DNA of 64,000 bases, taken from positions 1 to 64,000 of the forward strand of contig NZ_AP017564.1 of assembly GCF_003967015.1 (NCBI RefSeq), read 5' to 3'. Of this stretch, positions 1-64,000 are shown in pieces. Each line of letters begins with the position of its first letter. Position 1 is the first letter of the stretch. Position numbers and translations under genes: made by a program. The notes under the pieces are model-generated. The model was not told the origin of the DNA. It ran no database searches and saw only the letters and a program-made list of their open reading frames with translations. Source of the DNA: Pseudanabaena sp. ABRG5-3 (GTDB taxonomy: Bacteria; Cyanobacteriota; Cyanobacteriia; Pseudanabaenales; Pseudanabaenaceae).

Positions 1-21
1 TTTTGCTTTTGTCAAGCTTCT

Positions 22-696
22 TTAACGACAATTTTGGCTATTAACTGAGCCATCCTGAAGTGTTGTGTTACACAACTTTGCATTGGTTAAATTTGTATTG
101 ATTAATGAAGCATTTTCGAGATTGGCATCCACTAGATTTACTTCGCTAAGATTTGCCTTATCAAAATTGGCAAAGCCTAACTTGGCATTGGTGAGATTTG
201 CTTTTAGTAAATTTGCGCCCTCAAGATTAACAAATTGCTTGACGAGGCTAAAGGTATCAACATTGCCATCACCATAGGTATCCGTTAAGTTCGCTTCTTG
301 GAGATTGCTTTGATTAAATGATGCTTCTAGTAAATGGGTGTTACTTAGATTTGCCCCTTGTAAATTTGCTTGAACAAAATTAGTGAGGCGTAGATCTGCG
401 TAACTCAGATCAGCTTGAGTGAGGTTGGCTTCTTGTAAGTTTGCCCCTCGCAGATCGGCACTGCGAAGATTAGCTCCCTGTAGACTGGCTTTACTGAGAT
501 CGGCTCCCATGAGTTTTAAGTCACTCAGATCGGTATTTTGTAAATTGCATCCCCGACAGCGATTAGTTTCGATGAGGCGTTGGCGATTGACAGCTTGGAT
601 GCGATCGCTACTAGGATCAGCTAAGCAGGGCGAAGATGTGGTGATCGCAATACTTGCCAAAACTGCTGAAAATAATGCTTGCAAAATCTTGCTCAT
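22..696 (-). CDS. Secreted pentapeptide-repeat protein
   Basis: A 224-aa protein with an N-terminal signal peptide (hydrophobic residues about 6-22, likely cut after the Ala of CLADP), so it probably acts in the periplasm or lumen. From about residue 50 to 215 it is built of A(D/N)LXX pentapeptides (for example GADLS, GANLR, EANLT), which fold as a right-handed quadrilateral beta-helix. A short non-repeat stretch near residues 141-160 (TYGDGNVDTFSLVKQF) interrupts the helix. The CRGCNL motif just before the repeats is common in secreted cyanobacterial members. The start ATG is read from the complement of 694-696. The specific role is unknown. Confidence 0.85.
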   Translation of the reverse strand: MSKILQALFSAVLASIAITTSSPCLADPSSDRIQAVNRQRLIETNRCRGCNLQNTDLSDLKLMGADLSKASLQGANLRSADLRGANLQEANLTQADLSYADLRLTNFVQANLQGANLSNTHLLEASFNQSNLQEANLTDTYGDGNVDTFSLVKQFVNLEGANLLKANLTNAKLGFANFDKANLSEVNLVDANLENASLINTNLTNAKLCNTTLQDGSVNSQNCR

Positions 697-801
697 TCCC
701 CGACTCCAGTTAAGTAGTGGTATTTATCGAAAATATGTCGAAAATATGATGATAGATTAATGTGGATATGAAAAGTTGTTCTGCACCCAGCCACTTATGC
801 G

Positions 802-2553
802 ATGGACTGCATGTTGTATTGCAAGGTAACATTATCTAAACCTGTGGTTGAGGATGGCAAATTGGGAGTGTCAGTGATCTTGCGTTCTTTGTTTCAGTCA
901 GTCAAACAAGGCAAGCGGTTGTGGTTGCTCATGATTGTGCTGTTAAACTTGCCGATCGCACCGACGGCGATCGCTCAAGAAAAGTTACAGGATTTTGACT
1001 ACTGGGCTTCGCTCTGTAGTTCTTTGGTGAAATCGCGAAAATACAAAGATGCAGAAGAGGCTTGTAATCAGGCGATTACCCTAAATACTAATGAGCCGAT
1101 CGCTTGGTTAGAACGAGGAGATGCCATGGTAGGGCAATCGAAGTATATCGAAGCCGTAGTTTCCTATGATCGCTTTATTAAGTTACAGCCTAATAATTCA
1201 GGGGCTTTAGCCAAACGCTGTGGGGCCTTGAATGAATTAGAACGTTACGAAGATGCGATCGCTTCCTGTGAATTAGCGCTGCGATTGGATCAAAATTGGG
1301 ATGATGCCTCCCCTGCAATGGTCTGGTATATCCAAGGGCTACTACTCAAACGTGCTGGCAAACTTGCTGAGTCCCTAGAATCTCTGGGTTTAGCAATTCG
1401 CTCAAATCCTAATTATTCCTTGGCTTTAAGTGAGCGTTGTGAAGTTTTTATTAGTCTTGATCGTGCTGCCGATGCCCTACAGGACTGCGATCGCGCAATT
1501 AAGGTAAATGCTAACTGGGGCAAAGCTACCCCAGCACTGGCGTGGAAAAATAAAGGCAAGGTGCAGAGCCAGTTACAACGTTTTGATGATGCTCTCTTTG
1601 CCTATGACAAGGCTGTAGCGATCGAACCAACCAATGCTCAGGCATGGGCTGAGCAGGGGATGATTCTCTGGCGATTGGGGCGCTATGCTGAGGCTTTAGC
1701 TTCACAGGAATGGGCGCTCAAGGCAAAGGAGAAATATTCGCTGGCTCTAGCCAACTCCTGTGCGGCACTTAATCAACTGCGTCAATATAAAGAGGCTCTC
1801 GCAGCTTGTAACTCAGCGCTCCAAGAAGGGGATCAGCAATGGGATTATTTGGGCCCTGCTTGGGCATGGGATCAAAGGGCTAATGCTTTAACAGGTTTGG
1901 GCAAATATGAAGAGGCTCTAGCTTCGGCAAATCGGGCGATCGCCTTGAAACCTAATCACGCTAGTTTTTGGGGCAATCGAGCCGCGACTCTCTGGGCCTT
2001 GGGGCGTTTTGACTTAGCCCTTTCTTCCACGAATCAGGCGATCGCCCTCAAGCAAAATTCCTCTAGTGCATGGTTTAATCATGGGCGCATCCTTGCCTCA
2101 CTAGGTCGAACGGAGGAAGCTTTAAAAGCCTATGACAATGCTATCCAAGGAGATGCGAATATTGGGAGTCAGATCTTTTTAGCGGATATTTGGACAAATA
2201 AATCGGCTTTGCTGTGGCGGTTGAACCGTTTTCGTGAGTCCATTGTTGCTAGCCAAGAAGCAATAGGTATTAATCCTAAATCTGATACGGCTTGGTTTAA
2301 TCTGGGCTTAGCACTGATGTCTCTCGATCGCTACGCCGAAGCGGCTACGGCCTATAGTCGGGCGATCGCGATCGATCTCAAAAATGCTGACTACTGGACA
2401 GGTCGAGGATTAGCTCTATTAGCCCTCAATAGCAATGCTGATGCGCTAGTGGCTCTTGAGCAAGCCCTGAAATTAAATCCTAATCAAACCCAAGCACTGC
2501 TCAACAAACCGATCGCGATCGAGCGTCTTAAACCTAAACCTGTAAAACCGTAG
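802..2553 (+). CDS. TPR-repeat protein with N-terminal signal/anchor
   Basis: A 583-aa protein. A hydrophobic segment at about residues 38-57, ending in PTAIAQ, looks like a signal peptide or anchor. The long residue 1-35 lead before it suggests the true start may be a downstream GTG or ATG, so the N-terminus is uncertain. The rest is about a dozen tetratricopeptide repeats (YxEALxxxxxAIxxxPxxxxAW pattern), a helical protein-protein interaction scaffold. A strong palindrome directly follows the stop at 2572-2616. It stands alone, with no operon partner visible, and the specific partner is unknown. Confidence 0.8.
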   Translation: MDCMLYCKVTLSKPVVEDGKLGVSVILRSLFQSVKQGKRLWLLMIVLLNLPIAPTAIAQEKLQDFDYWASLCSSLVKSRKYKDAEEACNQAITLNTNEPIAWLERGDAMVGQSKYIEAVVSYDRFIKLQPNNSGALAKRCGALNELERYEDAIASCELALRLDQNWDDASPAMVWYIQGLLLKRAGKLAESLESLGLAIRSNPNYSLALSERCEVFISLDRAADALQDCDRAIKVNANWGKATPALAWKNKGKVQSQLQRFDDALFAYDKAVAIEPTNAQAWAEQGMILWRLGRYAEALASQEWALKAKEKYSLALANSCAALNQLRQYKEALAACNSALQEGDQQWDYLGPAWAWDQRANALTGLGKYEEALASANRAIALKPNHASFWGNRAATLWALGRFDLALSSTNQAIALKQNSSSAWFNHGRILASLGRTEEALKAYDNAIQGDANIGSQIFLADIWTNKSALLWRLNRFRESIVASQEAIGINPKSDTAWFNLGLALMSLDRYAEAATAYSRAIAIDLKNADYWTGRGLALLALNSNADALVALEQALKLNPNQTQALLNKPIAIERLKPKPVKP

Positions 2554-2571
2554 AGATGTTATCTCAAAACC

Positions 2572-2616
2572 CTAAAAGATAAGTGGCAGCGCACCGCGCT
2601 GCCACTTATCTTTTAG
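2572..2616. terminator. Perfect 21-bp palindrome with 3-nt loop, likely bidirectional terminator
   Basis: Left arm 2572-2592, loop ACC 2593-2595, right arm 2596-2616; the arms are perfectly complementary, with core GGCAGCGC. It lies between the convergent ends of the TPR gene and the Nif11 gene. It is preceded by AAAACCC, a flank also found on the palindromes at 5570 and 62953. Confidence 0.75.
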
Positions 2617-2622
2617 ATCGCC

Positions 2623-2832
2623 TCAAATACCTGGAATTTCTGAAAGGTGGCATTTTAATTCTTCAACCGAAAAATTAGTCATTTGCTTCCATTCCTCAAC
2701 CGTAAAGTCATAACCCTCAGCTTGGGCAAGTTGGACAAAACTTTCGAGATCTGGCGCTTGGTTTAACTTTGCTTTGAGGAGGGAATCGGATTGGGCTGCC
2801 CGATAAAGGCGTGCCACTTGTTCTCTTGCCAT
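2623..2832 (-). CDS. Nif11-domain small protein
   Basis: A 69-aa protein matching the Nif11 (PF07862) pattern over nearly its whole length: N-terminal AREQVARLYRAAQSDSLLKA, then a PDLESFVQLAQAEGYDFT segment and a VEEL helix. Nif11 domains occur as small proteins in nitrogen-fixing bacteria and as leader peptides of ribosomally made natural products. Here the chain ends at the point where a leader would carry its double-Gly cleavage site (it ends SEIPGI), so there is no core peptide and no sign that it is a precursor. No modification enzyme is nearby. It lies about 29 kb from the nif genes. Function unknown. Confidence 0.75.
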   Translation of the reverse strand: MAREQVARLYRAAQSDSLLKAKLNQAPDLESFVQLAQAEGYDFTVEEWKQMTNFSVEELKCHLSEIPGI

Positions 2833-3069
2833 AACTATTGATGAGGAGAATTAGGAGTAAAGTGGTGGGGTGTAATCTGGACAAGAATGTTTAAACAAGA
2901 TAAACCTTGCAGCAAATAACACCTGCATAATTGATAATAGTCTAACAAAAAATATTCTTTTGACATTCTTTTGATTGTAAAGATAATGATTAGGAGTAGT
3001 AATACTTCGCGCCACCACTCCTAACTCAGCAAAACTCTTTAGGTTTTAATAGAATCAGGCAATCTATTT

Positions 3070-5481
3070 ATGGCAACAAAGGCTCCAAATATTTGGCAAA
3101 AACTGTGGAAACGAATCACTGATATTTGGGGACAGTTTACTAGTTCGATCGATGCTCTGATCGGCAATCGGTTTTTTGAATTTTTAAATAAAATAGTTCC
3201 GCCCCCATTACGATTTCTACTGCCTTTTCTCAAGGATGATTTGGGGATTGTGACTCCTTCACTCTCGACTTTTAAGGGGATTGGCGTTCCTGAAAAGAGC
3301 GAAACTAAGGAGATCCTAAAAGAAATTACCATTGAGCAACGTGTAGGGACAATTTGGCAAATTAAGCCTCAATTTTTACGCTATCAATGTCAAGAATCTA
3401 ATCCCTTTCGTTGTGAATTTCCCCATGAGACAATTGTAGACAATCCCAATAATAAATATTGTAAAAAATGTCAGTTTCCTGCGGCTCTACCTCCTGAAGT
3501 AACTGTGCGTGGGCGCAAAGGAGTCTATCAAGTTGATAATTACATTGGGCTTCGCGGTAGTGGTAGGCTTTACAATGCTACCAATATATCGGATGGTGAA
3601 TCTTTTCTATTTAAGGAATATGTAATTCCCAAAAAATATTTTAATGAGCAAGAAATAAGGGAATGTAAGCGCAATTTTGAAGCTTCATCAGAGCTTAAAT
3701 TATTAGACGGGAGAGTACAGGATTCGCGTCTAGTTACGCCCATCGAAGCGATCGCCGATAGTCGAGAGGAAAGATGCTATGTGATTTTGCCACAAACAGA
3801 CAATGCGATTACCCTTGCTGATTATTTGGCAACCCATGGAGCAATGAATAGCTGGCAGGTAAAATCTTTTCTCAATCAAGTATTACAAACCCTTGAATCT
3901 TTACATTCACAGAAATACCGACTACGCTCTGGGGCGATCGCTTCGGAGCTACCCCACGGAAATTTAACTTTTTACAGTATTTCGATTAGAAATAACTTTC
4001 AAGGATTTACTGTCTATTTGCAGGATTTAGCATTATGGGAAGATCGTTTCTCGGCTACAGATAACCAAACAGTGGTCTATTCAATTAGCCGTGATCTGGA
4101 GGATTTGGGATATATTGCTTTCTACCTATTACAAGGTGGGGTGATCGATCTAGAAAATCGATATTGTCTCAATCCCCATGATGTAAACCACTGGGGCGAT
4201 AAGGTCAATTTTGGGCTAAAAAAATTCATCCAAAATTTAATTGGGTTTGGTGAATCTAGCTATGCCAGTGCAGAGATAGCTCGTCGTGCATTGCTGCGGA
4301 TAAACATTGAACGTGAAGCAGTGATCGAATTTGTAGAACAACAAGAGGAAGTAGAACTAGAGAAAAAGAAGAAATGGGGATGGTTAACTAAAAAAGCGAT
4401 CGCAATTTTTGTAGGAGTGCTGCTGTTATTCCTCTTGGCATTTTTACTATATTGGTGGTTTACGCAGCCGCCGAAGCCTGCTAACCTCAACTTCCCCTGT
4501 TGCATTAGTCAAATATCTGACATTCCTGAAGGGAAATTCACCTATACATCTGATAAGAACGGCACATGGAACTATACGCTTTTGCAAAAGAACTTAATTG
4601 CCAAAGGTTCCAATCTGGAAGAGGAGTTACAAAAAAGTCAGCCAAAACTACAACTTACCTATCAACCCGTAAGTGATGATCAATCAGTAATTAAGCAACT
4701 GCAATCAAATCAAGCAGATTTTGGAATTTCTAGTGTGATTAGCAATTCGGGCGGTAACTTTATTACTCAGGACATTGCCTATGATGGCTTGACTATATTT
4801 GTTGCCTTTAGTTATGCTCAGCGCAATAACAGTCTTCCTAATGCTTTGCAGGGCAGGATTACCTTTGAGCAATTGCGACAAATATATACAGGAGAAATTA
4901 TTAACTGGAGACAGTTAGGTGGTCCCAATTTACCTGTAAAGCTTTATATGCCTCTAGATCAAGAATCTGTGCAGATTTTTGAAAAACGTGTCCTCAAGGA
5001 TGAAACGGCGATCGCTACTTTTCGACAGCTTGCCCAAGAGGGGAATAATGGAATTACCGCATTATCGACTTTTGATTCACTGCGACAGGTTATTCAAGAC
5101 TTTGAGGATCGCAATATCGGTAGTATTTCCTTTGGCTCCATCAGTCAAGTTTTTGGACAATGTTCTGTTTATCCATTGGCTTTAGCTGATGATCAGAAAT
5201 CTTTCGTTTCACCCTTAATTCTGCCAACAGGTTTGCCTGTTGCTACCGATATTGATTTATGTAATGAAAAGGGGAATTATGTCCAAAATTACACCGCTTT
5301 CATTAATCAAACCTATCCCCTTGCCTATCCTATTTCTGTTGTTTATACCCGTGACAATCGGCGTACTCCGATCGCAGAAAGATTTGTAGCAATCATGAAA
5401 ACCGAAGAAGCCCAAAATTTGCTAAAACAAACTGGCTTGATCCCATTAAAATTTCCTATTAAGAGACTCTCAGGAAAATAA
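3070..5481 (+). CDS. Degenerate protein kinase - TM - PstS-like binding-domain fusion
   Basis: An 803-aa protein. Residues 107-134 hold four Cys (107, 115, 131, 134) like a zinc ribbon. Residues about 154-420 look like a Ser/Thr kinase fold: a Gly-rich loop (GLRGSGRLY) and Lys182 in FLFKEY are present. The HRD motif is replaced by HGNL (about residue 295), and no DFG is seen (DLALWED instead), so it is probably a pseudokinase. A single TM helix spans about 443-465. Residues about 480-800 resemble PstS-type phosphate-binding proteins (QADFGISS, YTGEIINWRQLGG), presumably outside the cytoplasmic membrane. It lies just upstream of the tail-like locus but is separated from it by a strong palindrome, so membership is uncertain. 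Ligand unknown. Confidence 0.75.
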   Translation: MATKAPNIWQKLWKRITDIWGQFTSSIDALIGNRFFEFLNKIVPPPLRFLLPFLKDDLGIVTPSLSTFKGIGVPEKSETKEILKEITIEQRVGTIWQIKPQFLRYQCQESNPFRCEFPHETIVDNPNNKYCKKCQFPAALPPEVTVRGRKGVYQVDNYIGLRGSGRLYNATNISDGESFLFKEYVIPKKYFNEQEIRECKRNFEASSELKLLDGRVQDSRLVTPIEAIADSREERCYVILPQTDNAITLADYLATHGAMNSWQVKSFLNQVLQTLESLHSQKYRLRSGAIASELPHGNLTFYSISIRNNFQGFTVYLQDLALWEDRFSATDNQTVVYSISRDLEDLGYIAFYLLQGGVIDLENRYCLNPHDVNHWGDKVNFGLKKFIQNLIGFGESSYASAEIARRALLRINIEREAVIEFVEQQEEVELEKKKKWGWLTKKAIAIFVGVLLLFLLAFLLYWWFTQPPKPANLNFPCCISQISDIPEGKFTYTSDKNGTWNYTLLQKNLIAKGSNLEEELQKSQPKLQLTYQPVSDDQSVIKQLQSNQADFGISSVISNSGGNFITQDIAYDGLTIFVAFSYAQRNNSLPNALQGRITFEQLRQIYTGEIINWRQLGGPNLPVKLYMPLDQESVQIFEKRVLKDETAIATFRQLAQEGNNGITALSTFDSLRQVIQDFEDRNIGSISFGSISQVFGQCSVYPLALADDQKSFVSPLILPTGLPVATDIDLCNEKGNYVQNYTAFINQTYPLAYPISVVYTRDNRRTPIAERFVAIMKTEEAQNLLKQTGLIPLKFPIKRLSGK

Positions 5482-5569
5482 GTGATCGACTTTTTATAGT
5501 GCAGCTTTGCCGCGCCACAAAAAATAGGTTTTTATTGTTATACAGTAGTGAAAGTTTTGCTTAGGACAT

Positions 5570-5624
5570 AAAACCCAAATAAACAAAGACGGCGCGAAGC
5601 GCCGTCTTTGTTTATTTGGGTTTT
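5570..5624. terminator. 55-bp perfect palindrome (26/3/26)
   Basis: Left arm 5570-5595, loop GAA, right arm 5599-5624, perfect complementarity, ends AAAACCCAA/TTGGGTTTT, core GGCGC. An outer inverted pair TAGGACA (5562-5568) and TGTCCTA (5629-5635) encloses it. It lies 88 nt after the kinase-fusion gene and probably ends its transcript. It has the same architecture as the element at 62953. The rest of the 290-nt gap up to 5772 shows nothing I can name. Confidence 0.75.
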
Positions 5625-5772
5625 GATTTGTCCTAGCCATCTCTTTGCTATAGCTTTACAAATTGAGAAGAAGCGATCGCTAAGAAATATTGGCATTAAT
5701 ATAATGGTTGATAGGTTTAAATAAGCAATAATTTCATCTCTATTAATGCAGTATTTTAGGGTTTAGGTAGTT

Positions 5773-5955
5773 ATGCCATTTAGTGAAGCTCCAAACAATG
5801 ATCGCCGAAAAGCGGAACTAGCCAAGTTTGCTGCCGAAATTGTAAAAGACCCATTGAAGCTTAGATTGCTCAGCGATCGCGTTTACGATCTGCTCACTGA
5901 TGATTTACGGCTCCAAAAAGAAAGAATTGGTAGAAACTATGAGGGTAGACTATGA
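5773..5955 (+). CDS. Small protein heading the tail-like locus, shares C-terminus with the giant protein
   Basis: A 60-aa charged protein, first gene of the tail-like cluster. Its stop overlaps the tube gene start (ATGA at 5952-5955), so the two are translationally coupled. Residues about 37-60 (VYDLLTDDLRLQKERIGRNY then EGRL) align without gaps with the extreme C-terminus of the 2531-aa protein encoded two genes downstream, 12 of 24 positions identical. That suggests a shared docking segment. I do not recognise a named family. Small helical proteins next to tube genes in such clusters are often assembly factors, which is inference here. Confidence 0.7.
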   Translation: MPFSEAPNNDRRKAELAKFAAEIVKDPLKLRLLSDRVYDLLTDDLRLQKERIGRNYEGRL

Positions 5956-6458
5956 CTGCTAGCGGATTTACAAGGGCGAATTCCTACGTTACTACCAATC
6001 ATTTCTATGTAGAAATGTCAACCGATTCAACAATTGTGGCTTGTTTTACCGAATGTACGGGATTGAGTGCCAAAGTAAACTATGAAACCTATTTAGAAGG
6101 GGGGAATAATACTCAGCAAAAGATTCTTTTAGGACATACTACCTTTTCAGAAGTGCAACTCAAGCGAGGAGTCACCGATGATCTCAGCTTTTGGAATTGG
6201 TTTACTGCTACAACATCACGACGGCGCAATATTCGGATTTTACTATTCAATCAAGCAGGAGAAACAAGGCAATGCTGGACTCTTATCGGGGCGATTCCTG
6301 TTAGTTGGCAAGCCCCGTCCTTGCAAGCAGACGGTAATGCTGTGGCGATCGAGGAGTTAACTTTAGCGATCGAAGGGTTAACCGTGGCAACCACAGGTGG
6401 TGGTGCAGCTACGGTAGTTACTCGTGATTCTACCAATGGTTCTTTCCCTAGTTCTTAA
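5952..6458 (+). CDS. Phage tail tube protein (T4 gp19 / TIGR02241-like)
   Basis: A 168-aa protein with the usual features of gp19-like tube proteins of contractile injection systems: an N-terminal FYVEM strand, a CTGLSAKVNYETYLEGGN segment, KRGVTDDLSFWNWF, and a C-terminal IEELTLAIEGL. Hexamers of this family stack into the inner tube of phage tails, R-pyocins and eCIS particles. Only one tube paralogue is present, whereas Afp/PVC clusters have several. No sheath gene follows it, which is the usual order. It overlaps the upstream small gene by 4 nt and is followed after 3 nt by the GTG of the giant gene. Confidence 0.88.
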   Translation: MTASGFTRANSYVTTNHFYVEMSTDSTIVACFTECTGLSAKVNYETYLEGGNNTQQKILLGHTTFSEVQLKRGVTDDLSFWNWFTATTSRRRNIRILLFNQAGETRQCWTLIGAIPVSWQAPSLQADGNAVAIEELTLAIEGLTVATTGGGAATVVTRDSTNGSFPSS

Positions 6459-6461
6459 GCC

Positions 6462-9400
6462 GTGTCTGAAAATACCACAACGACCTTTGCCGATAATGAT
6501 GATTTGCCTGATGACATTCCCTTAGGCAATAATTCTCCATTGCTTGTGCCGCAACCATTGGGGCAATCATTTTTACAACCAAAATTTATCTATCCCTTGG
6601 GAGCAGTTTCGATTATCAATCCAGATAACTTGAGTCTTGAAACTGATTTTGAGCCTCTTAGTGATAGTTTCGATAATTCCCCATTTTTTGATAATCCCTT
6701 ACAATCTCATGATTCTGGAGCGATATCTCCATCCAGTACTCAAGTAAATCTTCAAACCAAGTCGCTACCATCATCTCAAAAGTCACAAGTTCAGCGATCG
6801 CCTAATCCTAAAACTCAAAGTACATCAATTCAAAGAAAGGCTTCAGCGCCTAATCAACCAATTAGCTCCAGAAATAGTTCGCAATCAATTGCGACATCAG
6901 AGAACCAAGAATCTCCGCAGGATGTAGAAAATGATGCTCAGTTTCTGCAAAATAGTTCGGATTTATCTATCTCGTCTGATGAGCTAGAATTAGATTTCTC
7001 AGAAAATGTTAGTAATATAGAAAATAAATCTGTTCAAAGATCTTCTGATAACTCTTCTATTGGTGATGTAACAAAGGATTTTACGGATATTTCTCTTGTA
7101 GAGAACATAGATAATTCTGATTTGGAAATATATCAAAATAATGAGTCTAACTCTCAATTAATCCAGAAATCTGCTGATACTTCTAGTTTCGATAGCTCTA
7201 CTAGAGATAATACTATTTCAGAAGATAGACTCAGTCCTAACTCTGAAAACTCGTCCAATCTCACTACAAATACAACTTCTTTTATAAGAGATATCTCTAC
7301 TTCAGATATACAGAGAGAATCCCAATCTCCTAACGTTGTTAACAGTATAGAAAATATAAAAAGCAGGGAAGAAGTTACTAATTTAGACAGTAATTCTTCA
7401 CTAATACAAAGAGATATTGTAAATACTGTCAGTGAAAATATTAGGGTTAGCGATAATAATCAGGAATCTCAAGTAGTTAATAATAATTTTGATAGCTCTA
7501 GTTTAATTAGCTTATCAGTTGATAGTAGTTTACAATCTGAACAATTTCAACCAATACAACGAACAACTAATTTAAGCACTGATATTAATGCTTCTGAAGG
7601 TATTTCCTCAGAAATAGAGCATTCTACTTCTTCAAGTTCAAACTTATCTAGTGAAAAAGTTGATAATTCTAGCTCTCAATCGCAGGAAATACAAAGGCAG
7701 GTTGATGCATACGATCAAGAAAAATTTAGCGATCGCAACGATTCTATCACTATAAACTCTAGCTATTCTAATCTTGTAACAAATATCTCAGAAGATAACT
7801 CCCTTCAAATATCTCAGGAAAATTTATATACTACTGCCAATAGTTCGATTGAATCTATTCAAAGAAATTTAGATGTATCAAATGCATCATTAGAAGACGA
7901 TTTATCTCAAGAAAATAACTTAACAAATTTAATTCAAAGACAACTTGATGCACCTATTGTAGATAGTAATTCTTATCAAGAAGATACTTTAATTAGTAAT
8001 CCTAATCAAACTACACTACAAATATCTAATCATAATCAGCCTTCTCAATCACAAAATCTACAAAAACAACCTGATATCTATACTAGCGATCCTAGTTTAG
8101 ATAATTCCATATCTGGTAATGAACCTCCATCAATTAGTAACAATTCTCAATTATCCAATATTGACTTAGTAATTCAGAAAAAATCTGATATTACAGTAGA
8201 TAATCGAAACCAAGTTACTTCTCCAATTAAATCAACTCAAGACGACACTAATATAAGTGCAATAGAAGAATTAAGTACCAGCAATGAGTTCTTAAATGAT
8301 TATACTACTCAAGATTTATCAAGTGATTTGCTGATAAATAATGTTTCTATAAATAATGCTTCTATAAATACTAACAATATTAATCAAGTTCAGGCAAAAG
8401 CTGATTTATCAACAACAGTAAATAATGATATTTCACAAGATGATTTGCCAAGCGATCACATTTCTGGAATGCAGTCAATAGAAACTCCTGTTACATCTGA
8501 TAGCAATCTAATTACTGGTTTAAATACACTACAAAGAAGTGTTATTTCTCCTAGTCTAGAGAGTGTTAATGTACAACAAAATCTAGTATCTGAAGTTTCA
8601 GAAGATTTGAGTATAAAAAGTGACAAATTAGATGCTAATTCAATAAGTGTTAATAATATAGAATCACTATCACAAATTAATGATTCTCCACCCCCTGCTA
8701 ATTTAGATCCAATATCTGAGCCAGAAGAGAATAATAATTCAAATTATGATATCACTCAAAACACTCTATCTAATGAATACTCTTTAGGAGTTCAAAGAGA
8801 GCTATCTCTATCTCTATCTAGCTCTAGTGGTATTTCCTCTCAAAATAATTTGAACAAATTAATTACAAAAGATAGTTCTCAAATTGACATAAATGAGAAC
8901 TTGGTAGATAGTAAAGCTTCACCAACAATCCAGACTCAGCTATTTCAGGATAATTTGTCTGATACAAGTAGAGATAATATAGAGCAAAGTATTTTATCTA
9001 GTGAAACTAGTAATTTAGAACAACCACTTACAAGAAATGTTACTCAAAGAGATATCAATGAAAACCTAACAGATGTTGTAACTTCTCCAGTAATACAGAC
9101 TTATCTGGATCAGGATAATTTATCTAATACAACTAATATAAATGTAGATAATATAGAGCAAAGTAATCTATATAGTGAAACTAGTGATTTACAACAACTA
9201 ATTGAAGAAGATACTCTTCAATTACATACAGATGAAAACCTGCTAGATGTTGAAACTTCTCCAACAGTACAGACTCAGCTAGATCGGGATGATTTATCTA
9301 ATATAAATAGAGATAATATAGAGCAAAGTAATCTATTTACTGTAACTAGTAGTTTAGATATACAGAAGAAAATCAATTTAGATAATATCTCATCACAAAA

Positions 9401-12400
9401 TGATCTAACTCAGGATGGGTATGACTATACTGATAGACCTGTCGATAATATTCATTTGCAAAGTACTGATAACCAAGGTATTCAAAGGGAAGCCAATATA
9501 GAGACGAGGACTATTGTCTCAAGCGATTTGCAAAACTCTAATATTCAGAGAGATTTAAATGACTCGTCACAAGAATTAAAATTAGATGACTTATCAGATT
9601 CGTTTATTCCTGATGAGGAGATAAATGATAATCAATTAAGCGAAAAATCTGCTAATAGCGATCGCATTGATACATTTACCAATATTCAAAAACAGGAATC
9701 TCAAGAATTTTCTAATTTAGTTGATACTTCCATCTCTTCAGACACTATATCTACCTCAGATACTAACGATATCCAAAGTGATCGCCTTGATAATCAAATT
9801 CAAAGACAGATAGAATCGTCACCTAATAACTTAAATACAGCTCAGGGTTTTACTGATTTAAGTGTAGATCAGAATTTAAGTAGCCCCTCTCAAGAAATTA
9901 TATCTACTTTCAATTTAATTGATATTAGCTATGTTAATTCCCCAGAAATAGAACATTTGACGGAACCATCCCAGTTGCAGAGAAGTAGTTTTAATGTAGA
10001 TGGCATAAGTATTTCAGATATTGAAACTAATATAGATGATATAAACGTCTTATCAAGTAGTCCTGAGCCAGAAATTCAAAGATCATTAGAAACATCTACT
10101 ATAAATATAAATAATCTAGATAGTTCAAATATAGAATTAAATCAAGAAATTCCATTACATGAGTCATCTCAAACAATTGACGACTTGCAATCTATATCTA
10201 CTGAGCGCAATATTGAGCCTAACGATTTAGATAATATTGACTTTGATATACAAAGGCAAACTGATAAATATACTCCAGAAAATTATGACCTTCTTACTGA
10301 TAATATGTCTAATAACCTTAATGATAGTATTGTTCAATTAGATAGCTCACAGTCAGTTGTAGAAAATGTTATTACTAGACAAATAGGGCAAGAAGAGTCT
10401 GATTTGTCTAGTAACAATATTTTAGAAAATGAAACTGAAGAGGTTTTAAAGGCTAGTAATATAGAAGAATCAATTCAAAGAGAAATTGCTGTAGATGCTA
10501 ACGAATCAAATGATCTTCGCAATATCGAAATTTTAGATGTTCAGGCAGATATGAACTCTGATACTAGCCAGATTTCATCTAAAGTTTCGGATCAAGTAAT
10601 TCAAACCAGCTTAGATTCTATTAACACCAATAATGGTTTAATTAGTGATTTGCCTGAGGTTTCTAATAATAATAGTTTAACTGATAATTTAGATAATAGT
10701 TATGCGGTACATGTACAGAAACAGGGTGTACAGAAACAATCTGAAAATATTACTGATTTAGATAATATACCTGATCCGCTGATTCAGAGAGAACCTGATC
10801 CACCTGTTAATAAGTCTATCAACACTGAAGATATTATTTCTAGCCAATCTCCTCAAATAGCAAGAGATTTATCGAGTGAATATAATTCTAGTTATACCAA
10901 TTTAGATGCAGCTAATGACTATTTAGATGCTCCTCTAGCTAATGAGAATAATAGCACAAGTAATTTAGATGAAATTTCTAATGGAAGTGCTAATAATATT
11001 CAGAGGCAATTTGCTAATGATTCAATAGCTGACAGAGTTGACATAATTGATAGTTCTAGTATGAATTCTAGTTATGATCTATCGTCTAGTTTATCGGTTG
11101 AAGATAGTAATACATTGACTAGCGATCGCTCTCGAAGTTTGCCAGTAGAAAATATTCAATCAAGTATAGACTCGTCAACTTCTAACTTTAATTTAGGTGT
11201 TGACGAGAGACAGGCAATACAACGACAAATTAATGAAGATTCTATCAGTTCATCTGTTGACTTAAATGATAGCGATCGCGATTTAGTAGATGTACAGAGT
11301 GCGATCGACACATTTGGTATCAACGAACGCATTTCATTAGCTAACACTTCTAGTACAGATCCAATTTCTGATACATCTAGTAATGATAATCTTAATATTT
11401 CTACTAGTAGAAGTAATGAAATTCAGAGAGAGTTTGATGCAAGTGTAAATGAGATTTCCAATGTAAATGAGATTAGTGCTAGAGATAAAATTAGTGTTGA
11501 GAATATTGATTTAGCTAATAATTCTAATGTTGAAAGAAGCATATCAAACGATATAAATATTCAGAGGTCTCAATTAGATTCTGAATCTTTCATGAATGAA
11601 AATGCAAATGATATAGACAGTATTAATATTGTATCTCCTACTTCTAATCAACAGCTAGTAACGACCTCTGATTTGCCAGTCATAGATAGCAATATTTCCT
11701 TAAGTGGAGAGTCTCAAATTTTACAGAGAACTTTTGCTTTGAATGATACAAGTATAGGTTTATCAAATAATATTTCTATACAAGATGATAATCAGTATGA
11801 TCAGCAACTAAGGCAATCAATTGATAATATTAATAACACTTCTATTTTAACTAGTGATTTATCTCCACAATTACAAAGATCAAGCGATCAATTAGAGGGG
11901 AATCAGCTTAATGGAGAGACTAATGTAGATGAAATATTATCTCAGGGTAAGTTAGCTCAAACAGGTCAAGAGACACAGCAAATAAGTGAATCTGTTAGTG
12001 AGCTAAATCAAACAAGTGGGGAAATACAACGAAAGAATGAGGCATCTATTCCTAATCGATCTCTTGATACCCGTGATTTAGGCGATATTAGTCTAGCTAC
12101 TGTAGAGAGTCCTCAAAATGATCTCTCTGTTAGCTTTAATGACAACCAAGTGTCTAATTTTTCTAGTATCGAAAACATTGATACTGTATCTCCTTCAGTA
12201 TTACAAAGTAAGCCAAACCCAGTTACTGATTCACAAACTTCTTCTAATATTATCAGTAATGATTTTCAGCAGGATGATCCTAGCCAAACTATTCAAAGGG
12301 ACTCTTTAAATAATTCCAATTTAGACGACTCTAATTCGGTAGAAATAATACAAACAAATGCTCTTCTTAGTGATACTGATCCACAAATAATCCAGACCAA

Positions 12401-14057
12401 ATCTAACTTAAGTCAGGCTATTAATAATATAGATAACAATGTTCTAGGAGGTTCTAATGATACTATTCAAGCAAAATATATAAGTACAAATTTAGAATCC
12501 ATAGAATCTATAGATTCTATGGATAGAAATATAGATGTTAATTTAGACGACAATTTTGATAATAATACTGCTAATACATCTAGTGATATCTCAGTTCAAA
12601 GAATATCGAATATATCGGAAATTAATCCTGAAGCTTCTAGCCAGACTACGAATCAAGAATTTGATCACAATTTAAACATATCTGATGTAGAGTTAAACAT
12701 ATCTGATGTAGAGAATATACAGAAAAAATCGGATGATATCAATAACATTGAAAGAATATCAGAGTCTAATATCTCTAGCTCTCCAGCTTTAATTCAAACA
12801 GCTAGCGATGTAGATAATGTAATACAAAATATAGACGATTTAGATAGATTAAATAATAGTAATATTTTGGATACTAATACTAATATTTCTCGCCATAGTG
12901 AAACTGAGAATATTAATAATACTAGTGCTGTTGATAATATTGATATTCACGATATTCAAAGAAAGCCTAAGCAAGATGCTGTTGATAATACTAATATTCA
13001 GGATATTCAAAGGAAATCTGAGCAAGATGATCATATAATTGTTGCAGAATCTTTCAATACAAACAATTTACAAAATGTTGTAGATAGCGATCGCATTTCT
13101 ATTATCCAACCAAAATCAGATATTCCTCAGCTTGAAACTATTTCCCAAAGTGGGATAATCTCAGCAGAGACAACGAATCAATTAGAAGCGACTAATGAGC
13201 CAACAGTAATTCAGAGGTTATCAGATCTAGCAAATCCTACAGAGGATTTGACCTTGCCTACGGTTTTACAAAATCTTGGACAAACAGAACCTTTAGTTAA
13301 GTTCTCATCCTTAACAAACGAGCAACCCAATCACCAGATTACTACGAATAATCTGTCTAATTTATCTAGTAATTCTAATCCATCTAGCCAGTCTAATTTG
13401 TCTAACTCGTCTCGTCTGTCTCAATTACTGCAAGCAAAAGGCAATAGTTCTACTTTGTCTAGCTCAACAAATAAGATATCGACTACACCTACTTCAATTC
13501 AGCCAAAACTTGACCAAAATCAGAATAATGATGCTCAAGAGGCGAAATCTCCTAGCTGGTCAAATATTGCGGAATTGTTAGCAAAGATGCCACCTCCTAA
13601 GGTCTCTAGTAACCCCTCAACTAATTCGCTGAACAAAAAAGCAGTTAGCTCTAGCGATCGCAGTTCTTTGGCAAGCCAACCCAAATCCATTACTACAAGT
13701 ACATCTAAAAGTACATCTAATCAGACAATTATTCAGCGATCGCCCGATGATCGTAATGATGACGATTTAGATCTCTACATCACTCCTACAGGTTTACAAA
13801 GAGGTAATCCCAATCAAGTTACTAATAGTCAAGTTAATCCTATTCAACGTAAAAAAGACCCTCATCAAGATAATGAAAACTTACCAGAAGCAACAGTTTC
13901 TGTGAATAATTTCCAAGATAATGACAATAAAGATGAGGCAAATTTTGAAGAAAATCTCACGGCACTTGCCCAAGAAATTTACGTTTTGTTACGGCAACGC
14001 CTAGAAATCGAAAAGGAGAGACAAGGATCGATATATCGAGGTCGATTGCCTTGGTAA
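6462..14057 (+). CDS. Giant 2531-aa low-complexity protein with repeated [IVL]Q[RK] motifs
   Basis: Starts at GTG 6462, three bases after the tube stop. The chain is dominated by Ser, Asn, Asp, Ile and Gln, has no Cys that I can see, and looks disordered. More than 50 copies of a short [IVL]Q[RKTAS] motif (VQRS, IQRQ, IQKK, LQRS, IQRE) recur roughly every 45 residues from end to end. Three tandem units of about 55, 58 and 51 aa lie at 8880-9370, evidence of growth by internal duplication. The last 28 residues (AQEIYVLLRQRLEIEKERQG, then SIYRGRLPW) match the C-terminus of the 60-aa protein at 5773. The DNA is visibly more AT-rich than its neighbours. By position and length it could be a tape measure/lumen filler or a scaffold; no DUF4157 or enzymatic domain is seen. 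Function not established. Confidence 0.8.
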   Translation: MSENTTTTFADNDDLPDDIPLGNNSPLLVPQPLGQSFLQPKFIYPLGAVSIINPDNLSLETDFEPLSDSFDNSPFFDNPLQSHDSGAISPSSTQVNLQTKSLPSSQKSQVQRSPNPKTQSTSIQRKASAPNQPISSRNSSQSIATSENQESPQDVENDAQFLQNSSDLSISSDELELDFSENVSNIENKSVQRSSDNSSIGDVTKDFTDISLVENIDNSDLEIYQNNESNSQLIQKSADTSSFDSSTRDNTISEDRLSPNSENSSNLTTNTTSFIRDISTSDIQRESQSPNVVNSIENIKSREEVTNLDSNSSLIQRDIVNTVSENIRVSDNNQESQVVNNNFDSSSLISLSVDSSLQSEQFQPIQRTTNLSTDINASEGISSEIEHSTSSSSNLSSEKVDNSSSQSQEIQRQVDAYDQEKFSDRNDSITINSSYSNLVTNISEDNSLQISQENLYTTANSSIESIQRNLDVSNASLEDDLSQENNLTNLIQRQLDAPIVDSNSYQEDTLISNPNQTTLQISNHNQPSQSQNLQKQPDIYTSDPSLDNSISGNEPPSISNNSQLSNIDLVIQKKSDITVDNRNQVTSPIKSTQDDTNISAIEELSTSNEFLNDYTTQDLSSDLLINNVSINNASINTNNINQVQAKADLSTTVNNDISQDDLPSDHISGMQSIETPVTSDSNLITGLNTLQRSVISPSLESVNVQQNLVSEVSEDLSIKSDKLDANSISVNNIESLSQINDSPPPANLDPISEPEENNNSNYDITQNTLSNEYSLGVQRELSLSLSSSSGISSQNNLNKLITKDSSQIDINENLVDSKASPTIQTQLFQDNLSDTSRDNIEQSILSSETSNLEQPLTRNVTQRDINENLTDVVTSPVIQTYLDQDNLSNTTNINVDNIEQSNLYSETSDLQQLIEEDTLQLHTDENLLDVETSPTVQTQLDRDDLSNINRDNIEQSNLFTVTSSLDIQKKINLDNISSQNDLTQDGYDYTDRPVDNIHLQSTDNQGIQREANIETRTIVSSDLQNSNIQRDLNDSSQELKLDDLSDSFIPDEEINDNQLSEKSANSDRIDTFTNIQKQESQEFSNLVDTSISSDTISTSDTNDIQSDRLDNQIQRQIESSPNNLNTAQGFTDLSVDQNLSSPSQEIISTFNLIDISYVNSPEIEHLTEPSQLQRSSFNVDGISISDIETNIDDINVLSSSPEPEIQRSLETSTININNLDSSNIELNQEIPLHESSQTIDDLQSISTERNIEPNDLDNIDFDIQRQTDKYTPENYDLLTDNMSNNLNDSIVQLDSSQSVVENVITRQIGQEESDLSSNNILENETEEVLKASNIEESIQREIAVDANESNDLRNIEILDVQADMNSDTSQISSKVSDQVIQTSLDSINTNNGLISDLPEVSNNNSLTDNLDNSYAVHVQKQGVQKQSENITDLDNIPDPLIQREPDPPVNKSINTEDIISSQSPQIARDLSSEYNSSYTNLDAANDYLDAPLANENNSTSNLDEISNGSANNIQRQFANDSIADRVDIIDSSSMNSSYDLSSSLSVEDSNTLTSDRSRSLPVENIQSSIDSSTSNFNLGVDERQAIQRQINEDSISSSVDLNDSDRDLVDVQSAIDTFGINERISLANTSSTDPISDTSSNDNLNISTSRSNEIQREFDASVNEISNVNEISARDKISVENIDLANNSNVERSISNDINIQRSQLDSESFMNENANDIDSINIVSPTSNQQLVTTSDLPVIDSNISLSGESQILQRTFALNDTSIGLSNNISIQDDNQYDQQLRQSIDNINNTSILTSDLSPQLQRSSDQLEGNQLNGETNVDEILSQGKLAQTGQETQQISESVSELNQTSGEIQRKNEASIPNRSLDTRDLGDISLATVESPQNDLSVSFNDNQVSNFSSIENIDTVSPSVLQSKPNPVTDSQTSSNIISNDFQQDDPSQTIQRDSLNNSNLDDSNSVEIIQTNALLSDTDPQIIQTKSNLSQAINNIDNNVLGGSNDTIQAKYISTNLESIESIDSMDRNIDVNLDDNFDNNTANTSSDISVQRISNISEINPEASSQTTNQEFDHNLNISDVELNISDVENIQKKSDDINNIERISESNISSSPALIQTASDVDNVIQNIDDLDRLNNSNILDTNTNISRHSETENINNTSAVDNIDIHDIQRKPKQDAVDNTNIQDIQRKSEQDDHIIVAESFNTNNLQNVVDSDRISIIQPKSDIPQLETISQSGIISAETTNQLEATNEPTVIQRLSDLANPTEDLTLPTVLQNLGQTEPLVKFSSLTNEQPNHQITTNNLSNLSSNSNPSSQSNLSNSSRLSQLLQAKGNSSTLSSSTNKISTTPTSIQPKLDQNQNNDAQEAKSPSWSNIAELLAKMPPPKVSSNPSTNSLNKKAVSSSDRSSLASQPKSITTSTSKSTSNQTIIQRSPDDRNDDDLDLYITPTGLQRGNPNQVTNSQVNPIQRKKDPHQDNENLPEATVSVNNFQDNDNKDEANFEENLTALAQEIYVLLRQRLEIEKERQGSIYRGRLPW

Positions 14058-14118
14058 ATTTAGAATAGTGGCGATTCTAGCAACTATCCTCATCCTAAAA
14101 ACTAGTAACGGATAAATT

Positions 14119-14565
14119 ATGACAGGACAACTGGTAAAAGCGATGCTTACTACTACTGATGCAGGAGCAGCAGCTATTAATTTTCAGTTTAATCCCACAG
14201 AACTCCAGTTTCAGCGATCGGTCAGTCTCAATCGTTCGGCAGGTGCAAGGACAGCATCAGGACTTCCAAAAGTTACCTTTGGCTATCCTGAGCCAGTCAG
14301 TCTATCGCTTAGCAATTTGGTATTTGATACCTACGAAACAGGTACAAGTGTGCTCACTTTAATTGATCCGATTCTCAAAGCTACAGACTTTACAGGGCAG
14401 TTAGAACGACCACCTGTGTATGTTTTTGCTTGGGGACAAACCCAATACCTTAAATGCTTTGTTAAACAAGTTAGCTACAAATTAACCATGTTTTTGTCTG
14501 ATGGGACACCCGTAAGAGCGATCGTTGATATGTCGCTAGAAGAGGTGGATAGTACCCAACTCTAA
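14119..14565 (+). CDS. CIS tube/baseplate adaptor (Afp7-like N-terminal domain, no LysM)
   Basis: A 148-aa protein with the CIS_tube N-terminal signature: FQFNPTELQFQRSVSLNR, the GARTASGLPKVTFGYPEPVS hairpin and a PPVYVFAWGQTQYLKCFVKQ strand pair. In Afp7/Pvc7 this domain caps the tube at the baseplate hub and is followed by a LysM domain. Here the protein stops after the first domain (ends SLEEVDSTQL). It sits directly upstream of the spike gene, as in other clusters. Confidence 0.8.
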   Translation: MTGQLVKAMLTTTDAGAAAINFQFNPTELQFQRSVSLNRSAGARTASGLPKVTFGYPEPVSLSLSNLVFDTYETGTSVLTLIDPILKATDFTGQLERPPVYVFAWGQTQYLKCFVKQVSYKLTMFLSDGTPVRAIVDMSLEEVDSTQL

Positions 14566-14694
14566 AAAATTCTTGAGATTATGGAGGATTTTGGGATAGC
14601 TAGGCTAAAACTATGGTAAACCCTTAACTTCACCACATTACTTGCCGCGATCGCCACTCAATTTAATCACCAAATTAATCACTAAAAATCGCCA

Positions 14695-16656
14695 ATGCCA
14701 AAATATATACCAGGGGTCTCACTGCAAATTGATGGAGCCGATGCTCCAGAAGGTTTACTGGACAATATTTTACAAATATCTGTCAAAGAGAGTATTCATC
14801 TCTCAGGGATGTTTACGATAATCATCAATAATGATTATTTGTCTGGGGCTAATAATCCGCCTTGGCAGTATGCCAACTTATTTGCATTCGGCAAGAAGAT
14901 TAAAATTAGTTTTACTTCTAGCATTACGGAAAATGTTGATTTCGATGAAGAAACTACTGCATATATCCTAGAGGGTGAAATTACAGCGATCGAGACTGAA
15001 TTCAGTGAAACGGCACAAGCACCAATAATTATTCGTGGTTATGATACTTCCCATCGTCTCCATAGAGGTCGTTATAGTCGTTCTTTCCAAAACGTTACTG
15101 ATAGCGATATTGTCAACCAAGTCATTGGCGAAACTGGCATTGCGGCTGGAACTGTCACCGCTACTACAGTTGTCCATGACTATGTATTTCAAGAGAACCA
15201 GACAAATATAGAGTTTCTACGGGAACGCGCTGCAAGGGTTGGCTTTGAGCTATATATCCAAGATGGTAAGCTGAACTTTCGTAAACCGACTCAAGATCAA
15301 CAACTGTCTCTCAAATGGTTAAAAGATATCCATAGCTTCCGAGTGCGTGTTTCTACCGCCGAGCAGGTTAGTTCTGTGGAAGTAAGAGGGTGGGACTATT
15401 CCCAGAAAAAAACGATTGTTTCTATAAAAAATAAAGAACAGGTCATTACTACAACTGACAGTGGAAAAGGTAGTGAAACTAGCACAAAGTATAGTATTCA
15501 GCCCAAAATGATTGTTGTTGATCAGCCTGTTTTTAGCGCGAATGAATCTGATGCGATCGCCCAGTCGCTATGTGATGAATTAGGCGGAGAATTTGTGAGT
15601 GCGGATGCCAAGGGTGAAGGAAATCCTAAGATCAGACCAGGGATAGCAGTGAAACTTACCAATATGGGCAGCTATAGTGGTAAGTACTATGTTACAGAAA
15701 CTCATCATTTATTTCGGGAGAATCGATACACTACTGAATTCACGGTCAGGGGATTACGTGGAGGCGATCTCTTTTCTATTTTGTCATCCAAAACTTACCT
15801 AGAGCCGGGGCAAACTATGTTAGTGGGAATAGTAAGTAATAACAAAGACCCTAAAGGATGGGGAAGAGTCAGGGTGAAGTTCCCAACTTTAACGGAGGAG
15901 CATGAAAGCAATTGGGCTAGAGTCGTTAGTGTAGGAGCAGGTCCAGGGAGAGGATTTGATTGCTTACCTGAGATCAATGATGAAGTGTTAGTAGCCTTTG
16001 AGCATGGCGATATTCATCGTCCCTATGTGATTGGTGGCGTATGGAATGGAACCGATGCATCACCTGAAACCGTAGATGATACTGTAGTTGGTGGAAAAGT
16101 CCGCTTACGCACTTTTAAAACTCGTGTTGGGCATAAGCTTCAGTTTGTTGAAGAGGATAAAAGCACTATCAAAAAAGGAGTTTATCTTAATACTATTGAT
16201 GGGCATAATTTACGGCTAAATGATAGTGAGAAATTTGGAGAACTAGAAACCACTGGTGGTCATAAGTTTCGTGCTGATGATAGTAATAAAACGGTGAGCT
16301 TAACTTCTACTGGCGATATTACTGTTAAATCTGGCACTACTGGCACTGCCAAGAAAATTAGTGTTAATGGCGGAGAAATTGCTTTAACTGGAAGTCAAAA
16401 AATAACTTTGACTGTAGGAGGAACTAGTATAGAGCTAACTCCGAGTGGAATTACAATGAGAACTACTGGTACTCTCAGTATTCAAGCTAGTGGTTCTATA
16501 AGCGTCCAGTCTGCTGGGTCTATCTCTGCAAGTGCAGGAGGCGCTTTAAGTGCTAACTCAGGTTCTACAATTAGTGTAAATGCAGGTGCGACAGTTAGTA
16601 TTAATGGTGCAGCAACTGTAGGTATTATGGGGGGAATTGTTCGCTTGAATTGCTAA
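14695..16656 (+). CDS. VgrG-like spike protein (gpD + gp5 OB fold + beta-helix tip)
   Basis: A 653-aa protein. Residues 1 to about 370 are a gpD/gp27-like hub (PGVSLQIDGADAPEGLLDNI, RERAARVGFELYIQDGKL). About 375-455 is a gp5-type OB fold (GWGRVRVKFPTLTEEHESNW; PEINDEVLVAFEHGDIHRPY). About 460-653 is a repetitive Ser/Gly/Thr-rich region (GSISVQSAGSISASAGG) that forms the triple-stranded beta-helix needle in VgrG proteins. No effector domain is fused at the end. It would form the trimeric central spike, capped by the PAAR protein encoded next. Confidence 0.9.
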   Translation: MPKYIPGVSLQIDGADAPEGLLDNILQISVKESIHLSGMFTIIINNDYLSGANNPPWQYANLFAFGKKIKISFTSSITENVDFDEETTAYILEGEITAIETEFSETAQAPIIIRGYDTSHRLHRGRYSRSFQNVTDSDIVNQVIGETGIAAGTVTATTVVHDYVFQENQTNIEFLRERAARVGFELYIQDGKLNFRKPTQDQQLSLKWLKDIHSFRVRVSTAEQVSSVEVRGWDYSQKKTIVSIKNKEQVITTTDSGKGSETSTKYSIQPKMIVVDQPVFSANESDAIAQSLCDELGGEFVSADAKGEGNPKIRPGIAVKLTNMGSYSGKYYVTETHHLFRENRYTTEFTVRGLRGGDLFSILSSKTYLEPGQTMLVGIVSNNKDPKGWGRVRVKFPTLTEEHESNWARVVSVGAGPGRGFDCLPEINDEVLVAFEHGDIHRPYVIGGVWNGTDASPETVDDTVVGGKVRLRTFKTRVGHKLQFVEEDKSTIKKGVYLNTIDGHNLRLNDSEKFGELETTGGHKFRADDSNKTVSLTSTGDITVKSGTTGTAKKISVNGGEIALTGSQKITLTVGGTSIELTPSGITMRTTGTLSIQASGSISVQSAGSISASAGGALSANSGSTISVNAGATVSINGAATVGIMGGIVRLNC

Positions 16657-16721
16657 TGAAATTTGCCCTTAATTTTTTCAATTAACTATTGTCACTGCTC
16701 TATTCACTTGTCCTTAAACCT

Positions 16722-17009
16722 ATGTTCCCAGCAGCTCGATTGACAGATATAACAGTTACAGGCGATCCCATTACTGCCCCTGGTATGCCTAATGTATTAA
16801 TTGCTGGCTTACCCGCCGCCTGTGTTGGCGATTTAGTAGCAGGTCCTGTAGTTACAGGCAGTATTGTAATGGGGTCTTTTACGGTTCTCATTGGGGGTAG
16901 ACCTGCCGCCAGAGTTACTTCTCAAGTTGCGGGAGTAAATACCATTACGGGAATACCATTAACTACCGTTGTTGGTATGGGAGCGCCTACAGTACTAATT
17001 GGTGGTTAA
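16722..17009 (+). CDS. PAAR-repeat spike tip protein
   Basis: A 95-aa protein from ATG 16722 (MFPAARLTD), chosen over an upstream TTG at 16689 because PAAR proteins begin close to this motif. Paired PAAR-like motifs are FPAARLTD and GRPAARVTS, with a PITAPGMPNVLIAGLPAAC half and a matching GAPTVLIGG end. PAAR proteins form the sharp conical tip on VgrG spikes and may bind a metal. No toxin extension is attached. It lies 65 nt after the VgrG gene. Confidence 0.88.
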   Translation: MFPAARLTDITVTGDPITAPGMPNVLIAGLPAACVGDLVAGPVVTGSIVMGSFTVLIGGRPAARVTSQVAGVNTITGIPLTTVVGMGAPTVLIGG

Positions 17010-17032
17010 AAGTAAAGTTGCAAGGAGGGAAT

Positions 17033-17437
17033 ATGTCAGAAGCTAATCAATCTAGGGATTACATTGGGAGAGGGCTTTCATTTCCATTGAGAATAAATGT
17101 TCAAGGTGAACTAAAAACTGATAGCGGCGATCGCAATTTGGAAGAGGCGATCGCCATAATTTTGAATACGAAACTAGGTGAGAGGGTATATCGTCCTAAT
17201 TTTGGTAGCCGTTTATCGGATTTGGCTTTTGCCCCGATGAATCCACAGACGATTTTGCTAGCGAGGGTCTATGTGGAAGAAGCCTTAAATCGATGGGAAC
17301 CACGTATTCGGGTTACAGGGGTTTTTGCCGAACCTGATCCGATTAAAGGTCGTCTCGATCTCAAAATTTTATATCAACTCAAAGATGGACATGATACTCG
17401 TAGCATGGTGTATCCGTTTTATCTATTAGGTAAGTAG
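17033..17437 (+). CDS. gp25-like baseplate wedge protein
   Basis: A 134-aa protein of the gp25/GPW family (PF04965): GRGLSFPLRINVQGELKT, NLEEAIAIILNTKLGERVYR, PNFGSRLSDLAFAP, then a helix that sets the baseplate edge. The ATG at 17033 is preferred over the in-frame TTG at 17018 because AAGGAGGG (17022-17029) stands at the right distance. gp25 links the baseplate wedge and, in contractile tails, nucleates the sheath, so its presence without a sheath gene is notable. Confidence 0.9.
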   Translation: MSEANQSRDYIGRGLSFPLRINVQGELKTDSGDRNLEEAIAIILNTKLGERVYRPNFGSRLSDLAFAPMNPQTILLARVYVEEALNRWEPRIRVTGVFAEPDPIKGRLDLKILYQLKDGHDTRSMVYPFYLLGK

Positions 17438-17569
17438 CGAAAAGTAGCATTTTTAATTTGTTATGCTATCTATGTTTAATCTTTTTTAAATAATTTAGTA
17501 ATTTATCGCTAAATGTAGCTCTAACTAGTAAAATTCGGCAAGGCATAATTCACTAGAGAGCTTTGGGTA

Positions 17570-19804
17570 ATGACAAGAGAGTTTGATTTTCTCCCTAATT
17601 TGCCAAAATCTGATCTTGACGATCGCACATTTGCAGAATTAGTGAATGAATGTCTGCTGAGAATTCCTAGATATTGTCCTGAATGGACAAATTATAACCC
17701 TAGCGATCCTGGGGTGACATTGATCGAGCTATTTGCTTGGTTAACCGATCAAATGTTGATGAGGTTTAATCAGGTTCCAAGACGGAATTACGTTGCCTTT
17801 TTAGAATTACTTGGTATTCGGCTCCAAGCCCCCGCACCTTCGCAGACAGAAGTGACTTTTTATTTGAGTGCCTCTCTGCCTGAAGCCTATACCATTCCTG
17901 CGGGGAGTGAAGTTGCGACCTTACGCACAGAGGATGAAGAGGCAATTATTTTTAGTACTGATCACCCACTTGTGATTGCTAAACCGCGCATTGCTCATCT
18001 CTTAGCCGCACCCACAACGCAGGAAAAACCAGAATATTTACGCGATCTCTTGCAAGATGTCTGGACAGAAGATCCTGAACAGGAATGGTCTGGGCAGGAA
18101 ATAGCACTATTTAGCGATCCGCCACAGCCAAACAACTGTTTTTATGTAGTCTTTGATGAAAATCAACCGATTGACGGAAATGTCATTGCCCTCAAATTTA
18201 AAGGAGAATCAGCAACTACTACAGGGATTAATCCCAATAATCCCCCAAGGTATTGGGAAGCATGGGATGGATATGTCTGGCAGCCTGTGTTGTTAAAGGA
18301 TAGTGACGATCGCACTAAGGGGTTTAGCTTTAGTGAATTGGCAAATGAGGGGATTAATCCTTTACAAGGAGCCGAAATTATTTTTCATGTACCGTTAACT
18401 TGGAATGTGTCACAGTTCTCTACCTATCGGGGACGTTGGCTCCGATGTAGCTATGTAGAACTAACGGGAAACCAAGCGGGCTATAGCCGATCGCCCCATA
18501 TTATCGGAATGAGTGCCCGTGCGATCGGGGGAACGGTGACGGTGACGCAATGCCATGCCATTACCAATGAAGTTGTGGGCGAGAGTAATGGCAAAGCGGG
18601 ACAGGTTTTCTATTTACTAAATAAACCTGTTTTACCAAGAAAAGAGGATGAATACTTACTAATTACGCCGCCTGTGGGATTACCGCAAATATGGCATGAG
18701 GTGGAGAATTTTTCGGAGTCGGGAGCTAATGATTTGCATTATGTGATTGATTCCACCTCTGGCATGATCCAGTTTGGTCCTTTTGTGCAAGCACCGAATT
18801 ATCAGAGTCAACATACTTTACAACGCATGAGACTCCAAGGTGAGCCAATGCAAAGGGTACTGCCCGATGGTATGAGTAAGATCGCGATTAATAGTGACTC
18901 CAATCAAAACCTCAATTCCCGATCAAGTGGTAATCAGTATGGAGCGATACCGCCTAAAGGATCAGTCATTCAAATGGTGAAATATCGCACTGGTGGAGGC
19001 TTTCGCGGTAATGTGCAGAAGGGAAGTATTCAAATTGCTAAAAATGCAATTCCCTATGTGGCAAGTCTCACCAATCATTTATCCGCTTGCAATGGAGCAG
19101 ATGCCGAATCCCTTGATGATGTTGCCATCCGTGTTCCGAAAATGCTAAAGACTCGCGATCGCGCTGTGAATCAATCGGATTTTGAATATTTGACGCTCAT
19201 TGCGGGGGAAGGTGCAGTGGCAAGGGTTCTCTGTACACCTGCCAAACGAAGGGAAGATGCAGGTATTGTTAAGCTGTTAATCGTGCCGAGGGTCAGAACA
19301 GAAGGTATTGATCAGGGACAGGGGATTGCACCCGAACAATTTGTTTTAACTCCACAATTAAGCGATCGCATTTTGAATTATCTCGATGAACGCAAGATGC
19401 TAGGGGTGCAGATTCAATTGGAACCACCAAAATATGTGGGTGTATGCGTACAGACAGAAATTGCCCTTGAAGCAACCTATAGTAATCCTCTGGTACAACA
19501 GGATATCGTTCGCAATTTGAAAGTAATGCTATATCGTTTTCTCAATCCCATTAATGGAGGTGTGCAAGGACAAGGTTGGGAATTTGGTCGCCCTGTCTAT
19601 CCTTCTGATATTGTCAAACTATTGCAAAATGTACAGGGAGTGAGATTTTTAGGCACAGTACAGTTATTTGAACTGCGCTATGAAAATGGCGAATGGGTGC
19701 GAAGACTTTCCCCACAGCCAATTATTGACCCCAGCCCAACGGGTTTAATATGTTCTTGGCGTAGTCCAAGGTTCCGATCTAGCCATGTAATTAACATTGT
19801 ATAG
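17570..19804 (+). CDS. Baseplate J-like assembly protein
   Basis: A 744-aa protein of the large baseplate J/gp6 family found in eCIS and related clusters (TIGR02243-like). The N-terminal pattern is CPEWTNYNPSDPGVTLIELF and FAWLTDQMLMRFNQVPRRNY; the core includes YRTGGGFRGNVQKGSIQIAK and AVNQSDFEYLTLIAGEGAVA. J proteins form the ring of wedges around the spike hub. Length is in the usual range for this subfamily. It follows gp25 after 132 nt. Confidence 0.9.
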   Translation: MTREFDFLPNLPKSDLDDRTFAELVNECLLRIPRYCPEWTNYNPSDPGVTLIELFAWLTDQMLMRFNQVPRRNYVAFLELLGIRLQAPAPSQTEVTFYLSASLPEAYTIPAGSEVATLRTEDEEAIIFSTDHPLVIAKPRIAHLLAAPTTQEKPEYLRDLLQDVWTEDPEQEWSGQEIALFSDPPQPNNCFYVVFDENQPIDGNVIALKFKGESATTTGINPNNPPRYWEAWDGYVWQPVLLKDSDDRTKGFSFSELANEGINPLQGAEIIFHVPLTWNVSQFSTYRGRWLRCSYVELTGNQAGYSRSPHIIGMSARAIGGTVTVTQCHAITNEVVGESNGKAGQVFYLLNKPVLPRKEDEYLLITPPVGLPQIWHEVENFSESGANDLHYVIDSTSGMIQFGPFVQAPNYQSQHTLQRMRLQGEPMQRVLPDGMSKIAINSDSNQNLNSRSSGNQYGAIPPKGSVIQMVKYRTGGGFRGNVQKGSIQIAKNAIPYVASLTNHLSACNGADAESLDDVAIRVPKMLKTRDRAVNQSDFEYLTLIAGEGAVARVLCTPAKRREDAGIVKLLIVPRVRTEGIDQGQGIAPEQFVLTPQLSDRILNYLDERKMLGVQIQLEPPKYVGVCVQTEIALEATYSNPLVQQDIVRNLKVMLYRFLNPINGGVQGQGWEFGRPVYPSDIVKLLQNVQGVRFLGTVQLFELRYENGEWVRRLSPQPIIDPSPTGLICSWRSPRFRSSHVINIV

Positions 19805-19883
19805 AAACATCGTATAGAAGTTTTGATTTTGCTGCTATAGACAAAATCGCCCTTTACCTCAGAAAATCCTATGGCTCAAACCT

Positions 19884-20963
19884 ATGGCTCAAAAAAGTAA
19901 GCTGCAAGCGTTAAGTGTTCGCCTAGTCTCAATGAAGTCCCCTGAGGCAAATGAAGAAACTCTTGCCAGCGCTGATCTGAGCAATGGGAAGCAAGAGTTT
20001 ACTTTGGCTGTGAATAGAGGGCGATCGCCAAATGATTGTAAATTGCTGATCCATCCTAGTGAACCTAGCGAAATTGTTGTTAAGCTGAAAAACTCCAGCA
20101 ACCGATCACTCTTAACTGACTTGCGTGTAGAGGGCAATTTCCCTAGCGAATGGTGTCAAATTGGGATGGAAGGGAACGAGCTACTACCCCATACTGAAAT
20201 GGAAGCCGTTTTATATTTCCAAGTTCCTGCGGACTTTTTTGAGGGGCAAGAAGCGATCGCACAGGGGCAATCTCTCACAATTAACTATCATGGGCTATTA
20301 CAGGTTTACGGTGGCTATGCCAGCACTAATTCAGGTACAGAAACTTTAGAATTAACCTCCCGCCTAGAACTATTTGATATTGAACCCTTTCGTCTATATG
20401 TGCGACCGACGAGCCTCTATTTAGACTTTCTGCCCGATGTCTATCGTGAAGTTGATTTTGTGGGGCGAATGCTCAAAATTTTTGAGGAATGCTTTGAGCC
20501 TGATGTGCAAATTTCCGATGCACTATGGGCATATCTCGACCCGATGCTTGCGTCAGAGCCGATGTTGCCATTTCTTGCCCATTGGGTGGGTTGGGAGTTA
20601 GTTCCTAACCTTGATATGCAGCGTCAACGCTATTTGATCAAACAAGCGATGAAAATCTACCGTTGGCGGGGAACCCGTCGCGGTTTGCGATTTTATATTC
20701 ATTTGTTTACGGGCTTGCCCCTTGATGAGCATTTACCTGAACATGAAAAACATATTAGTATTTTTGAGATTACAGGTCGTGGTTTTGTGCTTGGGGAAGC
20801 ATCTCTGGCGATCAATGCATCGACAGGGGGAGGTAGACCTTTTCATTTCATTGTGAGGATTCGTAACGATTTACAAAATAGCCTCGATTTATCGCTAATT
20901 CATCGGATTATCGAACAGGAGAAACCCGCTTTTTGTACCTACGATTTAGAAATTACGAGATAG
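19884..20963 (+). CDS. Tail protein I-like protein with N-terminal Ig-like domain
   Basis: A 359-aa protein. Residues about 1-170 look like an Ig/beta-sandwich domain. Residues about 185-300 match the TIGR02242/P2 gpI-like tail domain: YLDFLPDVYREVDFVGRMLK, LPFLAHWVGWELVPNLDMQR, WRGTRRGLRFYIHLFTG. It would complete the wedge with J. A 13-bp tandem duplication at the start places a second ATG at 19871 in another frame, which opens only nine codons; the ATG at 19884 gives the full protein. Its stop lies inside the hairpin at 20960-20990. Confidence 0.85.
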   Translation: MAQKSKLQALSVRLVSMKSPEANEETLASADLSNGKQEFTLAVNRGRSPNDCKLLIHPSEPSEIVVKLKNSSNRSLLTDLRVEGNFPSEWCQIGMEGNELLPHTEMEAVLYFQVPADFFEGQEAIAQGQSLTINYHGLLQVYGGYASTNSGTETLELTSRLELFDIEPFRLYVRPTSLYLDFLPDVYREVDFVGRMLKIFEECFEPDVQISDALWAYLDPMLASEPMLPFLAHWVGWELVPNLDMQRQRYLIKQAMKIYRWRGTRRGLRFYIHLFTGLPLDEHLPEHEKHISIFEITGRGFVLGEASLAINASTGGGRPFHFIVRIRNDLQNSLDLSLIHRIIEQEKPAFCTYDLEITR

Positions 20964-20990
20964 AAAGTGGCGCTTTGCGCCACTTTCTAT
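20960..20990 (+). terminator. Perfect 14-bp hairpin, 3-nt loop, after the tail I gene
   Basis: Left arm 20960-20973, loop TTT, right arm 20977-20990, perfect complementarity. It overlaps the stop codon (20961-20963) of the tail I gene. There is no strong T-run after it, so it may be a processing or stability hairpin within the locus rather than a full stop. Confidence 0.55.
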
Positions 20991-21043
20991 GAACATTTTA
21001 AGATTTAGAAATTATTTAGATTTAGATTTAGATTTAGTTTTTT

Positions 21044-22519
21044 ATGAATGACTTTCCCTATCCCGAAATTCAGTCCTTTGAGCGGTTACAGGTATCCGAT
21101 GGCTTGATGATTAATAGTGAGCGTTGGCGACTAGCTCACGAATATCACCAGCAACGCCAAAATGTACAGTTTCAGTCCTTGTTTCTACCTGGCATTATCT
21201 GTGGCTTAGGTGTTGCACCTATTGAAGCCCCTGCGGACTTGCCAGCAAAATTTCGGGATGGGCGTTGGGTACAGATTCAACCAGGGATTGCGATTGATCT
21301 CTATGGCAATTTTATTGTTGTTCCTACACCTCTAGACTTTCGGATTTCTACGGCAGCTTACGATCGCCAAATCGAATTGGTCTATCTAGTACTGAGCTAT
21401 GTCGATCCCGCTAAACTCAAGCGAGCAGCTAGTAATGAAGTCCTTGTAGAAACCTTTCGGGTTAATGAAAAAACTGATCCACCCGTAGATACTGATATTG
21501 AGATTTGTCGAATTGCGATCGCTGAAGGTGGGTTGGAAATTCAAAAGCCTGCGGATCTGTTTGTGCCTACGTTATCTGAATTGGATATGCGTTATCGGCT
21601 GAAAGCGAAGCTCCGTCCTGAAAATACTATTCGTATTGCTTACTTTCGTGATCATCCAAATAGTGATCGTCCAAATAGCGATCGCCAGAATTTAGAAATA
21701 GCCATCCATCAAAACTTTAAATTTTTAGGACAAGCAATATCCAGTCTTGCTCCTAGCCTCAGTCTTGCTGACAAAATTGGGAATCTTGATCTGCAAGCAG
21801 AACTTACCCCTAGTCAACTCCTGCCCTATCAATTAATTTACTTAAATAATGCTCAAGCTGCAACTTTAAATGAAGCTACTCAACTCGCCTTAAGAGAATA
21901 TGTGGATCATGGTGGTTTGATTCTAATTGAAACCGATATCCATAATACAAAGCTGGAAAATCTCCTAGCAGTGAAGTATGAACTGCAAAGTGCTAATGCT
22001 AAGCTGAAAAAAAATTCTGCCTCACAATTTAATGATCAGTTTAATGGCAGTGGTGCTGATTACTCTAGTATGCAGGCAGAAATTCAATCTGAAATTGAGG
22101 CGATCTCGATCGAAGTTCAGTCCCAAGCCGATGAGTTCTTAGCTACTTTCAAAAGTAATCTGCCAATGGAAGCACCAATGCGGAACTTTGCAGAACTAGA
22201 GAGAAACCATCCTCTGCGTAGTCAACCATTTCTATTTGCAAACTTACCCATGATCATCGAGCAGCCCATTCAAGTTTTAACAAATGGCGGCATCATCACC
22301 ATATTTGGTTTCCTTTCGGAGCTTTGGGGTGGTTTGGCAGATATTCAAGAGCTTTCGCGAGAGCAGATTCGGACTTTCCAAGAATTAGGAATTAATATCC
22401 TCAACTATGCAGCTCAGCGTCATGCGATCGCTAGTTCAATGCAGATTAATCCTAAATACGCCAGTAATGCCACAGCGACAAGCGATCAACGCCGTATTAC
22501 GAATATGACTGCTAGTTAG
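21044..22519 (+). CDS. Baseplate accessory protein with DUF4159-like domain
   Basis: A 491-aa protein. The N-terminal part (RLQVSDGLMINSERWRLAHE, then FLPGIICGLGVAPIE) resembles proteins of tail-like/eCIS clusters that begin with an RxLHN..GWGVVCGL-type motif. Residues about 210-460 resemble DUF4159 (YVDHGGLILIETD; LSREQIRTFQELGINILNYA). That fold is related to the flavodoxin-like domains that begin ThuA/GATase-type proteins. A short internal duplication (NSDRPNSDRQ) is present. It probably sits at the baseplate rim; no enzymatic role can be argued from the sequence. Confidence 0.6.
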   Translation: MNDFPYPEIQSFERLQVSDGLMINSERWRLAHEYHQQRQNVQFQSLFLPGIICGLGVAPIEAPADLPAKFRDGRWVQIQPGIAIDLYGNFIVVPTPLDFRISTAAYDRQIELVYLVLSYVDPAKLKRAASNEVLVETFRVNEKTDPPVDTDIEICRIAIAEGGLEIQKPADLFVPTLSELDMRYRLKAKLRPENTIRIAYFRDHPNSDRPNSDRQNLEIAIHQNFKFLGQAISSLAPSLSLADKIGNLDLQAELTPSQLLPYQLIYLNNAQAATLNEATQLALREYVDHGGLILIETDIHNTKLENLLAVKYELQSANAKLKKNSASQFNDQFNGSGADYSSMQAEIQSEIEAISIEVQSQADEFLATFKSNLPMEAPMRNFAELERNHPLRSQPFLFANLPMIIEQPIQVLTNGGIITIFGFLSELWGGLADIQELSREQIRTFQELGINILNYAAQRHAIASSMQINPKYASNATATSDQRRITNMTAS

Positions 22520-22574
22520 GATTACAGATTTATTACAGAGTTGCTATTGATTTATTTATTAAGGTTATCTATTC

Positions 22575-23951
22575 ATGTCTTCTATTCGCCAAGTTTTTCC
22601 CATAGTTCTTAGCATCCAAATTACCGTTGCCGTTGGTATCACCAGTTGGATTTCTTTTAGTGGTAGTGAACGGGCTGTGCAGAAGTTAACTCGCCAGCTT
22701 TGCGATAACTTAAACTTTCGAGTTGAGCAGCAAATTAATTCCTATTTCCAAGATTCAGTACAGCTCAATCAGGCTGTGACTACGGCTTTAATCAATGGTA
22801 CTGTTAGCCCCAATGATATTACCCAAGTCCAGAAAGAGATTTTTGATAAATCACGGGAATTTAGCACGCAAAATATTCTCTTTTATGGCAATGAAAGAGG
22901 AGCTATGGTGGGAATTGAACGTCAAGCTCCATCGAGTTCCAAATTCCTATTACGGATTCGCAATGAAAGTACTGCTCCCAATCGTCCTACCTATGAACTA
23001 AGTGAGAATGGTGAACAGGGTAAGTTAGTTACTAATGAGGTGTATGACCATCGCACTCGCCCTTGGTATGTAGGAGCAAAACAAGCTGGGAAAGCGATTT
23101 GGAGTTCGATTTTTGTCAGTACGACCGATGGTGAACTAACTACGACTAAAGCCACGCCAATCTATAGTACTGAAGGTGTTTTTCAGGGCGTAGTAGGTAT
23201 TAATATTTCCATGAAACAGATTAAGCAGTTTATGCGGGAGATTCGTCCTACGGAGCAATGGAATGTATTTCTAGTCGAAGAAAATGGAAGTTTACTTGCA
23301 TCTACCTCCGAAGAACCTATTTTTCAAAAGGAAGGCAATGGTATTAAGCGTTTTGAAGTATCCCAAAGTAAAGATCTGAAACTACGCAAAGTTGGTTTAG
23401 CGGTACAGGAGCAGTTTGGCGGATTTCAAAATCTGCAAAACTCCCAAATTCTCGAATTTGAGTCTAATGGCGAGAAATATATCGTTAGTACCCACAAACT
23501 TGCCAAAGAATTACAGCTAAATTGGTCGGTTGGTATCATCGTACCTAAGTCTATTTTTATGCAGGAAATTGATGATAATAACCGTGTCACTTTGATCATT
23601 ATTGTGATTATGCTAGGAGTCAATATTCTCATTGGATTAGCGATCGCATCATGGCTATTACGTCCGATTAAAGATCTAATGACTGCGGCTAAAGGAATTG
23701 AAGAAGAATCCTTTAATCCTGAAGAGTTAACTACAATTGCGGCTAGAAAGGATGAACTAGGACAAATGGCAAGGGTATTTCAAGAGATGGGCAGTACGAT
23801 TTATGAACGTCAACAGGGTATGAAAAGCCAATTACGCAAGTTACGCGCTGAAAAGGATGAAGCTAAAAAAGCGGCGATCGCTTCCCAAATGGGGCAATCA
23901 AATTCTTTACAACTAATTTTGAGTCGTGCGCGAGCTGTTCGTAATAAATAG
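22575..23951 (+). CDS. dCache-HAMP membrane sensor without output domain
   Basis: A 458-aa protein. TM1 is about residues 7-27 and TM2 about 337-360. Between them is a double-Cache-type periplasmic domain (YDHRTRPWYVGAKQAGKAIW, TKATPIYSTEGVFQGVVGIN). A HAMP-like segment follows (LLRPIKDLMTAAKGIEEESF) and then a Lys/Glu-rich coiled coil of about 45 residues. There is no kinase, cyclase or MCP signalling domain. It is the next-to-last gene of the locus, 12 nt before the WD40 gene. I infer that it senses an outside ligand and acts on the tail-like particle or its anchor. Confidence 0.8.
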   Translation: MSSIRQVFPIVLSIQITVAVGITSWISFSGSERAVQKLTRQLCDNLNFRVEQQINSYFQDSVQLNQAVTTALINGTVSPNDITQVQKEIFDKSREFSTQNILFYGNERGAMVGIERQAPSSSKFLLRIRNESTAPNRPTYELSENGEQGKLVTNEVYDHRTRPWYVGAKQAGKAIWSSIFVSTTDGELTTTKATPIYSTEGVFQGVVGINISMKQIKQFMREIRPTEQWNVFLVEENGSLLASTSEEPIFQKEGNGIKRFEVSQSKDLKLRKVGLAVQEQFGGFQNLQNSQILEFESNGEKYIVSTHKLAKELQLNWSVGIIVPKSIFMQEIDDNNRVTLIIIVIMLGVNILIGLAIASWLLRPIKDLMTAAKGIEEESFNPEELTTIAARKDELGQMARVFQEMGSTIYERQQGMKSQLRKLRAEKDEAKKAAIASQMGQSNSLQLILSRARAVRNK

Positions 23952-23963
23952 GAGAACCCATCG

Positions 23964-26132
23964 ATGTCAGTAAATCAAATTGGTTTAGAAATCCCTCAGA
24001 AAGAATTAAGTTTCAAAGTTGGCTCAACTAACAACTCTTTTCCTGTAGTTGTCGTTAATGATAGTAATCAATTTGCTAGTTTTCAAATTGAACTAATTGC
24101 CGCAGGTGCTGATACTAAAGAGGTGGGCTATGAGTGGTATACAATTTCTCCCGATGTCAGTGTTAAAATTCCTCCCGGGGATTTAGTTGAGTTTGTGGTT
24201 GCCATTGTCGAACCACCGATCGCAGGTTTCTCTGGAGTAATGAATATTACTGTCCGAGCTTTCTCCATTGAGTTGCGCGAAGAAAATCGGGAAGTCCTCC
24301 GCATCAATCTCCAACAAGGAGCAGGGCGATCGCTACTGAAGCTAGAAGTACCCGCAAATAAGCTACAAGGGGTTCCTCTGGATACCTTAGAAATTCCAAT
24401 TTTAATTAGCAACCCTAGCCAACAAAACACCAACGTTACCTTAAGCTGTGTTGATTTACCTGAATCATGGTTCCCTAAAGGTAGTATTCAACAGTTTCAA
24501 CTAAAACCAGGGGCGCAACTAACGACTTCCTTTATCTGTACATTGCCCTTTAACCAAGATGCGATCGCTAAGGTTTATCCATTTACGATTAAGGTATCCC
24601 ATACCAATGGATTGCCATCACAGTTACAAAGTAACCTTGAAGTATTACCCAAAGGCTCTCTCACCGTTATCTGTCCATCAAAATTACAGATTATTCCTGC
24701 TAAAAGACCTTGGAAATTATGGTGGAAATTTTGGGCAACTTCCCCTGCTATATTTAACTTAACCGCAGATAATGATAGTAACCTGCCCCAACAAATAGAC
24801 TTTGAGGTTGAGAATGTTGAATCAACTGATTATGAGGATTTCTCCTTTGAAGTCTCACCCAATAATGTTGAAATAGCACCATTTAGTAAAACCGATCTCA
24901 CACTCCAGATTGATAAGGATCGACCTTGGATTGGGAACAGTCAAAAACTGAACCTATTGATCAAGGCAAATTGGCAAGATACCCGTGTTAACACCATTGA
25001 CGAAGTTCAGACTATAGAAGTCATCATCAAGCCAGTAGTCTCGATTTTGACATTAATTATTGTTCTAGCTATCATCATTTTGGGTTTGGGTTGGTTATCG
25101 GGGCTTAGTCTTGAGAATCCATTCCCGTCTCACAGAAGTGCAGTTACATCAATTCAGTACGATGGTAGTGGTAATCATGCCATTAGTAGTTCCAATGATC
25201 GCACGATTCGTCAATGGAATGTTGCAGGGCTATATCAACCCTTTACTAACTATGATCTTGGTGTTTTAACGGAAGCGAAAAAGGCAATTCGGATAGTGCG
25301 TTATCGCCCTGTGGATAATGATTTAATTGCCGCAGGTTTGGAAAATGGCGAAATTCAAATCTTAGATACACAATCTGCCAATAAGCGATTGCTAGCAGCC
25401 TTTAGCAGTCAAAATGACGATCGAGTGTTTGGTCTAGAATATACCCTTGATGGTCGTAATCTTTTTAGTGGGCATGGTAGTGGCATGGTTTTGCGTTGGG
25501 ATCTCCAAAATCTATTTACCAATCCACCCACCCAACCCAGTCAAACCAAGAAATTTGATTTTGCAATTAATGCGATCGCTTTAGTCGGGCAGGATGACAG
25601 TACTCTTGCGATCGCAGGGCGCTATAACCAGCTAGTCCTCTGGAATTGGGTAAATAATACGGTGAAAACGATTCCTTACACTAATAAGGGAGGACAGGAT
25701 GACTATATCCAAAGTATTGATGTACCTGAGCGGAAGCGTAATCTCCTTGCCACATCTGACAATCAAGGCTATATCGCCGTCTGGGATCTTAGTACTTGCT
25801 TACAAAGCGATCGCCCCTGTCAATTAGTCGAGGGTTGGCAAGAAGCTCATCACGGTAAAGCGGTGCGATCGGTCGCCTTTAGTAACCAAGGATGCTACTT
25901 GGTCAGTGGTGGTGATGATGGCGAGACTAAAATCTGGACTCTCAATTCCAATGGTAAACGCACGGCTAGTGAGATTAATAGCAAATCCTTAGAAAAATCT
26001 AATTCTCCAATTAGTGCGGTGGATATTCACTTGACTGCTAGAGATATTTTGATTTTAAGTGGTACAAATGAAGGTCGAGTTATGAGTCACAAAACTGAGC
26101 GTATTGGTAAGATCGGCTGTGATAGCTTCTAA
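23964..26132 (+). CDS. Ig-like - TM - WD40 repeat protein closing the tail-like locus
   Basis: A 722-aa protein. Residues 1 to about 350 form several Ig/CARDB-like beta-sandwich domains without a signal peptide. A TM helix lies at about 357-378 (ILTLIIVLAIIILGLGWLSG). From about 390 on there are WD40 repeats (AVTSIQYDGSGNHAISSSND, VRSVAFSNQGCYLVSGGDDG) forming a beta-propeller. It lies 12 nt after the Cache gene, so the two are almost certainly co-transcribed. A membrane-tethered propeller could dock the baseplate to a membrane. Its stop is only 11 nt from the convergent modBC stop, and I see no terminator between them. Confidence 0.82.
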   Translation: MSVNQIGLEIPQKELSFKVGSTNNSFPVVVVNDSNQFASFQIELIAAGADTKEVGYEWYTISPDVSVKIPPGDLVEFVVAIVEPPIAGFSGVMNITVRAFSIELREENREVLRINLQQGAGRSLLKLEVPANKLQGVPLDTLEIPILISNPSQQNTNVTLSCVDLPESWFPKGSIQQFQLKPGAQLTTSFICTLPFNQDAIAKVYPFTIKVSHTNGLPSQLQSNLEVLPKGSLTVICPSKLQIIPAKRPWKLWWKFWATSPAIFNLTADNDSNLPQQIDFEVENVESTDYEDFSFEVSPNNVEIAPFSKTDLTLQIDKDRPWIGNSQKLNLLIKANWQDTRVNTIDEVQTIEVIIKPVVSILTLIIVLAIIILGLGWLSGLSLENPFPSHRSAVTSIQYDGSGNHAISSSNDRTIRQWNVAGLYQPFTNYDLGVLTEAKKAIRIVRYRPVDNDLIAAGLENGEIQILDTQSANKRLLAAFSSQNDDRVFGLEYTLDGRNLFSGHGSGMVLRWDLQNLFTNPPTQPSQTKKFDFAINAIALVGQDDSTLAIAGRYNQLVLWNWVNNTVKTIPYTNKGGQDDYIQSIDVPERKRNLLATSDNQGYIAVWDLSTCLQSDRPCQLVEGWQEAHHGKAVRSVAFSNQGCYLVSGGDDGETKIWTLNSNGKRTASEINSKSLEKSNSPISAVDIHLTARDILILSGTNEGRVMSHKTERIGKIGCDSF

Positions 26133-26143
26133 TGCAATGGTTT

Positions 26144-27958
26144 CTAGACCACAAATAATTGGGCAGGGTCTAGATGTACTTGCCAAGGTTGAGGATATTG
26201 CTTAAATACAAACCACTTTTCTTTAAATACTTCTGCTTGGAGATGGTAGTCCCAATCATGGTTGGGAGGAGTATTTAACTTGATATATAAAGTCATGCGG
26301 TGCGGTGTTTCGGTCGTGCGAACCAACCAGCAGGGCAGAGTATTTGGTAAGTCACTGCTACTTGAATTATCTAAAAATGTAATATGGTGAGCGCGAATTC
26401 CTATATGCGTTGGTAGGTTTTTCGCCTTGTAGTTGATTTGGAGTTTACATTCCCAATCGATCGCTTCGACATGCTCAGGTGTAATTAGGTTAATCCGTGA
26501 AAAGTTTTTACAGCCCGTCAGCCTTGCCGTTTCTAGATTAGCAGGATTTTCGAGGACATCGGACTTCTCGCCATATCTCATGACCTGACCATGATCTAAG
26601 ATCAGCAGATTGGTACAGATGCGATAGGCTTCCTCAATGTTATGGGTGACAAATAGCGTCATCCCTTTATAGTTGCTAAGCGCCGAAATTAGCTCCCGTT
26701 CCATTTGACTACGCAGGTGGGTATCTAATGCCGAAAATGGTTCATCAAGAAGGAGAATATTGGGCTGACTGACGAGCGCTCTGGCGAGGGCAACCCTCTG
26801 CTGCTGTCCTCCTGAAAGTTGATGCGGATAGCGATCGCCAAATCCCTGTAACTCAATGCTATGTAATTGCTCAGAGACTTTTTGCTTGATTTGTAGGGCT
26901 GTTAATTCTTTGGGTAAGCCAAAGGCAATATTTTGCGCGACCGTCAGATGTGGAAAGAGGGCATAGTTTTGAAATAGGAAACCAATATGGCGATCGCAAC
27001 TAGGTAAATTTATTTTCTGTTCACTATCAAATAAAACTTTGCCGTTGATGACAATTCGCCCACTGGATGGAGTTTCCATCCCTGCAATACACTTGAGCAA
27101 CATACTTTTGCCTGTACCCGAAGCACCTAAGATACCAATTGATTGATCGACACAATGCAAAGCAATTTGCAAATCAAACTCAGGCAATTGCTTTTCAATA
27201 TCAATTACCAAACCCTCTTGATAATTCGTAATTCGTAATTCGTAATTCGATTGAACTTTTTCCTTTCTCCCTTTTCTTTTTTCCTTTTTCCTTTCTCTCT
27301 GACTTGCCCATAAATGCGATAAGGCGATCGCTGAAAAAGACATCGATAAAATGATGGCTGTCCATAGCCAAGCTTCTTGATTTGCACCTGCTTCTACGGC
27401 GGCATAAATGGCGAGGGGAATCGTGGTGGTTTGCTTGGGGATATTTCCTGCGAGCATCAGGGTTGCGCCAAATTCGCCTAAGCCTCTAGCAAAGGCAAGC
27501 ATCGCACCTGCTAAAACTCCGGGGAAAGCAAGAGGTAGGGCTATTTGCCAGAATACCCGAAAGTCAGAAGCGCCAAGGGTTTTCGCAGCACGGAGTAAAT
27601 TTCCATCTACTTGCTCAAAGGCTCCTTGGGCAGTTTTATACATTAATGGGAAAGTGACGACAACTGCTGCGACTACACCTGCATACCAAGTGAAAATAAT
27701 ATTAAAACGGAAGAGTTGTAGAAATTTACCGAGCCAGCCATATTGTCCAAATAATTGCAGTAACAGAAAACCAACAACGGTTGGCGGTAACACCAGTGGC
27801 GCAAGGAAAATGCTATCAAATAATGTTTTCCATTTCCCACGATATTCGAGGAGACGATAAGCCGCCGTAATTCCTAAAAAGAACGTAAAAAAGATGGCAG
27901 TAGTTGCCACCTTTAGGGAGATCCAAAATGGAGAGAAATCAAAGGGTACTGAATCCAT
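26144..27958 (-). CDS. modBC: Molybdate ABC transporter permease-ATPase fusion (ModBC)
   Basis: A 604-aa fusion. Residues 1 to about 220 are a ModB permease with several TM helices and the EAA-type loop (AAKTLGASDFRVFWQIALPL). Residues about 255-480 are a ModC ATPase with Walker A GASGTGKS, a Q-loop in FLFQNYALFPH, signature LSGGQQQRVALARAL, Walker B ILLLDEP, and H-loop TH. A C-terminal domain follows. The linker (about 222-250, Lys/Arg-rich then NYELRITNYQ) is translated from a polypurine tract plus four TAATTCG heptamers, which look like intergenic filler. It overlaps the modA 3' end by 20 nt. It imports molybdate for nitrogenase and nitrate reductase. Confidence 0.92.
   Translation of the reverse strand: MDSVPFDFSPFWISLKVATTAIFFTFFLGITAAYRLLEYRGKWKTLFDSIFLAPLVLPPTVVGFLLLQLFGQYGWLGKFLQLFRFNIIFTWYAGVVAAVVVTFPLMYKTAQGAFEQVDGNLLRAAKTLGASDFRVFWQIALPLAFPGVLAGAMLAFARGLGEFGATLMLAGNIPKQTTTIPLAIYAAVEAGANQEAWLWTAIILSMSFSAIALSHLWASQRERKKEKRKGRKEKVQSNYELRITNYQEGLVIDIEKQLPEFDLQIALHCVDQSIGILGASGTGKSMLLKCIAGMETPSSGRIVINGKVLFDSEQKINLPSCDRHIGFLFQNYALFPHLTVAQNIAFGLPKELTALQIKQKVSEQLHSIELQGFGDRYPHQLSGGQQQRVALARALVSQPNILLLDEPFSALDTHLRSQMERELISALSNYKGMTLFVTHNIEEAYRICTNLLILDHGQVMRYGEKSDVLENPANLETARLTGCKNFSRINLITPEHVEAIDWECKLQINYKAKNLPTHIGIRAHHITFLDNSSSSDLPNTLPCWLVRTTETPHRMTLYIKLNTPPNHDWDYHLQAEVFKEKWFVFKQYPQPWQVHLDPAQLFVV
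27222..27249. repeat. Four tandem heptamers TAATTCG inside modBC
   Basis: Exactly four head-to-tail copies of TAATTCG (read CGAATTA on the coding strand), next to a pyrimidine-rich tract at 27256-27300. Such heptamer STRR repeats are typically intergenic in cyanobacteria. Here they are translated as part of the ModB-ModC linker. The unit is 7 nt, so any gain or loss shifts the reading frame. Confidence 0.9.
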
Positions 27959-28769
27959 ATTTCTCGAAAATAGTCTTGGCTGGTTCGCTGGATAGAAATT
28001 CTAGATAGGATTTAGCACTCGGTTGGTTGGTGCTTTTTTGTAAAACGGCGATCGGATAGACAATCGGTTTATGAAGTTTAGCATCAATGACTTGCACTAC
28101 TTTGACTTTAGTGGAAGTTTTCGCATCCGTTGCATAGACAATTCCTGCCTGAGCATTGCCCGACTCGACAAATTGCAGCACTTGTCGCACGTTATTTCCT
28201 AGGACAAATTTTGATTGTACATCTGGCAATAGTTCTAATTTAGTCAAAGCTTGCTCGGCATATTGACCTACGGGAACACTACGAGGATCGCCGATCGCAA
28301 TTCGTTCGATATTAGCTTTAGTTAAGTCTTTCAAATCACTAGTATCACTCTTATCCGCAGGCACAATTAATACTAGGCGATTGCTTAATAAATCGCGTCG
28401 GGTATCAACAATGATTAAGTCTTTTTTTTGCAATTCATCCATCTGTTTAGCTGCCGCAGAAATAAAGACATCGACAGGAGCGCCATTGATGATTTGTTGT
28501 TGCAAATCACCTGAACTTCCAAAGTTATTACGAATGGCGACATTAGATTTAGCTTTGCTATAGAGAGGAGTGATTTCTCCTAATGCTTCCTTGAGACTCG
28601 CTGCTGCTGAAACTGTTAATTGAACATTCTCTTGTTTGACTGGGGGAACTGCTGATGCGCTGGGTTTACTGGTTTGTTCGACCGTTGGTGAGAGGAAACT
28701 ACATCCTGCGATCGTGCATAGCGTAACAACGATCAGAGAAAGAAAAGTAATAATTCTTTTTTTATTCAT
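27939..28769 (-). CDS. modA: Molybdate-binding lipoprotein ModA
   Basis: A 276-aa protein with a lipoprotein signal peptide; the lipobox IAGC puts the acylated Cys at about residue 23. The mature part is a type II periplasmic binding protein of the ModA family: LTVSAAASLKEALGEITPLY, FGSSGDLQQQIINGAPVDVF, IAIGDPRSVPVGQYAEQAL. It delivers molybdate or tungstate to ModBC. Its 3' end overlaps the modBC start by 20 nt, so the two are coupled. Confidence 0.92.
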   Translation of the reverse strand: MNKKRIITFLSLIVVTLCTIAGCSFLSPTVEQTSKPSASAVPPVKQENVQLTVSAAASLKEALGEITPLYSKAKSNVAIRNNFGSSGDLQQQIINGAPVDVFISAAAKQMDELQKKDLIIVDTRRDLLSNRLVLIVPADKSDTSDLKDLTKANIERIAIGDPRSVPVGQYAEQALTKLELLPDVQSKFVLGNNVRQVLQFVESGNAQAGIVYATDAKTSTKVKVVQVIDAKLHKPIVYPIAVLQKSTNQPSAKSYLEFLSSEPAKTIFEKYGFSTL

Positions 28770-28812
28770 GGAAAACTCTAGTGGAAATATTTTTTTAGTT
28801 CTAGTAGCTCTC

Positions 28813-28888
28813 GTAGGGTGCGTTAGCGTCAGCGTAACGCAATCAATAACTGCAAATAATGCGTTACGCGATCGCTAACACATCCTAC
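28813..28888. repeat. REP-like inverted repeat upstream of modA
   Basis: Outer arms GTAGGGTGCGTTAGCG (from 28813) and CGCTAACACATCCTAC (to 28888), with inner GCGTAACGC and GCGTTACGC arms that can also pair. A related copy lies at 31597-31691. It resembles the widespread GTAGG-TGCGTTA palindromic repeats of bacterial intergenic DNA. Confidence 0.7.
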
Positions 28889-28913
28889 AACTCTAATAGA
28901 ATAGAGACCTTTG

Positions 28914-29123
28914 CTAATCGATCGCTAAAATTACATCTGAAGCCTTAATCACAGCATAGGCTTCGCTGCCTTCTTTCAATCCAAGTGCTTCAGCAGAAGA
29001 TTTGGTGATAATGGAAGTAATTTCTACTCCATCGGAAATCTCAATTGAGATTTCTGCATTGACAGCACCAATAGTAACTGTCTTGACGATGCCTTTTAGA
29101 GAATTGCGAGCGCTAACTTTCAT
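28914..29123 (-). CDS. mop: Molbindin (single Mop domain)
   Basis: A 69-aa protein starting at ATG 29123 (MKVSARNSLKGIVKTV), chosen because the tandem paralogue starts at the identical motif. It is one complete Mop/TOBE domain: SARNSLKG, AEISIEIS, SIITKSSAEAL, AYAVIKASDVILAID. Molbindins form hexamers that bind molybdate and buffer it. It lies upstream of modA, in the same direction and beyond a REP-like repeat. Confidence 0.9.
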   Translation of the reverse strand: MKVSARNSLKGIVKTVTIGAVNAEISIEISDGVEITSIITKSSAEALGLKEGSEAYAVIKASDVILAID

Positions 29124-29172
29124 AGTTGTTCCTTTAAATATTGAACGACGATCATATAACCTTGTACATCTG

Positions 29173-29188
29173 TACATAGCTATATGTA
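29173..29188. promoter_or_regulatory. Short palindrome TACATA-GCTA-TATGTA between the molbindin genes
   Basis: A 6-bp inverted repeat with a 4-nt spacer, 50 nt upstream of the downstream molbindin start. It lies in an AT-rich gap that also holds TTGTACATCTGTACAT. It could be an operator for a molybdate-responsive regulator; no such regulator is identified here. Weak evidence. Confidence 0.3.
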
Positions 29189-29220
29189 GAGCTACATTAT
29201 TTTTTGCAAGCTCAGAATAA

Positions 29221-29430
29221 TCAATCAATTGCTACCATTACATCCGATGATTTAATGACAACATAGGCTTCTTTCCCTTCCTCTAATTCAAGGGTTTCGG
29301 CAGAAGATTTGGTGATCACTGCGGTGATTGTAATACCAGCCGCAATTTCTATCGATACCTCGGCACTGACTAAGCCAATTCTGAGCTTTTTTACCACACC
29401 TTTGAGGGAATTTCGAGCGCTAATTTTCAT
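29221..29430 (-). CDS. mop: Molbindin (single Mop domain), tandem paralogue
   Basis: A 69-aa protein, the same length as the molbindin downstream and clearly its duplicate (SARNSLKGVVKK, TAVITKSSAETL, AYVVIKSSDVMVAID). It binds molybdate as part of a cytoplasmic hexameric store. Two adjacent single-domain paralogues may form mixed hexamers or replace the two-domain molbindins of other bacteria. Confidence 0.9.
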   Translation of the reverse strand: MKISARNSLKGVVKKLRIGLVSAEVSIEIAAGITITAVITKSSAETLELEEGKEAYVVIKSSDVMVAID

Positions 29431-29508
29431 GTTTTTGCTTTAAGCCTTGAAGATAAATATAGGCTGACAAACAGTTTATATTTTGTCTCTAAGAATAGCG
29501 CTTTCTAT

Positions 29509-30138
29509 TTACTTCTTACTAGCTACAATATGGAAAATATGCCAGTATTTCTGTTCACCAATAGCAGTTTCGCCATGATGTTCCTCTTCTTCAAAATATT
29601 CCACTTTAAAAGGCTGTAATAACTCCTCAATTTTTTCCTTGGGATAATGGGTCATATTTGGATAGGCTGTCGCCCAAGTATCGCGATCGCCAAATAATTG
29701 ACCACAAAACCTGCCTCCAGTTCGTAAGGATGTGGTGATTTTATGCCACAAGTTAGGAAAATCTTCAGGATGGCAAAAGGGTAAGGCGAAGCTCGAATTA
29801 ATTAAATTGACAGAATTTGGCAGGATCAGAGACTCGAATTGCATAACCTGAGTTTCTAGCCATGTTGAATCAATATCTTGGCGATCGCATAGTTTAGCGA
29901 TCGCCTCTGCATTTCCATCGATCGCTAATACTTGCCATCCGCGTCTGAGCAGTTCCACTGTATCGCGCCCATCGCCACAACCAAGATCGATCGCCAATCG
30001 AGGTGATTTGGTCGATTTTTCTAGCTCAAAGAGATCTAGCGCTTTCAGTAAAGTATCGCGAGGTGGACGACCTGCTACAGCCCGATAATATGCCGACCAA
30101 TCACGGTCAACTGTACTTTTTTCAGGAGAATCAATCAT
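29509..30138 (-). CDS. Class I SAM-dependent methyltransferase
   Basis: A 209-aa protein with the SAM-binding motif I LAIDLGCGDGRDTVELLRRG (about 46-65), motif II around VLAIDGNAEAI, and a later SSFALPFCHPEDFP region with the TehB/UbiE-like layout. The substrate cannot be inferred. It is transcribed away from the small membrane protein gene at 30182, with 43 nt between the two starts. Confidence 0.8.
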   Translation of the reverse strand: MIDSPEKSTVDRDWSAYYRAVAGRPPRDTLLKALDLFELEKSTKSPRLAIDLGCGDGRDTVELLRRGWQVLAIDGNAEAIAKLCDRQDIDSTWLETQVMQFESLILPNSVNLINSSFALPFCHPEDFPNLWHKITTSLRTGGRFCGQLFGDRDTWATAYPNMTHYPKEKIEELLQPFKVEYFEEEEHHGETAIGEQKYWHIFHIVASKK

Positions 30139-30181
30139 TGATTTATCCTATGCTAATAACTACGCTACTTGTTTCTGAATT

Positions 30182-30577
30182 ATGAATACCTTAAAGCAAG
30201 CAATAGCCTACTTCGCCTTAGTCTTCGGCACAGGATTTATGCTCGGAATTATCCGCGTACTTTGGATTGTTCCTAAAATAGGTGTGAGAACTGCTGAATT
30301 AACAGAAATGTTACCGATGTTTGTGGCAATTCTTCTATCAGCCCGTTGGATAAATCAACATTTCACTGACGCAGATGATGTTTTCATAAGATTGAAAACT
30401 GGATTCCTTGCCCTGAGCTTCTTACTAACTGCGGAAATAGGTCTTGGAGTAGGACTACGAGGAGTATCCATTTCTGAAGTACTGCTAAATCATGATCCCG
30501 TCTCTGGCTCAGTATATTATGCCATGCTGATTCTGTTTGCCCTAATGCCTTGGTTCCTTGCGCGTCAAGAATCTTAA
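30182..30577 (+). CDS. Small four-helix membrane protein, unknown function
   Basis: A 131-aa protein with about four hydrophobic segments (about 5-27, 40-56, 73-92, 110-127), so an integral membrane protein. I do not recognise the family. It is divergent from the methyltransferase gene and is followed by a hairpin at 30581-30618. Confidence 0.65.
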   Translation: MNTLKQAIAYFALVFGTGFMLGIIRVLWIVPKIGVRTAELTEMLPMFVAILLSARWINQHFTDADDVFIRLKTGFLALSFLLTAEIGLGVGLRGVSISEVLLNHDPVSGSVYYAMLILFALMPWFLARQES

Positions 30578-30580
30578 AAA

Positions 30581-30618
30581 TAGAGAGAGCCAGTCAATGA
30601 GATGTCTAGCTCTCTCTA
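30581..30618. terminator. Hairpin between convergent genes
   Basis: Arms TAGAGAGAGC (30581-30590) and GCTCTCTCTA (30609-30618), 18-nt loop. It lies just after the membrane protein stop and before the convergent CBS-CP12 stop, so it probably serves both. Confidence 0.6.
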
Positions 30619-30642
30619 AGCTAATCTAAAAATTCATCAAGA

Positions 30643-31284
30643 TTAACGCGCCGCTCCGTTACTTACTAGTTGTCCAGTACCGAGAACTTGGAAAATTTTA
30701 GGATTTTCATCGCAGTAGATCTGGAATGCAGTTTTGTCAGGAACCTCTGCACCACTTTGATAAATCATTTCCGCCTCGATGTCTTCGACCAACGCCCAAG
30801 CTGCCGCACATTCCTTCGATATCAGTCCAGGACCAGCACAAACGGATTTTGCTTCCTCGATCGCACGGGACAATTCTTTGCGAGCTACGACCACTTTGGG
30901 CTTTTCTAGGAAGTCTCCCTTGTTCAGGATGTCGGTTAGAGAAATTGTTCCTAGCACTCCTTCCCGAATTACAGGCGCAATGCGGATACCTGTATTCGCA
31001 AACAAACGCGCAACATACTCCACCCCTAGATCAGGATTGACGGAAATGCAGGGTTTAGTCATGATCTCGTAAACCCGCATGGCGGCTGGATCTTTCCCAT
31101 AGGCAACCACCTTATAAACGATGTCAGTTTGCGTCACAATTCCATAGGCATCCTCGGTCGAACGGATATCTACGATCAATGTACGAACTCCCTTCAGCCT
31201 CATCAACTTGATCGCCTCAGCAACGGTTGCAGAACCATGCACGAGTACGACCTCTTGAGTCATGATATCAGATGCTTTTAACAT
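30643..31284 (-). CDS. CBS-CP12 regulatory protein
   Basis: A 213-aa protein. Two CBS motifs (about 7-60 and 73-122, each with a DIMT/EIMTKP start and a TDI end) form a Bateman adenine-nucleotide module. Residues about 138-200 are CP12-like: ELSRAIEEAKSVCAGPGLIS, the KECAAAWALVEDIEAE core, and KTAFQIYCDENP. Classic CP12 links GAPDH and PRK under oxidising conditions through two disulfides. Here Cys149 and Cys159 are kept, but after Cys191 the partner Cys of the C-terminal pair is missing (ENPKIFQVLG). It may respond to AMP/ATP and control carbon metabolism during nitrogen fixation; that link is inference from position. Confidence 0.85.
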   Translation of the reverse strand: MLKASDIMTQEVVLVHGSATVAEAIKLMRLKGVRTLIVDIRSTEDAYGIVTQTDIVYKVVAYGKDPAAMRVYEIMTKPCISVNPDLGVEYVARLFANTGIRIAPVIREGVLGTISLTDILNKGDFLEKPKVVVARKELSRAIEEAKSVCAGPGLISKECAAAWALVEDIEAEMIYQSGAEVPDKTAFQIYCDENPKIFQVLGTGQLVSNGAAR

Positions 31285-31423
31285 AAAAGCTGACCTTTGT
31301 TAACGACATCATTTAGCTTAGTTCTTCTGAAGTGAATTTTAATTTTTCTACTACATTTCTTAACTATATTTTGTATTAAAAATAGCAATAAATGTAAATA
31401 GATAAAAATCTTAAAAGCCATGA

Positions 31424-31451
31424 AAAACAAGGGGCTTAAGCTCCTTGTTTT
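31424..31451. repeat. AAGGGGCTTAAGC(C/T)CCTT palindrome, copy 1
   Basis: A near-perfect palindrome with no loop, centred on CTTAAG, flanked by AAAAC/GTTTT. It lies upstream of the CBS-CP12 gene and may act as a terminator for either strand. It is the same family as 31705, 33661 and 63584. Confidence 0.7.
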
Positions 31452-31596
31452 ATATTTTAGATAAAGTTAATGCAGTAAACTATTGATTAAAATTTGGTGA
31501 TTTAAAAGATAATTAAAAACATTTAATATGAAGTTTAAATACCAAATCACATGCTTTGAATTTTCCAATCACCAATTTTAAAATAAGTAGAAAGGC

Positions 31597-31691
31597 TTAA
31601 TTAAATGTAGGATGCGTTAGTGCAACGTAACGCATCTATTCGGGAAAGATGATGGGTTACGCGATCGCTAACCCATCCTACATTTAATTAA
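31597..31691. repeat. REP-like 95-bp inverted repeat
   Basis: Terminal arms of 24 nt (from TTAATTAAATGTAGGATG at 31597 to its complement ending at 31691) with one mismatch, and inner GTAACGC/GCGTTAC-type pairing. It is related to 28813-28888. The 472-nt gap 31285-31757 contains this element, two CTTAAG palindromes and AT-rich DNA in which I see nothing else. Confidence 0.7.
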
Positions 31692-31704
31692 CTGAATCTC
31701 ATAA

Positions 31705-31724
31705 CAAGGGGCTTAAGCCCCTTG
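31705..31724. repeat. 20-bp CTTAAG-centred palindrome, copy 2
   Basis: A perfect 20-bp palindrome reading CAAGGGGCTTAAGCCCCTTG, identical to the copies at 33661 and 63584. It is downstream of the 91-aa gene (minus strand) and may end that transcript. Confidence 0.75.
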
Positions 31725-31757
31725 CCTCTCTTACAAATGACTTAGGATTGCTATATA

Positions 31758-32033
31758 TTAACTAGCTACTTCATTGGGATATAAACCCAACTGTTTGGAT
31801 AACTCCCTTGCGACATGGATTAAAAATTTTGCCGCATCTTGATTGTCATGGTGAGCATAGTAAGTTGCCACCTGAACCATCATTTTGATTAGCCCTTCAT
31901 CAAGTAGATCGCTATGGAGATCGAGAACTTCAGGTTCGCCACCACTAGGACATTGAAATAGCTTGTCAATCAATGCTGCATAAAGATTTTGGCGTTCGGA
32001 CTGATCTTGGGCTTCTTCTTGTGTAATTGTCAT
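31758..32033 (-). CDS. Unknown 91-aa protein at the end of the nif minus-strand operon
   Basis: A helical 91-aa protein (LIDKLFQCPSGGEPEVLDLH, then SDLLDEGLIKMMVQVATYYA). This pattern also appears at the front of some cyanobacterial TPR/CHAT-type proteins. Its ATG directly follows the upstream stop (TAAATG), showing co-translation with the 111-aa gene. I cannot assign a function. Position suggests an accessory nitrogen-fixation role, which is inference. Confidence 0.6.
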   Translation of the reverse strand: MTITQEEAQDQSERQNLYAALIDKLFQCPSGGEPEVLDLHSDLLDEGLIKMMVQVATYYAHHDNQDAAKFLIHVARELSKQLGLYPNEVAS

Positions 32034-32369
32034 TTAATCCTCATCCCTAGCGGGAAAATATTCTTCTAATTTCCAGAGATTGCGCTTATTCTCCATCATC
32101 CAATTACGAGATTCGGGAGTTAACTGCTCCCAAACCACATCGATCGGAATATAGGGAGAAGAGTATTGATATTTTTTGCCTAGCATCCAGAGATTATTGA
32201 CAACCCCTTTAGGAATGCCAAGCATTTTCCAATCCACATCTACAGTTTTGTGTGGCAAGCCTCCAGTCGGATCAAAGATTAATTGAGTGAGGCGAATTAA
32301 ATCCGCAAAATGTCCTTCGCTTAATCCTGTTAAGTTCTGAATTTGAACTGCTTTATTGTTGTTTGTCAT
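32034..32369 (-). CDS. Unknown 111-aa nif-linked protein
   Basis: Starts at ATG 32369, 10 nt after the ArsC-like stop; a longer reading to 32411 would overlap that gene and is less likely. Features seen are LTGLSEGHFADLIRLTQLIF, DWKMLGIPKGVVNNLW and a Trp-rich C-terminus. I do not recognise a family. It is coupled to the 91-aa gene by TAAATG and belongs to the nif minus-strand operon by spacing. Confidence 0.6.
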   Translation of the reverse strand: MTNNNKAVQIQNLTGLSEGHFADLIRLTQLIFDPTGGLPHKTVDVDWKMLGIPKGVVNNLWMLGKKYQYSSPYIPIDVVWEQLTPESRNWMMENKRNLWKLEEYFPARDED

Positions 32370-32379
32370 TTGCCGATCG

Positions 32380-32814
32380 CTAACTACAATTACCAACCAA
32401 ATCCTTCCCAATAGCTTTCGGGCAAGTTTCCAGATCTAAATCTTTAACACTTGGTTGAGTTTCTTTCAGTCCCATCCATGCGTTGAGTTTGACTAAATCA
32501 AATCCGACCGTATAGCGATCGCCAATTTGAATTAGTGGTCGGCGAATCAGAATCGGGTACTTGACCATTAGCTCTAAAGCGGTCTGCTCATTGAGCTTCT
32601 CAGGTACAATTTCGCCATCTCTAATTTGGGGAGCCGTGCGATTAAACCATTCCCATAAAGGTCGATCCTTGAGAAATTGGTATAAGGTTTCGGGACTCCA
32701 AGATTGCGTCAAGATATTTCGTGCTTTGACGGCATGACCAGCAGCATGGAGAATCGCCTTCTGCTTGGTATTGTTGACGCAACCAGGTTTCTCATAAAAA
32801 ATGATGATTGCCAT
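32380..32814 (-). CDS. ArsC/Spx-like nitrogenase-associated protein
   Basis: A 144-aa thioredoxin-fold protein of the nitrogenase-associated (TIGR01616) family: AIIIFYEKPGCVNNTKQKAI, then LYQFLKDRPLWEWFNRTAP and YPILIRRPLIQIGD. A single Cys (PGCVNN) stands where arsenate reductases carry the catalytic Cys. The start at ATG 32814 is preferred over 32841 because family members begin at MxxIxFYEKPGC. The exact reaction is unknown; it occurs repeatedly in nif clusters. Confidence 0.85.
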   Translation of the reverse strand: MAIIIFYEKPGCVNNTKQKAILHAAGHAVKARNILTQSWSPETLYQFLKDRPLWEWFNRTAPQIRDGEIVPEKLNEQTALELMVKYPILIRRPLIQIGDRYTVGFDLVKLNAWMGLKETQPSVKDLDLETCPKAIGKDLVGNCS

Positions 32815-32874
32815 AGTTTTTAATGGTTCGCTTATGCACAAGTCCCAACTATGGTGTATAGATAAGTCTCAAAA

Positions 32875-32957
32875 CCCCCTTTAATTCCCCCTTGCAAAGG
32901 GGGAAAACAAGAAATTTTGTTCCCTCTCCTTTGCAAGGGGAGGGTTAGGGAGGGGTT
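32875..32957. repeat. Two-hairpin C-tract repeat, copy 1
   Basis: About 83 bp running from AACCCCCTTTAATTCCCCC to GGGTTAGGGAGGGGTT, containing two stems around TTGCAAAGG and TTTGCAAGG. The same sequence in other orientations is at 36912-36997 and 51078-51162. It sits between the ArsC-like and cupin genes. Confidence 0.85.
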
Positions 32958-32976
32958 CCAAAGCATTCAGGTACAC

Positions 32977-33597
32977 TTAGAAGGGTTTTGCAGTGTGTTT
33001 TGTCGTGTCAAAAATGAAACGCGATCGCGGTAGTGGATCGCCATACATCGTGAAACTAAAGGCAGGCTCATTGCCAATGGCAGTGACTTGATGAATCGCA
33101 TGGGGAGTAAAACTAATGATTTCTCCCGCCTTGACAATCTTCTCGCCCACCATCTCGATTTTGTGGGGAAACTGCGGATCGTCAACGCGCTTCCAGAAAG
33201 TATGTTTTTCCTGTCCCTTGAGGACTGCTATTACTCCCCATGTACCATGATTATGGATATTCGAGGAGACATTGGGCGCAAATGTTGCAGTCTGTACGCT
33301 GAGTGGATAACCGATCTCATTGTATAGAGTCCGCGTTGCCATGCCAGTTTTCGGAGAAGGTTCTGGATATTGAGTATGCAACCAATAGGAATTGATCGCC
33401 AACTGCCTAACGCGCATCCGAATTTGCGGTAAATAATTCCATTCGTCTTCCTCATTGGGAATATCCCGCAGCAAATTGATAATCTCGGTTAGGAACTCAT
33501 GGAAATAATATTTTTCCCTGATTAAGTCCCACTCCCTAGAGGCAGGACGAGATTCGCAATGTCCGTCATCGGTGACGATCCAATCTTTGCTATTCAT
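32977..33597 (-). CDS. Cupin / cysteine dioxygenase-like protein
   Basis: A 206-aa protein from ATG 33597 (MNSKDWIVTDDGH); a longer reading to 33663 is possible. The cupin core shows the metal motif NIHNHGTWGVIAVLKGQEKH and the second His motif TPHAIHQVTAIGNEPAF. The family includes cysteine dioxygenases, and members are common in cyanobacterial nif clusters, where they may deal with thiols or oxygen. Substrate not established. It lies downstream of fdxB, separated by a palindrome. Confidence 0.75.
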   Translation of the reverse strand: MNSKDWIVTDDGHCESRPASREWDLIREKYYFHEFLTEIINLLRDIPNEEDEWNYLPQIRMRVRQLAINSYWLHTQYPEPSPKTGMATRTLYNEIGYPLSVQTATFAPNVSSNIHNHGTWGVIAVLKGQEKHTFWKRVDDPQFPHKIEMVGEKIVKAGEIISFTPHAIHQVTAIGNEPAFSFTMYGDPLPRSRFIFDTTKHTAKPF

Positions 33598-33660
33598 GCG
33601 GTGGAAAGAAAGACTAATCATAATCGAGCAAGGTAGTTGAGGATGTTTTTTGGCTGGGGA

Positions 33661-33680
33661 CAAGGGGCTTAAGCCCCTTG
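33661..33680. repeat. 20-bp CTTAAG-centred palindrome, copy 3
   Basis: A perfect palindrome identical to 31705-31724, between fdxB and the cupin gene on the minus strand. It could attenuate read-through from fdxB. Confidence 0.75.
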
Positions 33681-33698
33681 TCTAACCCTTGTCTGTTA

Positions 33699-34001
33699 TT
33701 AGGCGATCGCTAAAGCTAAAGGTGCATGGGTGTAACAGTTTTTTGGGCAAACTCGCGAACAAGCTTCACAACCAATGCAGTTAGCGGCATTAGCGATCGT
33801 CATTACTTTCTTCTCGATTTCATCCTCATCTTCATCATCCACAAATTCGCCTTCGTCATTTACGCCCTTAAGTCCGAGAACGCCGCGTCCACATGCCTTG
33901 AAACAACGAGCGCAACCAATACATTTATGTTGGTCGATCGCTTGCACAAATTTTGGAAGCCATTCTTTGCCGCCAAAGGTTAAACCAGTTAGAGTTGCCA
34001 T
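33699..34001 (-). CDS. fdxB: Nif-specific ferredoxin III (FdxB)
   Basis: A 100-aa 2[4Fe-4S] ferredoxin: the first motif is [14 protein letters not shown] and the second is [15 protein letters not shown], with a long acidic loop between them ([11 protein letters not shown]). This matches the FdxB type encoded with nif genes. It is a likely electron carrier for nitrogenase or for FeMo-co assembly. It lies 20 nt after fdxH. Confidence 0.92.
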
Positions 34002-34021
34002 GATTAAATTTGCTCCTAATT

Positions 34022-34321
34022 CTAAACAAGATAGGGTTCTTGATGGGTACGAATCGTACAGTCAGAACGGGGATAAGAGACACAAAGGAGGGCAAACCCT
34101 TTCTCGATCTGCTCATCATCCAGAAAGTTTTGATCTTCCTGATTGACAGTGCCTTGTTCTACTTTGCCAACACAACTGGAACAAGATCCTGCATTACAAG
34201 AAGACGGAAGTTCTATCCCTGCATCCTCTGCGGCTTGCAGAATGGTTGTATCTTCATCTACAGAAATGGTTTCGTCGATCTGTTTCTTCTTGTTGTACAG
34301 TCGCACGTTGTAGGTAGCCAT
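34022..34321 (-). CDS. fdxH: Heterocyst-type [2Fe-2S] ferredoxin FdxH
   Basis: A 99-aa plant-type ferredoxin with the cluster motif CNAGSCSSC (about 42-50) and a fourth Cys in [12 protein letters not shown]. The Lys-rich N-terminal region ([12 protein letters not shown]) is typical of FdxH, which donates electrons to NifH. It follows hesB after a two-hairpin repeat. Confidence 0.92.
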
Positions 34322-34366
34322 CGTCGAAATCTCCGAAATAATTGCAATAATTTGATAGAATCTCTG

Positions 34367-34452
34367 CCCTCATCCCCCAACCCCTTCTCCCGCAGGAGAA
34401 GGGGAGTAAATCTTGTTCCCCTCTCCTGCGGGAGAGGGGCTAGGGGTGAGGG
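34367..34452. repeat. Two-hairpin repeat, variant copy between hesB and fdxH
   Basis: Stems CCCCTTCTCCCGCAGGAGAAGGGG and CCCCTCTCCTGCGGGAGAGGGG in tandem, enclosed by CCCTCA and TGAGGG. The design matches the copies at 32875, 36912 and 51078, but the stem sequence differs. Confidence 0.75.
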
Positions 34453-34458
34453 TCTTAA

Positions 34459-34824
34459 CTAGCTGCAAGGCACAGCCGCAGGGGTACAATCGCCAGCTTG
34501 GAAGGATTGACCACAGCCGCAGGAACCCGTCGCATTGGGGTTCTCAAACTTGAAGCCACTCTCTAGCAAGCCGTCAACGTAATCGACCACTACACCATTG
34601 AGTAATGGAGCGCTTTGAGGGTCAATGTAAACGCGCACCTTGCCTAGCTGTTCCACAATGTCGTCAGGCTTTTGCTTGTTGGTGATGTCTAAGGTGTATT
34701 GATAGCCGTTGCAACCGCCATCCTTGACACCAAGGCGAATGCCCTTTTCAGTAGTGAGATCGCCTGTGCCTTTGAGGAAAGTGCGTAATCGTAACTCAGC
34801 TTTTTCGGTGAGAATAATTGACAT
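34459..34824 (-). CDS. hesB: HesB, A-type Fe-S carrier protein
   Basis: A 121-aa protein of the IscA/HesB family: GIRLGVKDGGCNGYQYTLDI gives the first Cys and NATGSCGCGQSF the C-terminal CxC pair. It carries [4Fe-4S] clusters or iron to nitrogenase components. A Cys/Ala/Pro-rich tail (FQAGDCTPAAVPCS) follows. It is downstream of hesA, as in other cyanobacterial nif clusters. Confidence 0.92.
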   Translation of the reverse strand: MSIILTEKAELRLRTFLKGTGDLTTEKGIRLGVKDGGCNGYQYTLDITNKQKPDDIVEQLGKVRVYIDPQSAPLLNGVVVDYVDGLLESGFKFENPNATGSCGCGQSFQAGDCTPAAVPCS

Positions 34825-34889
34825 AGAAGTCTCCTTGAAATTGTTTGGATATAGGTTGAGTGGAGCTTTGTACCGCTTAACCTAATTGA

Positions 34890-35729
34890 TTATTGAAGAG
34901 AAGAAGTTTGGACTAGTAGTTTTGCAAAAGAAGGAATGCGCTGGCTAGTTACTTTCTTAGTTACTAGAACAGGCGATCGCTTGTTTCTCTGGTGTCCACA
35001 GACAGGGCAATCGGGATCGAGATAGGTACGTCGTTTGGCAAACTCTAATCGTCCTAGATCCATTGTCAAAAGCTGTGATAGCAATGGCGAACTAAATCCT
35101 GTTAAAAATTTAATTGCTTCCAAAGCTGTTAAACAAGCGAGAGTCCCTGACACTGCCCCAAGAACCCCAAAGCCTCGCCGATCCCAATCAGGCTTTTCGG
35201 GGAATAAACAAGATAGACATCCTGTTTCATGGGGAACGATAGTGGTGAGATAGGCTTCCATGTCGTTCATCGCTGCTTCTACCATCGGACATTGCCAACG
35301 GACACAAGCAGCATTGAGCAGATCGCGTTCCGTGAAGTTGTGGGCGCAATCGAGAGCAATATCCGCTGACTGGACGAGCGCATCAACATTATCGGCAGTC
35401 ACATAGTCATTCACCGCTTCAATTTCCACATCGGGATTGATGCTCAGCAGGGTTTCTTGCGCCTTGAAAACGCGAGGACTCCCAACCCAATCATCGGTCA
35501 TCAGGACTTGACGGTTCATGTCATCAAGGCGCAACTCTCCGCCACGGACAAGAATGAGTTTGCCAATACCTGCTACGGCAAGATAGAGAGCAGCCGTGCC
35601 ACCCAACCCACCCACACCTGTTACCAAAACTGTGGAAGATTTGAGTTTTTGTTGCGCTTCTTCACCAAAGTTAGCCAGCATCATTTGGCGGCGATAACGT
35701 TCTATTTCTGTAGGTGTCAGGGATATCAT
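34890..35729 (-). CDS. hesA: HesA, ThiF/MoeB-type E1-like protein
   Basis: A 279-aa protein with the nucleotide-binding GVGGLGGTAALYLAVAG motif (about 38-54), the RQVLMTDDWVGSPRV region, and zinc-binding pairs CLSC (about 173-176) and CPVC (about 241-244). The family adenylates small sulfur carriers. In cyanobacterial nif clusters HesA goes with HesB in metal-cluster sulfur supply. It starts 2 nt after the nifW stop. Confidence 0.9.
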   Translation of the reverse strand: MISLTPTEIERYRRQMMLANFGEEAQQKLKSSTVLVTGVGGLGGTAALYLAVAGIGKLILVRGGELRLDDMNRQVLMTDDWVGSPRVFKAQETLLSINPDVEIEAVNDYVTADNVDALVQSADIALDCAHNFTERDLLNAACVRWQCPMVEAAMNDMEAYLTTIVPHETGCLSCLFPEKPDWDRRGFGVLGAVSGTLACLTALEAIKFLTGFSSPLLSQLLTMDLGRLEFAKRRTYLDPDCPVCGHQRNKRSPVLVTKKVTSQRIPSFAKLLVQTSSLQ

Positions 35730-35731
35730 AG

Positions 35732-36061
35732 TTATTCCTCCTCGTCGTCATTGCCGATATCGCCCAACATGACAACGTTATGAGGCTTTTGATGAAAGAC
35801 TTTAAACAACTTCTGCTCGATCGCATTGGAGGTTTGCAAAGTAGCGTAGGAATTTTCTAGAGCTTCTCGGTAGAAACTCAGTTTTTGTTCTTCAGCAGCT
35901 TCGACCAATTTAGTATCGATTTCTTCCAAAGACTGCGAGAACTTTTTGAGAATGTGCAAGCGATTGATATTTACAACCTGTGGATCGTAGGCAAGATCAA
36001 AAAACTCGAAATACTGTTCCGCATCGGTCAATTTCCGAAATTCGCTAATTGTACCAACCAT
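35732..36061 (-). CDS. nifW: NifW, nitrogenase stabilising/protective protein
   Basis: A 109-aa protein from ATG 36061 (MVGTISEFRKLTDAEQYFEF); an upstream ATG at 36085 lies inside the previous gene. It has the NifW pattern DAEQYFEFFDLAYDPQVVNI and a helical C-terminus. NifW helps the MoFe protein mature and protects it from oxygen. It lies 1 nt after the DUF683 gene. Confidence 0.9.
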   Translation of the reverse strand: MVGTISEFRKLTDAEQYFEFFDLAYDPQVVNINRLHILKKFSQSLEEIDTKLVEAAEEQKLSFYREALENSYATLQTSNAIEQKLFKVFHQKPHNVVMLGDIGNDDEEE

Positions 36062-36062
36062 A

Positions 36063-36302
36063 TCAGTCGCTCCTATTTTGTTCAAGAATGATCAGTTGTT
36101 TCTTCAATTCGTCAATTTGACGAAAGATGTCATAGGTGTTGGCTGCTACGTCCATCAGTTGTTCGTAGTCGGTGGGTAGCCCTTCTGCGAGATCATGCAG
36201 ATCCATTTTCATTTGACCTGCCTTGCTGTTCAGCCGCTTGATCTTAGTTTTGAGTTCGTCAATACTAAGTCCTGCGATCGCTGTATCTGTCACTTGCACC
36301 AT
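36063..36302 (-). CDS. DUF683 / CCE_0567-type nif small protein
   Basis: A 79-aa two-helix protein: LSIDELKTKIKRLNSKAGQM, KMDLHDLAEGLPTDYEQL. This pattern is typical of the small Rop-like protein that accompanies nifX, DUF269 and nifW in cyanobacteria. A related protein is known to bind metal, but its role in FeMo-co synthesis is not settled. Confidence 0.85.
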   Translation of the reverse strand: MVQVTDTAIAGLSIDELKTKIKRLNSKAGQMKMDLHDLAEGLPTDYEQLMDVAANTYDIFRQIDELKKQLIILEQNRSD

Positions 36303-36341
36303 AATCTTCTCTCAGTTATCAGCAGACTTGTTTAAGATGAT

Positions 36342-36830
36342 TTAGGCTTTGGCAACTTCAGGGAAGTTGATGGTGTATTCCACGCCCTTTTGGGCAAGTT
36401 TTTCACCTTCTTCGCCTAGCTTCTCTAAAGAGTCGAAACCAAAGCGTTGAGCATCGCGCAGAGTACGAGTTGTCACCAATAAGCGACCAGAGAAAATCAA
36501 TGCCCAGCCAAAGCCTTCATGACTGAGATCGACAACTACTTGGCAAAGAAGCCCCGATTGCTGCTCGATGCGAAGTGCGATCGCACGGTAGAATGCGAAG
36601 ACTCGACCTTTGGTAATCGGATCGACTTCACCTTCTACGGAGATTTTGCGTTTTTGTTGTTTGGTGAGAATGAAGGGCTTGAGTAGCAATTCATCTGACC
36701 AATTGCGATAGGTTCCATAACCATCGTTAACTCGAATTTGTTGGACTAGTGCTTGTAAAAATGGGCTTTGTTTAATTACTTCTGCACCATTTACTGGGGT
36801 AGCGGTTTCTAATGTACTTATTGCGGTCAT
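36342..36830 (-). CDS. NifX-associated DUF269 protein
   Basis: A 162-aa protein of the nitrogen-fixation DUF269 (TIGR02935) family: SPFLQALVQQIRVNDGYGTY, LLKPFILTKQQKRKISVEGE, VDLSHEGFGWALIFSGRLLV. It is always found close to nifX and nifW and its biochemical role is not defined. It is separated from nifX by a two-hairpin repeat. Confidence 0.9.
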   Translation of the reverse strand: MTAISTLETATPVNGAEVIKQSPFLQALVQQIRVNDGYGTYRNWSDELLLKPFILTKQQKRKISVEGEVDPITKGRVFAFYRAIALRIEQQSGLLCQVVVDLSHEGFGWALIFSGRLLVTTRTLRDAQRFGFDSLEKLGEEGEKLAQKGVEYTINFPEVAKA

Positions 36831-36911
36831 ATAGTTCTCCTTGTTTGGTTTTAAATTTGATCTTGAGAATTTGAATTGAGAAGCTATTTTTCTGTTAAAA
36901 ATCCCATAGAT

Positions 36912-36997
36912 AACCCCTCCCTAACCCTCCCCTTGCAAAGGAGAGGGAACTTGTTTTTTGTTTTCCCCCTTTGCAAGGGGGAATTAAAGGGGGTTTT
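36912..36997. repeat. Two-hairpin C-tract repeat, copy 2 (nifX-DUF269 gap)
   Basis: About 86 bp: AACCCCTCCCTAACCC start, stem CCTCCCCTTGCAAAGGAGAGG, then CCCCCTTTGCAAGGGGG and AATTAAAGGGGGTTT. It is nearly the same as 51078-51162 and is the reverse complement of 32875-32957. Confidence 0.85.
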
Positions 36998-37043
36998 TGA
37001 GACTAGTAATTAACAAGGGAGCTGGGGGGATCTCTTCCAATTC

Positions 37044-37445
37044 TCAACCAGTTTCTAGATCATCAAAATCTTGGACTGGCGGTTGCAGGGCTTTTCTCAA
37101 CCAAGGGGGAGGATTGCCTTGCAGGGTTAGTACCAATTTACTCAGTACCTCCGCAATTTCTTCTTCTTCTGACTTCGCTTTAATCGGTGTAACCCGCTTG
37201 CGAATCAGACGGGCGGCGGCACTACCACCGATCGCCGAAACATAGACGATGGTACAACCAGCTAATGCTTCGATTTTGGGAACTAGCTTGTCTTCGTTGC
37301 CATCCTCTTTTAACTCTCCTTTAAAAGTGAGCGTATCCACAAATTGATATCCTTCAGTCGTGACTTCGTAGACATCAATCTCTTTCGCCCAGCCAAAGTG
37401 GGCATTAATGTGAATGCGATCGCTTGTGGTAAAAGCAACCTTCAT
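37044..37445 (-). CDS. nifX: NifX, FeMo-co precursor carrier
   Basis: A 133-aa protein from ATG 37445 ([20 protein letters not shown]), which shares one base with the nifEN stop (TAATG). The fold is the NifX/NafY family that holds NifB-co and VK-cluster during FeMo-co assembly. The conserved HFGWAKE and the CTIVYVSAIGGSAAARLIRK segment are present. It is directly coupled to nifEN. Confidence 0.92.
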   Translation of the reverse strand: MKVAFTTSDRIHINAHFGWAKEIDVYEVTTEGYQFVDTLTFKGELKEDGNEDKLVPKIEALAGCTIVYVSAIGGSAAARLIRKRVTPIKAKSEEEEIAEVLSKLVLTLQGNPPPWLRKALQPPVQDFDDLETG

Positions 37446-40195
37446 TACGATTCTCCTTGTTTCACTAAAATATTGGGATGAGCGGATTCTTCGGCTTCTA
37501 GCCAAATATTGCCAAGCTCAAAAAGTAGTTCCATCGTGCCGCGATAACCGACGATGCTGCGATGTCCATTACCTAAACGGTCTAAGATGGGGAAGCCTAA
37601 ACGATAGAGGGGAATTCCTAATTTCTTAGCAGTTCTCTTCCCGTTGGAATTTGTTGCGACCAGATCAGAACCTGCAGCGAGGTTCTCAAAATCTTCGAGA
37701 TCGCCAATCGTTACTTCCGCGATCGGTAACTTCTCTAATAAAGGCGATCGCGTCGTAGTGACGGCAGCTTGTAGCTCTACGCCCATCTCTGTTAACCACC
37801 AAGCGACGCTGTAGAGCAGATCGGGTTCTAGGGCGAGAGAAACGCGCTTGCGACCAAAGTAGAAGTGGGTATCAAGAATCGCATCTTGGAGTTGTTGTCT
37901 TTGATAGCGATATTTCTCAGGTACTTCAACCCCACTCAATTGGTAGAGTTGCTGCAAGATCAGATCGGTTGCGCCTAGCCCCGTCAGGCGATCAAATACT
38001 TGATAATCAGTACCAAAGCGCTCTTGGAGAATTGTCGCCGCAGTTCGCATACTTTCACCCAAGGCGAGGGTAAATATGGAACTACCAACACTTTGAATCT
38101 GCTCTAGAGTCGTTCCGCCTGTAGTGACGGGGCTATAACTCTCGCTCAAATGTCCATCCATCGAACTCGAAAGATCGGGAATGAAAATTGGCGATAGCCC
38201 AAAGGAATTAATGATCTCCTTAATCTCTTGGATATCCCCAGGAGCGAGAGCCGAACTGGCTAAAACTGTTACCTGTTGGGGATTTTTGACACCTTCTTGG
38301 GGTAGTGATCGCACAATACTCTCGATTACTGCTGCATAGCCATCCTGTAATGCGCCTCGAAAATCGGGAGTCGAGGCAAAGGGAATCGCCAGTTTATCAA
38401 GTTCAGGATGTTTTTGACGGAAGGTTCGGAGAATGCCATCCATATCATCGCCGCGAGTTTCCGTTAAACCTGTGGTGCAAAGTCCGATAATTTCAGGCTT
38501 TGCTTTTTCCACTAAGGTTAAAATTGCCTGCTCAATATTGTCCTCACCACCGAGAATTGTCGTAACTTCCGTCATCGCTGTGGTAGCAAGGGGAATTGCT
38601 TCACGGAAATGGCGGACCAGTTGCACCTTCGCGAAAGCAGTACAACCTTGGGAGCCATGCATTAATGGCATTGCTCCCTTTAATCCTAGAAAAGCAAGGG
38701 ATGCACCGAGAGGCTGGCTTTGCTTGAGAGCATTAACAGTAACTGACTTTTTCGATGCAACGATATCAGTTTTAACTTGTGATGTATCGCTCTCTAGTAA
38801 TAAAGCTTTGCTGAAAGCAGGGAGATCTTCCCAAGGTGCTGGTTGACGGACTTGCGCCCAAATTGGACTATAGAGAGCTTCTTCTAATTCTCTAGCAATC
38901 TCGATCATGCCCACATAGCCAGCGTAGGGATGATGGCGCTCTTGGTTGATATCGAGAAAGGGAATCCTTGCTTTGAGGGCGGTATATTGATTGCGACCAC
39001 CTGCGATTAACATATCGGCTTGGGTTTTCGCAATGGTTTTGAGCAATTCTTGGGCGTTCCCTTTCTCCATCATGATCCCATCTTTACTGAGCAGAGCGCG
39101 AATCTTTGCCTTATCTTCTTCGGTACTCTTCTTGGTACTCGTGGCAACCACTTCCATACCCAAATCTTTCGCTGCCGAAATGATTGACCAGCTTTTGACA
39201 CCACCTGTGTAGAGAACGACTTTTTTACCCTTAAGGCGATCGCGGTATGGTGCAAGTTCGCGATCGAGGTTTGCCGATTCTTCAGCAATCAGCTTTTCGA
39301 CTCGTTCTTGGAGGTCGCGATCGCCTAATTTTGCGGCAATATTGCGTAGACATTGATTCATGTCGGCAATCCCATAGAAAGATTCTTCGGTGTAGGGAAT
39401 GCCATAGCGCTCTTCCATCTTCCGAGCGACGTTGATTAATGCTTTGGAGCAGATGAGAACATTCAGTTTTGCACGGTGAGCATAACAAACTTCTCTATAG
39501 GTAGCATCACCTGTAATTTTCGATAATACGCGAATGCCCAATTTCTCAAATAAGGGCAGCACACTCCACATTTCACCTGCGATATTGTATTCACCAATCA
39601 AATTGATATCGTAGGGAGTAGTATATTCAGGTTCCGCAGTGCCAATCACATATTCTAATAAAGCTTCACCGCCCATACGATTTCCTAAATTCTTGGTTCC
39701 AGCGAACCCTGGGGAATTAATTGGAACGATGGGAATACCTGTTTTTTCAGAGGCTCTTTGACAGACTGCTTCGAGATCATCACCAATCAGGGCAGTCACA
39801 CAGGTGTTATACACAAACACCGCCGCAGGTTGATAACGTTGCTGAACTTCTAAAATTGCCTTATAGAGCTTTTTCTCACCACCAAAGATAATATCGTTTT
39901 CGCTAAGGTCGGTGGTAAAGCCCATTTTATACATGGTCGAACCTGACGAAAGGCTACCTCTTGCACCCCAAGAATTTCCACCACAGGCGATCGGCGCATG
40001 GACGAGATGGGCAACATCGGTAATGGGGACGAGGGCGATCGATGCACCATCAAAGGCACAGCCACCTTGCGCTGCTCCTGGTTGGGCTTGTTGTGAGCAA
40101 GCCTTGTTCTTTTTCTGCCCATCTTTGTGATGATGATTATGCTCACAGGCAGTCTCAGAGAGGAGTTCGTTGATTTTTCCTTGTGTGAGTTTCAT
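37445..40195 (-). CDS. nifEN: Fused NifEN, FeMo-co assembly scaffold
   Basis: A 916-aa single chain. Residues 1 to about 457 are NifE-like, with cluster ligand Cys46 (GGCAFDG), Cys71 (ACGGNSWG) and Cys132 ([13 protein letters not shown]). The NifN-like half starts about 487 ([20 protein letters not shown]) with Cys518 in HGSQGC. About 30 residues link them. The N-terminus carries a His-rich patch ([10 protein letters not shown]). NifEN receives NifB-co, adds Mo and homocitrate with NifH, and hands FeMo-co to NifDK. NifE and NifN are usually separate; the fusion fixes their 1:1 ratio. No stop or frameshift lies in the linker. Confidence 0.93.
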
Positions 40196-40265
40196 GGCAC
40201 AAATTTGGGTAAAAGTAAAAAGTAAAAAGGAAAAGGAAAAAAGTAAAAACTGAGGGAGAGACTTT

Positions 40266-40568
40266 TTAGCTGGGGAGTTCGGAGAGATAAATTAGGGCGC
40301 GGAAGCGAAGGTTTACTAGCTCTTCAAACAGGGGATTGATCTTGCAGAGGGGAGGAATGTGGTAGGTATAGCCAAAGGCGCTGACATCGCGTTCAAAGGG
40401 GCAACTGGCGGGAATGAGATTGCAGATGGTTTCCGCAAATTGGCGATCGCGAATTTCGATGCCATCGAGCCATTGGCGCAGAGGGGAGAAAATATCAATG
40501 GCAAAGTTTTTTTTGGATTTACTTTGCTCGGTCAGTGTGGAGAGAAATCTGTGGGTAGTGGTAGTCAT
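40266..40568 (-). CDS. Mo-dependent nitrogenase C-terminal-like (Mo-nitro_C) protein
   Basis: A 100-aa protein with the Mo-nitro_C pattern: [58 protein letters not shown]. The family is found near nif genes in cyanobacteria and its function is unknown. It sits between the 38-aa gene and nifEN. The 70-nt gap to nifEN contains a purine-rich AAAAGTAAAAAGGAAAAGG tract. Confidence 0.8.
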
Positions 40569-40614
40569 GGCATTATCAACTCTGTGAATAACTATGTGTT
40601 TAGGAATTTAGGAA

Positions 40615-40731
40615 CTATTTGGGTTGGCGGTGGGATTCTTCTTCATCGATGTTGAGCATTCGACGCATCATGTAATCCTGAAAATATGTGGTGATTAAAA
40701 CCAAGCAACTGACAACTAGGGTTTCCGTCAT
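40615..40731 (-). CDS. 38-aa small protein in the nifP-nifEN operon
   Basis: Reads MTETLVVSCLVLITTYFQDY, then MMRRMLNIDEEESHRQPK and a TAG stop. A good ribosome site (AGAGGAAACGATC before the ATG) stands upstream. Residues 4-17 are hydrophobic and the C-terminus is charged, so it may sit in or on a membrane. It fills the gap between nifP and the Mo-nitro_C gene on the same strand. I know no family. The ribosome site and the fit to the gap are the case for it. Confidence 0.55.
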   Translation of the reverse strand: MTETLVVSCLVLITTYFQDYMMRRMLNIDEEESHRQPK

Positions 40732-40775
40732 GATCGTTTCCTCTGTTTTTTAGGGTTATTAAGAGCTATTCATCT

Positions 40776-41630
40776 TTACTTCTGGGAAATGTTGTCTGAA
40801 AGCTGTTGTTCTAGTCGCTCGATCCGAAGGAGCAAGGTTTGTAAAACATCAGCCGCTGGATCGGCTAACTGTTCTTGATTTGCTGGCGCTAACGATGCTG
40901 GCTGACTAGTAGGGCGGCAAACACGGGCAGGGACACCCACAACCGTGGTGTGGGTGGGGACATCGCGCAGTACGACTGAGCCTGCCCCAATGCGAGCATA
41001 ATCACCAATCTGAATGTTGCCGAGGACTTTAGCTCCTGCGCCGACGATCGCATGGTTGCCGATGGTAGGGTGACGCTTGCCAGTTTCCTTGCCTGTACCG
41101 CCGAGGGTGACACCTTGGTAGAGCAATACATAGTCACCAACGATCGCTGTTTCACCAATCACTACACCCATGCCATGGTCGATAAATACCCCTTTGCCAA
41201 TAGTGGCGGCGGGATGAATGTCAATGCCTGTGATAAATCGCGCACAGTAAGCAAGCAACCTTGGAAGTAGGGGGATTTGGCGATGATGTAACCAATGCGT
41301 AAAGCGATGGATCACCAAGGCATGTAGCCCCGGATAGCAGCATAAAATCTCTAACCAATGGTGAGCCGCAGGATCGCGATCGGCGATCGCTTGGAAATCA
41401 GCCTTGAGTGCCTGTAAAACTTCGGTGACCTGTTGCCATAATTGCTGGGCAACTTGTAATTGAGTCAGGGGCAATTGAGCTAATGGCAATCGAGACAGTT
41501 GCAACTGATAAAACTGCCAGAGTGAATGTGCAGATAATTTGGCTGAGAAATCCGATGGATATGCTGTGGTACATATCTGCTCGATTTCTTGAGTATCCAA
41601 AGTGTCTAGGTGAGAGATGGGTTGCAGCAT
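40776..41630 (-). CDS. nifP: NifP, serine O-acetyltransferase
   Basis: A 284-aa CysE-type enzyme: N-terminal helical domain, then left-handed beta-helix hexapeptides (DIHPAATIGKGVFIDHGMGV, VGDYVLLYQGVTLGGTGKET, IGAGSVVLRDVPTHTTVVGV). It makes O-acetylserine for cysteine, feeding the sulfur demand of nitrogenase cluster assembly. Among SATs this nif-linked copy is called NifP. It is the first gene of the minus-strand operon, divergent from nifB across a 1-kb control region. An N-terminal extension of about 70 residues holds QLPLTQLQ-like near-repeats. Confidence 0.9.
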   Translation of the reverse strand: MLQPISHLDTLDTQEIEQICTTAYPSDFSAKLSAHSLWQFYQLQLSRLPLAQLPLTQLQVAQQLWQQVTEVLQALKADFQAIADRDPAAHHWLEILCCYPGLHALVIHRFTHWLHHRQIPLLPRLLAYCARFITGIDIHPAATIGKGVFIDHGMGVVIGETAIVGDYVLLYQGVTLGGTGKETGKRHPTIGNHAIVGAGAKVLGNIQIGDYARIGAGSVVLRDVPTHTTVVGVPARVCRPTSQPASLAPANQEQLADPAADVLQTLLLRIERLEQQLSDNISQK

Positions 41631-41742
41631 TGCAGGCTCTGACAGTTAGAGGTGCGGAGTTCTGTCTTCCTGCTTATATCAGGTACTGCCAATCCAACCA
41701 AAATAAATGTTGCGGATAAGATTTATTAAATTAATTAAGAAA

Positions 41743-41749
41743 GTACTCA
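41743..41749 (-). promoter_or_regulatory. TGAGTAC motif 1 (points to nifP)
   Basis: GTACTCA on the plus strand, about 113 nt upstream of the nifP start. One of six such 7-mers in the divergent region. Confidence 0.5.
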
Positions 41750-41797
41750 GAGGTCTAAAACCATACTCCTAGAGAGTTTGACTTTTCTTTTGGGATA

Positions 41798-41834
41798 GGG
41801 GTACTAGTATTTTTGAGAAGGGGTACTAGTATTT
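41798..41834 (-). promoter_or_regulatory. Direct repeat of GGGGTACTAGTATTT
   Basis: Two exact copies at 41798-41812 and 41820-41834, about 168 and 190 nt upstream of the nifP start. The reverse-complement version with one mismatch stands about 175 nt upstream of nifB (42447-42461), so the two promoters carry the same box at the same distance. Confidence 0.6.
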
Positions 41835-41953
41835 AAGGGAATAGGGATGGGTATTTCTATCATCACTTGTAACTGTTTTGTTATCAAGTTTGATCGGCTA
41901 CTCGCAAGCACAGATAAGGGTTTCCATTAGAAAAGACTACACAGCAACAAACT

Positions 41954-41970
41954 GTACTCATAGGTACTCA
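41954..41970. promoter_or_regulatory. Paired GTACTCA motifs 2 and 3, overlapping a GTA-N8-TAC site
   Basis: GTACTCA at 41954-41960 and 41964-41970. Together they create GTA-CTCATAGG-TAC (41954-41967), which fits the NtcA consensus. I could not find a well-placed -10 box, so NtcA use is uncertain. Confidence 0.45.
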
Positions 41971-42319
41971 AAATGCAAACATTTTGGGTGATCCCCTATT
42001 AAGTAAAGAGGCTTTTGTATTAATAGCTACGGTTCATTACTGTACTGCAATAGCCATAAAAAATCAAGGAATAAGTTTTAAATTTTTGGATTTATATCTG
42101 TATATATAGATACGTTTAAAATCAGTTTTTACCGAAAGAAAGCAACTCCTGACAATTGTTAAAAATTTTTGATCCTTTTGCTACAGATTATCGAAGGAAT
42201 GATAATTTAGATACAAAATTAATTGCCTCAGTTAAAGCTAGTAAAAATACTCAAGAAGAAGTCTATACATGACTCCTAGCCATTAATCTTATGTTTTTTT
42301 TAAGAATTGGCATCTTTTT

Positions 42320-42326
42320 TGAGTAC
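42320..42326 (+). promoter_or_regulatory. TGAGTAC motif 4 (points to nifB)
   Basis: TTTTTTGAGTACATAC, about 310 nt upstream of the nifB start. Confidence 0.45.
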
Positions 42327-42392
42327 ATACAAAAGTGCTTACAATTAGCACTCAATTTTTACTTGTATAGGTTGCTATAACTGGGTTTATTG

Positions 42393-42399
42393 TGAGTAC
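42393..42399 (+). promoter_or_regulatory. TGAGTAC motif 5 (points to nifB)
   Basis: GTGAGTACAAGC, about 237 nt upstream of nifB; it shares TGAGTACAAGC with motif 6. Confidence 0.45.
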
Positions 42400-42446
42400 A
42401 AGCAAAACTGTACCCCTCCCCTATAAATACCTAACCCCCATCATCT

Positions 42447-42461
42447 AAATACTCGTACCCC
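42447..42461 (+). promoter_or_regulatory. AAATACTCGTACCCC box upstream of nifB
   Basis: Inverted relative (14 of 15) of the GGGGTACTAGTATTT direct repeat on the nifP side, about 175 nt upstream of the nifB start. A second partial version (GTACCCCTCCCCTATAAATAC) starts at 42410. Confidence 0.55.
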
Positions 42462-42519
42462 TACCCCAAAAGATTTTTTAAAACTGCTTAAATGTAGATG
42501 TAGTTTAGGGTGTAGATTT

Positions 42520-42526
42520 TGAGTAC
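42520..42526 (+). promoter_or_regulatory. TGAGTAC motif 6 (points to nifB)
   Basis: TTTTGAGTACAAGCTTAATG, about 110 nt upstream of the nifB start, mirroring motif 1, which lies about the same distance from nifP. Confidence 0.5.
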
Positions 42527-42635
42527 AAGCTTAATGTATTTAATAAATCTTATCGCGATCGCTTGCCCAAGCTGTCTGAAGGTCACTGCTATAAATTTTG
42601 CATGTTGACCGCAGTCCACTTATCAGGCAGCTTCA

Positions 42636-44129
42636 ATGACACCACCGACACAAGCTCTCATTGCCTCCCCAGTTGAGAATAAGATTTCTACAACTCCAGC
42701 AAAATCCAAAAAATCAGAAAGCTGTGGTTGTAGTAGCACCAAGAGTTCCCAAACTTCTAACAAAAGTGCTCTAAGCGAAAGTATGCAGGAGCGGATTGCG
42801 AAGCACCCTTGCTATAGCGAGGAAGCTCACCACCATTACGCTCGGATGCACGTTGCCGTAGCTCCCGCTTGTAACATTCAGTGTAACTACTGCAATCGGA
42901 AATATGACTGTGCCAACGAAAGCCGCCCTGGGGTAGTTAGTGAACTACTAACTCCCGAAGAAGCTGCTCACAAAGTAATGGTGATTGGTGGCAAAATTCC
43001 CCAAATGACCGTATTGGGAATTGCAGGTCCTGGTGACCCCTTAGCCAATCCTGAAAAGACTTTTCGTACTTTTGAGTTGATTGCAGAAGAAGCTCCCGAT
43101 ATTAAGCTTTGTCTTTCCACCAATGGCTTAATGCTTCCCGAATATGTTGATCGCATCAAGAAGTTGAACATCGATCATGTGACGATCACGATTAACATGG
43201 TCGATCCTGAAATCGGTACTAAGATTTATCCTTGGGTTCGTTATAACCGCAAGCGTTACACTGGTTTGGAAGCTTCTCAGATTCTGCATCAGCGTCAAAT
43301 GCAAAGCTTGGATATGCTCAGAGAAGCAGACATTCTTTGCAAAGTTAATTCGGTGATGATTCCTGGAATTAACGATGAGCATCTCGTAGAAGTCGGTCGC
43401 GTGATTCGTGAGAAAGGTGCATTTCTCCACAATATTATGCCTCTGATCTCCGCTCCTGAACATGGCACACACTTTGGTTTGACTGGACAACGTGGACCTA
43501 ATCCTAAGGAATTGAAAAAGCTTCAGGATAGCTGCGCTGAAGGCAACATGAAGATGATGCGCCACTGTCGTCAATGCCGTGCTGATGCTGTCGGGTTACT
43601 CGGTGAAGATCGTTCCCAAGAGTTTACCAAAGACAAGTTCATGGAAATGGCTCCCACCTATGATTTGGAAACTCGTCAAGTGGTTCATGCTGGCATCGAT
43701 CTCTTACAAGCAGAATTGAAAGAGAAGAAAGCCAAAGTAACCAACATTCAAAAGACTGTGGCGACTCCCAAAATCCTTGTAGCTGTCACCACCAAAGGCA
43801 GTGGTATCGTCAATCAACACTTCGGTCACGCTAAAGAGTTCCAAATCTATGAAGTTGATGCAACTGAAGTAAAATTTGTCGGACATCGCAAGATCGACCA
43901 ATATTGTCAAAGCGGTTATGGCGAAGAAGCGACCCTCGAAGAAATCATCTCTTCCATTGCTGATTGCAAAGCTGTCCTAACTGCCAAAGTTGGTAACTGT
44001 CCTCAAGAAAGCCTTCGTAAAGCAGGTATCGAACCCGTCGAAGCCTACGATGCGATCGATACCGTAGCGAAAGAGTTTTACGCCAAGTTTCTCCAACAAG
44101 AAGCGCTTCTAGAACAAGCTCCCTATTGA
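42636..44129 (+). CDS. nifB: NifB, FeMo-co core synthase
   Basis: A 497-aa protein. An N-terminal Cys/Ser-rich tail ([16 protein letters not shown]) is followed by a radical-SAM barrel with the [4Fe-4S] motif CNIQCNYC (Cys79, 83, 86). The C-terminal 110 residues are a NifX-like domain ([18 protein letters not shown]). NifB fuses two [4Fe-4S] clusters and inserts the central carbide, giving NifB-co for NifEN. It is the first gene of the plus-strand nif run. It is followed by a MITE copy at 44142. Confidence 0.95.
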
Positions 44130-44141
44130 GTTTCCTACTAA

Positions 44142-44277
44142 CTGATGTTACTTGAAACCATCACTCAGTAAGGCAATCATGTACACAGTAGGGGCGGGTT
44201 TAGATGATAATTCTGGACTAAAGCAAGATCTATATGCAAAACCCGCCCCTACTTTAGAAACTTCAACGTAACATCAG
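44142..44277. mobile_element. 136-bp MITE-like element, copy 1
   Basis: Ends CTGATGTTAC/GTAACATCAG, with an inner inverted pair GTAGGGGCGGGTTT/AAACCCGCCCCTAC. Length and sequence match copy 2 at 52620-52755. Flanks CTACTAAC and CTACCAAC may be an imperfect target duplication. It lies between nifB and the fdxN-like gene. Confidence 0.8.
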
Positions 44278-44313
44278 CTACCAACAAGATCTACAGCTAT
44301 CAGGAGTATCGTC

Positions 44314-44502
44314 ATGCCCTATCAGCTTGAAAATCAAGAAATTTATTGGGAAGTTTGTCTTTCCAAATGTCCAAAAGCAGCTATTCAAAAAGATGCTAGC
44401 GGACATTATCTAATCAACCAGAGACTCTGCCACAGTTGCTTTTACGGCAAGTTGCCTCAGTTTATTCAACAGCATGAATGTGGTCATTCCCTCCACTCCT
44501 AA
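44314..44502 (+). CDS. fdxN: Degenerate FdxN-like ferredoxin
   Basis: A 62-aa protein in the exact place of fdxN (nifB-fdxN-nifS). It aligns with the 2[4Fe-4S] N-terminus of the CnfR protein encoded at 60339. Cys15, Cys19 and Pro20 are kept, but the two earlier ligands are Glu9 and Trp12. Later Cys39, Cys42 and Cys56 remain, and the final CxxxC pattern is lost. At most one cluster, using Cys19/39/42/56, could form. The frame is open with an ATG start, so it is either a decaying gene or a one-cluster variant. It is short compared with the usual 100 or more aa. Confidence 0.65.
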   Translation: MPYQLENQEIYWEVCLSKCPKAAIQKDASGHYLINQRLCHSCFYGKLPQFIQQHECGHSLHS

Positions 44503-44526
44503 AAAATCAATGCAGGAAGTAATAGT

Positions 44527-45732
44527 ATGAACCCCGATGTAATCTACCTTGATAATAATGCTACTACCCGAATCGATCCCGCCGTTGTGGAAGCCATGCT
44601 TCCCTACCTCACCACTTATTACGGCAATCCTTCCAGTATGCACACTTTTGGTGGACAGGTGGGTAAAGCTATTCAAACTGCGCGATCGCAAGTTGCCGAA
44701 CTACTCGGAGCCGAACCCTCAGAAATCATCTTCACCAGTTGCGGATCTGAAGGAAACAACACTGCCATCCGCGCAGCTCTTGCAGCCCAGAGCGATCGCA
44801 AGCATGTAATTACCACGCAAGTCGAACATGCTTGTGTGATGAATGTTTGCAAACAGCTAGAAAAACAAGGTTATACCGTCACTTATCTTTCTGTCGATCG
44901 CAAAGGGCAAATTGATTTATCGGAGTTGGAGGCTGCTCTCACTGGTAATACAGCGCTGGTAACCACGATGTATGCCAACAATGAGACAGGCACAATCTTC
45001 CCGATTGAACAAATTGGCTCTTTGGCAAAGGAATATGGTGCAACCTTCCATGTTGATGCGGTGCAAGCGGTTGGTAAAATCCCTCTCAACCTGAAAACCA
45101 GTACGATTGATTTGCTGACCCTCTCTGGACATAAACTGCACGCACCTAAAGGCGTGGGCGCATTATATGTCCGTCGTGGCTACCGCTTCCGTCCCTTCAT
45201 TCTTGGTGGACATCAGGAACGCGGACGCAGAGCAGGAACTGAGAACGTTGCCAGCATCGTTGGTCTAGGCAAAGCTGCGGAATTGGAGTTAATCCATCTC
45301 CCAAATGCGGTACAGCATGAAAAGAAATTGCGCGATCGCTTAGAAAAGTTTCTCCTCTCAACCATTACCGACTGCGAAGTAAATGGAGATCCTAAAAACC
45401 GTCTACCCAATACCACCAACATCGGCTTCAAATTCATTGAAGGAGAAGCAATTCTCTTATCCCTCGATCGCTACGGTATTTGCGCCTCCTCTGGTTCCGC
45501 CTGTACCTCTGGCTCCCTCGAACCATCCCATGTGCTTCGGGCTATGGGACTCCCCTACACGATTCTCCACGGCTCCATCCGCTTCAGCCTCTCCCGCTAC
45601 ACTACCGATGCTGACATCGATCGCGTCCTAGAAGTCATGCCCAGCATCATCGATCGCCTCCGTGCTTTATCTCCCTTTAACAGCGATGCTGCGGGTTGGT
45701 TGCAAGAGAGAGAAGAGGCTCTTGTTAAGTAA
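44527..45732 (+). CDS. nifS: NifS, cysteine desulfurase
   Basis: A 401-aa PLP enzyme: YLDNNATTRIDPAVVEAMLP start, HVDAVQAVGKIPL, PLP-binding Lys in LSGHKLHAPKG, and the catalytic Cys loop GSACTSGSLEPSHVLRAMG. It supplies sulfur to NifU for nitrogenase clusters. It starts 24 nt after the FdxN-like gene. An AT-rich hairpin at 45729-45761 separates it from nifU. Confidence 0.95.
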   Translation: MNPDVIYLDNNATTRIDPAVVEAMLPYLTTYYGNPSSMHTFGGQVGKAIQTARSQVAELLGAEPSEIIFTSCGSEGNNTAIRAALAAQSDRKHVITTQVEHACVMNVCKQLEKQGYTVTYLSVDRKGQIDLSELEAALTGNTALVTTMYANNETGTIFPIEQIGSLAKEYGATFHVDAVQAVGKIPLNLKTSTIDLLTLSGHKLHAPKGVGALYVRRGYRFRPFILGGHQERGRRAGTENVASIVGLGKAAELELIHLPNAVQHEKKLRDRLEKFLLSTITDCEVNGDPKNRLPNTTNIGFKFIEGEAILLSLDRYGICASSGSACTSGSLEPSHVLRAMGLPYTILHGSIRFSLSRYTTDADIDRVLEVMPSIIDRLRALSPFNSDAAGWLQEREEALVK

Positions 45733-45761
45733 AAAATATTTTTGAAAAAAATATTTTTTAC
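45729..45761 (+). terminator. nifS-nifU intercistronic hairpin
   Basis: Arms of 15 nt (GTAAAAAATATTTTT and complement) around loop GAA, beginning in the nifS stop. All A/T stem, so it is more likely an mRNA processing or stability element than a strong terminator. Confidence 0.5.
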
Positions 45762-45801
45762 TCTCACTTTTTTACTTTTACCCTTTACCTTTTGACTTGC
45801 C

Positions 45802-46686
45802 ATGTGGGACTACACCGATAAAGTATTAGACCTCTTCTACAATCCTAAGAACCAAGGAGCGATAGAAGTTACTGAAGAGACAGATATTGCAGTTGTATTT
45901 GGCGAAATCGGCAGTATTGCCTGTGGTGACGCTCTAAGACTACATCTCAAGATTGATGTTCCTAAGGATCAAATCCTTGATGCTCGATTCCAAACCTTTG
46001 GTTGTACTAGTGCGATCGCTTCTTCTTCTGCCTTGACAGAAATGATAAAAGGACTTACATTAGATGAAGCTCTTAAAGTAAGCAATAAAGATATCGCCGA
46101 TTACTTAGGCGGCTTACCTGAAGCAAAAATGCACTGTTCCGTAATGGGACAAGAAGCCCTAGAAGCTGCTATTTACAAGTATCGCGGCATAGAGATTGAA
46201 CATCATGAAGAAGATGAAGGCGCACTCCTCTGCACCTGCTTCGGAGTTAGTGATAACCGAGTTCGCCGCATCGTCATTGAGAACAATCTCACCACTGTTG
46301 AAGAAGTTACTAACTACATCAAAGCTGGTGGTTCTTGCGGTTCCTGTCTCGCAGGTATTGAAGATATTATCGCAGCAGTAGAAAAGGACAAAGAAGCTAC
46401 AACCGCTAGAGTGGAAGCCGAACTTACCCGCATTCAACAAACCAGCCGTAAGTTAACCACTGTTCAAAAGATCACCAAGATTCAAGAAATTCTCGATGAA
46501 GTCCGCCCAATGCTAATGGCTGATGGCGGCGATGTTGAACTATTCGATGTCGATGGCGATATCGTCAAGGTCATTCTCAAAGGTGCTTGCAGTTCCTGCT
46601 CTGGCAGCACCGCCACCCTCAAAGATGCGATCGAAGTGAGACTACGCGATCACGTTCTCTCTACCCTCAGCGTTGAAGCAGTTTAA
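45802..46686 (+). CDS. nifU: NifU, Fe-S cluster scaffold
   Basis: A 294-aa protein with the three NifU modules. The IscU-like part has Cys in GSIACGD, TFGCTSAIASS and MHCSVMG. A central [2Fe-2S] Bfd-like part reads LLCTCFGVSDNRVRR and GGSCGSCLAGI. The C-terminal Nfu domain has GACSSCSGSTATLKD. It builds clusters from NifS sulfur for NifH and NifB/NifEN. Confidence 0.95.
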   Translation: MWDYTDKVLDLFYNPKNQGAIEVTEETDIAVVFGEIGSIACGDALRLHLKIDVPKDQILDARFQTFGCTSAIASSSALTEMIKGLTLDEALKVSNKDIADYLGGLPEAKMHCSVMGQEALEAAIYKYRGIEIEHHEEDEGALLCTCFGVSDNRVRRIVIENNLTTVEEVTNYIKAGGSCGSCLAGIEDIIAAVEKDKEATTARVEAELTRIQQTSRKLTTVQKITKIQEILDEVRPMLMADGGDVELFDVDGDIVKVILKGACSSCSGSTATLKDAIEVRLRDHVLSTLSVEAV

Positions 46687-46699
46687 AAGTTTCTAGAGA

Positions 46700-46772
46700 T
46701 CCCCCTAAATCCCCCTTATAAAGGGGGACTAAATAAAAAAGCCCCCCTTTGCAAGGGGGGAAGGGGGGATCA
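46700..46772. repeat. Two-hairpin repeat, variant copy in the nifU-nifH gap
   Basis: Stem CCCCCTTATAAAGGGGG and stem CCCCCCTTTGCAAGGGGGG in tandem, enclosed by GATCCCCC/GGGGGATC. Remaining gap to nifH (46773-46960) is AT-rich and probably holds the nifH promoter; I cannot place a box with confidence. AAAGGAGA before the nifH ATG is a clear ribosome site. Confidence 0.7.
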
Positions 46773-46939
46773 AGTAATTTTCAATCTAAAACCAATGAAC
46801 CCTTACTTATTCAACATTTCCATACTTGGAGTCGAGCGCTCCCCTCCTGTGGTGACAGCGATCGCTTCACAAAATGAGAAAGAACTTCCTTAAGCCATTT
46901 CTCAAGTGTTCTACTTCCAAACTACAGTATATTTTTTGA

Positions 46940-47860
<921 letters not shown>

Positions 47861-47872
47861 ACAAATCTCTAA

Positions 47873-47897
47873 GTAGGGTGGGCAATGCCCACCCTAC
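47873..47897 (+). terminator. nifH-nifD intercistronic hairpin
   Basis: GTAGGGTGGGC/GCCCACCCTAC arms with loop AAT. A strong GC stem right after nifH, without a T-run. It probably protects or delimits the nifH mRNA so that more NifH than NifDK is made, as is known for nifH transcripts generally. Confidence 0.6.
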
Positions 47898-47939
47898 ACA
47901 AAATCTCTTTTCCCATTCACCCTTTTCCTTGAGGCTAAT

Positions 47940-49445
47940 ATGACACCTCCAACCGATACATTGACACCTCCAGCCGCCACACCAGTTAATGCGATTCCAG
48001 AAACCAAGGCATTAATCAAAGAAGTTATCGAAGTTTATCCCGACAAAGCCAAGAAAAAACGCGAAAAGCATCTCAATGTTTTTGAAGAAGGCAAGTCTGA
48101 TTGTGGTGTCAAATCCAACGTCAAATCTGTCCCTGGCTCGATGACCACCCGTGGTTGTGCCTACGCTGGTTCTAAAGGTGTAGTTTGGGGACCAATCAAA
48201 GACATGATTCACATCAGTCATGGCCCCGTTGGTTGTGGTTACTACTCTTGGTCTGGTCGCCGTAACTACTACATCGGCACTACAGGTATTGATTCCTTCG
48301 GCACGATGCAGTTCACCTCTGATTTCCAAGAACGCGATATCGTTTTTGGTGGTGACAAAAAACTATTGAAATTGATTACTGAGTTGGATGAACTCTTCCC
48401 TCTCAATCGTGGTGTTTCCATTCAATCAGAATGCCCGATCGGTTTGATCGGTGATGACATTGAAGCAGTAGCCAAGAAGGCTGCTAAAGAAATCGGTAAA
48501 ACCGTTGTGCCTGTTCGTTGTGAAGGATTTCGTGGTGTATCGCAATCCCTCGGACACCACATCGCTAACGATGCGGTACGTGACTGGGTTTTCCCTCAAT
48601 TCGACAAAAATAAGAAAGAAGGCAACATCCCCGATAGCACCGCCTATGATGTTGCTATCATCGGTGACTACAACATCGGTGGAGATGCTTGGTCTAGCCG
48701 TATCCTCCTTGAAGAAATCGGCTTGCGCGTAGTCGCTCAATGGTCTGGTGACGGTACTCTCAATGAGATTATCAATACTCCTTCTGTCAAACTGAATCTA
48801 GTTCACTGCTATCGCTCGATGAACTATATCAGCCGTCACATGGAAGAAGCCTATGGTATTCCTTGGTTAGAGTACAACTTCTTTGGTCCTACCCAAATTG
48901 CTGCCTCACTACGAGAAATCGCTTCTAAATTTGATGAAACCATTCAAGCCAAAGCGGAAGAAGTGATTGCGAAGTATCAAGCCCAAACTGATGCGGTGAT
49001 CGCTAAATACGCTCCTCGTCTCACAGGCAAAACTGTGGCTCTAATGGTTGGTGGTCTACGTCCTCGCCACGTTGTTCCCGCCTTCCATGATCTCGGTATG
49101 AAGTTGATTGGTACTGGCTATGAGTTCGGTCACAATGACGACTACAAGCGCACCACTCACTACATTGAGAATGGCACTCTGATCTATGACGATGTTTCGG
49201 CATACGAGTTTGAAGCCTTCGTCAAGGAACTGAAGCCTGACCTCATCGCTTCTGGTATCAAAGAGAAGTATGTGTTCCAGAAGATGGCGCTACCTTTCCG
49301 TCAGATGCACTCTTGGGATTACTCAGGTCCTTACCACGGTTACGACGGTTTTGCAATCTTTGCCCGTGACATGGATCTCGCCCTTAACAGCCCCACTTGG
49401 AGCTTAATTGGTACTCCTTGGCAAACAACAGAAGTTGCAGCTTAG
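47940..49445 (+). CDS. nifD: NifD, nitrogenase MoFe protein alpha chain
   Basis: A 501-aa protein. P-cluster Cys are Cys73 (GCAYAG), Cys99 ([11 protein letters not shown]) and Cys165 ([11 protein letters not shown]). The FeMo-co ligands are Cys290 ([12 protein letters not shown]) and the His of [16 protein letters not shown]. His205/206 in [12 protein letters not shown] matches the FeMo-co pocket His. Mo-type, not V or Fe-only. Complete, with no excision element inside it. Confidence 0.97.
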
Positions 49446-49449
49446 AAAG

Positions 49450-49482
49450 GTAAATAGGGGTAATAGAATTACCCCTATTTAC
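49450..49482 (+). terminator. nifD-nifK intercistronic hairpin
   Basis: Perfect 15-bp arms (GTAAATAGGGGTAAT and complement) around loop AGA, starting five bases after nifD. Likely a processing or stability hairpin, as NifD and NifK must be made together. Confidence 0.55.
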
Positions 49483-49531
49483 ACAAGAATTTCCATTCAC
49501 ATTGGTTTTCCTCTACATTGGAATTAAAATC

Positions 49532-51070
49532 ATGGCTCAGAATAACGTTAACGACATTCAAGATCACGCTCGGTTATTCCACCAAGACGAATATCAAGAG
49601 CTATTTAAAGCGAAGAAAGAATTTGAAGGTGGACATAGTCCCGAAAAAGTCGCCGAGATTGCTGACTGGACAAAGAGCTGGGAATATCGCGAAAAGAACT
49701 TTGCCCGCGAAGCTCTCACCGTCAATCCCGCAAAAGCCTGTCAGCCCCTCGGCGCAATCCTTGCAGCAGTTGGTTTTGAGGCTACATTACCCTTCGTACA
49801 TGGTTCTCAAGGTTGCGTGGCATATTTCCGCAGTCACTTCACCCGCCACTTCAAAGAACCATTCTCAGCAGTATCCTCTTCGATGACAGAAGATGCGGCG
49901 GTTTTTGGTGGACAATTGAATATGATTGAAGGTTTGGCAACTTCCTACAATCTCTACAAACCCAAGATGATTGCTGTCTGCACAACCTGTATGGCAGAAG
50001 TAATTGGTGATGACTTACAAGCATTCATCAGTAATGCCAAGGCAGCCAATTCAGTTCCTCAGACTTTCCCTGTTCCCTACGCCCATACACCTAGCTTTGT
50101 CGGTTCCCACATCACGGGCTACGACAACATGATCAAGGGTATTCTCTCCAACCTGACCGCAGGTAAGAAGCAAGAAGCCACCAACGGCAAGATTAACTTC
50201 ATCCCCGGATTTGAAACCTACATTGGTAACCTGCGTGAAATCAAGCGCTATGCTGATTTGATGGATGTTAACTACACCTTGCTTGCGGATAATTCTGAAT
50301 ACTTAGATTCGCCTAATACTGGTGAATACCAAATGTATCCAGGTGGAACCAAGCTAGAAGATGCTGCGGATTCGATCAATGCTGAAGCAACGATCGCATT
50401 CCAGTCCTATGCCACCACCAAGACCAGAGAATACATCGAATCTGAGTGGAATCAAAAGACCTACGTCAGCCGTCCCGTCGGTATTCGTGGTACTGATGAA
50501 TTCTTGATGAAGCTTTCGGCTCTAACTGGCAAGCCCATTCCTAAAGAATTAGAAGAAGAAAGAGGTCGCGCTGTTGATGCTCTGACCGATTCTCAAGCAT
50601 GGTTGCATGGCAAGCGCATTGCTCTCTATGGCGATCCCGACTTGGTAATTGGTTTGGTTCAGTTCCTCTTGGAAGTCGGTGCAGAACCAATTCATATCGT
50701 CGTTAGCAACAGCAATGCTAACTTTGAAGGTGAATTACGCGCACTGCTAGATTCTAGTCCCTTCGGTCAAAATGCCACCATCTGGGGTGGTAAGGATCTA
50801 TGGCACTTGCGATCGCTCCTATTCACTGAGCCTGTGGATCTCTTGATTGGCAACTCCTACGGTAAGTACCTATGGCGCGATACTAAGACTCCTTTGGTAC
50901 GCATTGGCTATCCTATCTTCGATCGCCACCACCTCCACCGCTACTCTACCTACGGCTATCAAGGTGCAATCAATCTACTCAACTGGATTGTGAATACTCT
51001 CCTCGATGAACTCGATCGCAATACGATCATTCCATCGAAGACCGATATTTCCTACGACTTGATTCGTTAG
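49532..51070 (+). CDS. nifK: NifK, nitrogenase MoFe protein beta chain
   Basis: A 512-aa protein from ATG 49532 (MAQNNVNDIQDHARLF); an upstream ATG at 49502 would add ten residues unlike NifK. P-cluster Cys are Cys70 (AKACQPLGA), Cys95 (HGSQGCVAYFRSHF) and Cys153 (CTTCMAEVIGDD). The C-terminal YSTYGYQGAINLLNWIVNT is typical. Together with NifD it forms the alpha2-beta2 MoFe protein. Confidence 0.97.
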   Translation: MAQNNVNDIQDHARLFHQDEYQELFKAKKEFEGGHSPEKVAEIADWTKSWEYREKNFAREALTVNPAKACQPLGAILAAVGFEATLPFVHGSQGCVAYFRSHFTRHFKEPFSAVSSSMTEDAAVFGGQLNMIEGLATSYNLYKPKMIAVCTTCMAEVIGDDLQAFISNAKAANSVPQTFPVPYAHTPSFVGSHITGYDNMIKGILSNLTAGKKQEATNGKINFIPGFETYIGNLREIKRYADLMDVNYTLLADNSEYLDSPNTGEYQMYPGGTKLEDAADSINAEATIAFQSYATTKTREYIESEWNQKTYVSRPVGIRGTDEFLMKLSALTGKPIPKELEEERGRAVDALTDSQAWLHGKRIALYGDPDLVIGLVQFLLEVGAEPIHIVVSNSNANFEGELRALLDSSPFGQNATIWGGKDLWHLRSLLFTEPVDLLIGNSYGKYLWRDTKTPLVRIGYPIFDRHHLHRYSTYGYQGAINLLNWIVNTLLDELDRNTIIPSKTDISYDLIR

Positions 51071-51077
51071 ACTACCT

Positions 51078-51162
51078 AACCCCTCCCTAACCCTCCCCTT
51101 GCAAAGGGGAGGGAATTAAATTTCTAGTCTTCCCCCTTTGCAAGGGGGAATTAAAGGGGGTT
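51078..51162. repeat. Two-hairpin C-tract repeat, copy 3 (nifK-nifV gap)
   Basis: About 85 bp, nearly the same as 36912-36997: CCCTCCCCTTGCAAAGGGGAGGG stem, then CCCCCTTTGCAAGGGGG and AATTAAAGGGGGTT. It begins 8 nt after the nifK stop. Confidence 0.85.
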
Positions 51163-51236
51163 CGATTTACTGGTGTACATAACACAGTATTTCTCCTGCA
51201 AAGCAAATTTTTAAGTACAGCAAGAGGAGGACGATC

Positions 51237-52367
51237 ATGCTTGACATTCAAATTAACGATACAACCCTGAGAGATGGCGAACAGGCTGCTGGTGTAGCGT
51301 TTAGCATTGAAGAGAAAATCGAAATCGCCAAATTCCTCGATCGCATTGGCGTACAAGAATTAGAAGTTGGCATACCTGCTATGGGTGGGGCAGAAACCGA
51401 AGCGATCGCCGCCATTAATAACTTAGGACTAAAAGCAAAATTACTTGGCTGGAATCGTGCTGCGATTTCTGATATCAAAGCTTCCATCGCCTGTGGACTA
51501 AAGCGTGTTCATATTTCCGTACCTGTCTCTGATGTACAGATTGGGCTAATGGCTGACGGCAAGCGGGAAACTGTACTAACACGTCTGCAAGAAAGTATTA
51601 CCTATGCTCGCGATCGCGGTTTATATGTGTCCGTCGGTGGTGCTGATGCCTCCAGAGCCGACGATCATTTTCTGTTAGAAGTAGCAGCTTCAGCAGAACA
51701 ATGGGGCGCTTCCCGCTTCCGTTTTTGCGATACCGTGGGCATTCTCGATCCTTTCAATACCTATCGCAAGATTAAATTACTGGTCAATGCCCTCTCAATT
51801 CCCGTCGAAATGCACACCCATAACGATCTAGGCATGGCGACTGCTAATGCTCTTGCGGGTGTCCAAGCAGGAGCGCGATCGCTAAATACTACTGTCAACG
51901 GTTTAGGCGAGCGGGCAGGCAATGCGGCTCTAGAAGAAGTGGTGATGGCACTCAAACAAATTCATGGTATCGATTTGGGCATTGAAACCCGTTGTTTCTG
52001 GGAACTCTCGCAATTAGTTGCCTCAGCCTCCCAAAATCCTGTACCACCTTGGAAAGCGATCGTTGGTAGCAATGCCTTTAGCCATGAATCAGGGATTCAC
52101 GCCGCAGGAGTCCTCCAAAATCCCAGCAGCTACGAGCCATTTAATCCCGATGAAGTGGGCGCTAAGCGTCAACTTGTCGCTGGCAAGCATTCAGGTCGCC
52201 ATCTCGTATCGAATTTACTCCAGCAGCAAGGAGTCGATCTTGCTAAGGAGAAAGCGCAATCAGTTTTAGATGCCGTGCGTCAGCGATCGATCCAAGTCAA
52301 GCGCAGCCTCACCTCCGAAGAATTGCTCAACCTCGTTCAATCAGGGAGATTCGCCCATGCTGTATAA
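51237..52367 (+). CDS. nifV: NifV, homocitrate synthase
   Basis: A 376-aa protein of the DRE-TIM family: INDTTLRDGEQAAGVAFSIE at the N-terminus, HTHNDLGMATANALAGVQAG with the metal-binding His pair, and FSHESGIHAAGVLQNPSSYE. It makes the homocitrate ligand of FeMo-co. AGAGGAGG precedes the ATG. The 3' end overlaps nifZ by 11 nt. Confidence 0.95.
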   Translation: MLDIQINDTTLRDGEQAAGVAFSIEEKIEIAKFLDRIGVQELEVGIPAMGGAETEAIAAINNLGLKAKLLGWNRAAISDIKASIACGLKRVHISVPVSDVQIGLMADGKRETVLTRLQESITYARDRGLYVSVGGADASRADDHFLLEVAASAEQWGASRFRFCDTVGILDPFNTYRKIKLLVNALSIPVEMHTHNDLGMATANALAGVQAGARSLNTTVNGLGERAGNAALEEVVMALKQIHGIDLGIETRCFWELSQLVASASQNPVPPWKAIVGSNAFSHESGIHAAGVLQNPSSYEPFNPDEVGAKRQLVAGKHSGRHLVSNLLQQQGVDLAKEKAQSVLDAVRQRSIQVKRSLTSEELLNLVQSGRFAHAV

Positions 52368-52614
52368 CGATGTGGAACTCGATAGCCCTCCGACCTTTGA
52401 GATTGGCACAAAGGTCAGAATTAAGAAGTTAATTCGTAATGATGGCACTTTCCCTGGGAAGGAGATTGGCGAAACTCTTGCTAAGAAAGGAGAAGTTGGT
52501 TATGTAGTAAATATTGGGACTTTTCTCCAAAGCTCCTATATCTATTCTGTCCACTTTCTCTATACAGGGCATATCATCGGCTGTCGTCAAAAAGAATTAG
52601 AACTCGTCGAATAA
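52357..52614 (+). CDS. nifZ: NifZ
   Basis: An 85-aa protein from ATG 52357 (MLYNDVELDSPPTFEIGTKV), overlapping the nifV end; a longer frame from 52270 lies inside nifV and is not credible. The NifZ SH3-like pattern is present: GTKVRIKKLIRNDGTFPGKE, KGEVGYVVNIGTFLQ. NifZ aids P-cluster formation in the MoFe protein. Its stop codon lies in the 8-bp target duplication of the MITE that follows. Confidence 0.92.
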   Translation: MLYNDVELDSPPTFEIGTKVRIKKLIRNDGTFPGKEIGETLAKKGEVGYVVNIGTFLQSSYIYSVHFLYTGHIIGCRQKELELVE

Positions 52615-52619
52615 TGTGA

Positions 52620-52755
52620 CTGATGTTACGTGGAACTATCACTCCATCAGGCGATCGTGTGCAGAGTAGGGGCGGGTTTAGTTGATAATTCTGGGCTAAA
52701 GCAGGATCTATATGCTAAACCCGCCCCTACTTTAGAAACTTCCACATAACATCGG
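52620..52755. mobile_element. 136-bp MITE-like element, copy 2, with 8-bp target duplication
   Basis: Ends CTGATGTTAC/ATAACATCGG and inner arms GTAGGGGCGGGTTTA/TAAACCCGCCCCTAC. TAATGTGA stands immediately before (52612-52619) and immediately after (52756-52763), an exact 8-bp duplication that includes the nifZ stop codon. Same length as copy 1. Confidence 0.88.
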
Positions 52756-52803
52756 TAATGTGATTAGGTGCAAAGCGATCGCTCACATTTGAAATCATGT
52801 TCA

Positions 52804-52830
52804 ATAAGTAGACTCTTTGCGTCTACTTAT
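52804..52830 (+). terminator. Hairpin in the nifT leader
   Basis: Arms ATAAGTAGAC and GTCTACTTAT, 7-nt loop, 26 nt upstream of the nifT start. It could be an attenuator or processing hairpin; no T-run follows. Confidence 0.45.
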
Positions 52831-52855
52831 CTTAAAAATTATCAAGGAAAATCTC

Positions 52856-53059
52856 ATGAAAGTCATGCTACGTCGGAATAACATCGGTCATCTAGTGGTT
52901 TATGTAGCTAAAAAAGATTTGGAAGAAGAAGTTGTCAAAGAAGAAGAAACCACTGATGGCAAGGTGATGACGCTAGCAAATGGGTGGGAGCTTGCCTTTG
53001 GCAATCTTGAGGAACCGCTAAGTTTACCAAAAACAGTTGAAGCAAGAAGAATTGCTTAA
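52856..53059 (+). CDS. nifT: NifT
   Basis: A 67-aa protein from ATG 52856 (MKVMLRRNNIGHLVVYVAKK), with AAGGAAA just upstream; the longer reading from 52817 crosses the leader hairpin. It matches the NifT/FixU family (KKDLEEEVV, NGWELAFGNLEEPLSLP). The function is not well defined; it is the last gene of the plus-strand nif run. Confidence 0.9.
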   Translation: MKVMLRRNNIGHLVVYVAKKDLEEEVVKEEETTDGKVMTLANGWELAFGNLEEPLSLPKTVEARRIA

Positions 53060-53087
53060 TATATCTGTCGCCAGTTTTGTGTCTTAA

Positions 53088-53134
53088 GATATAAATAATG
53101 TGGGGGTGCTTTGCGCCCCCACATTATTTATATC
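53088..53134. terminator. Bidirectional terminator after nifT
   Basis: 22-bp arms with one mismatch (GATATAAATAATGTGGGGGTGC side from 53088), loop TTT, right arm ending 53134. It lies between nifT and the convergent methyltransferase gene, whose last codons it overlaps. Confidence 0.8.
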
Positions 53135-53997
53135 ACTTTGTTCTTCTGAGCCGTCACAACTCCAAAAATGCCATTGGGTTCCATTTGGACATGAAAATCT
53201 TGAAATCCAGCTTCTTCTGCCCATTGACGGATCAGTTCCCAAGAACGTACTCGCATCACCCAAGGCAGTCCCGTATGGGCAGGCAAGGTACGCGCAATCA
53301 TTTCTAACTGAGGATGCTGTGGCTGAATTGTAAAAATCAGCGTTCCTGCATTATCGAGAATCCGATAAAGTTGCTGAAAGTGATGTCTAATCAGCTTGTC
53401 ATTGGGCAAAATCTCATGCAGTCCCGAAACAATAATCACATTCGGTCTAGGCTGTACCAGATCTAGATCTACATCATTGAAAGCATCTGCCTGTTCAATC
53501 TGTGCCTTAACACCAAATTGACTCGCTAGCTGCTGGGCCTTGGTGACATTTTCTAATTTGTAATCCCGCAGAGTTGCCGCGATCGCAGCCGATGAAAATT
53601 CTTGCAATACCTCTAGATCATAGCGTCCACCACCACAGGCAACATCGAGCAAGTGACAGGTCATATTTTGCTGATGATAGGACTGAAGTACTTGGCGGAG
53701 TATCGCCTTCATTAATTGCGATCGCTCTCTGATACCACGCCATCCTTGAGAATTAAGATAGAACCAATCGATCAGCATTCCTAGAGGGGTAATGCCACTG
53801 GGCTTATTTTTATAAACATATTCCAACATCACACCCGAATCAAAGCCATACCGAAAACCAATTTGAATACCTTGCGATAGTTTGCCAATAGTTTTGAGAG
53901 AGAGATTCATCAATCCGTAGTACCAAGCTTTAGGGTTCCAGATAGATAATGGGCGGAGGAGTTGTTCGTAGGTAGGAGACGCTTTTTTGAGTAACAT
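53128..53997 (-). CDS. YnbC-like C-terminal methyltransferase
   Basis: A 289-aa protein from ATG 53997 (MLLKKASPTYEQ), chosen for GAGG at the right distance upstream. SAM motif I is LLDVACGGGRYDLEVLQEFS. The N-terminal part (YGLMNLSLKTIGKLSQGIQI, GFRYGFDSGVMLEYVY) matches the methyltransferase half of YnbC-type proteins, which normally follows an alpha/beta hydrolase half missing here. Last gene of a four-gene phospholipid cluster. Substrate unknown. Confidence 0.75.
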   Translation of the reverse strand: MLLKKASPTYEQLLRPLSIWNPKAWYYGLMNLSLKTIGKLSQGIQIGFRYGFDSGVMLEYVYKNKPSGITPLGMLIDWFYLNSQGWRGIRERSQLMKAILRQVLQSYHQQNMTCHLLDVACGGGRYDLEVLQEFSSAAIAATLRDYKLENVTKAQQLASQFGVKAQIEQADAFNDVDLDLVQPRPNVIIVSGLHEILPNDKLIRHHFQQLYRILDNAGTLIFTIQPQHPQLEMIARTLPAHTGLPWVMRVRSWELIRQWAEEAGFQDFHVQMEPNGIFGVVTAQKNKVI

Positions 53998-54049
53998 ATT
54001 GACCTCTAAAAATAAAAGAGAAGAAAGAAAATAGCGCATTTGGGGATAT

Positions 54050-54685
54050 TCACGCAGAGAGCAGTCTTTCATCGGCTAAAGTCTGCATCTGCTCTACTAG
54101 TTGTTGGAGAAAAGCTTGTTTCTGCCCGTTCCAGTACATCGCTTCACCAATGCAGATCCAGCAGAGTAAAGGAACTATCAAGAAATCGCCTTTGGGTAAA
54201 GCTTTACCCAGTCCATGCAGGAAAATAGGAACAATTGGAACTGCTGGATATTGTTTAGCGAGGTGGGCAATACCAGTCTTAAACTCGCTCATATGTTCAG
54301 GTGTGCCTCTAGTTCCTTCGGGATAAAGAATCAAGATTTGCTTTTTCGCTAAAGCATTGGCACAGCTTTTAAAAAAATCACGGCAGTTACTCGCTTCACT
54401 AGAGACAGGGATAACTCGCAAAACATGACGTGCAAACCATGCTAGAAAGCGATTTTGCTTAAGAAAATACTGTTCATTTGCCACAGGACGGAGCTGCTGT
54501 AACATTGAGAGGGGAAAGAGAGAAAAGAGAACGATGGTATCAAGGTGGCTATTGTGATTTGCCACGAGAATCGCGGGACCAGAGGTGGGCAATCTCTCAC
54601 GATGGCGAATGCGTAATCCTAAAATCAAAACAATGATTTTCGCAGTCAGAAACAACATAACGTTCAGAATTTGTCTCATAGCCAT
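54050..54685 (-). CDS. 1-acylglycerol-3-phosphate acyltransferase-like protein (PlsC family)
   Basis: A 211-aa protein with acyltransferase block I NHNSHLD (NHX4D), block III LYPEGTRG, and an N-terminal hydrophobic helix (about 8-24). It transfers an acyl chain to a lysophospholipid-type acceptor at the membrane. It overlaps the cdsA-like gene by 10 nt, so the two are coupled. Confidence 0.85.
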   Translation of the reverse strand: MAMRQILNVMLFLTAKIIVLILGLRIRHRERLPTSGPAILVANHNSHLDTIVLFSLFPLSMLQQLRPVANEQYFLKQNRFLAWFARHVLRVIPVSSEASNCRDFFKSCANALAKKQILILYPEGTRGTPEHMSEFKTGIAHLAKQYPAVPIVPIFLHGLGKALPKGDFLIVPLLCWICIGEAMYWNGQKQAFLQQLVEQMQTLADERLLSA

Positions 54686-55653
54686 TGACCTCGATAGTAG
54701 AAGTAAACTGTGAAGTGGAAAAACAAAGGTGCAGTGTAGGTGAGGCTATCAATGCGATCCAAGATGCCGCCATGTCCGGGGAGGAGAGTGCCACTATCTT
54801 TGATGCCCAAATCCCGCTTCAGAGCCGAAATATTCACATCACCGATGAATCCTGTCAGGCTGAGCAATAGTCCTAAATAGGCGGAATGGAGTAAATCAAA
54901 GGGAGTCAGCCAAGGTGCTAAGGCGATCGCTAATCCTGTAGTTGTCAAAACTCCGCCGAGTAGACCTTCTACGGTTTTCTTAGGGCTGACTTTCGGAATA
55001 ATTTTGTGGCGACCAAATAGCTTACCGAAGATATATTGCGCGATATCATTAATCTCAGTCAGCAGTAATAGATAGACTAATAGACCTGTACCCCCTGCGA
55101 TGGGATTGCCACTCACTGGCAGGATCGTGAGGTAGGAGAGATGGCTAATGGTATAGACATTCAGCATCAGTCCCCAATGGAGCGTACCGATCGCATTTAA
55201 AAAACCCTCTGTTTCACCATTGAGCAACATTCGCATGGGCAGGAATAGAAACATATAGATGGGAATAAAAATCAGAAACATCCCATACCAGCCAATGTAA
55301 ATCCAGAAATATTGCAGAATAATGGCGAGATATGCCCAAAGTAAAACGCGACGATCGCTAAAACGGGTGGGAATGAGGGAAAAGTATTCACGCAGAGCAA
55401 TGAAGCTAAGCATCATAAAAAAGGCGATGGAAACAGGCTGTTTCAGTAAGATGGCAAGACTGAAAATGCTGACCATAATCCACCAAGACTTGATGCGAGC
55501 TTTCAGTTCGCTATAGTCGGTTTCAGGCTTACTGATGACTAAACCAAGGGTAGTAGTTGAGGCGATCGCTAGTAGTCCAAAAATCCCTGCGAGGGTATAT
55601 AACACTGGTGCGGCTAAGTCGATACCCATGACTATTTCCATAATTTTTTCCAT
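54676..55653 (-). CDS. CdsA/YnbB-like phosphatidate cytidylyltransferase
   Basis: A 325-aa multi-TM protein whose C-terminus carries the CDP-diglyceride synthetase signature: SALKRDLGIKDSGTLLPGHG then GILDRIDS. It makes CDP-activated lipid for the neighbouring CDP-alcohol phosphotransferase. The whole set resembles E. coli ynbABC rather than the housekeeping cdsA. Confidence 0.85.
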   Translation of the reverse strand: MEKIMEIVMGIDLAAPVLYTLAGIFGLLAIASTTTLGLVISKPETDYSELKARIKSWWIMVSIFSLAILLKQPVSIAFFMMLSFIALREYFSLIPTRFSDRRVLLWAYLAIILQYFWIYIGWYGMFLIFIPIYMFLFLPMRMLLNGETEGFLNAIGTLHWGLMLNVYTISHLSYLTILPVSGNPIAGGTGLLVYLLLLTEINDIAQYIFGKLFGRHKIIPKVSPKKTVEGLLGGVLTTTGLAIALAPWLTPFDLLHSAYLGLLLSLTGFIGDVNISALKRDLGIKDSGTLLPGHGGILDRIDSLTYTAPLFFHFTVYFYYRGQWL

Positions 55654-55656
55654 CCT

Positions 55657-56295
55657 TTAGACCTCCTGTAGCATTCCTTGAATGCGATTGATCATTGTCC
55701 AAACCTGAAGCAGGATCACTGCGCTCAACAGGATCGTGAGCCATTGAGTCGGCGCGATGCCTAAACCTAAAATCAAGCCAACAATGCCAAACACAAAGGC
55801 GCGATCGCTTTTGCCCATTGGTCCTTCGTAATGTCGCTTCTGAGCAATCTCATAGCCCAAGACCCCGACCATTTCTGAGGCGATCGCTAGGATCACAATC
55901 CCGACGATCAAGGGCGCAGAAACTCCTGCAATCAAACTAAAGGGTAGGTAGAGCGCAATATCGGAGAGGACATCGCCTAACTCGTTGAGAATGCAGCCAA
56001 GTTTAGTAGTCTGTTTATATTCACGGGCAAGCATTCCATCAATGGCATTGAGAGCCATCCGAATTAATAAAACTACGGGTACAGATAGCAAAACTGCTTG
56101 AGTCGTGGGCAGGAAAGCGATCGCCAGTTGGGTACTTTGCACTAGGGCTAGTCCCGTTACCCCTGACAGCAAAATTGCCGACACCGTAACTTGGTTAGGG
56201 GAAATTTGCCATGCTGCCAATCGATTGACTAGGGGACGGAGATAGTTTTGAAAGGTTGATTTGCATTGATAGATGGAAACCATTAGCTGCTCCAA
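55657..56295 (-). CDS. YnbA-like CDP-alcohol phosphatidyltransferase
   Basis: A 212-aa membrane enzyme. The family motif reads DGMLAREYKQTTKLGCILNE then LGDVLSD. The usual first Asp of the last pair is Asn, followed by an ELGD segment, as in YnbA-type members. It condenses CDP-diacylglycerol with an alcohol, not identified. First gene of the four-gene minus-strand cluster. Confidence 0.8.
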   Translation of the reverse strand: MEQLMVSIYQCKSTFQNYLRPLVNRLAAWQISPNQVTVSAILLSGVTGLALVQSTQLAIAFLPTTQAVLLSVPVVLLIRMALNAIDGMLAREYKQTTKLGCILNELGDVLSDIALYLPFSLIAGVSAPLIVGIVILAIASEMVGVLGYEIAQKRHYEGPMGKSDRAFVFGIVGLILGLGIAPTQWLTILLSAVILLQVWTMINRIQGMLQEV

Positions 56296-56439
56296 AAACT
56301 CATGGACTAATCATGCAGCTTGTACCGATGTAATGAGAATGACTGGAACGATGAGGCTGCTATCGCCTTGAAGGGATAAGAAGTGCATCAAAGCAGGTCG
56401 AAGTAGATCGAAGTTTTTTCAAAAATCTTGTTATATTTA

Positions 56440-56473
56440 TTTTTAAGTAGGGGTCGAAACGCCTACTTAAAAA
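56440..56473 (+). promoter_or_regulatory. Leader hairpin upstream of the 340-aa gene
   Basis: Arms TTTTTAAGTAGG (56440-56451) and CCTACTTAAAAA (56462-56473), 10-nt loop, 16 nt before the start codon. It may act on translation or serve as a terminator for upstream reading. Confidence 0.4.
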
Positions 56474-56489
56474 CAAATAGGTAGCTAAT

Positions 56490-57512
56490 ATGTCTGGATT
56501 ATCAACATTTCGCCCTGAAGCCCTTGAGCAATGGCTGCCCAAAACTATCCAGCAGCGCTATGTAGAAATACTGCTGCAACGGATTGGCATGACAAGGCGT
56601 AGGGCTGATTGTTTTGTGCGTTTAGCCATCTATTTGTTTTTAAAAGACTGCCAAGCTCGTAAAGCAATGCCCAAGTCACCCCTGACAGAATTATCCTTTC
56701 CCCAAGGATGGGTGGAATGTAGCTGCCTTGAAGCATCGGACGTATTTTATAGCGACAAAGATCGTGGGGGCGATCGCTCGGCGGGGATGATGCTAAATAA
56801 GCTCGTTGATCTGGGGCTAATCCAAAAGCAGTTTGACGGTAACTGCACCCAAATTAAATTTCATGCCATGCCAGAGCTACTGAGGGGAAATAGCCTAGAG
56901 CCAGAATTAACCTTTGCGATCGATGCCTTTAACCCGCGCAGTGATGCCATTCCGATCGCCAATTTGTTAGCTAGCAACTACAACTGGCTGAATCGGAATA
57001 ATGACGCTGTTACCTATCGCATTGCTAATATTCTCCGCGATTGGGCGAGTCAATATGCCGCAGGCTTGCGGGTACTACGCCGCAGTGATAATCAGAATCC
57101 TATAGGGTTTTATGCGTTCTATCCCACCAAGCGCGAATCGGAAATTAAGTTTTTTGAACCGCCCAGCCGTGGACTACATCTGAGTCAAGTTACTGATGTC
57201 GATCCATTTCAAATGGCTTTAGCAGGGGATACCACCTGTCGCTCTATTTTTGTGCGTAGTTGGGTGATTGATAGTAAATATCGCCAAGCATCTCAACTAA
57301 GTCTTTTACTTGATTCCCAACAGACAATGATCAAAATGCAGCAGGATTTCCCAAACCTCTGGGATATGTATACTTTAATCATTCATCCCAGTTATGCCGA
57401 ATTATGTCTAGCCTTAGGCTTTCAGAAGACCAGTTCTGATCCAAAAATGCCCCTCTATTGGATGTACCAAGCTGTCGATCGCTTCTTAAAACTTGATATG
57501 CAAAACCTATAA
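56490..57512 (+). CDS. Unknown 340-aa protein
   Basis: A soluble 340-aa protein without signal peptide or TM helix. An N-terminal helical part (RYVEILLQRIGMTRRRADCF, VRLAIYLFLKDCQ) is followed by a mixed alpha/beta part (VLRRSDNQNPIGFYAFYPTK; SIFVRSWVIDSKYRQASQL) that faintly recalls an acyltransferase fold. I do not recognise the family. It stands alone between the lipid cluster and tex. Confidence 0.6.
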   Translation: MSGLSTFRPEALEQWLPKTIQQRYVEILLQRIGMTRRRADCFVRLAIYLFLKDCQARKAMPKSPLTELSFPQGWVECSCLEASDVFYSDKDRGGDRSAGMMLNKLVDLGLIQKQFDGNCTQIKFHAMPELLRGNSLEPELTFAIDAFNPRSDAIPIANLLASNYNWLNRNNDAVTYRIANILRDWASQYAAGLRVLRRSDNQNPIGFYAFYPTKRESEIKFFEPPSRGLHLSQVTDVDPFQMALAGDTTCRSIFVRSWVIDSKYRQASQLSLLLDSQQTMIKMQQDFPNLWDMYTLIIHPSYAELCLALGFQKTSSDPKMPLYWMYQAVDRFLKLDMQNL

Positions 57513-57624
57513 CAGTCTAGTTTCGGCATCACTATGCACTAATTTACAATCGGCAATCTCTTGCATTGCTATAGTAGAGAGTAATTATTTACAGTTAAGT
57601 AGATGGACATAATTAAAAACCATT

Positions 57625-57669
57625 CCAAAAGCCTGTGGCGCACGCTGCGCGTGCGCCACAGGCTTTTGG
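57625..57669. terminator. Perfect 21-bp palindrome, 3-nt loop
   Basis: Left arm 57625-57645, loop TGC, right arm 57649-57669, core GTGGCGCACGC; right side ends TTTTGGGTTTT, matching the flanks of 5570 and 62953. Outer TAAGTAG/CTACTTA arms enclose it. It is the likely terminator of the 340-aa gene. Confidence 0.7.
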
Positions 57670-57731
57670 GTTTTATATTTAATTGCGCCTAACTACTTAG
57701 CAGAACGTCCTCTGACAGTTAATTACATCTA

Positions 57732-59876
57732 ATGCCGAATCTTGAACAAATCCTCGCCCAAGAACTTTCGCTCCGCCCTGAACAGGTCAAAAATGCTCTA
57801 GAGCTATTTGCCGAGGGTGCAACTATTCCCTTTGTAGCTAGATATCGTAAAGAACGCACAGGGGAAATGAACGAAATTCAACTCAGGGATCTCCAAGATC
57901 GCTATGCCTATCTCACCGAACTGCGCGATCGCCAAGCCGTAATTCTCCAAGCGATCGCCGATCAAGGCAAACTCACCGATGCTCTCAAAGCCAAAATTGA
58001 AGCCTGTCTCCAAAAGACGGAATTAGAAGATCTCTACCTGCCCTATCGCCCCAAACGCAGAACAAGAGCCGCGATCGCGAGGGAAAAAGGATTAGAACCG
58101 CTTGCCGAAGCAATTAAAGCTTTCAATCGTCCAAATATTAATAATGTCTCACTGCCACAGGAAGCCGCCAAGTACCTATCGGAACAGGTAAAGACCGTTG
58201 AAGAAGCCCTCAAAGGTGCATCGGATATTCTGGCGGAAGAAGTTGCGGACAATGCCGAATATCGCGCCTATATCCGCGATTATTTGATGCAGTCAGGACT
58301 ATTTGTCTCAAAAATCAAGGCAACGCACCCAGTCGGTACAACCAAATTTGAGATGTATCGCGACTATCAAGCCAAAGTCAAGGTGATCGCCCCCCATAAT
58401 CTGCTAGCACTGTTGCGTGGTGAAACCGAAGAAATCCTCAGCCTCAGTCTAGATTTTGATGAAGCCCATGTCCTGAATTACCTAGAGTCGCAACAAATTC
58501 GGGCGAAAACAAACACTGTGAGGCAGTTTTATGGGGATATGCTCAAGGATGCCTTTAATCGCTTGATCAAAACTTCCGTCATCACTGCTGTCATCGCCGA
58601 AAAGAAAGCTTGGGCAGATGGCGAATCCATCAAAACCTTTGAAGCGAACTTGCGCGATCTCTTACTATCAGCCCCCGCAGGCATGAAACCCACCCTTGCG
58701 ATCGATCCCGGATTTCGCACTGGTTGCAAGACAGCCGTGATTAGCGAGACAGGCAAATTTCTCGAATATCAAACCATTTTTCCCCACCAAGCCGCCGCCC
58801 AAAGAGAACAAGCTGCCCGTATCTTGAGAACTTTAATTGAGAAGTATCAGATTCAATTAATTGCGATCGGAAATGGCACAGCAGGACGGGAAACTGATGC
58901 CTTTGTCATGGAAGTAATTCAAGGGCTAGCGAAACCGCCAATCAAAGTCATGGTCAATGAATCGGGAGCCTCGATATATTCTGCTAGCCAAGTGGCGATC
59001 GCTGAATTTCCTGACTTAGATCTGACAGTGCGCGGGGCGATCAGCATTGGGCGGAGACTCCAAGATCCCCTCGCCGAACTTGTCAAAATCGATCCCAAAT
59101 CCATTGGTGTAGGTCAATATCAGCATGATGTCGATCAGAAGTTACTGAAAAAGAAGCTCGATGACACCGTCGAAAGCTGCGTTAATTTTGTCGGTGTAGA
59201 CCTAAACACGGCTTCTAAGGAATTATTAGCATTTGTCTCAGGGCTTAGCCCCACTGTGGCAAATAACATCATCACCTATCGCAATCAAAATGGTGCGTTT
59301 CGCGATCGCCGTCATTTGCTAAAAGTACCGAAATTAGGCGCAAAGGCATTTGAACAGGCGGCAGGTTTTTTACGAATTCGGGGTGGCGATCATCCCTTAG
59401 ACAATACGGCTGTGCATCCTGAAAGTTATAAAGTCGTAGAAGCGATCGCTAAAGATCTGCATGTGCCATTATCAGAAATCTCGCAAGCGGCGGATCGACT
59501 GAAATCCGTCAGTCTCCAGAAATATGTAACCGATGCGATCGGTGAACCAACTCTGCGCGATATCCTTCGAGAACTAGAAAAGCCCGGACGCGATCCTCGT
59601 GCTGAGTTTAAATATGCCACCTTCAGCGACGCGATTCAGAAGATATCTGACCTGCAAATAGGTATGGAGATCGAAGGAATCATCACCAATGTAGCTAACT
59701 TCGGCGCGTTCGTAGATATTGGCGTACATCAAGATGGATTAATTCATATTTCCCAATTAGCCGATCGCTTTGTTAGCGATCCTAAGCAAATTGTCAAAGT
59801 TGGTCAGGTTGTCAAAGTGCGTGTTTTGGAAGTAAATGAGTCTTTAAAAAGGATTAGTTTATCGATGAGACTCTAG
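57732..59876 (+). CDS. tex: Tex family RNA-binding transcription accessory protein
   Basis: A 714-aa protein: N-terminal helical Tex domain (GATIPFVARYRKERTGEMNE), YqgF-like nuclease fold (LAIDPGFRTGCKTAVISETG), helix-hairpin-helix part (YRNQNGAFRDRRHLLKVPKL), and C-terminal S1 RNA-binding domain (GMEIEGIITNVANFGAFVDI). Usual length. Acts in transcription and RNA handling. Housekeeping, unrelated to nif. Confidence 0.93.
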   Translation: MPNLEQILAQELSLRPEQVKNALELFAEGATIPFVARYRKERTGEMNEIQLRDLQDRYAYLTELRDRQAVILQAIADQGKLTDALKAKIEACLQKTELEDLYLPYRPKRRTRAAIAREKGLEPLAEAIKAFNRPNINNVSLPQEAAKYLSEQVKTVEEALKGASDILAEEVADNAEYRAYIRDYLMQSGLFVSKIKATHPVGTTKFEMYRDYQAKVKVIAPHNLLALLRGETEEILSLSLDFDEAHVLNYLESQQIRAKTNTVRQFYGDMLKDAFNRLIKTSVITAVIAEKKAWADGESIKTFEANLRDLLLSAPAGMKPTLAIDPGFRTGCKTAVISETGKFLEYQTIFPHQAAAQREQAARILRTLIEKYQIQLIAIGNGTAGRETDAFVMEVIQGLAKPPIKVMVNESGASIYSASQVAIAEFPDLDLTVRGAISIGRRLQDPLAELVKIDPKSIGVGQYQHDVDQKLLKKKLDDTVESCVNFVGVDLNTASKELLAFVSGLSPTVANNIITYRNQNGAFRDRRHLLKVPKLGAKAFEQAAGFLRIRGGDHPLDNTAVHPESYKVVEAIAKDLHVPLSEISQAADRLKSVSLQKYVTDAIGEPTLRDILRELEKPGRDPRAEFKYATFSDAIQKISDLQIGMEIEGIITNVANFGAFVDIGVHQDGLIHISQLADRFVSDPKQIVKVGQVVKVRVLEVNESLKRISLSMRL

Positions 59877-60122
59877 GATTAAATGCTCTCGCCAGACTTA
59901 TTGAAATGCTATAGCTTTAGCTGATTCAATCAAAGCCTTCATTGCATTTCTAGTGCTAAATCAAGCAAAAATCAATGTCATAATCCCAAAACAATTCTAG
60001 TAAAAGTATGTAATTTTCAATCAATTAATTGGTGATTTACACCAACGTCAGCGACAGCTTGAAGATAGTAAAACTTACTTTGATAAGGCTTTTTAGCACT
60101 TTCTAATTTTTTCGATAATAAG

Positions 60123-60140
60123 CTTATACCGATGTATAAG
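60123..60140. promoter_or_regulatory. Palindrome CTTATAC-CGAT-GTATAAG upstream of cnfR
   Basis: A perfect 7-bp inverted repeat with 4-nt spacer, 199 nt before the cnfR start. A second, similar CTTATATAAG palindrome lies at 60203-60212. They may be operator sites for the cnfR promoter. The rest of the 462-nt gap (59877-60338) is AT-rich, with nothing else I can name. Confidence 0.4.
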
Positions 60141-60338
60141 TTTGAAATGTTATGGAAATATAAAGCCTAATTAGATGCTCAGTATGAACAGAATTACTGA
60201 CACTTATATAAGTATAAAGACTTAATACAAATCCTTTATAGTCCAAAGATTTTTATCTCCTAATAAATCGACCTACAAATTATTAGGTGGCTCAGAGCTT
60301 AGTGTCAAAAATTCTCAAAACATACTGGTGATGTAACT

Positions 60339-61973
60339 ATGGCATATAAGATATCTGGTGATTGTGTTGCCTGTTCATCCTGCATCGCTGTTTGCCCTAC
60401 GGGTGCAATCTCCATCCAGCAAGGTAATTATTGGATCGACCCCGCTATCTGTAATAACTGTGAAGGATATGCTCCTGAACCTCTATGCGTTAGTGCCTGT
60501 AATATCGGTGCTTCTATGCCACTACAGCCCAAGAAGGGAAGGGTGAAAGCAATTGAAAATCCCTTTACAGTTAGTCCTAGTTTATTTACAAATGGTGTTA
60601 GCACTCCCTTTAGCTCGGCGATCGCGATTTGGGAAGCCTGCAACTTACTCGCTCAGAGACAATCACTACCTTGGTCACTAGATGACTCAGGTACTCTCGT
60701 ATATGAGCGATCGGTCAGTCAAGGTAAAGGCAAAATTGCTTTGCGGTTAAACAATATCATTAATTTCAGCTATCCGCGATCGCATTTAGAATCCCAAACA
60801 ATCCTTGCCTCCAATACATTAGATATTCGTTCTACCTGCCTGCATCTGCTCTACGCTGCCTATGCCACAACTCTAGAAAAGCCTTGGGAGCAAGAATTTA
60901 GCATTAGTGACAGCCAAATTGAGGAATATCTCGGCTTAGACAAACGCAAAGATTTATCGAAATCAACAAAGTTAAATTTGATTAAAACACTTGCCATTCA
61001 GCCCTGTTGGATTACTGCCCAAATTGATTGGCCGAAACAGGGCAAAGTGGAATCCTTCTCACTACCCGAAAGTCCCCTCTGGAGCTTATTAGAAATCGTG
61101 CATCACTTCCATGAAGATGAGGAAGGATGCAAACATCTCATTGGATTAACTTTTAGACTAAAAGCAGGAGATTGGTCGCAATATTTTCTAAACAAAAAAG
61201 AATGTCACGCAGGTAGGGCTTTTTATCAATATAGCCACTTACCCAAATCATTGCTTGGTGCAATTATGAGCATCTGGCAGCAGCACGAAGGGGCAGCCAG
61301 AATGTTGCTCTGGCTGTTATTTAAAACCCGTATGGGAGATCAGCAAAGAATCATGGTCATGACTCTGATGCGCGTCGCCTATGGTGAAGATCGAGTCAAT
61401 CAAGCAATTTCGCAACGGGAAGAAAGAAAACGCTTACTGAGAATGTTTGAAAGTGACTTGGAAGTAGTCAATCGTTATGGACTCAAGCCCATATTCGATC
61501 CCGTTAGCTATCCTACGGAAATTCAACCACTATGGTCAAAACTAGCAGATATACCTGATGATGCCGAAGCTGCCCTTGATTTCTGGATTAATGATGGCAG
61601 TTGCAATCTCCGACTCACCGACGTAGGTCCACGCGGTAAGTGGCAAATGCTGACCAATGCAAGGATTCTATCCTTTGAGTTACTAGCAGATTGGGAACAA
61701 CCTGCGGAACTATCCCGCAAAAAACGCAAATTTGAGCGATCGCAAAATCAGTCTACTAAGCAAAGAAGTTCTAGCAAAAAAGTCCAAACCGCTAATCAAT
61801 CTTTGCTTTCAGGTGAACAAATTGCCACATTACGCAAAAATTTACAAATTAGTCAGCGCACCCTAGCTGAAAAAATTGGTAAAAGCCAAAGCTGGATCCG
61901 TGATGTGGAAAATGGTCGCTTTCAAGCAAAACAAAGTGAGCAACAATTAATCCGCCAAGCATTAGGACTATAG
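60339..61973 (+). CDS. cnfR: CnfR/PatB-type nif transcription activator
   Basis: A 544-aa protein. Residues 1-60 are a 2[4Fe-4S] ferredoxin domain with eight Cys (9, 12, 15, 19, 38, 41, 50, 54) that can sense oxygen or redox state. The long middle has no named domain. Residues about 485-544 are an XRE-type helix-turn-helix (QIATLRKNLQISQRTLAEKI, GKSQSWIRDVENGRFQAK). This is the domain order of CnfR (PatB), the activator of nif genes under low oxygen in cyanobacteria. Its likely targets include the nifP-nifB region at 41631-42635. Confidence 0.92.
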   Translation: MAYKISGDCVACSSCIAVCPTGAISIQQGNYWIDPAICNNCEGYAPEPLCVSACNIGASMPLQPKKGRVKAIENPFTVSPSLFTNGVSTPFSSAIAIWEACNLLAQRQSLPWSLDDSGTLVYERSVSQGKGKIALRLNNIINFSYPRSHLESQTILASNTLDIRSTCLHLLYAAYATTLEKPWEQEFSISDSQIEEYLGLDKRKDLSKSTKLNLIKTLAIQPCWITAQIDWPKQGKVESFSLPESPLWSLLEIVHHFHEDEEGCKHLIGLTFRLKAGDWSQYFLNKKECHAGRAFYQYSHLPKSLLGAIMSIWQQHEGAARMLLWLLFKTRMGDQQRIMVMTLMRVAYGEDRVNQAISQREERKRLLRMFESDLEVVNRYGLKPIFDPVSYPTEIQPLWSKLADIPDDAEAALDFWINDGSCNLRLTDVGPRGKWQMLTNARILSFELLADWEQPAELSRKKRKFERSQNQSTKQRSSSKKVQTANQSLLSGEQIATLRKNLQISQRTLAEKIGKSQSWIRDVENGRFQAKQSEQQLIRQALGL

Positions 61974-62006
61974 AAAGTTAGAACTATAGAAGATGTCCAT
62001 CTCTGC

Positions 62007-62828
62007 CTAGAATGTCGGTTGATATTGCCAGATTCCATCAAACGTCGTCAAAGTAATGCGTTGATCAGGATTTAACTGCTGATCACGATCAAGATTAATC
62101 TTCCCAACTACTTTCACGATTTTGCCATCATAGGCTTTCACTTCTGCCAGCGATCGCAAAGATTGCTTATTGTAAGTCGGGAAAATCGGCACTTCTGTGC
62201 CATCTTCTAACACAATATTTGCAGTTATGTAGTTTCCTTTAAAGTCAATACTCGATGTGATCGCAGGTGCTGGTCTAGTGCGCGATACATAGCGTCCGAT
62301 TACTTGAACACGGCGATCGTTAAACTGCATCAAATCAGATTTAGTTTTCACAATATCTAATTCCTCGTGCAGCACTTGAAAAAAAGTATGAAAGTGATGA
62401 CTAGTCGTTGATACGGCAGGTACATACTTAAATGCCTCCGCAGGTACTCCTGAAAATCCTCCCGTTTCATAGCCCACATATTTAAAGGGACGACCTAACA
62501 CAGGTTTAGCAACTTGTGCCGTCATAAATAGATTAAATTCGATCAGTACAGGCTGAGCAAGAGGGCGATCATTTACTACTTCCACGCTTAAAACATCTCT
62601 GGGGCTAGATTTTGCTCCCGATCGCTCTTGGCGCACCACACCTGCGATCGTGATAATTTTACCGAGGGGTTGCTCCAAATAACCAAGCAGAGGCTTTTGT
62701 CCGAGATCGGTAACAGTGATGCTATCACCTTCTCTGTGATTCTGAGGTGCTGCGATCGCCTGCATAATTTGTCCATCAAGCCAGCACATATTTAAAGTCG
62801 TAAGCAGAATCAAGTGGAATTTTTTCAT
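62007..62828 (-). CDS. Secreted unknown protein
   Basis: A 273-aa protein with a signal peptide (hydrophobic about 4-14, cut near AIAAP). The mature part is beta-rich with two similar stretches (PLGKIITIAGVVRQERS; YDGKIVKVVGKINLDRDQQL) that look like repeated OB-type strands. No known family recognised. It is convergent with cnfR, 33 nt between stops. Confidence 0.6.
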   Translation of the reverse strand: MKKFHLILLTTLNMCWLDGQIMQAIAAPQNHREGDSITVTDLGQKPLLGYLEQPLGKIITIAGVVRQERSGAKSSPRDVLSVEVVNDRPLAQPVLIEFNLFMTAQVAKPVLGRPFKYVGYETGGFSGVPAEAFKYVPAVSTTSHHFHTFFQVLHEELDIVKTKSDLMQFNDRRVQVIGRYVSRTRPAPAITSSIDFKGNYITANIVLEDGTEVPIFPTYNKQSLRSLAEVKAYDGKIVKVVGKINLDRDQQLNPDQRITLTTFDGIWQYQPTF

Positions 62829-62952
62829 GGCAAATTATTTGGATAAAATTGATGACTAAAGAAAATGATGACAACATCACATTAAGTAGTTAAGCATAAG
62901 TAAACTTAAAACCCAGACTGTTGTACCACCCGCTATAGCTTTCTCCAAGTGT

Positions 62953-63007
62953 AAAACCCAAGAAGAGAATGGCGGCGCTTCGCGCCGCCATTCTCTTCTT
63001 GGGTTTT
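62953..63007. terminator. 55-bp perfect palindrome (26/3/26), copy 2
   Basis: Left arm 62953-62978, loop TTC, right arm 62982-63007. Ends AAAACCCAA/TTGGGTTTT and core GGCGC are the same as at 5570-5624. The 12 nt between differ but stay perfectly complementary to the opposite arm. Outer TATAGCT/AGCTATA arms (about 62934 and 63034) surround it. It lies between two divergent genes. Confidence 0.75.
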
Positions 63008-63079
63008 GATTTTATTCTGACACAAGCGACGGGAGCTATATTATATTTTTATGAAGTATTTATGAGGAATTAAGTAGCA

Positions 63080-63505
63080 ATGATTGATATTGGATTGACT
63101 CACATAGCGCTTCCTGTTACTGATGTGGAACGCAGCATCAAGTTTTACGCCACCTATGCCGCCATGCAAATTGTCCATCGTCGCATTGATGAGGAGTCTG
63201 GAGCAGCAGTGGTGTGGCTAAGCGATCGCACTCGTCCTTTTGTAATTGTGCTAATCCAAACTACATTGGTGCAGCCTGTTCTATCACCCTTTGCCCATCT
63301 TGGCATTGGTTGCAAGAGTCGGGAATCAATGGATGCTCTTTGTGAAACTGCTCGACAGGAAGGCATATTGATTCAGGAACCAAAGGATTCTGGATATCCC
63401 ATTGGCTATTGGGCTTTCTTGCGCGATCCTGATGGTCATACGCTGGAACTATCCCATGGTCAGGAAGTAGGATTAATTACAGAACAGAGTTCCGCAACAG
63501 CCTAA
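63080..63505 (+). CDS. VOC family (glyoxalase-like) protein
   Basis: A 141-aa protein with the paired beta-alpha-beta-beta-beta units of the vicinal oxygen chelate fold: LTHIALPVTDVERSIKFYAT, FAHLGIGCKSRESMDALCE, WAFLRDPDGHTLELSHGQEV. The first His (THIALPV) and the Glu of LELSH fit the metal positions. Substrate unknown. Confidence 0.82.
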   Translation: MIDIGLTHIALPVTDVERSIKFYATYAAMQIVHRRIDEESGAAVVWLSDRTRPFVIVLIQTTLVQPVLSPFAHLGIGCKSRESMDALCETARQEGILIQEPKDSGYPIGYWAFLRDPDGHTLELSHGQEVGLITEQSSATA

Positions 63506-63537
63506 AAGGTAAAATGAGATTTAATCAACCTATTTCA

Positions 63538-63636
63538 GGGAGCATCTCGCTTTGGCGTAGTACCAATTTTCCTAAGCCTAGAACAAGGGGCTTAAGCCCC
63601 TTGTCTTTGCCAAATGTTCCAAAGTGAGATGCTCCC
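63538..63636. mobile_element. 99-bp MITE-like inverted repeat with 9-bp target duplication
   Basis: Terminal arms GGGAGCATCTCGCTTTGG (63538-63555) and CCAAAGTGAGATGCTCCC (63619-63636), 17 of 18 complementary. CCTATTTCA stands exactly on both sides (63529-63537 and 63637-63645). The 20-bp CTTAAG palindrome at 63584-63603 lies inside it. Confidence 0.85.
63584..63603. repeat. 20-bp CTTAAG-centred palindrome, copy 4
   Basis: Identical to 31705-31724 and 33661-33680, here inside the 99-bp element, so the palindrome may travel with or insert into such elements. Confidence 0.75.
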
Positions 63637-63690
63637 CCTATTTCAATAGGTTTAACGTCACGTCAGTTCGGGTTAAGCTGGCAAATTTTA

Positions 63691-63779
63691 AAAGTCCAAA
63701 AGTAAAAGCCTTGCTAAGCAAGGCTTTTACTTTTGGACTTTGAGAGAGGGTTTGCGTAGCAAACCCTCTCTCAAAGTCC
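63691..63779. repeat. Two overlapping hairpins sharing 7 nt
   Basis: Hairpin 1: arms 63691-63714 and 63718-63741, loop TAA. Hairpin 2: arms 63735-63755 and 63759-63779, loop GTA. Both stems are perfect. GGACTTT (63735-63741) is used by both, so in one strand only one can form fully. Outer GTTCGGG/CCCGAAC arms (about 63666 and 63792) enclose the pair. Confidence 0.7.
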
Positions 63780-63825
63780 GTTTCAAATTATCCCGAACTC
63801 GCGTTAACGTCAGTTCAACAAAAGT

Positions 63826-63901
63826 AAAAAGCGGTAAGAATCGCCAAGCAATTCTTACCGCTTTTTGCCATTTGCGCCGTGCGAAGCACAGCGCAAATGG
63901 C
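63826..63901 (-). terminator. Tandem hairpins downstream of psbA
   Basis: Read on the minus strand: GCCATTTGCGC/GCGCAAATGGC (63867-63877 with 63891-63901, inner GTGC/GCAC) comes first. It is followed by AAAAAGCGGTAAGAA-type arms (63826-63844 with 63848-63866) ending in a T-run. This is the likely psbA terminator. The gap 63506-63921 otherwise holds the 99-bp element and the paired hairpins. Confidence 0.7.
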
Positions 63902-63921
63902 TATATCGAACTCACGGTAAA

Positions 63922-64000
63922 TTAACTACTAATCGTAGGGGCAGTCATCACCACTGGAGTTACATCAAGGGCAGCCAAATCAAGAGGGAAGTTATGAACA
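63922..64000 (-). CDS. psbA: Photosystem II D1 protein, 3' end only (psbA, partial)
   Basis: The last codons read HNFPLDLAALDVTPVVMTAP then TISS and a TAA stop (63922-63924). HNFPLDLA is the diagnostic D1 C-terminus; D1 is cut after this Ala by CtpA, leaving here a 16-residue extension to be removed. The gene continues past the right edge of the window. Confidence 0.9.
   Translation of the reverse strand, partial: VHNFPLDLAALDVTPVVMTAPTISS

Follow-up and report, generated by a model that had tools for sequence, protein, structure and literature searches.

A giant disordered protein in the gene slot of the Cis6 plug of a cyanobacterial contractile injection system shares a short motif with DUF4157 proteins

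In Pseudanabaena sp. ABRG5-3, the gene slot that holds a small plug in characterised contractile injection systems (CISs) holds a giant disordered protein, which bears dozens of copies of a short motif of presumed cargo proteins and is encoded beside a mini protein that is a paralogue of its putative anchor; no published description of such a giant protein or of the motif was found in the open-licence PMC literature. In the preferred reading, to which a probability of about 0.47 is given, the giant would be a structural, cargo-like component of the CIS in the position of Cis6, anchored by its C-terminal helix, with its chain in the lumen of the tube and with the address motif of the cargo along that chain.

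Gene order and architecture of the giant protein

The window, which is the whole stretch of 64,000 nucleotides that was analysed, lies on contig C5 of the 5.66-Mb genome and encodes half of a CIS on its forward strand, with the gene order gp19-family tube, giant, CIS_tube, VgrG, PAAR, gp25, two baseplate proteins and a weak cis13 match between positions 5952 and 22519. The gp19-family inner tube protein (5952..6458; PF06841, 1.7e-35; TIGR02241, 3.5e-37; CIS5_fam, 2.1e-20) is followed by the giant (6462..14057), a CIS_tube protein in a cis7-like position (14119..14565; PF19266, 4e-21), a VgrG-like spike (cis8; 14695..16656; PF04717, 5.3e-27), a PAAR tip (cis10; 16689..17009; PF05488, 2e-13), a gp25-like protein (cis9; 17018..17437; PF04965, 2.4e-20), a cis11-like baseplate assembly protein (17570..19804; TIGR02243, 6.4e-179), a cis12-like tail_TIGR02242 protein (19884..20963; TIGR02242, 2.6e-31) and a possible cis13-like protein (21044..22519), whose match to NF053767 (3.2e-8 over 22-119) is weak and below the cut-off. 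Further along the contig, at about 70-84 kb, are genes for a Pvc16-type cap protein, the sheath, three more gp19 tube proteins and an AAA ATPase; those for the sheath and the three gp19 proteins are at 72-76 kb, and the ATPase gene (L058, 18191-19954; PF00004, 2.1e-24) lies some 18 kb past the end of the window. Searches of the window for RNA families and tRNAs found none. By the tube protein, the closest seven named relatives share 89-93% identity; five of them belong to Pseudanabaena, and the others are a Phormidium tenue and an uncultured cyanobacterium.

The open reading frame (ORF) at 6462-14057, the largest of the window, encodes 2531 amino acids from a GTG start 3 nt past the TAA of the upstream gene, and the product contains no Cys and is rich in Ser (16.9%), Asn (12.6%) and Asp (9.9%), as originally noted. 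The predicted disorder of the chain is borne out by composition, since 218 of 249 windows fall on the disordered side of the Uversky plot, with the exception of one predicted C-terminal helix of 30 residues. In the AlphaFold2 model of the last 120 residues, this helix (residues 81-110; pLDDT block means 82, 97 and 85) is confident and there is little else; it forms the C-terminal helix module at 13935..14024 (..LTALAQEIYVLLRQRLEIEKERQG..). In alignments of the slot homologues, a variable middle lies between the C-terminal helix and an N-terminal segment that is conserved. In the giant, the N-terminal segment (PLG..PLL.P.LGQSFLQPKF.YPLGA...; 6513..6701) is predicted to be unstructured, and no docking of the N-terminus onto the tube monomer was seen in an AlphaFold2 model of the natural tube with the N-terminus as a read-through (pLDDT 31-52), while the disordered region from the first to the last motif spans 6750..13853. 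The protein is strongly acidic (net charge -269), and 59 of its 139 K/R residues fall in motif windows. The well-predicted parts of these models are just the known tube fold and the single helix. No Pfam domain, including eCIS_core (PF13699), was matched by the whole giant at E 0.1, and a PHROGs search gave just a weak match (0.0081).

The upstream gene had been called the tube gene. It does belong to the gp19 family, but the closest model is that of the CIS5 tube adaptor and not that of the main tube, with a score of 72.9 bits that is below the cut-off of 260. The giant gene lies between this CIS5-like gene and the CIS_tube gene, and so has the placement between the cis5 tube adaptor and cis7, with the tube gene below the CIS5 cut-off, that in canonical CISs is the slot of Cis6, a spike plug of 50-60 amino acids. 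By locus number, the canonical Cis6 of Anabaena (Asl3322, 50 aa) comes after All3323, and in two further loci (L062 and L063), in which gene identities were assigned partly by eye, small Cis6 proteins that match DUF5908 lie between tube and LysM/cis7-like genes, the one in L063 also matching the PDB chains Algo6 and Asl3322. Cis6/Alg6 is described as a small plug, a trimer in the cavity of VgrG, that comprises an N-terminal strand, a flexible loop and a C-terminal helix, the loop of the Anabaena protein extending into the tube lumen (PMC8894135, PMC8894136). The giant occupies the slot of Cis6 and may work like the plug.

Membership of DUF5908 (PF19265) was considered and dropped, because the homology of the helix is not significant (hhalign of the giant helix against DUF5908, P 0.04-0.08; of the mini helix, P 0.024) and Pfam matches were found neither for the C-terminus at E<=5 nor for the whole giant at E<=0.1. 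DUF5908 has no match at E<=0.01 in the genome of this strain, and across the class just 13 genomes out of 290 have one, while a tube of the kind that neighbours the giant is found in 80 of the 290 at E 1e-20, the weakest of which are probably of another tube type.

The tube gene is preceded by a 60-aa mini ORF (5773..5955), which overlaps the start codon of the tube gene by 4 nt and ends in LLSDRVYDLLTDDLRLQKERIGRNYEGRL, also given as LSDRVYDLLTDDLRLQKERIGRNYEGRL. Comparison of mini and giant C-terminal profiles by hhalign shows homology (probability 95.5, P 1.4e-8). Two proteins that share a C-terminal module, one short and one giant, are therefore encoded on either side of the tube gene. In a scan of the window and 77 named loci (78 in all), the HMM of the giant helix matched 32 of 442 upstream same-strand ORFs versus none of 501 opposite-strand ORFs at E 0.05, and 51 versus 1 at E 1. 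Next to a CIS5-like tube gene, the helix pattern L[AS]..[VI]Y.LL...L....ER.G ends 78 of the 105 unique complete slot ORFs; these 78 are 266-3277 aa long, and 73 of them have an N-terminal LG..L pattern. The tight link to the tube that had been proposed from the position of the giant gene is thus supported by its recurrence downstream of this tube gene in the genomes of many cyanobacteria and by the helix module common to the giant and the ORF that overlaps the tube start.

The hQR/hQxK motif in slot proteins and DUF4157 proteins

Short motifs were originally reported as numbering more than 50 and as regularly spaced about every 45 residues. The number holds for relaxed patterns ([IVLM]Q[RKTA], 54; hQ(R/K or xK), 51) and falls to 42 for the strict [IVL]Q[RK], which is still far above the expected 2.6 +/- 1.6 (maximum 8 in 1000 shuffles). 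The mean spacing is 48.5 (n=51) or 44.6 (n=54) residues and is more even than chance, with a CV of 0.59 against 0.91 +/- 0.12 under random placement (P 0.0005), but it has no fixed period, the best Fourier power (2.96) being lower than the mean of shuffled intervals (4.84). The evenness test was also run on 15 motif-rich slot proteins that were hand-picked for it, and P was below 0.01 in 13 of them and 0.08 and 0.41 in the remaining two, the mean spacing across the 15 being 23-79 residues. The motifs are not chiefly young DNA tandem repeats, because Tandem Repeats Finder (TRF) gave just five rows in the giant gene (the largest at 8917-9356, with 2.6 copies) and two in a 78-motif orthologue; the orthologue in L044 is evidently made up of repeats. 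Motif residues are more conserved than identical residues elsewhere in 29 of 30 comparisons from 10 orthologue pairs, in which the alignment may favour motifs, and the sole exception is the basic residue in the pair L040/L041.

DUF4157 (eCIS_core) proteins are presented in the sources cited here as proposed or demonstrated cargo of CISs, and the motif of the giant is also enriched in them. In 26 cyanobacterial DUF4157 proteins, three of which are from the genome of this strain, hQ(R/K or xK) occurs 307 times versus 66.9 by shuffling; 188 of these motifs lie before the domain, 33 inside it and 86 after it. Among the ORFs of the fetched loci, the ratio of observed to expected motifs is 8.76 for the slot class (109 ORFs) and 4.70 for ORFs with a DUF4157-like pattern (78 ORFs), and the other 1093 ORFs taken together show no enrichment (1.08x). 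Five of these others stood out, namely those in L198 and L099, whose N-termini are DUF4157-like by eye and lack HExxH, that in L151, which is a piece of a slot protein, and those in L205 and L206, which are on Planktothrix contigs with 85% and 47% N. Among the ORFs examined, the motif is specific to slot and DUF4157 proteins. The motifs of the two groups coincide in the hQR/hQxK core and differ in their flanks, which in slot proteins have D/E three residues after R and in DUF4157 proteins have acidic residues and QMK. The giant-type helix was found in none of the 26 cyanobacterial DUF4157 proteins at the inclusion threshold.

The comparison of motif number with gene length among homologues does not support the idea that the giant is a ruler with one motif for each ring of the tube, because length is near-constant while motif number varies and long motif-free homologues exist. 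In the Pseudanabaena family (nine complete proteins), the CV of length is 0.07 (0.071) and motif numbers run from 31 to 92 (CV 0.29); the CV of length in 19 Nostoc-type proteins is 0.063. Nor is the motif essential to the locus, since homologues of 2500, 2736, 3239 and 3277 aa keep the slot with no motif at all, an outcome that the original prediction had named as speaking against it. Across cyanobacteria, slot proteins are 266-3277 aa long, and some have just 266-280 aa with 0-2 motifs, so that neither great length nor the motif is essential in all lineages.

A dependence of the motif on the presence of DUF4157 was supported at first and was then contradicted by a blind test. In genomes in which DUF4157 was not detected, all five closed helix-bearing slot proteins have 0-1 motif versus shuffled means of 0.7-1.8, four of the five being one family, with lengths up to 3277 aa; an open 550-aa piece (G109) has no motif, and a second copy in G078, which was set aside, has one versus 0.6. 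This set does not include a further DUF4157-negative genome, G321, whose apparently matching contig (L219) ends just past the tube. In 49 genomes, counted after leaving out open or N-containing ORFs, ORFs that lack the helix pattern and second copies, motif number correlates with DUF4157 number (rho 0.53), but slot length shows no such correlation (0.09). The correlation of motif number is not significant under within-family permutation (P 0.15), and rho is 0.79 in the Pseudanabaena family (n=9, P 0.011) and 0.44, -0.08 and -0.12 in three others; it is driven by differences between families. In the blind test, in which motif-poor loci were named beforehand, DUF4157 genes were present in all 19 genomes searched, including those with slot proteins of 0-1 motif, and motif number was not significantly correlated with DUF4157 number (rho 0.30, P 0.21). 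The failure of this test indicates that motif-rich slot proteins are one state among several and that the slot does not need the motif.

Outside the cyanobacteria, five Deinococcus plasmids carry an ORF of 1259-1973 aa (starts uncertain) with an eCIS_core domain (E 1.3e-9 to 5.6e-15), and each of the five slot-type proteins has the giant-type helix at its end (E from 1.3e-5 to 5.9e-5 in a set of 97 sequences), with the hQR motif nearly absent (0-3 copies). The gene directly follows one annotated as a phage tail protein in three records, and the D. actinosclerus locus had no recognisable second tube ORF. Anchor helix and cargo domain co-occur in one intact-looking protein in four of the records. 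In D. grandis (L271), gp19, a linker, eCIS_core and the helix are in one ORF, which was considered as a Rosetta stone and dropped: its gp19 portion corresponds to the first tube (cis1-like; 96.6-98.7% to three relatives) and continues into no more than the last ~290 residues recognisable as the slot protein, and the second tube is gone; this fusion looks like the product of a deletion and is given no weight for the mechanism. Matches of the helix HMM to slot proteins of Rhizobium (335 aa, 0.007) and Rhodococcus (85 aa, 0.012) are weak, and the slot protein of S. clavuligerus gave no match.

Possible role of the giant protein and alternative explanations

In the preferred reading, the C-terminal helix modules of the mini and giant proteins would anchor at the junction of tube adaptor, hub and spike, so that the mini would be the anchor alone, to which the giant would add a long acidic disordered chain that extends into the lumen of the tube. 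The hQR/hQxK motif would be a short address, as in DUF4157 cargo, for a common binding site, which may be on the tube wall or on the loading ATPase. Sites along the chain would then dock on repeated sites that the cargo also uses, and the chain may fill, lubricate or organise the lumen together with the cargo, with a possible effect on loading. Synteny with the Cis6 plug makes a lumen filler plausible. The estimated volume of one giant is about 337 nm3 and that of three about 1011 nm3, versus 1257 nm3 for a lumen assumed to be 4 x 100 nm, and thus three copies of 2531 aa would leave little room for cargo in the assumed lumen, whereas mixed mini/giant oligomers would leave more. In a more specific version, which should be regarded as tentative and less likely, hQR/hQxK would be an unrecognised address of the CIS lumen or loading machine, present in a few to a dozen or more copies in DUF4157 cargo and in dozens in the anchored giant, and mixed oligomers, for example of two minis and one giant, would tether a brush that organises the lumen. 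In Streptomyces, a DUF4157 protein of S. davawensis is reported to co-elute with proteins of the spike and the tube initiator, and one of S. lividans has been suggested to connect an effector with the core of the baseplate.

The motif common to the giant and the DUF4157 proteins would also fit if the giant were itself an ejected payload, that is, a disordered cargo released upon firing for which the helix is a delivery tag, and not a structural plug. The eCIS_core domain of the corresponding Deinococcus proteins is in line with this explanation, as is the S. davawensis effector Tme, which is described as large, about 70% disordered, DUF4157-containing and linked to baseplate proteins. However, the giant lacks eCIS_core and any other Pfam domain at E 0.1, and its helix module is absent from all 26 free cyanobacterial DUF4157 proteins and is present on the 60-aa mini, which is hardly a payload in the same sense; a payload is considered unlikely.

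It is more doubtful still that the giant is a tape-measure protein that sets the length of the tube. No such family was found among the CIS ORFs of the window (Pfam, NCBIfam) or among nine ORFs of the neighbouring stretch (Pfam), and the locus yielded no recognisable Cis14 relative. The giant is also the window's largest ORF, and within clades the length of slot proteins is near-constant (the CVs given above) while their sequence turns over. Nevertheless, both ends of the giant, which are the parts that were folded, are largely unstructured and the whole is disordered by composition and not a coiled coil, proteins in the same slot vary between 266 and 3277 aa across cyanobacteria, and the Streptomyces CIS is likewise described as having no typical tape measure (PMC10066040), so that the absence of one is not telling. 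An equally low probability is given to a loading scaffold, in which the motifs would bind the cis15 ATPase or another adaptor and recruit ATPase and cargo to the growing tube, residence in the lumen being unnecessary. The AAA ATPase gene on the same contig, the motif common to giant and cargo and the PVC ATPase Pvc15, which is reported to facilitate loading of effectors with N-terminal signals (PMC11495950), are consistent with such a scaffold, but the motifs of the giant are spread over about 2360 residues and are not N-terminal, and their binding to an ATPase is hypothetical. Neutral drift of a disordered stretch that links two required ends, with the motifs as by-products of composition bias or repeat expansion, is very improbable: length and motif number do vary widely, motif-free homologues exist and L044 is repeat-built, but shuffling controls for composition (42 versus 2.6), DNA tandem repeats are few, motif residues are the more conserved in 29 of 30 comparisons, though the alignment may favour them, and the motif is shared with DUF4157 proteins and not with the 1093 other ORFs taken together.

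Comparison with known systems

How effectors are recognised and retained in CIS tubes is still open, and a motif shared by DUF4157 proteins and a tube-linked giant makes this question testable. For the loading signal of PVC/Afp, a machine-learning survey of eCIS toxins is reported to have detected no specific conserved sequence (PMC11297309). The pair of mini and giant anchors, if true, would give the junction of spike and tube an undescribed architecture in a large group of cyanobacteria.

Among DUF4157 cargo, Cgo1 and Cgo2 of AlgoCIS, which are described as lumen cargo with a disordered N-terminal domain, resemble the giant in this disorder. The cyanobacterial DUF4157 proteins resemble it in their enrichment for the hQR/hQxK motif, a feature that is defined here and is not part of a published definition; they differ in that they lack the C-terminal helix (0/26), whereas the giant lacks eCIS_core. 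Tme (BN159_7576) of Streptomyces davawensis is like the giant in its large size and in its disorder, which for Tme is put at about 70%, and Sle1/Sle2 of S. lividans are described as a coiled-coil effector with a DUF4157 partner. Unlike the giant, these Streptomyces proteins have coiled coils, transmembrane segments and, in Tme, a nuclease domain, and the available text of these reports describes neither an hQR array nor a helix of the plug slot. Phage tape-measure proteins and Afp14 would be comparable in their manner of working, being likewise the largest ORF of the tail cluster and expected in the lumen, but no long helix or coiled coil is predicted in the folded parts of the giant. The Deinococcus eCIS_core slot proteins (L276, L277, L278 and L279, and the fusion in L271) are likewise long, lie near tube genes and have the same C-terminal helix as the giant, and differ from it in having eCIS_core and almost no hQR. 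Finally, Cis6-type chains (Cis6, Alg6, Asl3322) have 50-52 aa and an N-terminal strand, whereas the giant has 2531 aa and no DUF5908 match; the likeness lies in the slot after the tube adaptor, in the C-terminal helix, which in the giant is single and predicted, and in the flexible part of Cis6 that is described as reaching the lumen.

The cis6 slot in other loci

In two genomes of the same genus, the cis6 slot of a second type of contractile injection system (CIS) holds a low-complexity protein of 943-1060 aa (L059:9093-11924 and L060:9055-12237). Both proteins end in VERKII.RLIVEGERRGKRKWL at the C-terminus, and the HMM of the 30-residue helix that closes the giant protein (window 6462-14057) matches them weakly or not at all. 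Two tandem helix modules close the slot ORF at L054:2087-5020 in another genome (G036). Four of the compared loci (L036, L042, L043 and L048) are draft contigs, each of which breaks off within the giant gene.

Genes adjoining the CIS genes

The mini and tube genes of the window are preceded by a gene (3070-5481) for a protein that matches kinases weakly and carries a phosphate-binding-protein-like domain (PF12849), and in Pseudanabaena relatives the tube is preceded by an ORF whose C-terminus resembles that of this protein. Genes for a Cache/HAMP protein and a WD40 protein (22575-26132) immediately follow the CIS genes. In a neighbouring stretch of the same contig, right after the cis1-like tube genes, the opposite strand carries the gene for an LRR-Roc-COR protein (L058:11925-14522; COR-A, 1.5e-43). 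A DUF5908-type CIS of a family relative contains a gp25-like ORF, identified by eye, and then a 1358-aa ORF (L062:13095-17171).

A fusion ORF in Deinococcus grandis

On plasmid pDEGR-1 of Deinococcus grandis, a single ORF (L271:12001-15780) combines a tube domain of the gp19 family with a long linker, an eCIS_core domain and a C-terminal helix of the giant type. Comparison with relatives suggests that the fusion arose by deletion, with the first tube gene now running into the final part of the slot gene.
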